IMG/VR virus record: IMGVR_UViG_3300024344_000037
Coordinates: 1 to 42,759 of that record
Reading direction: 5' to 3' (one strand)
From: a virus
Length of the DNA: 42,759 bases
Part shown: piece by piece, positions 1 to 42,759 of the stretch
Numbering within the stretch: the first letter of the stretch is position 1
How the letters are laid out: every line of letters starts with the position of its first letter
Made by a program: the position numbers and the translations under genes
The notes under the pieces: generated by a model
What the model was told of the DNA's origin: nothing
Database searches by the model: none
Seen by the model: only the letters and a program-made list of their open reading frames with translations

Positions 1-71
1 CTAAGAAAAGAGCGACAGAAAATCCAGAAGACCTCTTGGAGAAAGACAGGCTAACCGATTGGTTTGATTGA
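1..71 (+). CDS. Hypothetical protein, C-terminal part (gene continues from the right edge)
   Basis: From base 3 the frame reads 22 residues (KKRATENPEDLL...TDWFD) to a TGA at 69-71. The stop overlaps the next ATG (TGATG), as expected for a translationally coupled gene. Bases 1-2 complete a codon whose first base is the last base of the window: the ORF starting at 42651 joins in frame to give a 59-residue protein. No family is recognised. It is charged and precedes the nuclease and terminase, so a packaging role is possible but unproven. It is too short for an ordinary small terminase. Confidence 0.7.
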   Translation, partial: KKRATENPEDLLEKDRLTDWFD

Positions 72-433
72 TGAAAAATAAACTATACCACTACAACGCA
101 GAGGTAGTTCGTGTTGTTGATGGTGATACCGTTGACGCTTTCGTTGACTTGGGTTTTGATATGCACTCTAAGCAACGGGTTCGTCTATACGGCATTAACA
201 CGCCTGAGTGCCGTACACGCGACTTGGAAGAGAAGGCAGCAGGACTCAAGGCTAAGGAGCGGCTTAAATGCCTCTTACGCGAGAATAAGAACAAGTGTGT
301 TATAGAAACTCGACTTGATAAGAAAGGCAAGTATGGCAGGGTTCTAGGTGTTTTGCACATCGACAAGACTAACTTGAACAAAACGCTGGTGAATGAAGGT
401 CACGCCAAGCGTTATTATGGGGAAAAACGATAA
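71..433 (+). CDS. Staphylococcal nuclease-like (thermonuclease family) endonuclease
   Basis: This 120-residue protein has the SNase/OB-fold signature: VVRVVDGDTVDAFVDLGF near the N-terminus, RLYGINTPE around residues 38-46, an ETRLDKKGKYGR segment and a C-terminal LNKTLVNEGHAKRY. Family members cut DNA or RNA in a Ca2+-dependent way. DGDT, the Arg before LYG, the Glu of TPE and the Arg of KYGR match the catalytic pattern. No signal peptide is seen, so it probably acts in the cytoplasm, perhaps in host DNA breakdown or packaging. The ATG at 71 is preferred to the in-frame TTG at 68 because it overlaps the upstream stop. Its 3' end overlaps the terminase start. Confidence 0.85.
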   Translation: MKNKLYHYNAEVVRVVDGDTVDAFVDLGFDMHSKQRVRLYGINTPECRTRDLEEKAAGLKAKERLKCLLRENKNKCVIETRLDKKGKYGRVLGVLHIDKTNLNKTLVNEGHAKRYYGEKR

Positions 434-1907
434 CATACAGTTCACTGATCCCTATGAGATGCTCACCATTATTGATGATGACATCTTGGCTGGTACACTC
501 AAGTTACACTCGTGGCAACGTGAAATCCTAGAAGACTACGGTAAACCATCACCAGCATCGCACCCATTCAAGGCAGCCGTTCGGGCAGCCAATGGGTCAG
601 GCAAAGATCAGTTCATAATTGCACCGTGTGCTTTGTGGACAGGCATGACATCATCCAACGCAGTTTCGTTGGTAACGACAGCTTCGGGCAATCAGCTTGA
701 TCGTCAGACAGACAAGTACATTCGGCAGTTAATGACAGCTATTAACAAGTTGTTTGGTGTAACTGTCTGGAAGATGAACTATCGCCATTATACCAACATA
801 TTAAATAACTCAACAATCGAGTTGTTTGTGACGGATGAACCGGGAAGAGCAGAGGGCTGGCATCCTGTTGTGCAGAATGGTGAGTTAGCAATATTTGTTT
901 CGGAGGCGAAGTCAGTACCAGATGACATCTTTACAGCCTTGGCACGCTGCACAGGTTTTACCAAGCGCGTAGATGTGTCTAGTCCCGGCCCGCCTTCGGG
1001 ACATTTTTACAATGTATGCACGGGAGGCAACTGGAAACAGTATCATGTAACAGCGTTTGACTGTCCGCATCTTTCTGAAGAATACATTTCAGAAATCAAG
1101 GAGTCTTACGGCGAAACCTCTGCACTCTACAAGTCCATGATAATGGCTGAGTTCGGTGGTATGGATGAGCAGGTAGTCATCAATCATCAGAAGCTTGTTG
1201 AGTTAGACAAGATGGAGATTGAACACGTTGAAGAAGAGAAGAATACAGCGGGTCTTGATTTGTCTGCTGGCGGTGACGAGCAGGTTCTTGTAGTTCGCAA
1301 TGGCAACAAAACGCTGGCAGTTGAAGCATTTAACTTTAGAGATACAGTTGCCTTAGTTGATCATCTTGAGTTTTTGTTTAAGAAATATGATCTAGATGTA
1401 ATTTATGGTGATGCAGGTGGTTTGGGCAAACCCATCTTGGATCAACTCCGTATCAATTGGGATATTAAATACGTCTTAAACCAAGCTAAACCGTACAATA
1501 GCCTTGCCTATTTAAATCGTGGTGCAGAACTCTGGTTTAGCGTAGCCAAGCTGATTGAGTATGGTGATATTATAGTTCCGCGTGAGACGAAGCTACGCAA
1601 ACAATTGGCATCTCGTTACTATGTAGTTACGCCGCAAAATAAACTACAACTTGAAAGCAAGAAGCAAGCGAGGTCAAAAGGTCACGTTTCGCCGGATAGA
1701 GCAGATGCTTTTGTGTTGGCTTTTGCGGACTATCGGGGTAGGAAGCCAAAAAGATTAGCCGTTAAAAAGGTTAAGAAACACGAACATAAACAACTTCGGC
1801 TAAACAGACCACGAGTCACTTTCGGTAAAAGTTTTAATGTAAGAACAAACAACTGGTTACACGATGAAATACAACAATTACAAGAATTATCAGGACGCAG
1901 CAACTAA
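417..1907 (+). CDS. terL: Terminase large subunit
   Basis: The 496-residue packaging motor has an N-terminal ATPase with Walker A-like RAANGSGKD (residues 56-64) and a Walker B-like strand LAIFVSEAKSVPDD (157-170). The C-terminal RNase H-fold nuclease has acidic positions in GLDLSAGGDE (D281), IYGDAGGLGK (D332) and SPDRADAF (D430). The protein would pump DNA into the prohead through the portal and cut the concatemer. The ATG at 417 gives a 17-base overlap with the nuclease gene; an in-frame ATG at 393 is possible. The stop lies 44 bases inside the portal gene. The Walker B acidic pair is atypical (SEA rather than DEA or DE). No separate small terminase was recognised. Confidence 0.93.
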   Translation: MGKNDNIQFTDPYEMLTIIDDDILAGTLKLHSWQREILEDYGKPSPASHPFKAAVRAANGSGKDQFIIAPCALWTGMTSSNAVSLVTTASGNQLDRQTDKYIRQLMTAINKLFGVTVWKMNYRHYTNILNNSTIELFVTDEPGRAEGWHPVVQNGELAIFVSEAKSVPDDIFTALARCTGFTKRVDVSSPGPPSGHFYNVCTGGNWKQYHVTAFDCPHLSEEYISEIKESYGETSALYKSMIMAEFGGMDEQVVINHQKLVELDKMEIEHVEEEKNTAGLDLSAGGDEQVLVVRNGNKTLAVEAFNFRDTVALVDHLEFLFKKYDLDVIYGDAGGLGKPILDQLRINWDIKYVLNQAKPYNSLAYLNRGAELWFSVAKLIEYGDIIVPRETKLRKQLASRYYVVTPQNKLQLESKKQARSKGHVSPDRADAFVLAFADYRGRKPKRLAVKKVKKHEHKQLRLNRPRVTFGKSFNVRTNNWLHDEIQQLQELSGRSN

Positions 1908-3627
1908 CATAAATAGGTTAGCTGACATCTGCGACAATCAACACGTTACAGCGCAGGATCAAAGGCAGCAGCGACGGTTAAATGTAGATTTGGATTTAGA
2001 ACGTCGGGATGGCTACTTGGCTCCAGATGAAATCTATATTCCAACGCATATAATCGACAGTAACATTCGGCGTGAACAGGCTAAGTATGTTTCTTACATA
2101 GTCAACTCACGGCGTACTGCAATCTTCTCCAGTTCAACAAATCCTGCATTCAACACGGGGCCACTTGAGCGTGATTTCACAGAGCGTTGCCGGTACGATG
2201 GCTGGCAAATTCCACTCTTTCGTACAATAGACTGTATGCAGCTTCATGGATACTGCGCTGCTGAGATACAATTTGACGATACAAAGCCGGGACACTTTGC
2301 TGTTGAATCTGTAAACTACGAGGACTTTGCATTTCCAGATGACACCCGTGACATACAAGCCTGTAGTATGCTGGTGCATCGTCATTACTTTACTCGCGAA
2401 CAACTAATAGACATGACAAAAACGCGCGAGTTTAGTGCAAAAGAGGTCGAGGCACTTGTCGGTCAAGACCCTGTTGATGAACAGACTGAATCCTTATTCA
2501 AGGTAGAAAAGGTTATGTTCCGAAACAACGGGATAGTTCAGGTGGGGTGGTCTTGCGTAGCCAGATGCAACGAATGGTTACGCAAGCCACGTCCACTGTT
2601 CTTGGGTCGTCGCGATATGTCGGGCGAAGTCTACGAGACAGATTATCCCTATGTTGTCTTTCATTACATGATAGCAGAAGACATGACTATCAAGAATTGC
2701 GTAGGTCGCGCTTACATGGACAAACATACGCAAGAGGCTGTTAGCTCCTTGATGTCATCGTTTGTAACAGCGCATCGCCGTGCATCAAACTTCTACTTCT
2801 CCAAGGACGCAGACGATCCAAACCAGAGTAATGAGCAGACCAGTGTGCAGTTTGTGCCGGGAGCATTGATTGATGCAAACGTTAAGCAGTTTCAATTGTC
2901 ACCGCCAAATTCAACGATGCTGTCAGCTATTCAGACGCTTGTAACTCAGAACTCACAGGAGCAGTCGCAGATGAATTATGCTGCAATGAACCGTCAAGAT
3001 AGCCGTAAGACAGCTACCGAAATACAGACGGCATCGGCAGAGGCACAGCTTTTGTCAGCAACGCAGGTTTCCTTGTTCAGCATTTCAATTAAAAAGATTT
3101 ATGAGCATTGTTGGGAAATCTATAAGTCTAGGGTAATTGATGGACTCCTAGAGCCTACAATCCCTTTGCATTACTTCATTGATCACGAATACAACATCAA
3201 GCCAGCAGGTGACACAGATGTTGTTGAAAGGCAAGAAAAGGCGCAGAAGATGTTGCAGGTTTGGCCTGTCATTCAACAGAACAGTGCTTTGGCCATGGTT
3301 TATATGGAGGATATGCTGACAATGCTATTCCCTGACGAAGCACCTAAGTATCTAACGCAAATGAAGCAAGATACAACCAAGACACAATTGTTACAGCAAC
3401 TATCCGCAATTGTACAAAGCTTAGTAGTAGACCCACAAACAGGGCAACTGACTGAAGAAGCTCAACCGTATGCACAGCAAATACAGCAAATACAACAACA
3501 AGTCCAAGCCCTTGCAGGAGGCGACCAAGGCGGCTCTGGAGGAGCAAGCATGGGGGCAATGGGTGGACAACCCAACAACCAAGGTGTTCCTCAACCTTCT
3601 CAGGCAGGAGCGGGAACGCCTCGTTAA
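1864..3627 (+). CDS. Portal protein (head-tail connector)
   Basis: The 587-residue protein lies between terminase and scaffold and has a typical portal profile: an N-terminal region around residues 40-90 (YIPTHIIDSNIRREQAKYVSYI), central wing segments, and a long helical Gln-rich part (SPPNSTMLSAIQTLVTQNS, then NRQDSRKTATEIQTASAEAQ) corresponding to the clip/stem crown. The last 60 residues are Gln/Gly-rich and probably disordered. The dodecameric ring would be the DNA channel and terminase docking site. Its start overlaps the terminase end by 44 bases, and its end overlaps a small downstream gene in another frame. Assignment rests on position and overall pattern. Confidence 0.88.
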   Translation: MKYNNYKNYQDAATNINRLADICDNQHVTAQDQRQQRRLNVDLDLERRDGYLAPDEIYIPTHIIDSNIRREQAKYVSYIVNSRRTAIFSSSTNPAFNTGPLERDFTERCRYDGWQIPLFRTIDCMQLHGYCAAEIQFDDTKPGHFAVESVNYEDFAFPDDTRDIQACSMLVHRHYFTREQLIDMTKTREFSAKEVEALVGQDPVDEQTESLFKVEKVMFRNNGIVQVGWSCVARCNEWLRKPRPLFLGRRDMSGEVYETDYPYVVFHYMIAEDMTIKNCVGRAYMDKHTQEAVSSLMSSFVTAHRRASNFYFSKDADDPNQSNEQTSVQFVPGALIDANVKQFQLSPPNSTMLSAIQTLVTQNSQEQSQMNYAAMNRQDSRKTATEIQTASAEAQLLSATQVSLFSISIKKIYEHCWEIYKSRVIDGLLEPTIPLHYFIDHEYNIKPAGDTDVVERQEKAQKMLQVWPVIQQNSALAMVYMEDMLTMLFPDEAPKYLTQMKQDTTKTQLLQQLSAIVQSLVVDPQTGQLTEEAQPYAQQIQQIQQQVQALAGGDQGGSGGASMGAMGGQPNNQGVPQPSQAGAGTPR

Positions 3628-3778
3628 AGATGTTAGTTATCTCGCCACAAAACGAACAGTTGCAGACAGCGATGTTCGCACAGTGGCAATTCAAATAAAA
3701 ACACTAGACGAAATAATACATATAATATATGACAAAGACCGATACAAAAACAGCGGAAGCAATCGAGCAAGAGTTTGA
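3470..3778 (+). CDS. Small hypothetical protein between portal and scaffold
   Basis: Up to 102 residues, overlapping the portal 3' end by 158 bases and the scaffold start by 50. The non-overlapping part is convincing: WGQWVDNPTTKVFLNLLRQERERLVKDVSYLATKRTVADSDVRTVAIQIKTLDEIIHII predicts two amphipathic helices. Small helical proteins in this slot are common in podovirus-like genomes, but no function can be named. The start is uncertain: ATG 3470 is used, but a GTG near 3563 preceded by a GGAGGA-like site is also possible, and the N-terminal third may not be translated. Confidence 0.6.
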   Translation: MHSKYSKYNNKSKPLQEATKAALEEQAWGQWVDNPTTKVFLNLLRQERERLVKDVSYLATKRTVADSDVRTVAIQIKTLDEIIHIIYDKDRYKNSGSNRARV

Positions 3779-4862
3779 CTTTGGCTCAATAGACGTTGGC
3801 GATCAACTTGAGGTTGATGAGCTAGATACAATAAAAGCAGTTGAGAAAACTGAGGAAGTTGAAGAGAAACCCGAAGAAACCGATGAGGAACCAGTTGAGA
3901 CCGAAGCATCAGCAGAAGAGTCTGAAGAGTCAGAAGAAAAGCCAGAAGAAGAGGCAACTGAAGAAGATAATAAGGAAGATGAAGAAGAACTGACTACTGA
4001 GGATATTCTCGGTGATCCCTTGAAAGAGGATGAAAGTGATGACGAGCCAAAGGGCCGCACATATGAAGGTTTCGATGATGAGGATAAGCAGTATGCCAAA
4101 CAAATGTCTAATGCTGCGTATGATCATTTCACGAAAAAGCTTCAGACGTTAAAAGCTGGTAAATCTACAGCAGAAGAGACACAAGACCTTCTATCACACC
4201 CCGAAGCTTACTCACTTAATCCAGAGTATCAACAACTTGTGACTGATTATGACAAGGCATCACAAGAAAAAGCGCACTGGCGTAAGCAACTCGTAGCCAT
4301 TCGCAATGGTGAAAATTGGCGTTCTGTTGAGGGATATGACAAAAACGGCAAGATAGTGCAGGGTCGTGACGAGTTTCAGCCCACAGGAGAATCCGAAATT
4401 GACGTACAAGCAGCACTAACTGAGGCCCAAACCTTGAGTAAATCCTTCAGTCAACGCGCTCAGTCAATACAACAGAACCACGCAACTAATTATAAAGACT
4501 CTGTTCAGATGCTTGAAGAGGAGCAACGAAAGCAGTTTAAGTGGTTGGAGGACAAGGAGATGGGTAAGAAAACAATAGACATACCCAACTTTGGCAAAAC
4601 CTCGATCAACAAGATGCGTAAGACATTTATTGACGTTTTACCTAAGGTTTTTGCAAATCACCCAATGGCTGAACTGGCTACAAACCTCTGGATAAATAAT
4701 CAGATTATGGCCAAGCAACAGCTAGAATTGACTGAAAAGGTTAAGAAACAGACTAGAAATAAGAAAGATATGCTGCGAGGCGAGCCAACATCTAAGGCAT
4801 CTAAAACTGACGATGATGAGATGTTTACAATGGATGATATAATGAGTGAATTTATCTCGTAA
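3729..4862 (+). CDS. Scaffolding protein (putative)
   Basis: This 377-residue protein sits directly before the capsid gene. Residues 1-110 are very acidic (runs of EE/ED with EEKPEE repeats). The centre is helical and Gln/Lys-rich, and the C-terminus is basic then acidic (KKQTRNKKDMLRG, then DDDEMFTMDDIMSEFI). That composition and position fit an internal scaffold that co-assembles with capsid protein and leaves before packaging. No protease motif is visible. The stop at 4860-4862 is immediately followed by a sigma-54-type promoter, so this gene may close one transcription unit while the capsid gene opens another. Confidence 0.8.
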   Translation: MTKTDTKTAEAIEQEFDFGSIDVGDQLEVDELDTIKAVEKTEEVEEKPEETDEEPVETEASAEESEESEEKPEEEATEEDNKEDEEELTTEDILGDPLKEDESDDEPKGRTYEGFDDEDKQYAKQMSNAAYDHFTKKLQTLKAGKSTAEETQDLLSHPEAYSLNPEYQQLVTDYDKASQEKAHWRKQLVAIRNGENWRSVEGYDKNGKIVQGRDEFQPTGESEIDVQAALTEAQTLSKSFSQRAQSIQQNHATNYKDSVQMLEEEQRKQFKWLEDKEMGKKTIDIPNFGKTSINKMRKTFIDVLPKVFANHPMAELATNLWINNQIMAKQQLELTEKVKKQTRNKKDMLRGEPTSKASKTDDDEMFTMDDIMSEFIS

Positions 4863-4882
4863 GTTGGCAGACTTCTTGCTTT
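4863..4882 (+). promoter_or_regulatory. Sigma-54-type (-24/-12) promoter for the capsid gene
   Basis: GTTGGCAGACTTCTTGCTTT has GG at 4866-4867 and GC at 4878-4879, exactly ten bases apart. The -24 box TTGGCA and the -12 box TTGCT match the sigma-54 consensus (TTGGCAC, N5, TTGCW) except for one base. It begins one base after the scaffold stop and lies 110 bases upstream of the capsid ATG, in a stretch with no ORF. It shares AAGTTGGCA.ACTTC and GCTTTAATACAGG with the site at 42547. Confidence 0.75.
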
Positions 4883-4973
4883 AATACAGGTGCTTCTGAC
4901 GGTAAGGGCATACCACGCTACTCGTGTGAAGGGCATCACAACTTGTGTGTAAAATTAAATATATTAAAATATT

Positions 4974-6368
4974 ATGGCTGTAACAGCAGTTGATCCAAGT
5001 AGCACTCTCGCGCAAGCGATGAGTACAACGGCAGTATCCAACAACTTTAATAAGTTGGATTTCTACCTAGTTAAAAACGAGGTTGCCCTTTTTCCCAAAT
5101 GGAATGTCTATGACACTCTGTATGGCTCGATTAAGTGGCAACCTAATATGGGAGACACCCTTCAAGGGTTGACTCCAACGCCCAGTCCCGTACAGCGTTC
5201 TACATTCGCGCCGAATGTATTGGCTGACGCGCCACTCAAGGACATCTACAAAATTGGTGAGCGGAATGAGTCTGCGAAACTTTCTTACCACAGGTATGAG
5301 AGTACGCGGTTTCGTTTCCTTAACAGTTTTGAAGCTTTTTGGCGTGATCAATTATCCTACGCTCACAAGGATATTGTTCGTCAAATCCAGACATCACAGA
5401 ATCAGTTCATCAGAACTTTGATGTGGTATCAAACACCAGACCTTTATATTGCTAAAGGCGGATCTGGTTATTTATCAAGTTCTGTTGATCTTGATGGAGA
5501 TGCTGCAAAAGTCTCACTGACACAAGATCAGATTCGCACTATTGACGCTGATGCTGATAGTACTTCTTCTACCACAGCTGCAATTGGTGAAGGTGGTGGA
5601 CAGGAGTATCGTGATTCACTGGTAACGGGCGGTTCCGGCCAAGAAGCTGGAGCTTTAACGCTGAAAGACTTGTATAAAGCTATGCTTGTCTTGCAGGAGG
5701 ATGTTCAAGCACCACCATTTGATCGTCAATTTGGTACTCCAAAGACCTCTGAGATGATTAAGGGTAAGTATGTTCTTGTTTGTTCAACTGAAGCATGGGC
5801 CTCGCTCATGTGGGATAGTGACTTGGCGGCCCAAACTGGCCGTCGTCTTGCACCCGCTGACATGAACCTCGTTAGAGATGGTTTTGCTGGCGATCTGTTT
5901 GGCAAGATTACAGTTAAGTTTGACCCATTCCCGTTGCGTTTTACAGACACGGGTGCGTGGGTCAACCCACAAACTGTCACTAGCAACAAGGTTGTACCTA
6001 ACTCGAATTATACCAAGATTGCTTCAAGTGCCAGTAATGATATTGGCTCTAATGAGGTTGCGTTCTTATGTGGTGCAGATGCCTTTAAGGCGATCTCTGT
6101 TGGGCCGCCGCCCAAGGAGTTTGCTGGTAAGAACATCTCGAAGAAGAAACTGTATGGCATGAACTGGAATGGTCAGATTGATTTGACTGATCAGTTCTTG
6201 GTTCCAACAGCCTCAACAACCGACGTAACAGACGGTGGTGCAGAAGGCTGGGACATGAACGTCTATGGTGACTTCTTGAAGTTCATCTCGCAGACAATAC
6301 ACGGTGGTATTCCGGGTGATGCAAGGCATTGCCTACCCATTGTATATCGTCGCAGACGCACTTCTTAA
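4974..6368 (+). CDS. Major capsid protein (putative)
   Basis: This 464-residue protein follows the scaffold and ends at a strong terminator, which is the expected place for a highly expressed capsid gene. It begins MAVTAVDPSSTLAQAMSTTAVSNNFNK, with no maturation-protease site, and has mixed alpha/beta composition with aromatic-rich segments such as RFRFLNSFEAFWRDQLSYAHKDIVRQIQT, compatible with an HK97-type shell protein. It is flanked by its own sigma-54-type promoter (4863) and a rho-independent terminator (6376), so it may be transcribed as a single gene. Identification is by synteny, size and expression context rather than a diagnostic motif. Confidence 0.8.
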   Translation: MAVTAVDPSSTLAQAMSTTAVSNNFNKLDFYLVKNEVALFPKWNVYDTLYGSIKWQPNMGDTLQGLTPTPSPVQRSTFAPNVLADAPLKDIYKIGERNESAKLSYHRYESTRFRFLNSFEAFWRDQLSYAHKDIVRQIQTSQNQFIRTLMWYQTPDLYIAKGGSGYLSSSVDLDGDAAKVSLTQDQIRTIDADADSTSSTTAAIGEGGGQEYRDSLVTGGSGQEAGALTLKDLYKAMLVLQEDVQAPPFDRQFGTPKTSEMIKGKYVLVCSTEAWASLMWDSDLAAQTGRRLAPADMNLVRDGFAGDLFGKITVKFDPFPLRFTDTGAWVNPQTVTSNKVVPNSNYTKIASSASNDIGSNEVAFLCGADAFKAISVGPPPKEFAGKNISKKKLYGMNWNGQIDLTDQFLVPTASTTDVTDGGAEGWDMNVYGDFLKFISQTIHGGIPGDARHCLPIVYRRRRTS

Positions 6369-6375
6369 TAATCAT

Positions 6376-6400
6376 GGGGGGCTTCGGCCCCCCTTTCTTT
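6376..6400 (+). terminator. Rho-independent terminator after the capsid gene
   Basis: A perfect seven-base-pair stem GGGGGGC/GCCCCCC closes a UUCG tetraloop and is followed by TTTCTTT. It lies 7 bases after the capsid stop and 8 bases before the ATG of the next gene, so downstream genes rely on read-through or another promoter. Confidence 0.9.
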
Positions 6401-6408
6401 AAAATATT

Positions 6409-6786
6409 ATGGCTATTATAAAAACCCCCTCCGCTGTTGAGAGAAATGTTACCTACAACACCCCCTCTCAAGTTGATATAGACACGGCTAATGTAGCTGA
6501 TTCCAGCCTTGGTTGGAGTCCAAACGTAAACTATGCACAGGCTTTGTTGCAGAACACAGGTTCTACAAATTTATTCTTACGCTACGGCTCAACGGCTGCA
6601 ACCACATCTGTTTATCACACAAAGTTGTTGCCGGGAACGCAAGTTGATTTGAGTGATAATGTAGGTAGCAGTCTCAACATAATTTCAGATGCAAACAATG
6701 GTATAGCTGTATTCACACTGGCATCACCAGATACTTCAGTTACCGCTTATCCAGCACAGCCTAGCAACAACATAAACGGACATTAA
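6409..6786 (+). CDS. Hypothetical virion-associated protein
   Basis: This 125-residue protein lies between capsid and fibre. It is beta-rich and Ser/Thr/Asn-rich (VTYNTPSQVDIDTANVADSSLGWSPNVNYAQALLQNTGSTNLFLRYGS), with no Cys and a flexible end, in keeping with a capsid-decorating or fibre-attachment protein. No family is recognised. Its start context TTAAAATATT-ATGGCT is identical over 16 bases to that of the capsid gene, which supports this ATG and suggests similar translation. One base separates it from the fibre gene. Confidence 0.75.
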   Translation: MAIIKTPSAVERNVTYNTPSQVDIDTANVADSSLGWSPNVNYAQALLQNTGSTNLFLRYGSTAATTSVYHTKLLPGTQVDLSDNVGSSLNIISDANNGIAVFTLASPDTSVTAYPAQPSNNINGH

Positions 6787-6787
6787 A

Positions 6788-9700
6788 ATGGCAAGAATTG
6801 TACAACAGGGTGTAATTACCACGTCAGGAACTTCTTTCGAAAACGAACCCATCGTTCGGTCGGACGGTGCGGGTGAGGTGATGCAGTGGCAGCCCGCTGA
6901 TGGCGGGACAGACGGTGTTTTTATAAGAGAGAATGCTGTATTGGGCCATCTTCATCTTGGCATAGGCGTTAGCGAACCAACATTTCCTTTAGAGATAGGT
7001 GCAACTACAAATGCGAGTTGTGGAATCGGCATTGTAAATACCAGCACCGCCATTGCAGATAATGGTGAAGTTGGGAGAATTGCGTTTAAGTCACTTGATA
7101 CGCAGTTAGACGCCAATCACCAAATGGTCTCAAAGATCGTTGTCCGTGCTGCTGAAGCGTATGACGCGTCAGATGACAACGCTTCAGACATGGAGTTCTA
7201 TACGTCTGCGTCTTCTGAAAACGTAAACACTTCAACGACACCCGATCTCATTCTCAGTAGCGGCGGCAACTTGGGCGTGGGCGTTTCGCCATCTGCCAAA
7301 CTGCAAGTGCTGGGTGGAACTTCTGGACTAGACCAACTCAGTTTGTCATCCAATGTAACCGCAGACACCATTAAGTACGCCGGTGTAATAATGACCAATT
7401 ATGCCAACACGACTACGGCATTATTAGGCGGCAAAGCGGAGGACGGAACAACGTCTGTTTACTATGGTTCAAGTGGCTCAGACCATCGTGGCCCGCAGAA
7501 GCACGTTTTTTATACCAATCCGAGTTCAACTGCTACGTCTGGTAATGCCGCAAGACTTACCATCGACAGCGCGGGTGACGTATTGCTAGACAATGAATCT
7601 TCTGAAAAGCCGGTACTGACAATAAAAAACAGAAACGGTGACGCGCACGGCGGACGAATTGTTCTGCAAAAAACGACAACTGGTGAAGCCAACTATGACG
7701 TACTGGGAACTATTGATTTTAAAGGCAATAATAACGCACACGAAAATACGTCTTACGCAACAATTCACTCGACAAGTTCAAGTGTAGCTGATGGTGCTGA
7801 AAACGCTACGTTAGCAATTAAAACAATGGCTGGCGGCACGTTTGCAGAACGTATTGCAATCGGTAGCGATGGTTCAGTTGCTTTTAGCGGCGCAATCGAG
7901 GTCGGCTCGCTGGACATTGGCCACGGTGCGGGTGGAGACGTAAACAGCGTAGCTGTTGGTAAAGATGCTTTAGTGGCAAGTGCAGGTGGGTCAATCGGCA
8001 ACACGGCAATAGGCGGTTTAGCATTGGACGCGCTGATTCACGCTGATGCAGATTACAATACTGCTGTTGGTTATGCGTGTCTTAGTACTCTTACAACGGG
8101 CCAAGAAAATACCGCAGTGGGGGTTGCGGCATTAAATGGTGCTTTAGCTACGGGTGGAGACAACAATACAGCGGTTGGCAAATCGGCACTCAACGTATTC
8201 ACTGGCAGCAACGCTACAGCAGTTGGTCACGGTGCAGCAGCCGCTATAACTGCTGTAGCTGACTTAACTGCTGTTGGGAAAAACGCATTAACCTCGTTGA
8301 CTCACGCGGACGCTATTGAAAATTCTGCATTCGGTGCTTTCGCAGCAGATGCGTTGGAAGGTGCTACTGGTGCTGGAAAATTTAATACGGCATTAGGTGC
8401 GTACGCACTTTCTGCCAGTGTAGACGGCACTGGTAACACTGCGGTTGGACGTTGTGCGCTTTATAATGGCGATTGCGTCGATGACAACACGGCGGTTGGG
8501 AAAGACGCACTAACAGCATTCACCGGCAGTAACGCCACTGCTGTTGGTAGTGGTGCAGCAGATGCCGCATCAAGTGCGGCCCATCTGACTGCCGTAGGTA
8601 AAAATGCGTTGGGTGCTTGCGATGATGGTGCAGGTAACACAGCAGTTGGTTCATCTGCTGGTGCGGCTGTTACAGTTAGTGATTGGAACACATTTATTGG
8701 TTATGTTGCTGGATTTCAAACAACTGGTAGCGGGGCAACTGGCGGGCGCAACACGTTTGTGGGAGCCGATGCTGGCGTCTATGCAACCACCGCAGATGAC
8801 TGCATAGCGATTGGTTACAGCGCACTTAAAGCTGCTGATGCTGCTGGCGACAATTCTGACAACGCAACTGGCAACTCCAATATTGCCATAGGCAACTACG
8901 CACTAGATGCAGCTAAAGCTACCGCGCACAATGTTGCCATAGGCGGTTACGCACTAAGCAATGCCTCCGCTGGTGGAGAATCTGTTGCAATCGGACACGC
9001 TGCGTTGTCTAGCGAAGCAAATGCTGTTGTTAGCAGTGTAGCTGTTGGCTTCAAGGCGTTAGAAGACCAAAGCGTTAATAGCGCATTCAACGTAGCAGTC
9101 GGACACAGCGCAGCACTCAATTTAACCAGCGGCACAGACAGCGTGTATATGGGTTATAAAGCCGGTGGTGTTGGAGTGATTACCGGTGATAGTAACGTAG
9201 CGATTGGTAGTAACGCTATGCTTGATGCAACCTCCGCAGCAACAAGCGTTTTCATCGGTGCGAACTCTGGTGGTGAACCGATAAGTGGCAGTAGATCGGT
9301 TGCACTTACTGGTGCGGGAAATGTTTGTGTGGGTTTTCAAACTGGCTACAAACTTACTGCGGGTTATTCCAATGTGTTGATCGGTAAAGATGCCGGTGTA
9401 AATATATCAGATGGAATTGGGAACATCGCCATAGGTCACGGCGCACTAGACGCTGCGAACGGGACAACTGCTGGTGGAAATAGGGAAGACAGTAACATCG
9501 CCATTGGCACGAACGCTTTAGGTGCTGAAACTTCTGGTTCAGATGGTGGCGTGGCTGTTGGAGACAACGCGCTGGCAAACCAAGATGTGGCAGCCGCAAA
9601 CAACGTCGCGGTTGGGTATAAAGCCGCGATGAATCTGGATGACGGCGTAGACAACGTGTTTTTGGGATACCAAGCTTGCGGTTCTGGTGTGGTGACGGAA

Positions 9701-12550
9701 TCTGGAAACGTGGTAATTGGTAAAGACGCTGCGCTCAAAGCCACTAGTATAGCTACTAGTGTATTTATTGGCGCACGCGCTGGTAGCAATGATGTTGTAA
9801 CTGGCGCAGATAATGTAGTTATCGGCAAAGATGCTGGCTTCGATATGACTGCGGCTGCTGCCAATGTGATAATTGGTAAGGATGCTGGTGGGAACATTAC
9901 CACAGCACAAAACAACGTGGTCATAGGTAAGGGCGCGTGGGCCACGGGAGTCGGTGTTGCTTCTGGTGGTGCAGCAGGTCAGTACAACGTGGTTGTTGGA
10001 ACTGATGCTGGTAACGATCTTACTGAGGGTTCATACAATGTTTTCCTTGGCCAAGCTGCCGGTGCGAATATCAACACTGGAGTAAGCAATATTGCCATCG
10101 GCGCGCACGCAATGGACGCTGCTAATGGTGGTAACGATTATTGTGTTGCCATTGGTCATCACGCACTAGGTGCTGATACACAGAACTCACAATACTGCGT
10201 AGCCATCGGCCACGCTGCGCTTCAATCACAAAACGGCGACGTACAGAACACGGCCATTGGTGGACTTGCTGGTGCTTCGATTACGACAGCAACCAGCAAC
10301 ACGTTGATTGGTTATATGGCCGGTAATGCAGGAACTACAATTGACGGTACTCCAGCATTTAACAACAATGTGATGATCGGTCATCAAGCCGGTAGTACTG
10401 CGGCTGAAGGTGGTCAGAATGTTTTCATAGGTGCGTATTCTGGTGATTCTGCTGTAACTGGTGATAGCAACTGTTGTATTGGTTACAATACGGGTACGAA
10501 TCTTACAGACGGCCCCGGCAATGTGTTGATGGGCCACAATGCTGGGATGGCAATGTCCACATCGGATTACAACGTGGCCATTGGATTTCACGCGCTAGAT
10601 GCGCTCACAACTAACAGTCACAATAATATCGCTATCGGCGCATACGCGCTGTCTGCACAAGCGACCGACCAAACTACCGGCAGCATCACCAACGGAACTG
10701 TTAATTCCATAGCGATTGGTAGAAATGCACTAGCTGTACAGGATAGTGCAGACGGAATCAATCTGGCCATTGGTTACAACGCCGGTCTTACAATCTCCAC
10801 CGGCTCACAAAACGTGCTGATCGGCCACGAAGCTGGGAGTACGATTGCTGGGACTAGCGAAAACACAGCGGTTGGCTTCAACGCGTTGAAACTGGCTACG
10901 TCATCCAGCAATACAGCTATTGGCGGTTACGCAGCAGCACAGGTTGCTGGTGGTACACAAAACACAGCGGTAGGTGCTGGTGCATTATACGGCGCAGACG
11001 GCGACGAAGATACCAATACAGCAGTCGGTTACGCCGCGTTGTACAACCTCAACGCTGATACGGCTGATAATAATACGGCACTAGGTCACGATGCCGGTCG
11101 CTTTACTCCAGCCGGTGGTGCTGGAACTGCAATGACGCTTGCCATCAACTCTTGTTACATTGGCGCAAGCACAAATTCAGTAGCCGCAGCGGGTGCAACC
11201 AATGAAATTGCGATTGGTTACGCTACGGTTGGTCTAGGTTCAAACACAGTCGCGCTTGGCAACACCAGTATAACTGCAATTAAAGGCGAAGTAGATTTCG
11301 CAGCTTACTCTGACAGGCGCATCAAGCGTGACATTGCCAACGATGATACGGGTCTAGCGTTTGTTGAGAAGCTTCAGCCGGTTACTTACAAGCCGGTTAA
11401 TCCCGCTGACTATCCAGAGGCAATTGCTGATCCACGGTTTACGGAATTTACAAAGCAAGAAATCGTCACACCAGCAGTCGAAGCGGCTGAAGCAGTTTAC
11501 GAAGACTACGTCGTGCAAGAAGCACGCGCTGCTGTTGAGGAGGAGACACGCGAGGAAGTACACGCTGCCATCGAGGAGGTCACGGAAGACATCGTGCATC
11601 CCGCAAAAGAAGCGGTGTACGAGGATCGTGTGACGGTTCGCGCAGAAGCCGAGCGCACAGAGACGAACATCATCACGCAAGCTGAAGCGGAACGTACTGA
11701 GACACGCATTGTCCAATCCGCGCAAGAGGAACGCACCGAGGAAAGGGTGACTCAAGAAGCGCGTGATGAGATCAAGGATACGCGCCACAAGCACAGCGAA
11801 GAGGAAGTCACTGAAGAGGTCGAGAAGGTGGAGATGGTGAAAGGCGAAGGCGACAACTACATTCGCAAAGTCTCCACCGAAACAGTTACCCGCACTATTT
11901 GCACTCCACTATACGACGATCATCCAGTTGTTAATGAAGACGGCACTCCGTGTGTAGATAGCAACGGCGAACAAGTAATTCACCAATGTCCGGTGATGGA
12001 AGAGTACGTTTCGCAGACGGCACAAGAAGAGGTGCGCGAGACGGTGGTCATTCAAGAAGCGCAGGAGGAGATTACCGAGACAATCACCATACCGGCGGTT
12101 GAAGAGGTTACTGAAACAATCACCATCCCAGCAGTCGAGGAAGTGACCGAGCGCGTGTTGGTTAGTAAAGCAGTTGCCGAGTACACCGAGACACGGGTGG
12201 TTGTTGAGGCAAAGGATGCGTGGACAGAAACACACATCACACGACCAGCAGAAGCGGCTGTTGAGGAAGTTACAGAACGCCGATTGGTCAGTGAAGCAGT
12301 GGAAGCTGCGGACGCTGTGTACGAGACAGTGACAATCCCAGCGGATGAACGACCAGCAGACGATGACACGGTGCGGCTTGGTCTGATAGCGCAAGACGTA
12401 CAGACCGCAATGACTGAAGCTGGTGTTGAGTTCGACATAGTGAACGAATCGCCCAACGGGAAGCTGTCGCTGAAGTACGGCAACTTAGTGATGCCGCTTA
12501 TTAAGGCGGTGCAGGAGTTGTCAGCACGGGTGAAAACACTGGAAGGATAA
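6788..12550 (+). CDS. Giant tail fibre: YadA-head-like repeats with C-terminal S74 chaperone
   Basis: The 1920-residue adhesin has an N-terminal region (about 1-380) with fibre-like segments. Residues about 385-1500 hold many copies of a short repeat with core N(T/V)A(V/I)G..A(L/G), the pattern of trimeric autotransporter head domains, forming a long beta-roll stalk. A C-terminal Peptidase_S74 intramolecular chaperone begins SDRRIK at S1508; in this family the chaperone trimerises the fibre and cuts itself off just before this Ser-Asp. The domain resumes at about 1862 (VRLGLIAQDVQTAM, then LMPLIKAVQELSARVKTLE). Between the halves lies a roughly 320-residue Glu/Thr/Val-rich repetitive insertion. 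The likely role is host receptor binding. The start follows the previous stop by one base. Confidence 0.92.
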   Translation: MARIVQQGVITTSGTSFENEPIVRSDGAGEVMQWQPADGGTDGVFIRENAVLGHLHLGIGVSEPTFPLEIGATTNASCGIGIVNTSTAIADNGEVGRIAFKSLDTQLDANHQMVSKIVVRAAEAYDASDDNASDMEFYTSASSENVNTSTTPDLILSSGGNLGVGVSPSAKLQVLGGTSGLDQLSLSSNVTADTIKYAGVIMTNYANTTTALLGGKAEDGTTSVYYGSSGSDHRGPQKHVFYTNPSSTATSGNAARLTIDSAGDVLLDNESSEKPVLTIKNRNGDAHGGRIVLQKTTTGEANYDVLGTIDFKGNNNAHENTSYATIHSTSSSVADGAENATLAIKTMAGGTFAERIAIGSDGSVAFSGAIEVGSLDIGHGAGGDVNSVAVGKDALVASAGGSIGNTAIGGLALDALIHADADYNTAVGYACLSTLTTGQENTAVGVAALNGALATGGDNNTAVGKSALNVFTGSNATAVGHGAAAAITAVADLTAVGKNALTSLTHADAIENSAFGAFAADALEGATGAGKFNTALGAYALSASVDGTGNTAVGRCALYNGDCVDDNTAVGKDALTAFTGSNATAVGSGAADAASSAAHLTAVGKNALGACDDGAGNTAVGSSAGAAVTVSDWNTFIGYVAGFQTTGSGATGGRNTFVGADAGVYATTADDCIAIGYSALKAADAAGDNSDNATGNSNIAIGNYALDAAKATAHNVAIGGYALSNASAGGESVAIGHAALSSEANAVVSSVAVGFKALEDQSVNSAFNVAVGHSAALNLTSGTDSVYMGYKAGGVGVITGDSNVAIGSNAMLDATSAATSVFIGANSGGEPISGSRSVALTGAGNVCVGFQTGYKLTAGYSNVLIGKDAGVNISDGIGNIAIGHGALDAANGTTAGGNREDSNIAIGTNALGAETSGSDGGVAVGDNALANQDVAAANNVAVGYKAAMNLDDGVDNVFLGYQACGSGVVTESGNVVIGKDAALKATSIATSVFIGARAGSNDVVTGADNVVIGKDAGFDMTAAAANVIIGKDAGGNITTAQNNVVIGKGAWATGVGVASGGAAGQYNVVVGTDAGNDLTEGSYNVFLGQAAGANINTGVSNIAIGAHAMDAANGGNDYCVAIGHHALGADTQNSQYCVAIGHAALQSQNGDVQNTAIGGLAGASITTATSNTLIGYMAGNAGTTIDGTPAFNNNVMIGHQAGSTAAEGGQNVFIGAYSGDSAVTGDSNCCIGYNTGTNLTDGPGNVLMGHNAGMAMSTSDYNVAIGFHALDALTTNSHNNIAIGAYALSAQATDQTTGSITNGTVNSIAIGRNALAVQDSADGINLAIGYNAGLTISTGSQNVLIGHEAGSTIAGTSENTAVGFNALKLATSSSNTAIGGYAAAQVAGGTQNTAVGAGALYGADGDEDTNTAVGYAALYNLNADTADNNTALGHDAGRFTPAGGAGTAMTLAINSCYIGASTNSVAAAGATNEIAIGYATVGLGSNTVALGNTSITAIKGEVDFAAYSDRRIKRDIANDDTGLAFVEKLQPVTYKPVNPADYPEAIADPRFTEFTKQEIVTPAVEAAEAVYEDYVVQEARAAVEEETREEVHAAIEEVTEDIVHPAKEAVYEDRVTVRAEAERTETNIITQAEAERTETRIVQSAQEERTEERVTQEARDEIKDTRHKHSEEEVTEEVEKVEMVKGEGDNYIRKVSTETVTRTICTPLYDDHPVVNEDGTPCVDSNGEQVIHQCPVMEEYVSQTAQEEVRETVVIQEAQEEITETITIPAVEEVTETITIPAVEEVTERVLVSKAVAEYTETRVVVEAKDAWTETHITRPAEAAVEEVTERRLVSEAVEAADAVYETVTIPADERPADDDTVRLGLIAQDVQTAMTEAGVEFDIVNESPNGKLSLKYGNLVMPLIKAVQELSARVKTLEG

Positions 12551-12696
12551 TGGCTGCTAAACGAAAAGGACTTTACGCAAACATCCACGCAAAGCGTAAG
12601 CGCATAAAAGCGGGGAGTGGTGAGAAGATGCGGAAGATAGGATCGAAAGGCGCACCAACAGCTAAAGCGTTTAGACGATCAGCAAATAAAAAATAA
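12550..12696 (+). CDS. Small basic conserved phage protein
   Basis: ATG at 12550 overlaps the fibre stop (TAATG). The 48-residue product MAAKRKGLYANIHAKRKRIK...GSKGAPTAKAFRRSANKK is very Lys/Arg-rich. From general knowledge, proteins reading GLYANI.AKRKRIKAGSGEKMRK.GSKGAPTA are widespread in podovirus genomes near tail and lysis genes. Their function is not known to me; binding packaged DNA or the virion is plausible. No Cys or membrane segment. Confidence 0.8.
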   Translation: MAAKRKGLYANIHAKRKRIKAGSGEKMRKIGSKGAPTAKAFRRSANKK

Positions 12697-12703
12697 TTTG
12701 GCC

Positions 12704-12946
12704 ATGGCTAAAAAAACAGAAACAGAAAACAAGCAGACCGTTGTTATCAACGGTGAGGAGCATAACGTAGCGGACTTGTCACAAGAGCAGGTGACGTTAC
12801 TAAACCATGTAGCTGATCTGGAAAACAAGATTCGACAGATTAGTTTCAACCTAGACCAAACACAGGGAAGTAGAAACTACTTTATGGGTTTGTTAACTGA
12901 AGCACTAAAAGCAGAGCCAGAGGCTAAGCAAGAAGCTAGCAGTTAA
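12704..12946 (+). CDS. Small conserved protein, DUF6447-like
   Basis: The 80-residue product from ATG 12704 reads TVVINGEEHNVADLSQEQVTLLNHVADLENKIRQISFNLDQTQGSRNYFMGLLTEAL. The pattern of an I-(D/N)-G-x-E short strand, an acidic turn, and a helix with a second Q.....R.Y..L helix resembles the DUF6447 family of phage proteins, as recalled rather than searched. It probably forms a short helical hairpin. An in-frame TTG at 12698 would add two residues; the ATG is preferred. Function unknown. Confidence 0.7.
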   Translation: MAKKTETENKQTVVINGEEHNVADLSQEQVTLLNHVADLENKIRQISFNLDQTQGSRNYFMGLLTEALKAEPEAKQEASS

Positions 12947-12949
12947 GAT

Positions 12950-13246
12950 GTGGGATCGGACACGGCAAATCTTATACAGACTCTTGGATTCCCTGTTGTC
13001 GCTGCGGCGGCAGCAGGAATCTTTGGGTATAAGATCGTCTTCTATGTCCTGCGCGATTTGTCGGGAGAGATTAAAGAGTTATATACAATTATCGTAAAGT
13101 TAATTGATAGGTTAAACGGAAATGACAAGGAGACGCACAAGCTTGCAAAAGAAATTTCAATGTTACGGGTTGAAGTTAGTTCGCTCTATAAATGCATGGG
13201 AATTAGCCCCAAAAACAAAAAGATTTCTAATGATAGTCGGGATTAG
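12950..13246 (+). CDS. Single-span membrane protein, holin-like or inner spanin-like
   Basis: 98 residues from a GTG start at 12950; the same frame has a stop at 12944-12946, so no earlier start is possible. A hydrophobic segment at about residues 11-33 (LGFPVVAAAAAGIFGYKIVFYVL) is followed by a charged amphipathic helix (GEIKELYTIIVKLIDRLNGNDKETHKLAKEI). Small phage proteins of this shape (YvrJ/BhlA-like) are often annotated as holins. The next gene, a lipoprotein, overlaps its 3' end, so it could instead be the inner member of a spanin pair. Confidence 0.65.
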   Translation: MGSDTANLIQTLGFPVVAAAAAGIFGYKIVFYVLRDLSGEIKELYTIIVKLIDRLNGNDKETHKLAKEISMLRVEVSSLYKCMGISPKNKKISNDSRD

Positions 13247-13349
13247 CTTGTTTGTGATTACGCTTAGTGGTTGTAAGTCGTTGCCGGGAAAACTGGAAAT
13301 TGATACGCCGTTTTTTGATATAGAATACGAAGGAGATAAAGATGCCTAA
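13230..13349 (+). CDS. Small lipoprotein
   Basis: ATG 13230 gives a 39-residue product: MIVGISLFVITLSGCKSLPGKLEIDTPFFDIEYEGDKDA. The first 14 residues are a lipoprotein signal peptide with lipobox L-S-G-C, so the mature protein would be about 25 acidic residues anchored to a membrane through Cys15. It overlaps the upstream membrane gene by 17 bases and the downstream gene by 8. The arrangement resembles Rz/Rz1, but the mature part is very short and a better outer spanin candidate lies at 16083. Confidence 0.65.
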   Translation: MIVGISLFVITLSGCKSLPGKLEIDTPFFDIEYEGDKDA

Positions 13350-14076
13350 CGTTGGAGGAGTACAATACCCATACACACCGCAGGGAATAGCTGCTGCACA
13401 ACAAGCGCAGTCGCCGCCCTTAACGAGTCCATCACATCCGATGGCTCAACGCCAAACGCAAGACTTGCAATCATACCCGTTATGGAGGAACTCACCACAA
13501 TCAATGCTTTATGAAGGCGATCCTTCGTTTTACGGAACACAACGACAAGTACCAGACTTAAGCCCGTCAAGGTATGGTGTTGGTTCTGCCGCATACAGAG
13601 GTTCAGCAACCCCTTATCAGAGGAGAAGTCCATCAGCACCAAACGCAACGGTTCCGACATACGAAGACAGGTACACTATGCAATCTGATCCAACCAGTCT
13701 GGTTGGCGGCGCACCGATAAGGGGTCAGCATTCTTACGCAAGAAGTCCGTCTAATCCGGCAGCACAAAGACCAACGCAGGACTTACAGCAATACAACGAG
13801 CCACCAATACAAGGTAGAATGGAGGGCCAAGGTATTTTAGGAACACTTGGTTATAGTAATGAAGCTATGCCATCAAGACAAGATTTAAGCAATGTGGTTG
13901 CATACGGTGATTCTGGATTGAGATATGGTGATAATCGTATAGCGTTTAGTCATCCGCAATTACTAGGAGGCCCATCAAGTCCTTGGTATCGGCCTATTGC
14001 ACAAGCACCGAGAGGTCAAGTAAACGCGAATTACGGGCAAAGCCCATCTAACCCTAACTGGAAACCAGCAGAATAA
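13342..14076 (+). CDS. Pro/Gln/Ser-rich hypothetical protein with internal repeats
   Basis: 244 residues; the start is well supported by GAAGGAG 7 bases upstream. The protein is low in hydrophobic residues and probably disordered. It holds a repeated motif: SPSHPMAQRQTQDLQSY near residue 29, SPSNPAAQRPTQDLQQY near residue 134, a partial copy with QRQVPDLSPSRY, and SPSNPNW at the C-terminus. No family is recognised. Its position among virion and lysis genes suggests a minor structural protein or linker. Confidence 0.7.
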   Translation: MPNVGGVQYPYTPQGIAAAQQAQSPPLTSPSHPMAQRQTQDLQSYPLWRNSPQSMLYEGDPSFYGTQRQVPDLSPSRYGVGSAAYRGSATPYQRRSPSAPNATVPTYEDRYTMQSDPTSLVGGAPIRGQHSYARSPSNPAAQRPTQDLQQYNEPPIQGRMEGQGILGTLGYSNEAMPSRQDLSNVVAYGDSGLRYGDNRIAFSHPQLLGGPSSPWYRPIAQAPRGQVNANYGQSPSNPNWKPAE

Positions 14077-14079
14077 ATT

Positions 14080-15081
14080 ATGGCAATACGAAAAAGAGGC
14101 GGTCAACGCTTAATAGAAATGGCTCGAAAAAGTCGTAAGGCAAAAGAGTCAAGAGTCGGCGGTAAACGCTACGTCACACCAACCAAATCTAAAGCTAAGG
14201 CTGCGGTGACTAAACGTAAAGGTACAACAACAACGTACAAACCCAAACCCAGCCCGCAACTGAAGCCCGCTCCCAAGAAAAAGGCGGTCAAGAAGGCAAC
14301 ACCAAAGCCTGTCGCTAAGAAGGCAAAGAAAAGTGACGCTCAGAAACTAGCGGATTATCGTAAGAATCCGACTAAAGGAATGGCTCCACGTAATTTAAGA
14401 ACACCAGCACAACGCGCTGCACTTAAAAAACGTTTGAAGAATCAAATGTCTGAAGCCAGCGGTATGTCTAAGCTTGCGTCTGGTTTAACGAAAGACATTG
14501 GTGATGCAGAATTTGCAACAGACTTGGCAATAACAGCTGCCACACTGCCTTTGGGAGGCCCAGTTGGCCGTGGTGCTTTAACAGGTGCGAAGGCTATTGG
14601 CAGAGGCGCGAAAGCTGTAGGGTCTAAAGCACTTACAGGCGCAAAAGCTACAGGTCGAGCTGCAAAGAAGGGTGCTAAAGCAGCAGCAAAAGCAACAAAA
14701 CGTGCCGCTAGAAAAGCTAGAGTTGGCATGAAGAAAGCTGATCGCAAGTTGTTGAAGGCGCAAGGGTTGAGCCGTCAAGGCGGTAAAGTCCGCAAGATTA
14801 AAAAGCCAAATCCATTTGGCAAGAATGCAGCTAATGCAAAGCCAAAGGCCAAGAAAGCCACTGGTAAACAACAAGACGCTCAAGTAAAAGCCTATAAAGC
14901 AGATAAAGTTAAGAAAGGTAAACGTAAAGCAGAGCAAGCGCGTAAAGATGCTGTAGCTGCAAACAAGCGAGCGGCTGAAAAGAAAAGAGCCAGAAAAACA
15001 GAAATGGGCTACGCGCAGCAGGAGATAAACAGAAGGGCAGCATCAAGGGCTGCTGCTAGGAATCGAAGGCGTAGATCATGA
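14080..15081 (+). CDS. Strongly basic, histone H1-like protein
   Basis: 333 residues dominated by Lys, Ala and Arg. Long stretches such as KPAPKKKAVKKATPKPVAKKAKK and AAKKGAKAAAKATKRAARKARVGMKKADRK resemble the tails of histone H1 or bacterial Hc1/AlgP-type proteins. A less basic middle part (about 125-175, SGLTKDIGDAEFATDLAITAATLPLGGPVG) may be a short hydrophobic or amphipathic insert. It should bind nucleic acid by charge. The possible jobs are condensing phage DNA in the head, ejecting with it, or acting on the host nucleoid. It sits in the late region and overlaps the next start by ATGA. Confidence 0.75.
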   Translation: MAIRKRGGQRLIEMARKSRKAKESRVGGKRYVTPTKSKAKAAVTKRKGTTTTYKPKPSPQLKPAPKKKAVKKATPKPVAKKAKKSDAQKLADYRKNPTKGMAPRNLRTPAQRAALKKRLKNQMSEASGMSKLASGLTKDIGDAEFATDLAITAATLPLGGPVGRGALTGAKAIGRGAKAVGSKALTGAKATGRAAKKGAKAAAKATKRAARKARVGMKKADRKLLKAQGLSRQGGKVRKIKKPNPFGKNAANAKPKAKKATGKQQDAQVKAYKADKVKKGKRKAEQARKDAVAANKRAAEKKRARKTEMGYAQQEINRRAASRAAARNRRRRS

Positions 15082-15236
15082 CTGAAAGACAACAACTAGA
15101 TGACTTCACAAGAAGAATTTGTCACGCAGTTGAGTATTCCGAACAGGAACTTGACTTGACAATGGAGCAAATGATTGGTGTAATAGAAGTTGCCAAGCAA
15201 ATGATCCTTAATAAATTCTTGCATGAACCTAGATGA
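15078..15236 (+). CDS. Small hypothetical protein
   Basis: The start overlaps the previous stop (ATGA). The 52 residues MTERQQLDDFTRRICHAVEY...LHEPR form one predicted helical, acidic, amphipathic unit with EQELDLTMEQMIGVIEVAKQM in the middle. No family is recognised. Tight overlaps on both sides (14 bases with the next gene) support that it is translated. Confidence 0.65.
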   Translation: MTERQQLDDFTRRICHAVEYSEQELDLTMEQMIGVIEVAKQMILNKFLHEPR

Positions 15237-15372
15237 TTTAAAAGTTTTTGCGGCTTCGGTCTCAGGAATAGGAAACTGGCTACTTGAAATTGACATACTA
15301 CTGAAAGTTTCAATTAGCATTGCTACGCTATTTTATATAGGGTTAAAGATACGTCACTTATTAAAGCAATGA
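15223..15372 (+). CDS. Small membrane protein, holin candidate
   Basis: The 49-residue product MNLDDLKVFAASVSGIGNWL...FYIGLKIRHLLKQ has one clear membrane span (about residues 27-41, LLKVSISIATLFYIG) after an amphipathic segment with GNWLLEID, and a short basic tail. This is the shape of small podovirus holins. It overlaps both neighbours and lies in a cluster with another holin-like gene and the spanins. Which membrane protein is the holin cannot be told from sequence. Confidence 0.65.
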   Translation: MNLDDLKVFAASVSGIGNWLLEIDILLKVSISIATLFYIGLKIRHLLKQ

Positions 15373-15671
15373 AAGACGCAAAACTAACCAGAGCAGGTGT
15401 AAGTGGTTTTAACAAACCAAAGCGTACACCATCACATCCAACCAAGTCTCACGTTGTAGTTGCTAGAAGTGGTGGACAGACAAAGACTATTAGGTTTGGT
15501 CAACAAGGCGTTAAAACCAATCAAACTGTAGGGCAACGCAAAGCTTTTAAAAGTAGACACCAAAAGAACATATCTAGAGGGCCAATGTCTGCTGCTTATT
15601 GGGCAGATAAAGTTAAGTGGAGTCCAAGCAAAACAAAATCTAGCTCTAGCAAGTGGAAGAAGGGGTCGTAA
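15369..15671 (+). CDS. Conserved phage protein of unknown function
   Basis: The start overlaps the previous stop (ATGA). The 100-residue basic protein has the segments RAGVSGFNKPKRTPSHPTKSH, VKTNQTVGQRKAFKSRH and GPMSAAYWADKVKW, a combination I recall from many environmental phage genomes where it stays uncharacterised. It has no membrane segment and a Ser/Lys-rich tail. A minor virion or DNA-associated role is plausible. TAATG coupling to the next gene. Confidence 0.75.
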   Translation: MKDAKLTRAGVSGFNKPKRTPSHPTKSHVVVARSGGQTKTIRFGQQGVKTNQTVGQRKAFKSRHQKNISRGPMSAAYWADKVKWSPSKTKSSSSKWKKGS

Positions 15672-15829
15672 TGACAGGAAAAACTCTTACTAAACGGCAA
15701 GTAAATGCTTTAGCAAAGCACTCAAAACATCACACAGCGCGTCATATAACCAGCATGAAACAGCTAATGAAGAAGGGTAGAACTTTTACAGAATCGCATA
15801 AAATAACAATGAGTAAAATAAGAAAGTAA
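15671..15829 (+). CDS. Small basic conserved phage protein
   Basis: The 52-residue product from the ATG at 15671 (TAATG overlap) reads MTGKTLTKRQVNALAKHSKHHTARHITSMKQLMKKGRTFTESHKITMSKIRK. The LTKRQ...L.KHSKHHT..H...M..LM..G.tF..AH pattern matches a short protein that commonly accompanies the preceding gene in environmental phages, from memory. It is His/Lys-rich and helical, with function unknown. It joins the next gene through TAATG. Confidence 0.75.
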   Translation: MTGKTLTKRQVNALAKHSKHHTARHITSMKQLMKKGRTFTESHKITMSKIRK

Positions 15830-16002
15830 TGTTATCAGGAAAGAAAACTTATGTAACGGCAATCGGCGGCATTCTTGCTGCTGTGGGTGCTTATTTCTCC
15901 GGTGAAATGGAGATGGGCGTAATGATAAACGTAGTGGTTACTTCGTTGTTGGCAGTCTTTTTGAGGAAGGGCGTAAAGAGCGACACGAATGGGAATAGTT
16001 AA
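15829..16002 (+). CDS. Two-span small holin (putative)
   Basis: The 57-residue product has two hydrophobic helices, about residues 8-24 (YVTAIGGILAAVGAYFS) and 31-46 (VMINVVVTSLLAVFL), joined by an acidic turn (GEMEMG), with a basic-polar C-terminus. KTYVTAIGGILAAVG and a C-terminal LR(K/N)GV are typical of small class II phage holins. It sits directly upstream of the spanin pair and overlaps it by 14 bases, the expected order in a lysis cassette. No endolysin was found beside it. Confidence 0.75.
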   Translation: MLSGKKTYVTAIGGILAAVGAYFSGEMEMGVMINVVVTSLLAVFLRKGVKSDTNGNS

Positions 16003-16270
16003 ACTACTGGCTACACTGTTTAAAGCCATACCGTCATTGGAACGGTTGGTTTATAAAATTGTAGATGCACTAAAGGAAGCCAATGCAAAGAATCGGCTGG
16101 AAGACAAGTTGGGCAACATTGATGCTCTTATTGATGGTGAGCGCGTGCAGCACACCACAACTGGAGGGAGTGAAGGAGTTAAGCCAACACCCACAGTTCC
16201 AAAAAGCAAGAGAGTCAGCGCCAGAGTTCACAAGGGCCGCACTAAGAAAAGTAGCAAAACTAGAGTATGA
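15989..16270 (+). CDS. Inner spanin-like protein (putative)
   Basis: 93 residues with an N-terminal hydrophobic/amphipathic helix (MGIVKLLATLFKAIPSLERLVYKIVDALKEA), a helical charged middle (KNRLEDKLGNIDALIDGE), and a polar, basic C-terminus. A lipoprotein gene is wholly or nearly nested in another frame inside it, the classic arrangement of Rz with Rz1. The inner spanin would span the periplasm and join the outer lipoprotein to fuse the membranes. The N-terminal anchor is weaker than usual, so the role is inferred mainly from the nested partner. Confidence 0.65.
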   Translation: MGIVKLLATLFKAIPSLERLVYKIVDALKEANAKNRLEDKLGNIDALIDGERVQHTTTGGSEGVKPTPTVPKSKRVSARVHKGRTKKSSKTRV

Positions 16271-16286
16271 GATTGAGCGCAGGTGA
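16083..16286 (+). CDS. Outer spanin lipoprotein (Rz1-like)
   Basis: 67 residues from ATG 16083: a basic N-terminus (MQRIGWKTSW), a hydrophobic core (ATLMLLLMV) and lipobox V-S-A-C with Cys at about residue 22, then EGVKELSQHPQFQKARESAPEFTRAALRKVAKLEYEIERR, a helical mature part. It lies out of frame inside the 15989-16270 gene for nearly all its length. The lipoprotein would sit in the outer membrane and pair with the inner spanin at lysis, pointing to a host with an outer membrane. Confidence 0.8.
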   Translation: MQRIGWKTSWATLMLLLMVSACSTPQLEGVKELSQHPQFQKARESAPEFTRAALRKVAKLEYEIERR

Positions 16287-16467
16287 TAGAGATGAGTTAC
16301 AAGATAACTTAGATGAATTGCTAAGTGCTGTAAGGGAATTAAAGCATGAGTTGGTCAACAATAACGAAGAGGTCAAGCCAAGCCGTGGTCGCCATCACAA
16401 AAACAACCGCAACAACGGTGACGGCTACAACAAAAAGAACAAAGCCAACAATCGTCGCAATCACTAA
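16267..16467 (+). CDS. Small hypothetical protein with coiled-coil and basic tail
   Basis: ATG 16267 overlaps the stop of the inner spanin (ATGA). The first half of this 66-residue protein is a likely helix (RDELQDNLDELLSAVRELKHELVNN). The second half is an Asn/Lys/Arg/His-rich tail (RGRHHKNNRNNGDGYNKKNK). No family is recognised. Three bases separate it from the adaptor gene. Confidence 0.6.
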   Translation: MRLSAGDRDELQDNLDELLSAVRELKHELVNNNEEVKPSRGRHHKNNRNNGDGYNKKNKANNRRNH

Positions 16468-16470
16468 ACG

Positions 16471-17517
16471 ATGAGTGCTGAATACATAATTGACAGGTTT
16501 GGGCGTAAGGTTGGTCTTAACGCAGGTGACTCCAATCAACGCTACGTTATCCTCGACTTTCTTAACGAGGCAATGCAGTCAATCTATGAACACGTTGATA
16601 TTCCCGGCTCATTAGTTGAAGAGGAATTTTATGTTGCAGGTAAACAGCGCATTGCATTAAGTCGTGATGTTCATGCTATTCGTGCGATGCGCGAAAAAGA
16701 ATCCAAGCTGACTTGGAGTATTAACAATCTCTTATCAGAATATAACCAAAACAATTGGCGAAGTGACAGTCGTTGTTGGCGTGTTGTTGGTTATGAGCCA
16801 CTTAAGAAATCTTTGGCATCTGGAACAACTGCTACACGAGGTTCAACTGCAACAGGCTTGACGTTGCTTGCTTATGCTAATATTGCCGCAACAGAAAAGT
16901 TTGCGATTACGTTTGAGACATCCACATCAGACAGGCAAACAGTTACGATAACTCCCGGCACACACACAGGATCATCGCCAGATTCTACCGCTATAACACT
17001 TGCGACACAGCACACTATATCGGGTGTATCTAGCATTCGTCGTTACGATACAAACAATGAGCGTTACGGAAATCATGCAGAGGATAGTGGCGGTTTGATG
17101 AAGCTTGTAGACACAGCGGATAACACCATTATTTACTCTGAGATACCACACGACGAGACTGAGGCTCAGTACATGATAGTGGACATCTCCGAGTTTCCTT
17201 GGGATGACACAGCGGTACAGGACGATTCGCACACGCTGCAAGTGTTGTACAAGAAAAAGCTGAAGCACATTAAAAACGACAACGATCCATTTCCGCTCTA
17301 CGGTTTTGAGAACATTGTGATGCACAAGATGATGCAGTTGTTCATGGAAGAACAAGGCAAGCTGCAAGAGTCTATGGTTTACGATGGAAAAGTAACACGC
17401 GATCTAGGTCGCAAGATAGCTGACCTTGAGCGTGGGCAAAAACGTATTATGCAATTTGGAAGACATAGTCACGACAGTCTAACTTTGTCACGACGCTGGC
17501 ACTATCACCGTGGCTGA
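16471..17517 (+). CDS. Head-tail adaptor / tail tubular protein A-like
   Basis: 348 residues. It starts MSAEYIIDRFGRKVGLNAGDSNQRYVILDFLNEAMQSIYEHVD, the small helical opening common to podovirus connector-adaptor proteins. A Thr/Ser/Gly-rich beta-type insertion follows (about 115-190, SGTTATRGSTATGLTLLA), and the C-terminus is helical (YGFENIVMHKMMQLFMEEQGKLQES, LGRKIADLERGQKR). The protein would dock under the portal and carry the nozzle. Its neighbour is a nozzle-like gene that overlaps its end by 8 bases, which supports the assignment. Confidence 0.75.
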   Translation: MSAEYIIDRFGRKVGLNAGDSNQRYVILDFLNEAMQSIYEHVDIPGSLVEEEFYVAGKQRIALSRDVHAIRAMREKESKLTWSINNLLSEYNQNNWRSDSRCWRVVGYEPLKKSLASGTTATRGSTATGLTLLAYANIAATEKFAITFETSTSDRQTVTITPGTHTGSSPDSTAITLATQHTISGVSSIRRYDTNNERYGNHAEDSGGLMKLVDTADNTIIYSEIPHDETEAQYMIVDISEFPWDDTAVQDDSHTLQVLYKKKLKHIKNDNDPFPLYGFENIVMHKMMQLFMEEQGKLQESMVYDGKVTRDLGRKIADLERGQKRIMQFGRHSHDSLTLSRRWHYHRG

Positions 17518-19456
17518 TTACTCACAACAGTCGTTTGTTGGCGGCATGAATATGTCGGTGGATGACACTCGACTAGGTGAAGACGAGTATAAGTTTGCCA
17601 GTAACGTTCGCAATCGCTTTGGTACACTTGAAGGAATTAAGAACGTTAACGACATTTCCAGCAGCATAGGTGCATTTACGGCTAATCCACCAGTACAAAA
17701 AATTTATTCTATTGGTGAGTTTGTATTTGTCTTTTTTGATGGCGGTTGTAAATATCGCAAACCATTAAACCCCGATAGTACTTGGGCTGTTCTTTATGGT
17801 GGTGGCACGATGAGCAGATCAGCTGAGATATTTGTGCAAGCTGTTCCAGCATCCACTCAGAACTTTTTACGCAAAGAAACACAAGTAGCGGGAGCGTCAC
17901 TTGAGTTGGATACAGAAGTAGCGGTTCAAAGAACAGTTGCAGCTATTATTGTGCAGGACGGTGTAAACCAACCAAAAATTATAGAACTAGTAGGTGGTTA
18001 TGCAACGGACAGAACAGCCAAGACTTACGCTGAGTGGTCTGATGGAACCTACACATCGCGTGAATACATTCCAATAGGAAAGCAAATGGCTTTCTTTAAC
18101 AACAAATTATTTGTTGTTAGTACAGACGGGACAGAAATTTATCATAGTGTGAGCGGTCGCCCAATGGATTTTGTTGTACCGATCACAACAGCGGGTAACA
18201 AAATAAACGCTGACGAGACAATTGGTGGCGCACCGGCAACAGCTTATACAGTCGGCTATAATGTAATTACAGCGTTATCGGTATTAAACAACGAGTCACT
18301 ATTTGTTTCAACATTGGGGGGAAGCTACGCTGTCATGCTGGACTATACGATGACAGTGTTTGCAGAGCCAATGTTCAAGAAGCAATACTTGTTTACTGCC
18401 AACTCGATTAACCAGCATTCGTTTGTTGACTTGCTTGGTGACTTTGCCTTCATTGATCCCGAAGGTTTGCGTTCATTTAACGCTGTGATGCAGTCAAAGA
18501 ACGAGGGACGCAATTCAGTCTTCTCACTTAAAGTCGCTCGACTGTTTAAAGGTGTTGTGCAAGACACCAGAAAATGTGCCGCTATAGTATACGATGATTA
18601 CGCTCTATTTGCGTGTAACACAATCTTTGGTCACGGCATCCTTGTCTTTGACACACTCACAAAACAGTTTGTAAGTTTTGATCAACTCACCGATGACAGT
18701 GGCAACAATATTGGGCCTGTCATAGAATTTGCCAAGGTGGAAACAAACAACAAGCGAGAGCTATTTGCGGTCACGCACGGGACACAATGCAAGAGCGCAA
18801 CGATTAACAACGGAAGTGGTTACTCGGTTGGTAGTGGGTTAACAATAACTGTTGATGCACTACCAATAAAATTGTCGTCAGGCACTGTTCTGGAATTTCC
18901 CGGTGGAGGAATATTGACTCTTACATCAGGAGCAAATGCAGGAGCTACCTCTTTATCTGGAAATCTGACCATAGCTAACGTGGTTGACAATGAAAAAGGT
19001 ATCGGAGATCAAGACTACAAGTGTGTTAAGTTATTTGAGGGTTCTAACTACGCAACGGCATACGTCGAGACTAGAGCATTTTGCACCAACGATACCAGAG
19101 TCGAACAGAAGCCGCAGGAACTTCGTCTTTTATTTAGCAAGTTACAATCAGCCTCGTCAGTCACGGCCACTCAACGTGTAAATGATGAGACAACACCAGA
19201 CACATCGGCTGGCTCACAGTCAAAAACATTGGCAGCGCAATCCACGCCGATTACATTTCCCGTAACTTTGTCAACAGTATGGAGTGGGCCTAAGCAAATA
19301 CAAAATTTACTTTACAATTTTCAAGGCGGCCAACAGGGTTGGAAAGTGTCTTACGCATTGAAATGGACTAATGGAATTAACCTGTCAAACATACAACTTC
19401 AGACACAAAATATTACTCCTATGAATCCAATGTTATCACAAGCTTATGTCAGTTAA
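17510..19456 (+). CDS. Tail nozzle / tail tubular protein B-like
   Basis: 648 residues from a GTG start overlapping the adaptor stop. The N-terminus SQQSFVGGMNMSVDDTRLGEDEYKFASNVRNRFGTLEGIKNV is the typical start of podovirus nozzle or packaged-DNA stabilisation proteins (T7 gp12, P22 gp10 type). The rest is beta-rich with propeller-like repeats (IGEFVFVFFDGG, MAFFNNKLFVVSTDG, SLFVSTLGGSYAVM, DYALFACNTIFGHGILVFDTLT). A C-terminal insertion (NNGSGYSVGSGLTITVDALPIKLSSG) may be a surface domain. It would close the tail tip and bind fibres. Confidence 0.82.
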   Translation: MADYSQQSFVGGMNMSVDDTRLGEDEYKFASNVRNRFGTLEGIKNVNDISSSIGAFTANPPVQKIYSIGEFVFVFFDGGCKYRKPLNPDSTWAVLYGGGTMSRSAEIFVQAVPASTQNFLRKETQVAGASLELDTEVAVQRTVAAIIVQDGVNQPKIIELVGGYATDRTAKTYAEWSDGTYTSREYIPIGKQMAFFNNKLFVVSTDGTEIYHSVSGRPMDFVVPITTAGNKINADETIGGAPATAYTVGYNVITALSVLNNESLFVSTLGGSYAVMLDYTMTVFAEPMFKKQYLFTANSINQHSFVDLLGDFAFIDPEGLRSFNAVMQSKNEGRNSVFSLKVARLFKGVVQDTRKCAAIVYDDYALFACNTIFGHGILVFDTLTKQFVSFDQLTDDSGNNIGPVIEFAKVETNNKRELFAVTHGTQCKSATINNGSGYSVGSGLTITVDALPIKLSSGTVLEFPGGGILTLTSGANAGATSLSGNLTIANVVDNEKGIGDQDYKCVKLFEGSNYATAYVETRAFCTNDTRVEQKPQELRLLFSKLQSASSVTATQRVNDETTPDTSAGSQSKTLAAQSTPITFPVTLSTVWSGPKQIQNLLYNFQGGQQGWKVSYALKWTNGINLSNIQLQTQNITPMNPMLSQAYVS

Positions 19457-19688
19457 CGTATCTCACACAGATTTTACAGACGCGACCACGTTGTTCGCTA
19501 ACCTTGCGGCAGCGAACGCCATGCTTGACGGTCTGACAGTACCAGACGCGACAACCAGCACGGATGGTGTTGTGAAGAAGGCAGCACTAGTAGCTGACCC
19601 TTCTGGTAATAGTGCAACAAATAATCAAACGGCAATTATTGCTATTTTAACAAGCCTTAAAAACGCTGGCATCATGTCCAGCTCATAA
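19446..19688 (+). CDS. Small fibre-like virion protein
   Basis: 80 residues, starting 11 bases inside the nozzle gene. The sequence VSHTDFTDATTLFANLAAANAMLDGLTVPDATTSTDGVVKKAALVAD, then NNQTAIIAILTSLKNAGIMSSS, resembles short modules found in phage head-fibre and tail proteins, with a C-terminal amphipathic helix that may trimerise. It probably belongs to the virion. Confidence 0.6.
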   Translation: MSVNVSHTDFTDATTLFANLAAANAMLDGLTVPDATTSTDGVVKKAALVADPSGNSATNNQTAIIAILTSLKNAGIMSSS

Positions 19689-19692
19689 CATC

Positions 19693-20850
19693 ATGCCTAG
19701 TATTGAAGAAATTCTAAACCCCACAAAGTGGCTCGACTTACTCAGTAGTGCTGGGCAAGCCGTATTAAAACCGTTCATAGACAATCTTGGTGGAATGTTT
19801 AAGGAGGGCGGTATTTTGTCTGGCGATATGCTAGGCAACGTAATGCAAGCATTCATCATATCTGAAGCATTCGGCAAAGATGACACGGCAAAGGATGCTA
19901 TTAGGCAGAATACAGAAGCATTCAAAAAAGCACTTCCAGAGTTTGTTGAGGCAAAAATTGCCGCCGGTAAAATGGAAGCAACTGCACTAGCAGATGCTAA
20001 TGATTTAATTGAACTTGGTTTCTTAACTAAACGCAATCCTGACGGCACAGTAAAATCTCAAACACAAATAAAAGACGCTCAAGGTCGAGGTACTGGTAAG
20101 CGTGATTTGTATAACAGAGTAAACTTTGGAACAGAAACACAATATCTAACTGATGCACAAGGTAACATTGTTAAGCAGATTGATAAACAGGGCAAACAAG
20201 TTCCAGTTGTATTAGAAGAGGGTGTAGAAGGTCAATACCAGCTAGAGAATAGACAACGCCGTGAACAAGAAAGACTAGACCGTAGTGCTTACGCAGCCAA
20301 TCAAGCTGATATTTATTCCAAAGATACTGGTACTGGAAAAACTGTTGGTGAAGGTATGCGGGCGTTTGAGGAAGCGGCTGCACCCCATCTTGCTGATACG
20401 CAAGCACAACAAGCTTCAAGCCTTCAAGCATTGCTTGCATCACAAGACCCCACAAAGTTGTCTGGCTCAGAGATGTCCAATGTTGAGCGTGGCTTGGGTC
20501 GGATGGGTATTGGTGTGGGTCGAACTGCTGAGATGGACAAGTACAAGGCAGCCATGACCTTTGGTGATGCTTTGTCACAGAAACAACAGCGGCTTGGTCA
20601 AGCATTGGCGCAAACTGGATCAGTCGCATCAAGTTTTGGTAGTGGTTACAATCCCGGCGTATTGCAGGGACAGACAGGTGTTCAGAATGTATCTCAACCG
20701 GGAAATCAAGCCAACTTTGGTAATGCAGCGGCTAATGTTTATAGCGGCACGACTGGCATGACTCAGAAATTTCAAAACCCAAGCGCAACCAAGTCAGGAA
20801 TATTCCAAGAGTTAATTATGGGCGGCGGTAAAGGAGATGGAGGTAAGTAA
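19693..20850 (+). CDS. Internal virion protein (putative ejection protein)
   Basis: 385 residues. Amphipathic and Gly-rich helices fill the N-terminus (LSSAGQAVLKPFIDNLGGMFKEGGILSGDMLGNVMQAFIIS). A long charged helical middle follows (QLENRQRREQERLDRSAYAANQA), then a Gly/Ser/Gln-rich C-terminal half (GQALAQTGSVASSFGSGYNPG). Proteins of this make-up directly after the nozzle in podoviruses are usually internal core or ejection proteins that form a channel for DNA entry. There is no catalytic motif. It is linked by TAATG to the next gene, which has AGGAGATGGAGG in front. Confidence 0.65.
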   Translation: MPSIEEILNPTKWLDLLSSAGQAVLKPFIDNLGGMFKEGGILSGDMLGNVMQAFIISEAFGKDDTAKDAIRQNTEAFKKALPEFVEAKIAAGKMEATALADANDLIELGFLTKRNPDGTVKSQTQIKDAQGRGTGKRDLYNRVNFGTETQYLTDAQGNIVKQIDKQGKQVPVVLEEGVEGQYQLENRQRREQERLDRSAYAANQADIYSKDTGTGKTVGEGMRAFEEAAAPHLADTQAQQASSLQALLASQDPTKLSGSEMSNVERGLGRMGIGVGRTAEMDKYKAAMTFGDALSQKQQRLGQALAQTGSVASSFGSGYNPGVLQGQTGVQNVSQPGNQANFGNAAANVYSGTTGMTQKFQNPSATKSGIFQELIMGGGKGDGGK

Positions 20851-21854
20851 TGGCTAGTTTATTTGATGTAGTAAATAGGAGACGCCGCTCGAAAGAGTTG
20901 GCTGATAAGTTTCGCGAGGGCGCATCGCCAGAGGAGCTTGCGTACTTTGACCGCTTTTACCAAGAGCCATCGTCTAGTCCAGTAATGGCGCGTGGTGCGC
21001 TTGAGGGTGAGTTGGATTCAGCAGATGCTTTGCAGCGGCAGTTGATGGCGCGAGGCATGAATAATCTACAAGCTCAAGATGCAGTCAGACGTGCTAAAGA
21101 ACAAGAAGAAGCCGAGCTAGATCGAATGGCAAGCTATATTGCTGAAACCCGTGGCCCCAATACAATTGGAGGAACTGGTACGGGAAGTTATCAAGATTAC
21201 CAGCAATCAGTAGGTACAGGCCAATCGCAAGAAGGCAGATACGCAGCTTATAAAAGAGGACAAAGCCAGCAAATCCCACAACCCACAATCAATGAATTTC
21301 CTGAACCACCATCTGAAGATTGGGGAAAGAAGCAGTTAGATTTTGAGGATTGGTCAGCACAGAATCCCCCGACAGGCCCACAGCCGCTAGGTCTTGATGA
21401 TTGGTCAAGGCAAGTTGCTATGCAACAACGAATGGCTGGTGATGTGAGTGCGGCAGCAGACGCTCAATATAAAAGTGAGACCGTTGATGATCGCATTGGT
21501 ATGCTGCAAGAACAGGCAAAAGTATTGCCTAAAGAACTTGAAGCTAAAGGTGCAAGCGCAGAATTAACCGCTGCGTATATGCGTGAGCTACACAAACACC
21601 TTGGAGTTGCATCAGCTTACCCACAAGACTCACCCGAACATCAGAATGCAATGAACGAGGCAGAACAGTTGCACAGACTTGTTAAAGGAACTTCGGGCAG
21701 TGGTTTTAGTTCGTATGGTGCTGCTAATTTTATTAAATCGGTTGAAGATGGAGTTCAGCGATCACAAGCATCTGGTGAAATTGTTGGTGAAGAAGGTGGG
21801 CAACAACTTATGGCCCCAAGGCAAACTTACCTTGAAGGTGAATATCGGAAATGA
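20850..21854 (+). CDS. Hypothetical internal virion protein
   Basis: 334 residues, with an AGGAGATGGAGG stretch just upstream of ATG 20850. The N-terminus is charged and helical (SLFDVVNRRRRSKELADKFREGASPEELAYFDRFY). The middle is polar and disordered, with a repeated acidic-aromatic motif (SEDWGKKQLDFEDWSAQ then GLDDWSRQ) that may bind a partner. The C-terminal helices include ELEAKGASAELTAAYMRELHKHLG. It lies between an ejection-like protein and the giant protein and overlaps the latter by 4 bases (ATGA), so it is probably part of the internal core. Confidence 0.6.
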   Translation: MASLFDVVNRRRRSKELADKFREGASPEELAYFDRFYQEPSSSPVMARGALEGELDSADALQRQLMARGMNNLQAQDAVRRAKEQEEAELDRMASYIAETRGPNTIGGTGTGSYQDYQQSVGTGQSQEGRYAAYKRGQSQQIPQPTINEFPEPPSEDWGKKQLDFEDWSAQNPPTGPQPLGLDDWSRQVAMQQRMAGDVSAAADAQYKSETVDDRIGMLQEQAKVLPKELEAKGASAELTAAYMRELHKHLGVASAYPQDSPEHQNAMNEAEQLHRLVKGTSGSGFSSYGAANFIKSVEDGVQRSQASGEIVGEEGGQQLMAPRQTYLEGEYRK

Positions 21855-24800
21855 CCCTTGAAGAAAAGAAGGCAAGATTTCGTAAAAGACATGGATTAGC
21901 AGACGATTATCCTGTCTTCACGCCCGAAGAAGCTGAGGCTAACAGACAGGCCCAGCAGATGAGTTCTGTTGGCGCAGCCTTTGAGGCAGCAAAAGATGAA
22001 GCAGTTCCCGGTCTTTTTGGTTTGGCCGGACTCAAGGGGGCTATACAAACTATAGGGAAAATTCCTCTTCCCGGAATTCCCGGTAAAGTAGCCAAAGGTA
22101 TTGGTATATTTGGTACTGCAATTGGCAGCGCAATAGCTGGACACAAAGTCCAAGACAAAGTTCTTGAAGCAGTCAGGGATGAGGACACAAATCAAGCCGA
22201 CAAACTTCTTTCACAAGAACTTCGCAAAGAACATCCAATTGCATTTACAACTGGTGAGGTTGTTGGTGGATCATTGGGCGGCGGTATTGGGCCATCAACA
22301 CAAAACCTTAAAGGTTTAGGCGAGCTTGTAAGAACTGGTGCTGGGTTGCGCGGTAAAGCTAACAAAGAACTTGTTAGCCATACACTACAAGAAGCCGGTG
22401 TTGGTGCAGGTGTTGGTATGGCACTTGAAGGTGCGCGTCAATATTCCGAGGGAGACTTTAAACCCGGCGCAATGATAACCACTGGCATTGGTGGTGCGTT
22501 GTTTACCAAACCAGTTTTACACGGCAAGAAGCTTATAGGTACACCAACTGTTCCTCAATCTGAAGCGCAGATTAGAGAACAAACAAGTGATGTTGAATTT
22601 GCTAACGTAACACAACCGAAGGTAAACCCTGACGCACAATTTGCTGATGAAACAATTCAACCAACTATTGAGCAAACCACCGCCCAAGAAGTTGTTTTCT
22701 TAAACGATCCAAGTCTATCGCCAGTGCAAAGGGCTGCGCGAATTGATGACTATCAGAAGATGTTTATGAGCAAGAAGGCTGGTGATGATGCGGCGAAAAA
22801 ACCCGGTAAAAATCCTGCCAAAGAAAGCTCAAAGAAAGACGCTAGTGATCAGCTAAATAAAAAAGCATCAGCCAAGCCAGAAGGTTTAGATGATCCACAA
22901 ATAGACGAAGCACTTGCGAAAAAGTTTGGCGATGAGGTTAAGATTGGAGTTAAGAGAGCAGTTGCAAATATCTCTGACGAAAAATTAAGCAACATTGAAC
23001 GCATGGCTCAAGGCGGTGCTGCTCGTCAATATGCCGATGAGATTAACCAGACTCCGGCAGAACTTCGCACAAAACTTGAAGCAGAGATTACAAAGAATCT
23101 TGGCCCTGACAGTTGGTTGACTGTTAAAAATCTAATGGCTCAACGCAACACGAGTATTAGATTAGCTGTAGATGAACTTGTTGATCAAGCTGGACGAACA
23201 GTTTACGGCTTTACGCCAAGAAACAGTCGCACAATTGTATTGTCTCCAGCTATGCTGGAAGAAACCCCTTTTCACGAAGTCGCTCATGTGTGGGCAAGCG
23301 ACATGATTGGCTCAGTCAGTCGTGACGGTCAACCAACTGCTGATTCTAACGCCATGAAAGGATGGCTAAAAGAGTTGTATGATGTAGATGAGAGTTCAAC
23401 TGTTAAAAGCAAAGACGATGCGTTGGAACAGTTTGCAAAGGAGACAGGAAGGCAACTAGCTGATAGGATGTTGAAGTTGCCGAAAGGTAAGTTTGATAAA
23501 ATGCGTCGGTGGTTTTCTGATATTCAACGAGGCCGTCGCATGGCAACTGGGAAATCTAGGAATAGAAATGACATCTTAGATTTCATGGCGCAACGCATTG
23601 AGATTGATAGAAACCCGCTTGCAGACACCGACTTAATGGCAAGAGAAGGTCAAAGCCTTGCGAGTTTTGTAGACTCAGCAAAGGTTTTTGATACGCAGTT
23701 GGGCGATCCATCAGAGAGTCACAAGTCAACAACCACAATTGATGGCGTTAAGTATGAGTCAGTTGCAAATGCTTATGCTGTCCCGACAGAGATTGCCAAG
23801 CTGTTTAATGTTCCCGATATGCCGAAAGGCTTTGCCAAGAAGTATGCAAATGAGTTGAACAAGCTGAAAGCATCTATCATGGAGGGCAATGAGTACACGC
23901 CTAGCCTAGATTATGTGCAGTCATTTAGCTTGGCTGAAGTTGATGATTACCCAGCAGCTTACAAAAGCATGATGCAAGGTTTGCAGAAGCGTAACACAGG
24001 TGCGCTCAAGCAAATCTTCAAGATGTTTGAGGATGATCCAATCGACATTACTTTGGAGACAAGCCAGCCCGATATGTACCGAGGCTTGTACGATGAGACT
24101 GAGATCAAGATTAACATTCCCACAATAGATGATAATTTTGATATGGTCTTGGCTCAACAGTTAGTTAAGCGACACTTACGGGATAATCAAGATGTGCTGA
24201 AAGACCTTACAGGTGTATGGCAGCGATTAACGTTTGGTGATACTTGGTTTCAAGGCTATGAGCCTGAGCTTGTTACAAGGTTTTTGAAGTTCGCATCCCA
24301 GCATGATATGCCCGAAGAGTTCGCGGCAGTGGTTGCACGTTACAGTGAAGACCTTGGAGTAGATGGTGTTCAACTCAGTTATCGAGGTCAGTCGGAATCA
24401 ATGCGTAACAACTTCGCGAAGTATCACGACAAGATGTTGAACCAAGGTAACTCATTGCACTTTGCAATGAAAAACCTGCCTGATGATGTACGCAAAGCTT
24501 TTGCCCAGACGATGTTAAACAAGTCTAGTATGTGGGATGATGCAGATACATTCCTTGCAGACTTTGATTCCATGATAAACACGTTTGGTGTTAGTGGCTC
24601 ACACGCTCGCAATCGCTTTAACAGATTAAGCCGATCACCAAGACACGTTATAGATGGCTTGGTGAGTAAGGAATCTTTTGTAGCACTTGATGGTTTTAAC
24701 AGGCTGTGGCCTCGCGTTGATGCAGCACCTCACGTTAGCCCGTTGGATCGTGGCGGTAAATTCTTAGAGGATTTGTGGTCAAAAGATGTTGTCCCGTTTG

Positions 24801-27800
24801 AGCAATCCAAGTTCACAACGATGCCAGCGTTGGACGCAATAACCCAGTTGTCTGAAGAGGCAATTAATATTAAGGGTCTGAAGAATATATTTGAGCGAGT
24901 TACGACTCCACCGATACCACCAAGGCGCGTTGATTATCATAGATCAACTAAGACTGCAAAAGATTCATCTACTATAGATATTGCAAATATGCTCAAGAAT
25001 GAGCCGCTGAATGCTACTCCAATAGACTTTGAAGGGCAGATGTCCCGCAAGAAAACTTTGGATGCAGAACGTGCCAAGCGATATGCAACCTTACCTGACT
25101 TCAATGCCAGAGAGCCGAAGACTTGGAAACCATTTCAGATGGCATTGCGTGGAGTGCGTCCTGTTGTTGACAGGATCAGAGAGATTGGGCTTACACCAGC
25201 AGCCAAGAAATTGGCAAGTCTTGTTGCAGACTCGTTTAATGCAACACTCAAGGATGAAACATTATTGAATGGTCAATACCTTGAGAAGCTTATGTTAATT
25301 CACAGCGAAGTTAAGATGTCACCAGCCGAGCTTGATGACCTTGGTGATTTTCAGTTACAGCGTTGGCACAAGAAGCTTGGGTTACGTGAGAAGTATGATC
25401 CAGAGTTATTTCAAAGATACACAGAGAACCCACGGATGCGTTACTATGATCGTGCGATTCAAAACATCATGCGTGACACACGCCAGTATCAGAATGATAT
25501 TGGAATGATGGTGGAATCACATCGGGATGGTAAGCCAGTGCTTTCTCCCGGCAAGTACACACAGGAATATACGCCAGAAATTATTACACAGGAAGTTCGG
25601 ACTGTGATGATGAAGCGTGAAACTGCGAGTCCCGAATATAATAAGCTAAAGCAAGAGGCTGTTGACTATTGGACAGGACTTGCAAAACGCTTTGACGAGA
25701 AGCTTGGCTCTGACGATCTTGACACAACACTAAGTATTGGCGAGGACGGCACACCACTTAAAGATGGCGGTGAAAATGATGCCGATAAGTTGCGGATAAA
25801 GTTTGAGCAATTGTTTGATAAGCTTGCGTTAAGCTTTCAAGGCAAAGAGAAAAAACTTGGGTCACACAAGTTTAAGGCATTGCGTGTTGCCACAGGTAAG
25901 TATGGTTTACCACCACATTGGGTTGAGCGTAATGCACTTCAACGACTGACTCGTTACGTTGTCCGCTTCTCGAAAGATGCAGCTTACTTTAAGAACGTTG
26001 AAGCAAAACCTGAAGTTCGCAAAGTTCTTGGAATACCAGATCAAGCAGGTAACTACAGTGATCTTGATATTGAAGGTCTCGAAAAAGGTGGGCCATTTAA
26101 TTTAAAGAATGTCATAGACGGCAAGATAGTTGATACAAACAAGAAAGGTTTTAGCAAAGACACACAAGCTTCGCATGAGGTACTTGATGATTTTATGCAA
26201 GGGTTTGTAGGTTACTACGAAGGTTGGGATATTTGGACACGCACATTTAACCGAATGGTTACATCCAGTTGGCTGGGATTCGGTGCGGGTATGCGTGATC
26301 TTTTATCCTCTTATATGTTTGCGTTGCCCTATATGCGAACACAGGATTTGCCAATCTTGGCAACACATTTAGTTGGCTGGAGTAACGCTTGGGTTAAAAG
26401 CTTTGAGATGGGCGTAAATAAGACTTCGCTGAACAATCTTGAGTGGCGACAGTCAGGGGCGAGTGAGGTTACAGATCAAGTAAACAAGGTAGCTGATGTT
26501 CTCTTAAAAGTTGGTGGCCGTAACACTCTTGAACAAGTTACACGAACCTTACAGTTTGCTTTTGGTAGGCAGCTTACTTTGCAAGCATTGCGGTCACATA
26601 ATAAAGCGACCATTGGTATTCCAGATTGGACAGCAGACAGACTTCTTAAGGCTGTTGATCAGCAGATGGGTGGCGGCGCAAACTTTCAAGGCAAACGCAA
26701 GAGCTTGTATGATTACATTGGCCAACCAAAACATAAGATTCCAGATGAAATTTTAGATCAAGCAGCAGCCGCTTGGGTTGAAATTAATCAAGGAACATAC
26801 GATGTACGAGGTCTGCCAAAGTTTACGCAACGCGGTGTTCCAAGTATGTTTACATCGCTTGCACGTTGGTCAATAGAGAAGTCTGATCGGATGGTTAAAG
26901 ATGTGCTGTTGCCACTTACAACACAGAACGATCCTTTGCCGTTGATCAAGGCAACGTTTGGCGCAGTGCTTGGCGGTCAGGCAATTGTTTACTTGAGTGA
27001 AGAGATCGCAAATAAAATACAAAGCGATCCCAAGTTGATTGAAGCAATTCAAATGGAGAATCCCAAGGAAGCTGCACAAGCTGTCATGTCGTCCGTGGCT
27101 TTTGCTGGTTACTTTGGAATACAGTCATCAATCGTGCATGATCTTGTAAGGGCATCTCGTTACGGTGTGCTTGAAGGGATTCCCGGTGGCCTTACGTTCC
27201 CCGCAGCAAACGCTGCATTTACAATAGCTAAAGATTTCTTTCATGTAGTTAGTTCTGGTGAAGCTGCTGGCGATAACTGGTGGGATACTTGGATGACGTT
27301 TGTACACAATACATTCAACGGTCTTAACCAGACTATGCGTTATGCTAGTCAGCACATTATGTTGTCTGATGAGATGTCAGACTTTAATGCAAGGGCGCAG
27401 CTTAGGAAGTTTACAAGACTTGAGGAGGGAGAGGTGCAACCGGGAGTTCCGTCTGGCATGAGCAATCCATACACTTGGCCAGCCCGTCGAGCTTTCCAAC
27501 GGTCGAATACTATGGCTGAAGCGCAAAGGCTTTTACCCGCAGCATTGAATGAAGCTGCTGAGAAAGCTATAAGACAACACCCCAACAATCCTGTTGAACA
27601 GAACAAACACTTTCAGAATAACTACAGGCAATTGTACAATCTTGATTGGCACGTTACACCTGCATTGCCTGACAAGAGAGACCCAGTAAGCCATCTCAAG
27701 CGTATGCGTTACTTGGGTCTGGAAGGGCCGAAGGAAGTAAACAGAGGTAAGGGTGATTTGACTAAGATTCTAGGCAAGAAGATAACAGGGGGAATGCAGC

Positions 27801-27928
27801 GGGGAACAATTATTTCCCAAAAAGAAGCGAAGCGATTAATGGAAGCTGAGAAAGCTGCCTTTAATTTGAAAGAACCCAAGAGGAATTTGGTGCTTCGCGC
27901 AGTTGCGAACAAAGGGCGAGCCTACTAG
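21851..27928 (+). CDS. Giant internal virion protein with HExxH metalloprotease motif
   Basis: 2025 residues. The N-terminal 130 include a Gly-rich amphipathic/hydrophobic part (LFGLAGLKGAIQTIGKI, PLPGIPGKVAKGIGIFGTAIGSAIAG). ETPFHEVAHVWA at residues 471-482 carries the gluzincin motif HEVAH (475-479), with a likely third ligand among the downstream acidic residues. A very long alpha-helical region follows. The last 400 residues hold hydrophobic segments (LPLIKATFGAVLGGQAIVYL, AVMSSVAFAGYFGIQSSIV, GGLTFPAANAAFTIAKDFF). Length, place at the end of the late operon, and membrane-active segments fit an ejection protein that enters the host with DNA; the protease may cut peptidoglycan-linked or host proteins. 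The start overlaps the previous gene (ATGA). Confidence 0.8.
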   Translation: MTLEEKKARFRKRHGLADDYPVFTPEEAEANRQAQQMSSVGAAFEAAKDEAVPGLFGLAGLKGAIQTIGKIPLPGIPGKVAKGIGIFGTAIGSAIAGHKVQDKVLEAVRDEDTNQADKLLSQELRKEHPIAFTTGEVVGGSLGGGIGPSTQNLKGLGELVRTGAGLRGKANKELVSHTLQEAGVGAGVGMALEGARQYSEGDFKPGAMITTGIGGALFTKPVLHGKKLIGTPTVPQSEAQIREQTSDVEFANVTQPKVNPDAQFADETIQPTIEQTTAQEVVFLNDPSLSPVQRAARIDDYQKMFMSKKAGDDAAKKPGKNPAKESSKKDASDQLNKKASAKPEGLDDPQIDEALAKKFGDEVKIGVKRAVANISDEKLSNIERMAQGGAARQYADEINQTPAELRTKLEAEITKNLGPDSWLTVKNLMAQRNTSIRLAVDELVDQAGRTVYGFTPRNSRTIVLSPAMLEETPFHEVAHVWASDMIGSVSRDGQPTADSNAMKGWLKELYDVDESSTVKSKDDALEQFAKETGRQLADRMLKLPKGKFDKMRRWFSDIQRGRRMATGKSRNRNDILDFMAQRIEIDRNPLADTDLMAREGQSLASFVDSAKVFDTQLGDPSESHKSTTTIDGVKYESVANAYAVPTEIAKLFNVPDMPKGFAKKYANELNKLKASIMEGNEYTPSLDYVQSFSLAEVDDYPAAYKSMMQGLQKRNTGALKQIFKMFEDDPIDITLETSQPDMYRGLYDETEIKINIPTIDDNFDMVLAQQLVKRHLRDNQDVLKDLTGVWQRLTFGDTWFQGYEPELVTRFLKFASQHDMPEEFAAVVARYSEDLGVDGVQLSYRGQSESMRNNFAKYHDKMLNQGNSLHFAMKNLPDDVRKAFAQTMLNKSSMWDDADTFLADFDSMINTFGVSGSHARNRFNRLSRSPRHVIDGLVSKESFVALDGFNRLWPRVDAAPHVSPLDRGGKFLEDLWSKDVVPFEQSKFTTMPALDAITQLSEEAINIKGLKNIFERVTTPPIPPRRVDYHRSTKTAKDSSTIDIANMLKNEPLNATPIDFEGQMSRKKTLDAERAKRYATLPDFNAREPKTWKPFQMALRGVRPVVDRIREIGLTPAAKKLASLVADSFNATLKDETLLNGQYLEKLMLIHSEVKMSPAELDDLGDFQLQRWHKKLGLREKYDPELFQRYTENPRMRYYDRAIQNIMRDTRQYQNDIGMMVESHRDGKPVLSPGKYTQEYTPEIITQEVRTVMMKRETASPEYNKLKQEAVDYWTGLAKRFDEKLGSDDLDTTLSIGEDGTPLKDGGENDADKLRIKFEQLFDKLALSFQGKEKKLGSHKFKALRVATGKYGLPPHWVERNALQRLTRYVVRFSKDAAYFKNVEAKPEVRKVLGIPDQAGNYSDLDIEGLEKGGPFNLKNVIDGKIVDTNKKGFSKDTQASHEVLDDFMQGFVGYYEGWDIWTRTFNRMVTSSWLGFGAGMRDLLSSYMFALPYMRTQDLPILATHLVGWSNAWVKSFEMGVNKTSLNNLEWRQSGASEVTDQVNKVADVLLKVGGRNTLEQVTRTLQFAFGRQLTLQALRSHNKATIGIPDWTADRLLKAVDQQMGGGANFQGKRKSLYDYIGQPKHKIPDEILDQAAAAWVEINQGTYDVRGLPKFTQRGVPSMFTSLARWSIEKSDRMVKDVLLPLTTQNDPLPLIKATFGAVLGGQAIVYLSEEIANKIQSDPKLIEAIQMENPKEAAQAVMSSVAFAGYFGIQSSIVHDLVRASRYGVLEGIPGGLTFPAANAAFTIAKDFFHVVSSGEAAGDNWWDTWMTFVHNTFNGLNQTMRYASQHIMLSDEMSDFNARAQLRKFTRLEEGEVQPGVPSGMSNPYTWPARRAFQRSNTMAEAQRLLPAALNEAAEKAIRQHPNNPVEQNKHFQNNYRQLYNLDWHVTPALPDKRDPVSHLKRMRYLGLEGPKEVNRGKGDLTKILGKKITGGMQRGTIISQKEAKRLMEAEKAAFNLKEPKRNLVLRAVANKGRAY

Positions 27929-27931
27929 AGT

Positions 27932-28028
27932 GCATAATGGCGATCAATGGGAGAAACTAATAACTCCTGCGACATCTTAATATTCGCCATGTACCATTAT
28001 GCTAGGTAGGAACACAGAAACCTACCTA
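27932..28028. terminator. Inverted repeats at the convergence of late and replication genes
   Basis: The 97-base gap between convergent genes holds GCATAATGG (27932-27940) with its reverse complement at 27994-28002, a nested ATGGCGA/TCGCCAT pair, and a separate eight-base-pair hairpin TAGGTAGG/CCTACCTA (28003-28010/28021-28028) that includes the stop codon of the minus gene. There is no long T-run on either strand, so if this terminates transcription it is not a canonical intrinsic terminator. It may instead limit collision of the two converging transcripts. Confidence 0.4.
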
Positions 28029-29264
28029 AAAACTCATAGTATTGTAGACATCATCAACAAGAGCCTTATACCAGCCATTGTTGTTTTCTACCTGCTCTGT
28101 AGTGACTAAGAACTCTAGTACTTGGTCTAGCTCTTGTTTACTGATTTCAGAGACAAAGTTCAACCACAATTTCTTGTAGCGAACTCCGACATCTGACTCG
28201 ATTATGAACCGCAAGATGTGCTTTGTAACCTCCCCGATAGGATTTCTACCGACTGTGTTGAAGGCTTCGTGCATCTTGTGTTCCGTTATGGCCAATAGTT
28301 TGGCTGCTCGTTTAATATCATCAAGGTCAATGATGAGATTTGTCTTGTCTGAGAAGTGTATGAGCATCGCTGTCTTTAGCAGATGAACATTCTTGCGTCC
28401 ATAGTAGTTGTCTAGTCGCGGGTCTTTGTTCACTCGCTTGGAAGACATTTCACCAGACTCATACCACTCCTTGTGCCACGCCGAGGCTTCTTCTGACAAA
28501 CGGACTTCACCAGAGACTTCGCGTAGTTTGTATAGATGATCAACAATGTCAGAGCGACACTTGATCTGCTTGTCCGAAAGGCCGGGAAATTGCCTAAAGA
28601 ATCTAGGCGCATGACCAAACACAACGATGACACGCGACGTGAAACCTTGGGAGATTATCTTGTCGCTGAATGCCTCACGAATAAACGATGGTGTAGTACC
28701 GCCGAGTAGTGTGACGCAAAGGTTTGTAATGTTATCGTCTCCTTGATGCTTACTCCTATATTGATAGGAGCGAGCATCGTAGAATTGATTCAACATATTA
28801 ACCATGTCTTCGGAGTTCTTTCTAAAAAGAACTCCAAGCTCCTCAATCATAAAACAGATTGAGTGATGAGATCGCTTACGCTTTGCATTACCGCCAAGCC
28901 TTTCATCAGTGATCTCGAATGTTCGCATACAATCATCACGCATATAACGCAGCAAGGACTCTTGCGTTGTTGTATCCGCACCGTATGGAAACATGGGAAC
29001 CATTGCATTCTTATCCTTGTTTGGTTCCATCAACTTCTCACTCTTGATTATGTCCGTGACTTGTGAGATCACCCGTGACTTACCGGCAGCGGGAGGCCCA
29101 ACCAAGAGCGTGAATATATTAGGATAGATTGCCATTGAGTCTGGATACAACCATACCCGACGCTGTAGAGCGGCACTTATAAGACTATAGAATCCCCAAT
29201 CTATAAACAGATCGGGAGACTCCATGTCCTTGAGATAATATCTCCATTTGTCAGGATTCGTCAT
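28026..29264 (-). CDS. DUF3987-like P-loop ATPase, possible replicative helicase
   Basis: 412 residues. Walker A is GPPAAGKS at residues 56-63, and a Walker B-like strand SICFMIEELGVLF lies around 135-147. IYPNIFTLLVGPPAAGKSRVI and LLGGTTPSFIREAF follow the pattern of DUF3987 proteins, which in phages often stand where a helicase would. It ends the leftward replication operon, just downstream of DNA polymerase and a 63-residue gene that overlaps its start by 14 bases. There is no primase zinc finger or TOPRIM domain. ATP-driven DNA unwinding or loading is inferred from context. Confidence 0.7.
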   Translation of the reverse strand: MTNPDKWRYYLKDMESPDLFIDWGFYSLISAALQRRVWLYPDSMAIYPNIFTLLVGPPAAGKSRVISQVTDIIKSEKLMEPNKDKNAMVPMFPYGADTTTQESLLRYMRDDCMRTFEITDERLGGNAKRKRSHHSICFMIEELGVLFRKNSEDMVNMLNQFYDARSYQYRSKHQGDDNITNLCVTLLGGTTPSFIREAFSDKIISQGFTSRVIVVFGHAPRFFRQFPGLSDKQIKCRSDIVDHLYKLREVSGEVRLSEEASAWHKEWYESGEMSSKRVNKDPRLDNYYGRKNVHLLKTAMLIHFSDKTNLIIDLDDIKRAAKLLAITEHKMHEAFNTVGRNPIGEVTKHILRFIIESDVGVRYKKLWLNFVSEISKQELDQVLEFLVTTEQVENNNGWYKALVDDVYNTMSF

Positions 29265-29442
29265 CTATCAGTGCCGCTGTAAGGTTGTTTAGGATTGTGT
29301 ACTCATCAAACTTCAACGTAAAAACGTTTCCATTTACTGTCATCACCAACAAATCCTCATAAGAATTGTCATCGCCTATCACCTTGTCCAACGCCACACT
29401 TACTTGATTATCATTTTTATTATACGATACTATCGACTTCAT
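29251..29442 (-). CDS. Small hypothetical protein
   Basis: 63 residues: MKSIVSYNKNDNQVSVALDKVI...VNGNVFTLKFDEYTILNNLTAALIDDES. It is acidic and predicted to be beta-rich with a C-terminal helix. It overlaps the polymerase end by 23 bases and the ATPase start by 14, so the three are probably co-translated. No family is recognised; an accessory replication protein is possible. Confidence 0.65.
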   Translation of the reverse strand: MKSIVSYNKNDNQVSVALDKVIGDDNSYEDLLVMTVNGNVFTLKFDEYTILNNLTAALIDDES

Positions 29443-31798
29443 TCATTTCCTTCCAGTTATGTCCGACCAACGCTTCTGAACGCATTTGAAATGGTTCACC
29501 ACGAGGCGAGACGAGTTTACGATTCATGTGTTTCATTGCCTCACTTGCAACAAGTGGGACATCCTTCTCATAGCATTGGAGTAGGACGCTATCGTGATTG
29601 TTTTGCAATACATCAACGCCCATGTCCAATAAGTCTTGTCGGTTTTGTAGCTCAACAAAAGCTAGGTTAGTGATACAGCCCACTGTTGATTGCGGTACAA
29701 AGGCGTAAGCCTCCTTGTACATTGATTCATCAATGAGTCCTGTGAATGTTCGCGGATAACCAAAGAGATTCTTTAGCATCTTCGTTTGTTTGAGTGTGCT
29801 GATAGTTTCGTTATGCCATTGATTGATCTCAGGGAATAACTTGTGATAGGTTGAAAGGAATCGCTTGGCTTCTTTAGCTTCCAGTGCAACTGCGCCTCGC
29901 GATTTTTGTAGTATGTTAATGCGGAATGTGGGGAACTTCATACCATAGTTGCTGGCGTGACAAACCATCTTCGCCATGAAGTAGTAACGACGATCTGCTG
30001 CCCAATCATCACTAGCCTTGATGACTTTGTTTAGTTCATCCCAGCCCTTGATTGATTTGAGTTGTGTGATTGGTGCGTTACAAAACTCATCCACACTTCT
30101 CCCAAGCTCGGCAGCCCATACGTCAGGGAATAGACGCAAGGCAACAAAGACATGGGATTTAATGTTCTCAAGGAATAGAGTCCTGAAGTTTCCCGGCACA
30201 CAAAGATAACCAACGATCATTGCCTCCGCTCCTGACTGATCGACCTGTACAAGTACTTTGTCTTTGTCAGCAATGAAGAGACAACGAAGTTTCTTGGGTA
30301 TGTTTTGTACGTTCGTTCCCCATTTGCCTAGCAAGCGGCGACTAGCCAGCCTGTAGGTTGTTGTTCCAGCCAGATTGTAGGCAGTTGTTATCCTGTCTTT
30401 CATCGGCTTTGTGTGAAGACCCTCGTAAGGAGGGAACTTTAGTTGTCCTGTCTCTTTCGCAACAGAGCGATAACGCAAGATGATAGAGACTGCCGGTAGG
30501 TTGTGCTTTAGGCGCAACTGAAGCAGCGTCTTCTCGTTAGTTAAGTCTCTGTCAGGTTTCTTCAAACCAAGACCTTCATAGAGATAGGCTGATACTTGTT
30601 TTGGGCTATTAGGATTTAACTCCCGACCAAGTAGAAGGCCAAGTATTCTGCGTAACTGGAATTGATAACGTTCGTTGTACATGGTTATCATGCGTAACTC
30701 TGGTGTATCAATGTGCATCCCTTGCAGCATTGCAGTCAGGTAGGGCTTAACCATTGAGTTTACCTGCTCAATAGACTTCTCAGCCCGAAGTGTCTCGGCC
30801 AAGTTGTCTAGTGTTGGTTTGATTAAAGCCATAGTCAGTACATCCTTTACGTTGTATTCATAAAGTTGCTGGAACTCACTGCTTGTCTGTGGATTGAAGC
30901 AGCCCTCGTTCTTGTGGTAGGGCTGGTCTGTGTAGAGAGATATGCAATGACCCAATGACTTCTCAACTTCAGGGAAAAGTCTGTGATGCGACAGCATTGT
31001 GTCGAACACCTTGGTTGGGGCAGGGATACCATAGCGATAGGCGATTACAAACAAGTCAAACAGAGCGTTGTGAATAATAACCGTGTTGTCACGCAATGCA
31101 ATGGCCAACGCTCGCAAAACTTTGTGAGTATTGTCATAGTAGTAGTGGTTGACTTGTAGCATTGGTACGCACCAGCCCTTGTCAGGGCCAAAAGAGAAGC
31201 CGAAGCAGGTCATCTCAAGGTGCGGATTTGTCTCAATGTCGAAGAACATTTCCTTATCCTTGGTATTTGTCAGCAGATCAATAATCTCCTGTTCCTTGGG
31301 ATAAGTGATTAGATCACCGCTCTCTGGCCTTGGCGGCACTCTGAGATACTGAGCGGCTTTGGCGACATCACGCAAGAACCAGAATCTCCAGTTACTACGC
31401 TTTGTCTTGCCGTGTCTAACGGTCTCGTACTCCATCTCTGTCTCGTTCGACAGGGGATTGAAGTAGGCTTTGCGGTCAATCGCGTCCTGTGGTGCAAAGG
31501 TTGCAATGTATGTTCTATTGTGTGCAACCCAAGGACAACCACGCTGTTCTCCGATAGAGGCGTTCTTGAATGTACTCAAGGCTTTTTGTCCCAACAAAAG
31601 AATTACCTTTGTGTCAGGCAAAAACCCCTCGCCAAGTGTACTAAGCAACCTAATGTCGCAAGCTTGACGAGGGATTCCCAATGCACCTTGAAATAGATGA
31701 CCGGCGTAACCCGAAATAAGTTCGCAATTATCGAACCTACTTTGACTTTCTAGTATTACCGTTAGTCCGCTGTAGTTCAGCGTTGGTTTGTGCCGCAT
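29420..31798 (-). CDS. polA: Family A DNA polymerase with UDG-like N-terminus and 3'-5' exonuclease
   Basis: 792 residues. Residues 1-115 (NCELISGYAGHLFQGALG, ILLLGQKALSTF, IGEQRGCPW, YIATFAPQDAIDR) follow the pattern of family 4/5 uracil-DNA glycosylase-like domains, which are known fused to some phage polymerases. The proofreading exonuclease has DIE at 187-189 (Exo I), HNALFD at 243-248 (Exo II) and YNVKD at 315-319 (Exo III). Polymerase motif A is DQSGAE (520-525), motif B has K610 with Y618-G619, and motif C is HDS (735-737). It replicates the phage genome. It overlaps the upstream gene by 62 bases. Tyr at 618 rather than Phe is the form tolerant of dideoxynucleotides. Confidence 0.95.
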   Translation of the reverse strand: MRHKPTLNYSGLTVILESQSRFDNCELISGYAGHLFQGALGIPRQACDIRLLSTLGEGFLPDTKVILLLGQKALSTFKNASIGEQRGCPWVAHNRTYIATFAPQDAIDRKAYFNPLSNETEMEYETVRHGKTKRSNWRFWFLRDVAKAAQYLRVPPRPESGDLITYPKEQEIIDLLTNTKDKEMFFDIETNPHLEMTCFGFSFGPDKGWCVPMLQVNHYYYDNTHKVLRALAIALRDNTVIIHNALFDLFVIAYRYGIPAPTKVFDTMLSHHRLFPEVEKSLGHCISLYTDQPYHKNEGCFNPQTSSEFQQLYEYNVKDVLTMALIKPTLDNLAETLRAEKSIEQVNSMVKPYLTAMLQGMHIDTPELRMITMYNERYQFQLRRILGLLLGRELNPNSPKQVSAYLYEGLGLKKPDRDLTNEKTLLQLRLKHNLPAVSIILRYRSVAKETGQLKFPPYEGLHTKPMKDRITTAYNLAGTTTYRLASRRLLGKWGTNVQNIPKKLRCLFIADKDKVLVQVDQSGAEAMIVGYLCVPGNFRTLFLENIKSHVFVALRLFPDVWAAELGRSVDEFCNAPITQLKSIKGWDELNKVIKASDDWAADRRYYFMAKMVCHASNYGMKFPTFRINILQKSRGAVALEAKEAKRFLSTYHKLFPEINQWHNETISTLKQTKMLKNLFGYPRTFTGLIDESMYKEAYAFVPQSTVGCITNLAFVELQNRQDLLDMGVDVLQNNHDSVLLQCYEKDVPLVASEAMKHMNRKLVSPRGEPFQMRSEALVGHNWKEMNEVDSIV

Positions 31799-32021
31799 TG
31801 AGTGCCTGTTCCTTTAGTTGTTCACGCAAGGTTTTGCCATCTTTCTCACTCTTCATGTAGTCTTGAAGCATCAAGATTACATCATCTATTCCAGACATAT
31901 AGCCATCAGCCAAAGCTGCGGCAGTCTTGTCCATTGTTAAGATTCTCAACCGCTCGAGCGGTTGAGAATACTCAGGTTGCTTGTCGCAAACCTCATCAAT
32001 TATTGATTGTATTTCTTTCAT
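31737..32021 (-). CDS. Hypothetical helical protein carrying a perfect palindrome
   Basis: 94 residues from ATG 32021: acidic, helical and Gln-rich towards the end (MLQDYMKSEKDGKTLREQLKEQALNAAQTNAELQR). The ATG lies 6 bases after a T-run closing an outer hairpin, so its expression may depend on read-through. Codons for YSQPLERLRIL contain a perfect 28-bp palindrome at 31942-31969. No family is recognised. It overlaps the polymerase start by 62 bases, so it is probably coupled to it. An in-frame start upstream (non-ATG, 32078) would run through the terminator region and is rejected. Confidence 0.65.
   Translation of the reverse strand: MKEIQSIIDEVCDKQPEYSQPLERLRILTMDKTAAALADGYMSGIDDVILMLQDYMKSEKDGKTLREQLKEQALNAAQTNAELQRTNGNTRKSK
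31942..31969. repeat. Perfect 28-bp palindrome inside a gene
   Basis: The sequence from 31942 to 31969 equals its own reverse complement over all 28 bases. It runs from ATTCTCAAC through a central CTCGAG to GTTGAGAAT, with no unpaired loop. Flanking bases (G at 31941, A at 31970) do not extend it. It falls within coding sequence. Confidence 0.95.
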
Positions 32022-32026
32022 TATAT

Positions 32027-32098
32027 AAAAAAGAAGGCTGGTCACGGGACAGACTCCGCACAAAAAACTGGTAATCATGAAACCAGTTTACCCAGCCT
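32027..32098 (-). terminator. Nested terminator hairpins / structured leader before 32021
   Basis: On the minus strand the region after the ssDNA-binding gene forms an inner hairpin AAACTGGT/ACCAGTTT (32082-32089 with 32065-32072) followed by six Ts, and an outer stem AGGCTGG/CCAGCCT (32092-32098 with 32035-32041) followed by TCTTTTTT. Each half looks like an intrinsic terminator, and they are nested with about 20 unpaired bases between them. The next ATG is at 32021. The element could end the recombination transcript or act as an attenuator controlling polymerase-side genes. Confidence 0.7.
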
Positions 32099-32105
32099 CG
32101 ATTGA

Positions 32106-32615
32106 TTACTGAACTACGATGTCCAACTCAGGCGCAGCAGACACGAGAGAACCGACAGAATAACCGTTGAAGGTCATTGGTTCACCAGTTGCAGGATCAA
32201 GCATAGCCTCACCCTCGCCATTCTTCTTGGTTATCTTCTCAGTCTTGATCGTGGCGTAAGCAGCCTTACCTTTGTAAAGGTCTGCATCAGTCTTGACCGT
32301 TCCCCAAGGATCGTTTTCATCGTCACAATCCAACTCTGACGGGAGGCTAAGAGTACGATGCACACGCTTTATGCGAGCAGCAGCTTTCTCCATGAACACC
32401 AAGTACTCACGAAATTGCAAACCAGCAATTCGTACAGTTCCCAAATCAGCATCTTCAATAGATTCGGGTGCAACGATTTCCCAAGTCAAGACAACCATAG
32501 GGTTGCCAGCTTGAGACCTTCTTGATTCCGCATCAGCAACGCGGATTGTGTATGTGTTTGACGGCAAGAACGGTCGAGCGTTCTCGGTTACTTCATTTAG
32601 GTTTATAATAGGCAT
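32106..32615 (-). CDS. Single-stranded DNA-binding protein, DUF669-like
   Basis: 169 residues. YTIRVADAESRRSQAGNPMVVLTWEIVAPESIEDADLGTVRIAGLQFREYLVFMEKAAARIKRVHRTL matches the OB-fold pattern of DUF669/phage ssDNA-binding proteins (a strand, then KS.aGNPM..l..eV), and the C-terminal part has the late strand GKAAYATIKTEK. It would coat ssDNA for replication and annealing. Its neighbour is a Sak4-like ATPase, and the two are a usual pair. It is followed by a terminator at 32062. A short hairpin lies in the 37-base gap upstream. Confidence 0.75.
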   Translation of the reverse strand: MPIINLNEVTENARPFLPSNTYTIRVADAESRRSQAGNPMVVLTWEIVAPESIEDADLGTVRIAGLQFREYLVFMEKAAARIKRVHRTLSLPSELDCDDENDPWGTVKTDADLYKGKAAYATIKTEKITKKNGEGEAMLDPATGEPMTFNGYSVGSLVSAAPELDIVVQ

Positions 32616-32652
32616 TTTGTTTTTCTTTTATCCTTGCTTCATGCAAGAAATT

Positions 32653-33297
32653 CTAGGCATAGTATTTTTCTAGGCTTGTGATAACTGTGTTTAGGTCGTT
32701 TGGAATGTACAAATCCTTGAACAGACCAAGAGGTGTCTTTGCGGAAGTTATGCCATCTGAATTTGTTTGAAAACAATATTCAATGGAATCCTTGCCACGC
32801 CTGACTTCGGTGAACAAGACGAGAAGAAGTTCCTTCTCAATGCACCCCTCATGTACCTTACCCTGCACCTTGATACGGCGCGTGTTGTATTCACCTCCAG
32901 TTGGTTGCATGATCTTAACGATCTCATCAATGGCTGTGATAACAACGGTCGCCTTCTCATTCTTGAGACTATCCAACGTTTTGCGGATAGCCTTGTTGTA
33001 GTATGACCACACATCGTAGCCCTTGTACATTTTCTGAGCTGTCTCAATTAGAATCTCACAATATTTCGTGAATGATTCAATGACAACTATATCAGCGTTT
33101 ACCAAAGAAGTGGCAATCGCCTTGTCGATCTCAGGCAAAGTGCTGGCCGATATAATCGTGAAGTTCTTAGCTTCCCTAAACGGTAAGCCTTTCCGCTCAA
33201 GATCAATGATGATGGTCTTATCAGCGGGAAGATTCCGTAACGATGTTGACTTACCAGAACCGCTGGAGCCAACTATTCCTATTAGTGGTTTATTCAT
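32653..33297 (-). CDS. Sak4-like RecA-fold ATPase (single-strand annealing)
   Basis: 214 residues. Walker A is GSSGSGKS at 10-17, a Walker B-like strand NADIVVIESF lies at 68-76, and TVVITAIDEI and a late TEVRRGKDSIEYCFQTNSDG follow the compact RecA-like core of phage Sak4 proteins. Sak4 promotes single-strand annealing with a partner ssDNA-binding protein and usually sits with a 5'-3' exonuclease. Here the DUF669-like gene is downstream and a Cas4/RecB-type nuclease is upstream, so the whole set is present. It overlaps the preceding small gene by 8 bases. Confidence 0.82.
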   Translation of the reverse strand: MNKPLIGIVGSSGSGKSTSLRNLPADKTIIIDLERKGLPFREAKNFTIISASTLPEIDKAIATSLVNADIVVIESFTKYCEILIETAQKMYKGYDVWSYYNKAIRKTLDSLKNEKATVVITAIDEIVKIMQPTGGEYNTRRIKVQGKVHEGCIEKELLLVLFTEVRRGKDSIEYCFQTNSDGITSAKTPLGLFKDLYIPNDLNTVITSLEKYYA

Positions 33298-33502
33298 TTT
33301 TCAGTTTCTCCTTCAGTACCGTGAGGTAATGAAATTGGTCAATAGTTTCTTCGATAGCAGCGTCGATTAGCTGTGAGGCGTTCATGCGCCACAACCCTTT
33401 GTCGCCTTTTGGATTATGTTCAAGCATCCCAACGTCAAATTTCTTGGGTGCTTCACGCACAAAGTTTGCTAGTGCGAGTCGTTTAATTTCTGGATCGGTC
33501 AT
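33290..33502 (-). CDS. Small hypothetical protein
   Basis: 70 residues: MTDPEIKRLALANFVREAPKKFDVGMLEHN, then KGLWRMNASQLIDAAIEETIDQFHYLTVLKEKLKNE. The EET.DQ.HYL helix is reminiscent of MazG-like or dNTP pyrophosphohydrolase helices, but too little is present to claim an enzyme. It overlaps the nuclease stop by ATGA and the Sak4-like start by 8 bases, so it belongs to the recombination operon. Confidence 0.65.
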   Translation of the reverse strand: MTDPEIKRLALANFVREAPKKFDVGMLEHNPKGDKGLWRMNASQLIDAAIEETIDQFHYLTVLKEKLKNE

Positions 33503-34407
33503 GTTTGGAATTTTAAAGGATCGTATAGTTTAGTGTAATAGTCATTATCAATGACTGCTTCAGAGTGTTCACCGGCATTACAGATACGAGTGAATCTGCA
33601 CATACCGAACTTTGTCTCACAACAATTATAGTTGGGAAGGAATGGGATAGTGTCAGTAGCCAGACCTTCCTTGAGTTGATCAGCAAAGCTTACGACGGTA
33701 TTGGTCAAGTGCTTCTCAAACTTCTCCATCCTGTCTTCAGAGAAATCTAGGATTGCACTGCGTTGGAACTTGTTCTTACCCGTGCGCGACAAGAAGATGC
33801 CGTTGATAACAGCTTGATAGTTGCGGTCAGGGAATAGTTTGCGTAGAACCATCGTGTAAGCCATCAACTGTGTAGACATTCTGTAAGTGTCTAGGTAACG
33901 GTCAACGCTTGTGATTGCCGTGGACTTGTGATCACAAAGAACACTTTGCCCAAAGAAAGTTCCAATGAAGTCGATTGTACCACACAACAAAACATCAATT
34001 GTTCCGTTCGTGTAAAAAGGATACGCAAACTTCATCTCAAGTAATGGCTCACCTTTATGTCGCTCAACAACAAGACCGTCTACTTCTGCGTAGTTGTCAA
34101 AGTATTGAGTGAGGCAGGTTGCAAGATGACCGGCAGTACGCCAGTCAGAGTCAGGTACAATGATTTGTGGGTTTGCGTAGTGTTCCAAAGCAATGTTTAT
34201 TGATTCAGTCCTGTCTCCAGTACTGTAAAAATGTTCCAATGCCTTGTGGTATGCCGTGCCATACTCCATCTTGTGATTCATGTGGTTGTTCCGTAGACCA
34301 CGAACTGTGGTATAGAAGAACCTGAGATCACAAGTGGATTCACGGTATGATGATGCATCTATTCGCAAGATGTATCTGTCACCAGTTTTTTCAAGTAGAT
34401 TTTTCAA
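33499..34407 (-). CDS. PD-(D/E)XK nuclease, Cas4/RecB-like, with cysteine cluster
   Basis: 302 residues from a TTG at 34407, with GGAGAGG about 16 bases upstream and no usable ATG. GTAYHKALE (50-58), GTIDFIG (143-149, catalytic Asp), CDHKST (158-163, the D-x-K of the nuclease core) and QLMAY (180-184) are the Cas4/RecB order. C26 together with C262/C263, C270 and C276 fits a 4Fe-4S cluster holding the C-terminus to the core. Such enzymes are 5'-3' exonucleases that make ssDNA for annealing. Together with the Sak4-like and DUF669-like genes it forms a recombination module. Confidence 0.85.
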   Translation of the reverse strand: MKNLLEKTGDRYILRIDASSYRESTCDLRFFYTTVRGLRNNHMNHKMEYGTAYHKALEHFYSTGDRTESINIALEHYANPQIIVPDSDWRTAGHLATCLTQYFDNYAEVDGLVVERHKGEPLLEMKFAYPFYTNGTIDVLLCGTIDFIGTFFGQSVLCDHKSTAITSVDRYLDTYRMSTQLMAYTMVLRKLFPDRNYQAVINGIFLSRTGKNKFQRSAILDFSEDRMEKFEKHLTNTVVSFADQLKEGLATDTIPFLPNYNCCETKFGMCRFTRICNAGEHSEAVIDNDYYTKLYDPLKFQT

Positions 34408-34567
34408 GATTGATTTTGCGGCCTCTCCGCTTCTTTACTAGGTTTAACTCTTCTGGTTCTGCTGTTCGTGAGATTTTAAGGTATGGTTCCATGTGCGCTA
34501 ACAACTCGGAATCTGTCATCTCCTCCAGCTTATCAACTGAAACGTCTAGTAGTTGTTCGATTGTCAT
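34391..34567 (-). CDS. Small hypothetical protein
   Basis: 58 residues from ATG 34567: MTIEQLLDVSVDKLEEMTDSELLAHMEPYLKISRTAEPEELNLVKKRRGRKINLEKST. An acidic helical first half is followed by a basic tail (KKRRGRK) that could bind nucleic acid. The start is fixed by an ATGA overlap with the 31-residue membrane ORF upstream; a longer upstream reading to 34621 is less likely. It overlaps the nuclease start by 17 bases. Confidence 0.65.
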   Translation of the reverse strand: MTIEQLLDVSVDKLEEMTDSELLAHMEPYLKISRTAEPEELNLVKKRRGRKINLEKST

Positions 34568-34659
34568 GTCTTTATGTCCATCGCTGCAATGAATAGGCAG
34601 CCAAAGAAAACGATGAGCCACGCAAGGCTAAAGAGATCATAGATTATTCCAGCTATCAT
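34564..34659 (-). CDS. 31-residue single-span membrane protein
   Basis: ATG 34659 overlaps the stop of the 164-residue gene (ATGA), and its own stop at 34564-34566 overlaps the ATG of the next gene (ATGA). The product MIAGIIYDLFSLAWLIVFFG followed by CLFIAAMDIKT is almost entirely one hydrophobic span (about residues 9-26) with a short polar end. Coupling at both ends is strong evidence that it is translated. Function unknown; possibilities include membrane attachment of the replication complex or an inhibitor of a host membrane protein. Confidence 0.7.
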   Translation of the reverse strand: MIAGIIYDLFSLAWLIVFFGCLFIAAMDIKT

Positions 34660-35150
34660 TTCATCACCCTCACTTTCGATTCAGTCACATCAACTTCAGA
34701 GTCAGAACTTACTAGATTGTAAATCCACTCCTTGTCATTGGGGCTGATTGCCACACTACGCTCAAACAACTCAGAGTCCTTGGCAGTCTTGTACCAAGTC
34801 TCCAAGTCATTCTTCCAGCGAATACTATCGTTGAACTCATACTCAAGTTCACGAAGAGTCATGCGGTTTTTAGTCACATCCTTGAAGTAAGCAAGGATTC
34901 CATTGTCCAGCTTGCGAAAGGCAATGCGAGAACGCAGAATCACATACTTGTTATCGTCAAAGTTATCAATGATGAACTTAAAGCCATCGTTAAACTTAAC
35001 GTAAAGAGTGTTTGGCGTTAAACCTGTCTCCTGTGAGGAGATGTAAACATCCTTACCTGTCTCCAACAAACGATCAAGGATAGGCTGGATCTGCTTCGCC
35101 GCGTTTGGCGAGTAGCTTGATCGGTTTATGCCAGAGTTTTCGCTTTGCAT
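34656..35150 (-). CDS. Hypothetical protein
   Basis: 164 residues. The N-terminus is polar (MQSENSGINRSSYSPNAAKQIQPILDRLL), then ISSQETGLTPNTLYVKFNDGFKFIIDNF suggests a small mixed alpha/beta, possibly winged-helix-like fold. The C-terminus is helical and acidic. No catalytic motif. It overlaps the upstream gene by 25 bases and starts the run of coupled genes leading to the nuclease. A regulatory or DNA-binding role is possible but cannot be shown. Confidence 0.65.
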   Translation of the reverse strand: MQSENSGINRSSYSPNAAKQIQPILDRLLETGKDVYISSQETGLTPNTLYVKFNDGFKFIIDNFDDNKYVILRSRIAFRKLDNGILAYFKDVTKNRMTLRELEYEFNDSIRWKNDLETWYKTAKDSELFERSVAISPNDKEWIYNLVSSDSEVDVTESKVRVMK

Positions 35151-35527
35151 TGCTCCATTAATTCCTTTGCTTCCTCAAGGTTTCCCTTGGCCACGGCAGC
35201 TTGAGACATCATGAATAGCTTGCGAGCAGACAGGCCACGAATTGTGGGATGCCAAGTCTTACAATCTTCAATCGAGAAGACGCAGCCATCAGCGTGTTTG
35301 CGGTAAAGCTCATCCTTGTATCTCTCAAGCTGAGAGGATGGTAGATTCTTGGGCAGACTGTTCTTAACCTTGGTTCTCAAGCGCGATTGAATCTGTTGAT
35401 TCAACAGAGCAAGGACTGTTGCTTCGGTGTAAGCATCAACTGCCTCAGACAGTTTCTCAAAGACAGGAACATAGAACTTGAGTCCTTTGAAATCCCCATC
35501 AACATATTTTTCTTGTTTGTGTTGCAT
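35126..35527 (-). CDS. Hypothetical protein, first gene of the sigma-54-type unit
   Basis: 133 residues from ATG 35527. FKGLKFYVPVFEKLSEAVDAYTEATVLALLNQQIQSRLRTKVKNSLPKNL is helical. A C-terminal LSARKLFMMSQAAVAKGNLEEAKELMEQCKAKTLA looks like a helical repeat. No family is recognised. It lies 34 bases downstream of the sigma-54-type -12 box at 35563-35564, so it would be the first gene of the middle transcript that runs to DNA polymerase. An in-frame TTG at 35533 is also possible. Confidence 0.65.
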   Translation of the reverse strand: MQHKQEKYVDGDFKGLKFYVPVFEKLSEAVDAYTEATVLALLNQQIQSRLRTKVKNSLPKNLPSSQLERYKDELYRKHADGCVFSIEDCKTWHPTIRGLSARKLFMMSQAAVAKGNLEEAKELMEQCKAKTLA

Positions 35528-35533
35528 AATCAA

Positions 35534-35549
35534 GGTTAAAAAGTTAACC
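35534..35549. repeat. Palindrome at the predicted transcription start
   Basis: GGTTAA-AAAG-TTAACC is a six-base-pair inverted repeat with a four-base spacer. It lies 14 bases downstream of the -12 GC of the minus-strand sigma-54-type promoter, covering the expected start of transcription. It could be an operator or only the 5' hairpin of the transcript. Confidence 0.6.
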
Positions 35550-35560
35550 TGCTAACATAT

Positions 35561-35580
35561 AAGCAGTAACCGTGCCAACT
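35561..35580 (-). promoter_or_regulatory. Sigma-54-type promoter for the replication/recombination genes
   Basis: Read on the minus strand, AGTTGGCACGGTTACTGCTT has GG at 35576-35575 and GC at 35564-35563, separated by ten bases. The -24 box TTGGCACG matches the consensus fully, and the -12 box CTGCT differs in one base. It sits in the 71-base gap between the activator gene and the gene starting at 35527, facing all the replication genes. The AAAAAGTTGGCAC context is shared with the site at 42547. Confidence 0.75.
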
Positions 35581-35598
35581 TTTTTCGTCCGTGTAATA

Positions 35599-36324
35599 CT
35601 AATAGATGATAAATTCACCCAATAACTTGTACCGTGCCATTATACCTTGTACCTCTCTGTAGTTCCCGTCGAGTGTTGTTAGCTTTAGGATTTTAGTGGC
35701 CATGTCTTTCGCTTGCTTTGGCTCAATGTCGTGAGTCTTGTGGATGTAGAGTGCAAGGTCATTGGGCCGCTCTCTGATCGGCGTAGTCTTTATGATGAAA
35801 ACTGTGAGACGATGGTAGAGGTCTAGTCGAAACTCGCCAGACTTGATCATCTCCTTCAAGTCGCGGTTGGTAGAGCAGACTATACGGCAAGTTGCCGCGC
35901 TTAGTTTGGCTGCACCAACTTTGCGGAACTGTTTGTGTTGTACGAATCGCAGTAGCTTTGGCTGGGATGTGAGCTTGAGTTCCCCAATCTCATCAAGAAA
36001 TAGTGTGCCGCCAGCAGCAAGTTGTACAAGACCGCCTGTGTCACGAGTCGCTCCTGTGAATGCACCTTGTTTGTGTCCGTAAAGGAGTGATTCAAACAGG
36101 TCTTCTTGCAGAGTGGTGACGTTGACAGGTACAAAATTTGAGCCGCGTATGGCTTCTTGGCTGGACGATGGACAGCGATCTCCGTGAAGGATTTCAGCAA
36201 AGTGTTCCTTCCCTGTGCCAGACTCCCCTGTTATGAGAACAGGGGAGTCTTGGCTTGCAAGAACTTGAGCGAATCTTATTTGCTCAAGCATATGCGGGTC
36301 TTCAGTCAATATCGTCCCACTCAT
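35599..36324 (-). CDS. Sigma-54 activator: stand-alone enhancer-binding-protein AAA+ domain
   Basis: 241 residues from ATG 36324. All hallmarks of the NtrC/PspF-type AAA+ domain are present: Walker A GESGTGKE (33-40), the sigma-54-contacting loop GAFTGA (87-92), Walker B GGTLFLDEIGEL (105-116), sensor I STNRD (151-155), the arginine-finger stretch GEFRLDLYHRL (163-173), RERPNDL (184-190) and a sensor II-like GNYREVQ (220-226). GAFTGA is specific to proteins that remodel sigma-54 polymerase. The protein stops at the end of this domain: there is no regulatory domain and no Fis-type helix-turn-helix. Its gene immediately precedes a sigma-54-type promoter. It would use ATP to open host sigma-54 polymerase at the phage's middle and late promoters. 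Confidence 0.93.
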   Translation of the reverse strand: MSGTILTEDPHMLEQIRFAQVLASQDSPVLITGESGTGKEHFAEILHGDRCPSSSQEAIRGSNFVPVNVTTLQEDLFESLLYGHKQGAFTGATRDTGGLVQLAAGGTLFLDEIGELKLTSQPKLLRFVQHKQFRKVGAAKLSAATCRIVCSTNRDLKEMIKSGEFRLDLYHRLTVFIIKTTPIRERPNDLALYIHKTHDIEPKQAKDMATKILKLTTLDGNYREVQGIMARYKLLGEFIIY

Positions 36325-36487
36325 CAACTTCAGCCCATTTTGTTTTTAGTATCTTTTCCCAATCCCAATCACTTGGATGACCGTCATTTGTTGAGTACTC
36401 AAATGAGATGGTGATTTGGACTTCTTTTATCTGCCCGTCATCAACTGGGGGATGCTCATTCTCCCGTTGGCTCCATGCATCTATCAT
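36302..36487 (-). CDS. Small acidic hypothetical protein, upstream of the activator
   Basis: 61 residues: MIDAWSQRENEHPPVDDGQIKEVQITISFEYS, then HPSDWDWEKILKTKWAEVDEWDDID. Acidic and Trp-rich. It overlaps the DUF932 gene by ATGA and the activator start by 23 bases, so it is made with the activator. No family is recognised. Because the activator lacks a DNA-binding domain, a partner from this gene is worth considering, although its acidity argues against direct DNA binding. Confidence 0.65.
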   Translation of the reverse strand: MIDAWSQRENEHPPVDDGQIKEVQITISFEYSTNDGHPSDWDWEKILKTKWAEVDEWDDID

Positions 36488-37242
36488 TTGGTGAGGTGCT
36501 TGAGGACTTGACGGCTTGTACGTTGGACTTGCTCAAACTTCTCCTCAGCCAGTGGCGTGAGGTATTGAGTGACTGCATTGTACAGGTTGTATGTGTTGCG
36601 ACTTCTGTCGAGGTCGTATGTGGGCTTTTCCCATATCTTCTTGATCTCATCGGCGTGTTTCTTGGCAATCACCTTGTCGTTGACCATTGAGTCAACCATC
36701 TCACCGCCTTCACGCTGTGTGATGGGAGTGTTGGACATCTCCTTGAAGAACTCAACAGAGGCAGTCCATTGCATCTTGCTGCGCTGGATTGTCTCGGAGA
36801 GGAAACCAAGGTCGATCTCACCGCTACTCCTGTGTGGCCTAGTGACATGACTGTCCTTTGCCATCACAACCATACCATTTGTACACACGATTCGGAGTAG
36901 ACCTGCTGACAAGTCTATCCCACAAGAACCATCATAAGAGTTCTTGAGGAGTAGTCGAAAGCCAACGTCATCTCCCTTCTGTATCTGCTTGCGCTGATCG
37001 TTGAAGTCGTAGACAGCAAAGAGGCGACGACCATCCTTGATTGAATACAGCTTGCGTTTGTAATCTCCGAAGTCGAGACAGGATTGAACGGCATCAAGGG
37101 CATCTTGATGATGAACGATCTTGTACTTGTCCGAAGTGATGGCGAGACATTCGCCTGTGTCTGCACGAAAATTGCCGGAATAGCCTTCGATTAGTTTGCC
37201 GGTTTTATCGTACACCTTTTGTTGTGTTACTCTATAGTTCAT
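36484..37242 (-). CDS. DUF932 / phage-plasmid-like protein
   Basis: 252 residues. GYSGNFRADTGECLAITSDKYKIVHHQDALDAVQSCL, DGRRLFAVYDF, DVGFRLLLKNSYDGSCGIDLSAGLLRIVCTNGMV and NTYNLYNAVTQYLT follow the DUF932 (TIGR03299-like) pattern found in many phages and plasmids. The biochemical role of the family is not established to my knowledge. It is an early gene here, overlapping its neighbours by 11 and 4 bases. Confidence 0.8.
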   Translation of the reverse strand: MNYRVTQQKVYDKTGKLIEGYSGNFRADTGECLAITSDKYKIVHHQDALDAVQSCLDFGDYKRKLYSIKDGRRLFAVYDFNDQRKQIQKGDDVGFRLLLKNSYDGSCGIDLSAGLLRIVCTNGMVVMAKDSHVTRPHRSSGEIDLGFLSETIQRSKMQWTASVEFFKEMSNTPITQREGGEMVDSMVNDKVIAKKHADEIKKIWEKPTYDLDRSRNTYNLYNAVTQYLTPLAEEKFEQVQRTSRQVLKHLTK

Positions 37243-37447
37243 TTATTTTTATTAGTACTTGTTCTATGGTTATCTCGTCTTCTGTGTCTAGTGCATCACC
37301 CAATTGTACAAAGAAAAGTTGTCTCCCGGTATCGCATTGTGTGCAAGTACCGATTGCCAAAAGTTCCAGTTTACGATGGATGATAAGTGGTTGAACGAAT
37401 CTTGATAAAGCTTCGTCTCTTTGTGTTTCCCAAAAATAACTATGCAT
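37232..37447 (-). CDS. Small hypothetical protein
   Basis: 71 residues from ATG 37447: MHSYFWETQRDEALSRFVQPLIIHRKLELLAIGTCTQCDTGRQLFFVQLGDALDTEDEITIEQVLIKINEL. One CTQC pair could bind metal or form a disulphide. The C-terminal helix is acidic. It overlaps the DUF932 start by 11 bases. No family is recognised. Confidence 0.6.
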   Translation of the reverse strand: MHSYFWETQRDEALSRFVQPLIIHRKLELLAIGTCTQCDTGRQLFFVQLGDALDTEDEITIEQVLIKINEL

Positions 37448-37472
37448 TTTGTATTTCCCTGTAAGCAATTAC

Positions 37473-37565
37473 CTTACAGCATTTACAACCGGCACATATA
37501 ATGTAGCGATTGGTTACGACGCTGGCATGGTTACAACGGGTCATTATAATGTAGTGATTGGCTAC
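37473..37565 (+). pseudogene. Orphan fragment of fibre-type repeats
   Basis: The plus strand between two minus-strand early genes reads LTAFTTGTYNVAIGYDAGMVTTGHYNVVIGY without a start codon. NVAIGYDAG...TG.YNVVIG is the YadA-head-like repeat of the giant fibre at 6788-12550. Two copies of TATAATGTAG(C/T)GATTGG(T/C)TAC begin at 37497 and 37545, exactly 48 bases (16 codons) apart, so the coding periodicity is intact. It is either a remnant of a fibre gene or a silent repeat cassette. It runs 4 bases into the next gene's 3' end. Confidence 0.65.
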
Positions 37566-37942
37566 CACCATGAATTGTAGAAAATCTGCCAGCCTTCCCT
37601 TATAAGTTTCTTTGCTGACTGACAGAACTGTTTATCTTTATCATACACAAACTCAAAGTAGTGGTTCATGTCTGAGTAGGAGTCTTGTCCAAAGAAGAAT
37701 CCCTCAGTCTCAGGCAGATTGCCGCACTTTATTGATTCTTCTAGCGTGGTGATGTCGGATAGTGTCAGGTCAATTGGCACACAATTGAATACTTCTGTGC
37801 CGCCCTGCTTGTTGTAGACTGACTCTGCCCAGCCTTGTAGCCTGTTGTGCTTGCGCCAACAGGCTATCTCACGGACAACCTGAGTAGGATGTCCTAAGAT
37901 GTTTATTGTTTTTTGGGCATTTGCCCATTGATCTAGTCCCAT
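37562..37942 (-). CDS. Conserved phage protein, MGLDQ...WRK family
   Basis: 126 residues. MGLDQWANAQ, REIACWRKHNRLQGWAESVYN, FNCVPIDLTLSDITTLEESIKCGNLPETEGFFFG and the terminal YNSWW match a common phage family that databases sometimes mislabel as phosphoglycerate kinase; there is no kinase fold here. Its function is unknown. It overlaps the DnaA-like gene by 10 bases and ends within the fibre-repeat fragment on the other strand. Confidence 0.75.
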   Translation of the reverse strand: MGLDQWANAQKTINILGHPTQVVREIACWRKHNRLQGWAESVYNKQGGTEVFNCVPIDLTLSDITTLEESIKCGNLPETEGFFFGQDSYSDMNHYFEFVYDKDKQFCQSAKKLIREGWQIFYNSWW

Positions 37943-38217
37943 TGTCTTGCGTGTTTCATGAATTTCTTGAGGTCTTCCACCGCTTGCTTGCTTGTATCAA
38001 GCTGATTTTGAACCATTTTACAACCGTAATGAACGGCTGAACCGTCTAGTCTCCAAAATCTTGCGATGTCGGATTGTTTGTACCCTGCGTCCTTGGCAAT
38101 CCACTGGCAAATATGCCGTGGTCGAACGAACTTGGCCTGTCTACATGGAGAAATTAAATCAACGTAGGCAACGCCATAGTAATCTGCTGCTGCGTGAGCT
38201 AATTGTTGTAGATTCAT
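37933..38217 (-). CDS. DnaA domain IV-like DNA-binding protein
   Basis: 94 residues. AAADYYGVAYVDLISPCRQAKFVRPRHICQWIAKDAGYKQSDIARFWRLDGSAVHYGCKMVQNQL matches the helix-turn-helix of bacterial DnaA domain IV: (Y/F)xV...dL.S..R......aR.i..yl....G.s...Ig......dhStVh. The AAA+ ATPase part of DnaA is absent. It may mark the phage origin, compete for host DnaA boxes, or act as a regulator. The AT-rich repeat region at 40.9-42.05 kb is its likeliest target, but no canonical TTATCCACA box was noticed. Confidence 0.75.
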   Translation of the reverse strand: MNLQQLAHAAADYYGVAYVDLISPCRQAKFVRPRHICQWIAKDAGYKQSDIARFWRLDGSAVHYGCKMVQNQLDTSKQAVEDLKKFMKHARQWD

Positions 38218-38417
38218 ATGATCAGCCCTTTTATTGAGTTGTCTCGTGGAGGAAATATCTCCAGCGGAGGCAGTTCACCATGAACTGCGTGTTCCGTTTG
38301 GTACTTGTGGAACTTGCTCCAGTTGTGATCAAGCGCAGCAAGCTGTTTCTCTTGCCGTTCTGAGACTCTAGTTGAGAAGTGTTCCCTCAAATAGTAGTTG
38401 TTATTGAATCCTATCAT
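38214..38417 (-). CDS. Small hypothetical protein
   Basis: 67 residues: MIGFNNNYYLREHFSTRVSERQEKQLAALDHNWSKFHKYQTEHAVHG, then LPPLEIFPPRDNSIKGLII. His- and charge-rich with a Pro-rich end. ATGA overlaps on both sides place it in the early operon. No family is recognised. Confidence 0.65.
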   Translation of the reverse strand: MIGFNNNYYLREHFSTRVSERQEKQLAALDHNWSKFHKYQTEHAVHGELPPLEIFPPRDNSIKGLII

Positions 38418-38635
38418 GACTTGAACCTTTTCATAAACTTTGCCAATGATTTACCCGATGCCTTGTATTCGCGGAGTGTCTTAGCCTCCCAAGGTGTTGT
38501 TGCTGACCACTCTCCTCGCAAGACTCTCAAGATTATATTCTTGGTCATCTTGCGATTTGTGTCTGCCACGTCGAAGTCCATGTTTGGGAACTCCCCTAAG
38601 TTGTTGTCTGGATTTCTTTTTTGATTGTGGTTCAT
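38414..38635 (-). CDS. Small hypothetical protein
   Basis: 73 residues, starting with polar, Asn-rich MNHNQKRNPDNNLGEFPNMDFD and ending in basic, helical KTLREYKASGKSLAKFMKRFKS. The start overlaps the upstream stop, and the stop overlaps the next start, both as ATGA. A small nucleic-acid or host-protein binder is possible; no family is recognised. Confidence 0.65.
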   Translation of the reverse strand: MNHNQKRNPDNNLGEFPNMDFDVADTNRKMTKNIILRVLRGEWSATTPWEAKTLREYKASGKSLAKFMKRFKS

Positions 38636-39030
38636 ATGCTTGCGTGGTGATTTGCTTTTTCAATTCCTAGCTCATCTCGCATTGTATTTGGATGCAAGTC
38701 GTGTACCTTGTACCAACTGCGACTGTCAATCTGTTTCGCTTCTCCTGTCGATCCAAGGTATTGCTCGCGGTCTCGTTGGAAGAATCGAATGCTTCTATGG
38801 CATTCTGCCATGAGGGCGTTGAGCCTTGACTTGGTTGTGACTGTTGGCCAACCGGCCAGCGTGACGAACAGTTGACCGTTGCGTCGGCGGGCGATAACGT
38901 GACCGTGCAAGATTAGCTCAGTCATTGGCGTGTCGCCGATTGTGGTGCTGGTTCTTACTTGTGTATTGTCTCGGCTGAACTTGCGATTGTTGCAAAATGC
39001 GCGAGCTGCGTCTTGTGCTATTTTTCTCAT
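38632..39030 (-). CDS. Conserved phage protein of unknown function
   Basis: 132 residues. AFCNNRKFSRDNTQVRTSTTIGDTPMTELILHGHVIARRRNGQLFVTLAGWPTVTTKSRLNAL follows a pattern familiar from many phage early regions: NN..F...NT.V......t.l.LHGn.IA.r..g...it.aGW.T.TT..RLN.L. The function is not known to me. The C-terminal third (RSIRFFQRDREQYLGSTGEAKQIDSRSWY) is longer than in the versions I recall. The start overlaps the stop of the gene at 39030 (TAATG). Confidence 0.75.
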   Translation of the reverse strand: MRKIAQDAARAFCNNRKFSRDNTQVRTSTTIGDTPMTELILHGHVIARRRNGQLFVTLAGWPTVTTKSRLNALMAECHRSIRFFQRDREQYLGSTGEAKQIDSRSWYKVHDLHPNTMRDELGIEKANHHASI

Positions 39031-39209
39031 TATCTTTTGATTTTGTTTATTTGATTGAACAGGATCAAAGCTTTGGCTTCCAGTATTTTGGATTTTGAAC
39101 TGTTGTCCAATCTTTTAACCATTAAGTTGATTAGTGTGACTGCGTTTGCCAGAACATGACAAAGCTCCACAATCTTTCGGTGTTGATTGCGCCTTTGTTT
39201 GTCAGTCAT
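39030..39209 (-). CDS. Small hypothetical protein
   Basis: ATG 39209 overlaps the upstream stop (ATGA), and the TAA at 39030-39032 overlaps the next ATG. The 59-residue product MTDKQRRNQHRKIVELCHVL...NLMVKRLDNSSKSKILEAKALILFNQINKIKR is basic and almost wholly helical, with coiled-coil character. It fills what would otherwise be a 175-base gap in a tightly packed operon. No family is recognised. Confidence 0.7.
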   Translation of the reverse strand: MTDKQRRNQHRKIVELCHVLANAVTLINLMVKRLDNSSKSKILEAKALILFNQINKIKR

Positions 39210-39982
39210 TCGCTTGCCTCCAGTTGTGCGCCGTTGATTGGTGAGTAGGCGAGGTTGTCCTCAACGAAGATGACTCCTTGGCCGCGAAGTTGTGGGTCGT
39301 CGGTTACATCATAGGATTTGAGATCATTGCAATCGTCTCCGTAGAAGTTGTAGCCATCGTCACTATACCAACTGTGAGAGTTGTCATCCGTGCCAAAAGG
39401 CATGATAAGTTGAGCGGGATCGAGTGTGTTCTCTGCGTAGATTGTGGCACGACAGTAATCAAAGAGATACTCGTCACACTCAAAGACACGAGGTCTTGTG
39501 AATCCACCACGCGCATCACAACCATTGTGTATTTGGATTATTGCGTAGTCCATGTGGTCATGTGAGAACTGGTTAAAAACTATGTCTTGCGAAAGCAACG
39601 ATTGGTCGTTGTAAGTGTAGCCACTCATTGGCGTTGAGTCGTACATTGACTCACGATCTCTCGTAAAGTTCTCAATGCACCTGTCCCAATACAAGTCGGC
39701 TTGTGGTTTGCGCTTGCAAAACCAATGGAAGATGTCGTCAACTCGCTCGGAGTAGTCTAATCTATCTGTGAGCCAATGATAAATGTTGTGTGTTACCATA
39801 ACATCTAGCGTTGACTTGCCTTGATAAGTAGATATTGAGAACTCGCTTGTTGTGCTTGGCTCGGCTGCGAAGTCTCGGCCTTGGTTGCGTTCCCAGTGTC
39901 TACCGTATGCACCGCCAGAGTCTAGCATATGGCGGCCTGTGTTTTCGGTTAACATCTCAATTATTATTTCATTTGTTTTCAT
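39206..39982 (-). CDS. Conserved phage protein with LDSGGAYGR motif
   Basis: 258 residues. The opening IIIEMLTENTGRHMLDSGGAYGRHWERNQGRDF is a recurrent signature of large uncharacterised phage proteins. The rest is acidic and very rich in Asp, Tyr and Trp (YSDDGYNFYGDDCNDL), with HNGCDARGGFTRPRVF in the middle. No membrane segment and no recognised catalytic motif. It overlaps the upstream gene by 14 bases and the downstream by 4. Confidence 0.75.
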   Translation of the reverse strand: MKTNEIIIEMLTENTGRHMLDSGGAYGRHWERNQGRDFAAEPSTTSEFSISTYQGKSTLDVMVTHNIYHWLTDRLDYSERVDDIFHWFCKRKPQADLYWDRCIENFTRDRESMYDSTPMSGYTYNDQSLLSQDIVFNQFSHDHMDYAIIQIHNGCDARGGFTRPRVFECDEYLFDYCRATIYAENTLDPAQLIMPFGTDDNSHSWYSDDGYNFYGDDCNDLKSYDVTDDPQLRGQGVIFVEDNLAYSPINGAQLEASE

Positions 39983-40301
39983 TTCTTAGTTCTTTCATTT
40001 CTTTTGTGTTGAGGTTGCTTGCTGCAAGGGCTTTTTGCATTACTGATGTTTTCATTACCCAATGGAAAAGGCGATTGTTGTCATTCTTTAGCTTTGCTAG
40101 GGTTACTCTTGGCAAGATAACGTCTTCATTGGTTAGCTCAACGCTCCAACTCTCAAGGAAAGTTGGGCCGTAATGCTTAATTAGTTTTGTCTTGATTGCG
40201 CCGCCCTTCCAGATTTCCTTACTTAAAGACGCTTGCAGTTCCAATGACTTATCAAGTTTTGTGTAAAGGTCTGCTTGTTGTCTGAGTTTTTCTTGTATCA
40301 T
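39969..40301 (-). CDS. Hypothetical early protein
   Basis: 110 residues, helical and Lys-rich: EKLRQQADLYTKLDKSLELQASLSKEIWKGGAIKTKLIKHYGPTFLESW, then VTLAKLKNDNNRLFHWVM. No family is recognised. Its ATG lies only three bases after the T-run of the terminator of the preceding gene, and no ribosome-binding site is visible, so read-through or RNA processing probably sets its level. Confidence 0.65.
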   Translation of the reverse strand: MIQEKLRQQADLYTKLDKSLELQASLSKEIWKGGAIKTKLIKHYGPTFLESWSVELTNEDVILPRVTLAKLKNDNNRLFHWVMKTSVMQKALAASNLNTKEMKELRNENK

Positions 40302-40303
40302 GG

Positions 40304-40332
40304 TAAAAAAAGGGGGAGGTTGCCCTCCCCCT
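40304..40332 (-). terminator. Strong intrinsic terminator after the first early gene
   Basis: On the minus strand, AGGGGGAGG-GCAA-CCTCCCCCT forms a perfect nine-base-pair GC-rich stem with a four-base loop, followed by a run of seven Ts. It lies 5 bases after the stop of the 40338-40943 gene. Confidence 0.92.
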
Positions 40333-40337
40333 ATGGT

Positions 40338-40943
40338 TTATGCAGTTAATTGATTGAACTCTAAGTCAAGAGCAGCCAACTTTTCCTTGTGCGGTTTCTT
40401 CGCATCACCTTTAGCGGCCTTTTCAAGTGCCTCAACGTCGCGCACCTCGCGATAGATTTCCGCCATGCGTTTGCCCTTGTCTTGCTCTGCAACTAGCTTT
40501 GCTTCGACCTTGGCCTTGGAGTCGCCGCTAGAGCGAACTTTAAAGGCAGAACCATCGCCAAGTGATTCGACTATTGCCTCAAGTTTTTCTTGTGGCGTGA
40601 GGTTGTCCAAGCGTACACCGTCTTTAGATGTGCGTTGCAACGTCTTGAACTTCCCGTTATTCAGACGGTAGCCTATTGCGTCACGCTGCCACATTTCAGG
40701 ATCGGCGGACAAGAGGTCTGCCTTCGACAATGCTCCAAGCCAATCTTGAAAGTCTGACAAATCAAGATTTGACTCTTCGCCAGACTCGAAAGCCCAGTAG
40801 AGAAACTTGCAAGCCTTGTTGTTTTCGTCTTTGCCGCGTCCTTCGCAAAGGATTAACTCTAGTTCATGGGCCGGTTTGCCCGCTTCATCGAGTAGCGCAA
40901 TGCGCGCTCGATTGTCTGCATTTGTTAGTATTTTAGTTTTCAT
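40338..40943 (-). CDS. Hypothetical early protein
   Basis: 201 residues from ATG 40943, which lies about 20 bases after the predicted start of transcription of the promoter at 40970. It reads KTKILTNADNRARIALLDEAGKPAHELELILCEGRGKDENNKACKFLYWAFESGEESNLDLSDF; the C-terminal half is Lys/Glu-rich and helical (KVEAKLVAEQDKGKRMAEIYREVRDVEALEKAAKG). No family is recognised. With its own promoter and strong terminator it is a one-gene unit next to the control region, which suggests abundant immediate-early expression, for example a host takeover factor. Confidence 0.7.
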   Translation of the reverse strand: MKTKILTNADNRARIALLDEAGKPAHELELILCEGRGKDENNKACKFLYWAFESGEESNLDLSDFQDWLGALSKADLLSADPEMWQRDAIGYRLNNGKFKTLQRTSKDGVRLDNLTPQEKLEAIVESLGDGSAFKVRSSGDSKAKVEAKLVAEQDKGKRMAEIYREVRDVEALEKAAKGDAKKPHKEKLAALDLEFNQLTA

Positions 40944-40969
40944 TATGTCATGGCCGAAACCATGCAAAG

Positions 40970-40998
40970 ACTATGGCCAAAGGTCGGAAGGTTGTCAA
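40970..40998 (-). promoter_or_regulatory. Sigma-70-type promoter for 40338-40943
   Basis: On the minus strand, TTGACA (40998-40993), a 17-base spacer and CATAGT (40975-40970) precede the ATG at 40943. The -35 box is perfect and the -10 matches four of six positions. The upstream sequence is AT-rich (TTTTTAAAAAGTTTAATAATT), as in UP elements. Confidence 0.7.
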
Positions 40999-41069
40999 CA
41001 TTTAATTCGTAATTATTAAACTTTTTAAAAAGTGTAATCATTGATCGGTGGTTGGTTGTGTTGACAGGT

Positions 41070-41193
41070 TGATTTATATATCAACATCATCTTTTGCACC
41101 CCTTGCCCTTTAAAATATATATATAAATATGTCTATTTTTTTCTAGGTCTGTCAGTCTGTAAAGGTTCAATGTTGATGTTGATATATAAATCA
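41070..41193. repeat. 20-bp inverted repeat around an AT-rich core (origin/operator candidate)
   Basis: The 378 bases between 40944 and 41321 hold no gene apart from leader sequence. TGATTTATATATCAACATCA at 41070-41089 is the exact reverse complement of 41174-41193. Each arm contains an imperfect palindrome (TTGAT, six bases, ATCAA). The 84 bases between hold a long alternating A/T run (TTTAAAATATATATATAAATAT) and poly-T. This is the composition of a DNA-unwinding element with flanking protein-binding sites. A TATTGATGA motif lies nearby at 41237. Confidence 0.75.
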
Positions 41194-41271
41194 TCTTGTC
41201 ATCTATTCGGGCTTTGCCTTCTTTATTTATAATTACTATTGATGACGATAATTCGGCAAATTGTGTGAGGG

Positions 41272-41309
41272 CAAAAAAAGACTCCTCTCAGCTTTCGCCA
41301 AGAGGAGTT
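41272..41309 (-). terminator. Intrinsic terminator after 41322-41540
   Basis: On the minus strand, ACTCCTCT/AGAGGAGT (41308-41301 with 41288-41281) forms an eight-base-pair stem with an inner GC-GAAA-GC cap, followed by C and seven Ts. It lies 13 bases after the stop codon. Confidence 0.9.
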
Positions 41310-41321
41310 GCGTTCCCCACA

Positions 41322-41540
41322 TTATGCGCTGATTGATGCGCCGTTGATAAGGTCTCTTGCTTCATCTTCCGCAATCTCGCGGACACGATCTTCGGTAATC
41401 AATTCGGCACTTTCGGCCTCATCTTTGCCGTCCATGATTGCGTCAAACCTTTCATCAATTAGACGCATCTGGTTTTGGTTTATAATCTCCAAAGCTTTAC
41501 CCAAAGCTTCGGCCAATATTTGTATTTGATCTTCATTCAT
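41322..41540 (-). CDS. Small acidic hypothetical protein
   Basis: 72 residues from ATG 41540 (or 76 from ATG 41552): MNEDQIQILAEALGKALEIINQNQMRLIDERFDAIMDGKDEAESAELITEDRVREIAEDEARDLINGASISA. It is acidic and helical, possibly a coiled coil. The 41540 start is preferred because GGCAACTGTTATGAA around it is repeated at the start of the divergent gene at 42054. It has its own promoter and terminator. An acidic early protein of this size could mimic DNA or bind a host protein, but nothing shows this directly. Confidence 0.7.
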   Translation of the reverse strand: MNEDQIQILAEALGKALEIINQNQMRLIDERFDAIMDGKDEAESAELITEDRVREIAEDEARDLINGASISA

Positions 41541-41573
41541 AACAGTTGCCATTGTGGCAGGGATTAGACTGCC

Positions 41574-41600
41574 AGAGTATCAACCATTCCACAAGTTAAA
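41574..41600 (-). promoter_or_regulatory. Sigma-70-type promoter for 41322-41540 (weaker -35)
   Basis: On the minus strand GGTTGATACTCTGGCAGT places a -10 TACTCT at 41579-41574. The same TGATACTCTGGC.GT stretch occurs at the promoter 41952-41979. The -35 is poor (TTTAAC or TTAACT at a usable distance). The predicted start is near 41567, shortly before the gene. Confidence 0.5.
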
Positions 41601-41649
41601 TCGTCACTTAACTTTTGGACCTCACAATTAGTTTCGATAGAAACTGTTA

Positions 41650-41730
41650 TAAACTATAATCAATAGCCTGGTCGATGTCTGTTATTGATGATAGTTTAAT
41701 TTGTAAACTGTCACAGTATTGATGATAAAT
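41650..41730. repeat. Inverted and direct repeats with TATTGATGA motifs
   Basis: TAAACTATAATCAATA (41650-41665) and TATTGATGATAGTTTA (41683-41698) are reverse complements at 15 of 16 positions. A further TATTGATGATAA starts at 41717, and another TATTGATGA at 41237. TGTAATT is repeated in 41729-41750. The cluster looks like iterons or operator sites in a non-coding control region. Confidence 0.65.
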
Positions 41731-41765
41731 GTAATTGTAATTTGTAATTACTGGTGCTGATCAAG

Positions 41766-41850
41766 ACCGACCGAAGGAGGTAAGCCTGCGAAGCTCCTTC
41801 GGTCGGTACTAACTAATACTCCGTAGGAGAAGAGGAAACAATTAGTTAGT
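41766..41850. repeat. Two adjacent long hairpins, 14-bp and 10-bp stems
   Basis: ACCGACCGAAGGAG (41766-41779) pairs perfectly with 41794-41807 across a 14-base loop. ACTAACTAAT (41808-41817) pairs perfectly with ATTAGTTAGT (41841-41850) across 23 bases. They abut each other. No T-run follows on either strand, so these are not ordinary terminators. A cruciform at an origin or a structured RNA is more likely. Confidence 0.75.
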
Positions 41851-41870
41851 TACAATATTATATTTTTAGG

Positions 41871-41945
41871 CAAAAAAGGGGAGCAGCCGAAGCCACTCCC
41901 CCCTGTTATGAATCCCCGCAAGCAGGGAAATTATTGCCCGAAGGC
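41871..41945 (-). ncRNA. Candidate small RNA of about 75 nt ending in a UUCG-capped terminator
   Basis: A sigma-70-type promoter (41952-41979) and an intrinsic terminator on the same strand bracket about 75 bases. The terminator stem GGGGAG-TG-GC-TTCG-GC-TG-CTCCCC (41901 to 41878) is followed by six Ts (41877-41872). The 5' part can form a second UUCG hairpin, TGCC-TTCG-GGCA. The only ORF here runs through the promoter and terminator and looks like chance. It lies between the two divergent early genes. Confidence 0.5.
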
Positions 41946-41951
41946 ACAGCC

Positions 41952-41979
41952 AGAGTATCATCAACTCAATAACTGTCAA
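41952..41979 (-). promoter_or_regulatory. Sigma-70-type promoter, leftward
   Basis: Minus-strand TTGACA (41979-41974), a 16-base spacer, then TACTCT (41957-41952). Spacing and -10 form are the same as in the divergent promoter at 42003-42030. It feeds the candidate small RNA. Confidence 0.65.
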
Positions 41980-42002
41980 CAAATAAAAGTAAAAATAAAG
42001 TG

Positions 42003-42030
42003 TTGACACAATGTTGGTTTGTGGTACTTT
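42003..42030 (+). promoter_or_regulatory. Sigma-70-type promoter, rightward
   Basis: TTGACA (42003-42008), a 16-base spacer and TACTTT (42025-42030) give a predicted start near 42037. This places the ATG at 42033 upstream of the transcript and favours the ATG at 42054 as the start of the gene. It is divergent from the promoter at 41952-41979 with 23 bases between the two -35 boxes. Confidence 0.75.
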
Positions 42031-42053
42031 GAATGGGCCTTCGGGCAACTGTT

Positions 42054-42338
42054 ATGAAGATAAAACTAGAAAAACTATTGGACAGGCTTGAAAGGCAAGC
42101 CAGTGAGATCACTAAAGGTCAACTCGCCTTGGAGAAATCCGAAAAGGAATCGAAACAGTTTTTCGATTGGTGGCAAGAAGAGGCTGCCCTTACTAAAGAG
42201 TTGAAGAAGAAGATCAAAGACTTGGAAGAGTTAACTCTTCTGGTGTCTGAAGATTCATACGATGGGCCGGACGATGTTGATGTTGAGCGTATGCAAAGCA
42301 CCGCAGATCATGATCCAAACGCAATGTCGAATGGATAA
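42054..42338 (+). CDS. Early coiled-coil hypothetical protein
   Basis: 94 residues from ATG 42054: MKIKLEKLLDRLERQASEITKGQLALEKSEKESKQFFDWWQEEAALTKELKKKIKDLEELTLLVSEDSYDGPDDVDVERMQSTADHDPNAMSNG. A long heptad-like helix with a central FFDWW patch is followed by an acidic tail. It has its own sigma-70-type promoter and terminator and is the only early gene reading rightward. Its start context matches that of 41540. No family is recognised; it may regulate the divergent region or late genes. Confidence 0.7.
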   Translation: MKIKLEKLLDRLERQASEITKGQLALEKSEKESKQFFDWWQEEAALTKELKKKIKDLEELTLLVSEDSYDGPDDVDVERMQSTADHDPNAMSNG

Positions 42339-42395
42339 ACTGGATAAGTACTGTCACCTGTTTTGGTTGGTGGCATGGTTCACAATAGTAGCAAT

Positions 42396-42425
42396 GCTCG
42401 CCCTCACATGAGGGCGGGCTTTTTT
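42396..42425 (+). terminator. Intrinsic terminator after 42054-42338
   Basis: GCTCGCCCT/AGGGCGGGC forms a nine-base-pair stem (one G-T pair) across 42396-42419 around a short CACATG loop, followed by six Ts. It separates the early rightward gene from the late region that begins at the sigma-54-type promoter 42547. The 42430s-42460s hold a G-rich purine stretch (GGGAGGGGGGAATGAAGGGAGGGGGG) of unknown meaning. Confidence 0.88.
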
Positions 42426-42486
42426 GTGCCTAGATGGGAGGGGGGAATGAAGGGAGGGGGGCCAGAAGTTGAGCTGTAACAGAACT

Positions 42487-42669
42487 ATGCACATCTCTGA
42501 AAAAATGACCTCAAAAAACCTTAACTTTTATACTAAAATGTTAAAAGTTGGCACACTTCCAGCTTTAATACAGGCTATGTCTGAGAGAGCGATAGAGATT
42601 TGTGAGCAAACACCCTTGATCAAGTACGCCATTTATGTTAATCCAAAGGTATGGGAACGAATCAAGTAG
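42487..42669 (+). CDS. Doubtful small ORF overlapping the late promoter
   Basis: 60 residues from ATG 42487, read MHISEKMTSKNLNFYTKMLKVGTLPALIQAMSERAIEICEQTPLIKYAIYVNPKVWERIK. It contains the whole sigma-54-type promoter at 42547-42566, whose predicted start is near 42575, so transcripts from that promoter could make at most the last 30 residues from ATG 42577. The C-terminal sequence looks protein-like, and the stop overlaps the next gene by 19 bases. No family is recognised. Confidence 0.35.
   Translation: MHISEKMTSKNLNFYTKMLKVGTLPALIQAMSERAIEICEQTPLIKYAIYVNPKVWERIK
42547..42566 (+). promoter_or_regulatory. Sigma-54-type promoter for the packaging/late operon
   Basis: GTTGGCACACTTCCAGCTTT has GG at 42550-42551 and GC at 42562-42563 with ten bases between. 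The -24 box TTGGCAC is perfect; the -12 box CAGCT keeps the GC and final T. It shares AAGTTGGCA.ACTTC and GCTTTAATACAGG with the capsid promoter. An inverted repeat AACTTTTA/TAAAAGTT (42524-42531 with 42542-42549) ends at the -24 box. Confidence 0.65.
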
Positions 42670-42759
42670 CTGAAGGCCCATTAATAAAGCGCGTTCCCGG
42701 CGGTTTCGCTGAGTTTCGTGCCAAGGAATCTGGTCTCCCACCCGCTCGCCTTAACAAGT
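42651..42759 (+). CDS. Hypothetical protein, N-terminal part (continues at base 1)
   Basis: ATG 42651 opens MGTNQVAEGPLIKRVPGGFA...ARLNK and is still open at the last base, one base into a codon. Joined to base 1 the frame continues without a stop to 71, giving 59 residues and a TGATG overlap with the nuclease. It is the first gene clearly downstream of the sigma-54-type promoter at 42547. No family is recognised. Confidence 0.7.
   Translation, partial: MGTNQVAEGPLIKRVPGGFAEFRAKESGLPPARLNK

Follow-up and report, generated by a model that had tools for sequence, protein, structure and literature searches.

The site at 35561-35578 on the minus strand of the window (the whole 42,759-nt stretch of viral DNA analysed here) is best read as a phage sigma-54 (RpoN) promoter opened by an AAA+ activator that the phage itself encodes, and the same applies to two further sites, (b) and (c), in this genome (probability about 0.85). 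The sites, their spacing and conservation, the gene order and the domain make-up of the activator are directly observed. The features concerned are the following, with gene labels of the replication run taken from Pfam and PHROGs.

35599 to 36327, minus strand: sigma-54 activator of 242 aa, AAA+ domain only (PF00158, E 9e-55)
35561 to 35578, minus strand: sigma-54 promoter (a), TTGGCACGGTTACTGCTT, with exact GG-N10-GC
35534 to 35549, no strand assigned: palindrome GGTTAAaaagTTAACC, GGTTAA-N4-TTAACC, at +3 to +18 of the predicted transcript
35126 to 35527, minus strand: first gene of the replication run, 133 aa, adjoining (a) in all clades
28026 to 34407, minus strand: replication/recombination run with PD-(D/E)XK exonuclease, Sak4-like annealing protein, DNA polymerase A and DUF3987 primase-helicase
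393 to 1907, plus strand: terminase large subunit (phrog_2, E 3e-26)
4865 to 4880, plus strand: sigma-54 promoter (c), TGGCAGACTTCTTGCT, second-best site (13.8 bits), before the probable capsid gene
4974 to 6368, plus strand: probable major capsid protein, 464 aa, downstream of (c)
42549 to 42564, plus strand: sigma-54 promoter (b), TGGCACACTTCCAGCT, third-best site (13.3 bits), at the head of the packaging operon
42651 to 42759, plus strand: start of a large gene (~950-1100 aa) that is cut by the window end and matches the start of the large gene in the related record G001

Read on the minus strand from 35578 to 35561, promoter (a) has the sequence TTGGCACG-GTTA-CTGCTT. The sigma-54-type motif with exact GG-N10-GC reported in the first-pass annotation is thus present, and it fits the TGGCAC / TTGCW consensus; what decides its nature is conservation and the spacing control described below. 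It also meets a second criterion, namely that a promoter should be non-coding, in sense, upstream of a gene and conserved despite a changing spacer. The scoring matrix was built manually on the published consensus for sigma-54 promoters and was not fitted to these phages. With this matrix (a) is the top sigma-54-like site in the window at 17.9 bits, compared with 13.8 and 13.3 for the runners-up. The gap holding (a), between the activator stop (35599) and the probable start codon of the following gene (ATG at 35527), measures 71 bases, exactly as had been claimed. Counting from the -12 base (C of GC) at 35563 gives an expected start at 35551, the same value as proposed earlier. An early sigma-70 promoter was also sought, and none stood out.

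The palindrome had been described as covering the start, but it lies just downstream of it. It is present as a single copy in the window and is predicted by folding to form a weak 5' hairpin (-5.4 kcal/mol, z -1.7). Only the nearest clade keeps it (GGTTT..AAACC in G001). Because it is clade-specific and lost in the other, sister clades, it could be ruled out as a component of the promoter.

The main evidence that the sites are sigma-54 promoters is a spacing control, in which sites of at least 13 bits with spacings of N8-N12 were compared across nine non-redundant related phage records. At the GG-N10-GC spacing we found 22 sites that are non-coding and in sense, none that are non-coding and antisense, and 9 within coding sequence. 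No non-coding sense sites were seen at N8, N9, N11 or N12, where 3-24 coding sites were present. The top two sites of each record were non-coding and in sense in 18/18 cases for N10 and in 0/18 for the other spacings. As the nine records are related, the 18 sites do not represent independent events; it is the variable spacers that show sequence divergence.

Conservation points the same way. The activator is encoded at 70-96% identity by 14 viral contigs, and in all 14 TTGGCAY and TGCT are retained in the gap, with varying bases between them (GGTTAC, AGTTCC, ACTTCA, GCAAGT). Relatives found via the capsid gene have activators down to 33% identity, followed by the same promoter core, and every tested relative record of at least 25 kb encodes the activator. 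In 13 relative records the highest-scoring sites recur at two or three fixed locations. Site (a) precedes the gene of 134-140 aa that comes next after the activator, (b) stands 72-140 bases ahead of a ~950-1240-aa gene heading the packaging operon, and (c), where present, stands 87-96 bases ahead of the capsid gene (159 in G012), with its core kept and different spacers. Promoter (c) is missing in a more distant group (G008, G010, G011, G014 and G016). Within the window, (b) and (c) have GTTGGCA.ACTTC..GCTTTAATACAGG in common. The suggestion that the promoter is placed to link the activator with the replication genes is strongly supported by the site conservation, the spacing and the PF00158 neighbour.

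Some of the flanking genes are less well defined. The 133-aa first gene gave a moderate-confidence model with no fold match. The 464-aa gene is conserved across the phage group, and no family named it; its identification as the probable major capsid protein is inferred from position, length and conservation. The split large gene ends at about 1-71 at the other end of the window, and about 2.7 kb is missing, which marks the record as a permuted fragment.

The activator aligns to the AAA+ domains of NtrC1, NtrC, FleQ and PspF, and the family alignment shows intact motifs: Walker A GESGTGKE, the GAFTGA loop (GSFTGA in one relative, L013), the DEIGE box and the arginine fingers. It meets the bEBP criteria of an AAA+ domain with Walker A/B, GAFTGA and arginine fingers, and fails those of an N-terminal regulatory domain, as the AAA+ domain starts at residue 7 (PF00158), and of a C-terminal helix-turn-helix (HTH). 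No HTH match and no receiver were found, the protein stopping just after the AAA+ domain, and this reduction holds in the distant clades that were read. For lack of an HTH we file it as an AAA+-only sigma-54 activator and not as an enhancer-binding protein. It is matched by phrog_7998, a PHROG with no assigned function, so databases already contain phage AAA+ activators that are not named as such. Bacterial activators without a DNA-binding domain include those of Helicobacter (FlgR) and Chlamydia. Truncated DctD250, without receiver and DNA-binding domains, gives constitutive sigma-54 activation and needs no enhancer (PMC3844500). It is an engineered protein with the same or a similar domain reduction, whereas the phage activator occurs naturally, in a virus, and seems to serve phage promoters only. 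From this precedent and the missing receiver and HTH we infer action from solution, and the phage protein would probably work without a fixed enhancer.

Two further elements were noted near the promoters. About 42480-42509 (plus strand), upstream of (b), lies a ~30-bp non-coding block, CAGAACTATSACCCTCTCTGRRAAAATGAC (approximate consensus), which is conserved across clades as a single copy and could be a packaging site, an origin or a regulator site. AACWGTT pairs, often 20 bases apart, are found near (a) and (b) in G008, G010, G011, G014 and G015, where they flank or overlap the -24 element. The block by (b) and the pairs in the distant clade suggest that another DNA-binding regulator may also be involved. 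In G008, G011, G015 and G016 the DNA between the activator and (a) resembles tail-fibre-type coding sequence with NVAIGYNAG repeats.

Transcription with sigma-54 cannot start without an ATP-driven activator. In the mechanism that we propose, host polymerase with host sigma-54 (the latter unverified) would sit on (a) as an inactive closed complex. The activator, once made, would assemble as a ring and open this complex from solution, with no fixed enhancer. The same protein would open (b), which heads the packaging operon, and (c), which precedes the probable capsid gene. Because the same promoter type stands before both, the activator would switch late genes besides the middle ones, and one early product might commit the infection to replication and then to particle making. 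Promoter activity, sigma-54 dependence, enhancer-free action and time order are all inferred in the absence of transcript or protein data, and so is the earlier idea that the early operon switches on the middle operon.

The strongest competing explanation accepts (a) as a real sigma-54 promoter and has it driven by host activators, with the phage AAA+ protein mainly disturbing host sigma-54 promoters. Many activators can open sigma-54 closed complexes, and such an arrangement has a parallel in Pseudomonas phage YuA (Yuavirus), which is strictly dependent on host sigma-54 (PMC5053324). YuA has three annotated -24/-12 promoters, at structural genes, and 0 PF00158 genes as against 1 in the window, so host activators must act there. 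In the present phages, however, all long records that were tested have both the activator gene and the promoters, and in the window's clade and its relatives (a) comes after the activator gene, which leaves this explanation possible but unlikely.

We give still less credence to the motif being a site for some unknown phage DNA-binding protein (an operator, or a site for replication or packaging) that merely resembles a sigma-54 promoter. The palindrome beside (a) and the conserved ~30-bp block upstream of (b) would suit such a site, yet operators need no orientation, and the enrichment is restricted to the 10-base spacing, to the sense strand and to positions upstream of genes; these phages moreover encode the cognate activator. 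A chance match in the gap can hardly be sustained at all. Judged from the window alone it might be entertained, since 17.9 bits or better is reached anywhere in the genome in 1/60 whole-genome shuffles and the weaker sites (b) and (c) are unremarkable by score, even though both lie in gaps and in sense. It is the conservation, the spacing control and the repeated position in relatives that make it very unlikely.

If (a), (b) and (c) are sigma-54 promoters opened by the phage activator, the sigma factor itself has to come from somewhere. No sigma-54 gene (PF04552) was found in the window or in eleven relatives, so host sigma-54 must serve. The host could not be traced: alignment scans of genome contigs with the capsid (MCP) and the viral sigma-54 found no relatives, and a search for tRNA genes as a host clue found none. 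A sister clade, however, has a sigma-54 of its own. Its representative G018 is a syntenic phage with DUF3987 primase-helicase, DNA polymerase A, Sak4-like protein, PD-(D/E)XK nuclease, activator, terminase and capsid, and it encodes the following gene.

G018, 24499 to 25788, minus strand: complete sigma-54 (RpoN), 429 aa (clade loci L109 and L117-L130)

This protein has domains for interaction with the activator, for core binding and for DNA binding, and its RpoN box is intact. A viral sigma-54 is carried by 13 viral contigs, 13/13 of them with the activator, and nine further viral sigma-54 contigs were found via that clade's activator. In seven records of the clade, TGGCA..GCT at N10 occurs at 18 non-coding sense sites and at no antisense ones, and each of the other spacings has at most 2 non-coding sense sites. 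The sites precede rpoN (45 bases upstream of the gene in the G018 clade), a 215-aa early gene, packaging genes and a ~430-aa gene of the structural region. We lean, with some reservation, towards a broad tailed-phage lineage in which replication and particle genes form a viral sigma-54 regulon under an enhancer-free AAA+ activator, and in which one branch carries a complete sigma-54 of its own, forming with the activator a self-amplifying pair that would no longer need that of the host. In the collections and papers searched, this sister clade holds the first viral sigma-54 found. PHROGs contains no sigma-54 family, and the sigma-54 matches in the phage record collection look, judging from the record names, like bacterial DNA in phage preparations.

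Some of the sigma-54-like sites in G018, G024, G026, G028 and G032 lie 13-15 bases before the ATG, so that their transcripts would be nearly leaderless. The idea that the viral sigma-54 has co-evolved with an altered -12 element (AAGCT/AGGCT) was unsupported, as G050, which has the activator without sigma-54, also uses TAGCT.

Phage use of host sigma-54 is already known from YuA, and the window meets a YuA-type criterion, with two late -24/-12 sites and no sigma-54 gene of its own. The two share a lytic programme with host sigma-54 at structural genes. YuA differs in having no activator, and its replication genes are without annotated -24/-12 promoters. The annotated YuA sites are not among its best sites by the matrix used here. 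Kinship with Yuavirus was not supported in the phage records, where the MCP had no match and the DNA polymerase and TerL matched only weakly. The phage activator shares with the NtrC/PspF family (PF00158) the intact AAA+ domain with Walker motifs, GAFTGA and arginine fingers. Unlike members of that family, it lacks a receiver/sensor and a helix-turn-helix and is encoded beside its likely target promoter.

Several phage proteins, T4 AsiA/MotA among them, steer the host polymerase towards middle or late genes. The likeness is that a protein made early by the phage shifts this polymerase to the following class of genes; the difference is that in the present case the shift would rest on sigma-54 closed complexes being opened with the energy of ATP and not on sigma-70 appropriation or a phage sigma-70-like factor. 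Gp46 of Bdellovibrio phage phi1422 has been named a sigma-54 regulator (PMC3391216). This protein (L207, 24471-24800; 109 aa) has a Fis-type HTH and no AAA+ domain, and as an HTH-only protein it was ruled out as an earlier phage sigma-54 activator. Neither a phage-encoded RpoN nor a phage activator described together with the promoters that it targets was found in the open-licence literature, which is weak evidence.

By supplying the activator alone, a phage would place most of its genome under a tight, delayed switch that consists of one ~240-aa protein and draws on polymerase already bound at the phage promoters. The system would also provide an activator that is naturally minimal, needs no enhancer and comes with matching promoters, and such phages would be restricted to hosts with sigma-54.

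A few minor observations were made along the way. Positions 1-19500 of G004 come from a different phage, with genes for DNA polymerase A, a terminase and an SU10-type capsid, and not from a host, and this record is probably chimeric. At 37933-38217 (minus strand) the window encodes an early protein of 94 aa that contains a DNA-binding domain of the DnaA type (PF08299, E 1e-8). The capsid leader at 4896-4942 (plus strand) contains two small hairpins with the identical loop AAGGGCAU, for which Rfam gave no match. Their stems vary between clades with compensation (GGU/ACC, GCC/GGC; GUG/CAC, GCG/CGC), and they persist in relatives even where promoter (c) is absent; perhaps they form an RNA-binding or translational control site.
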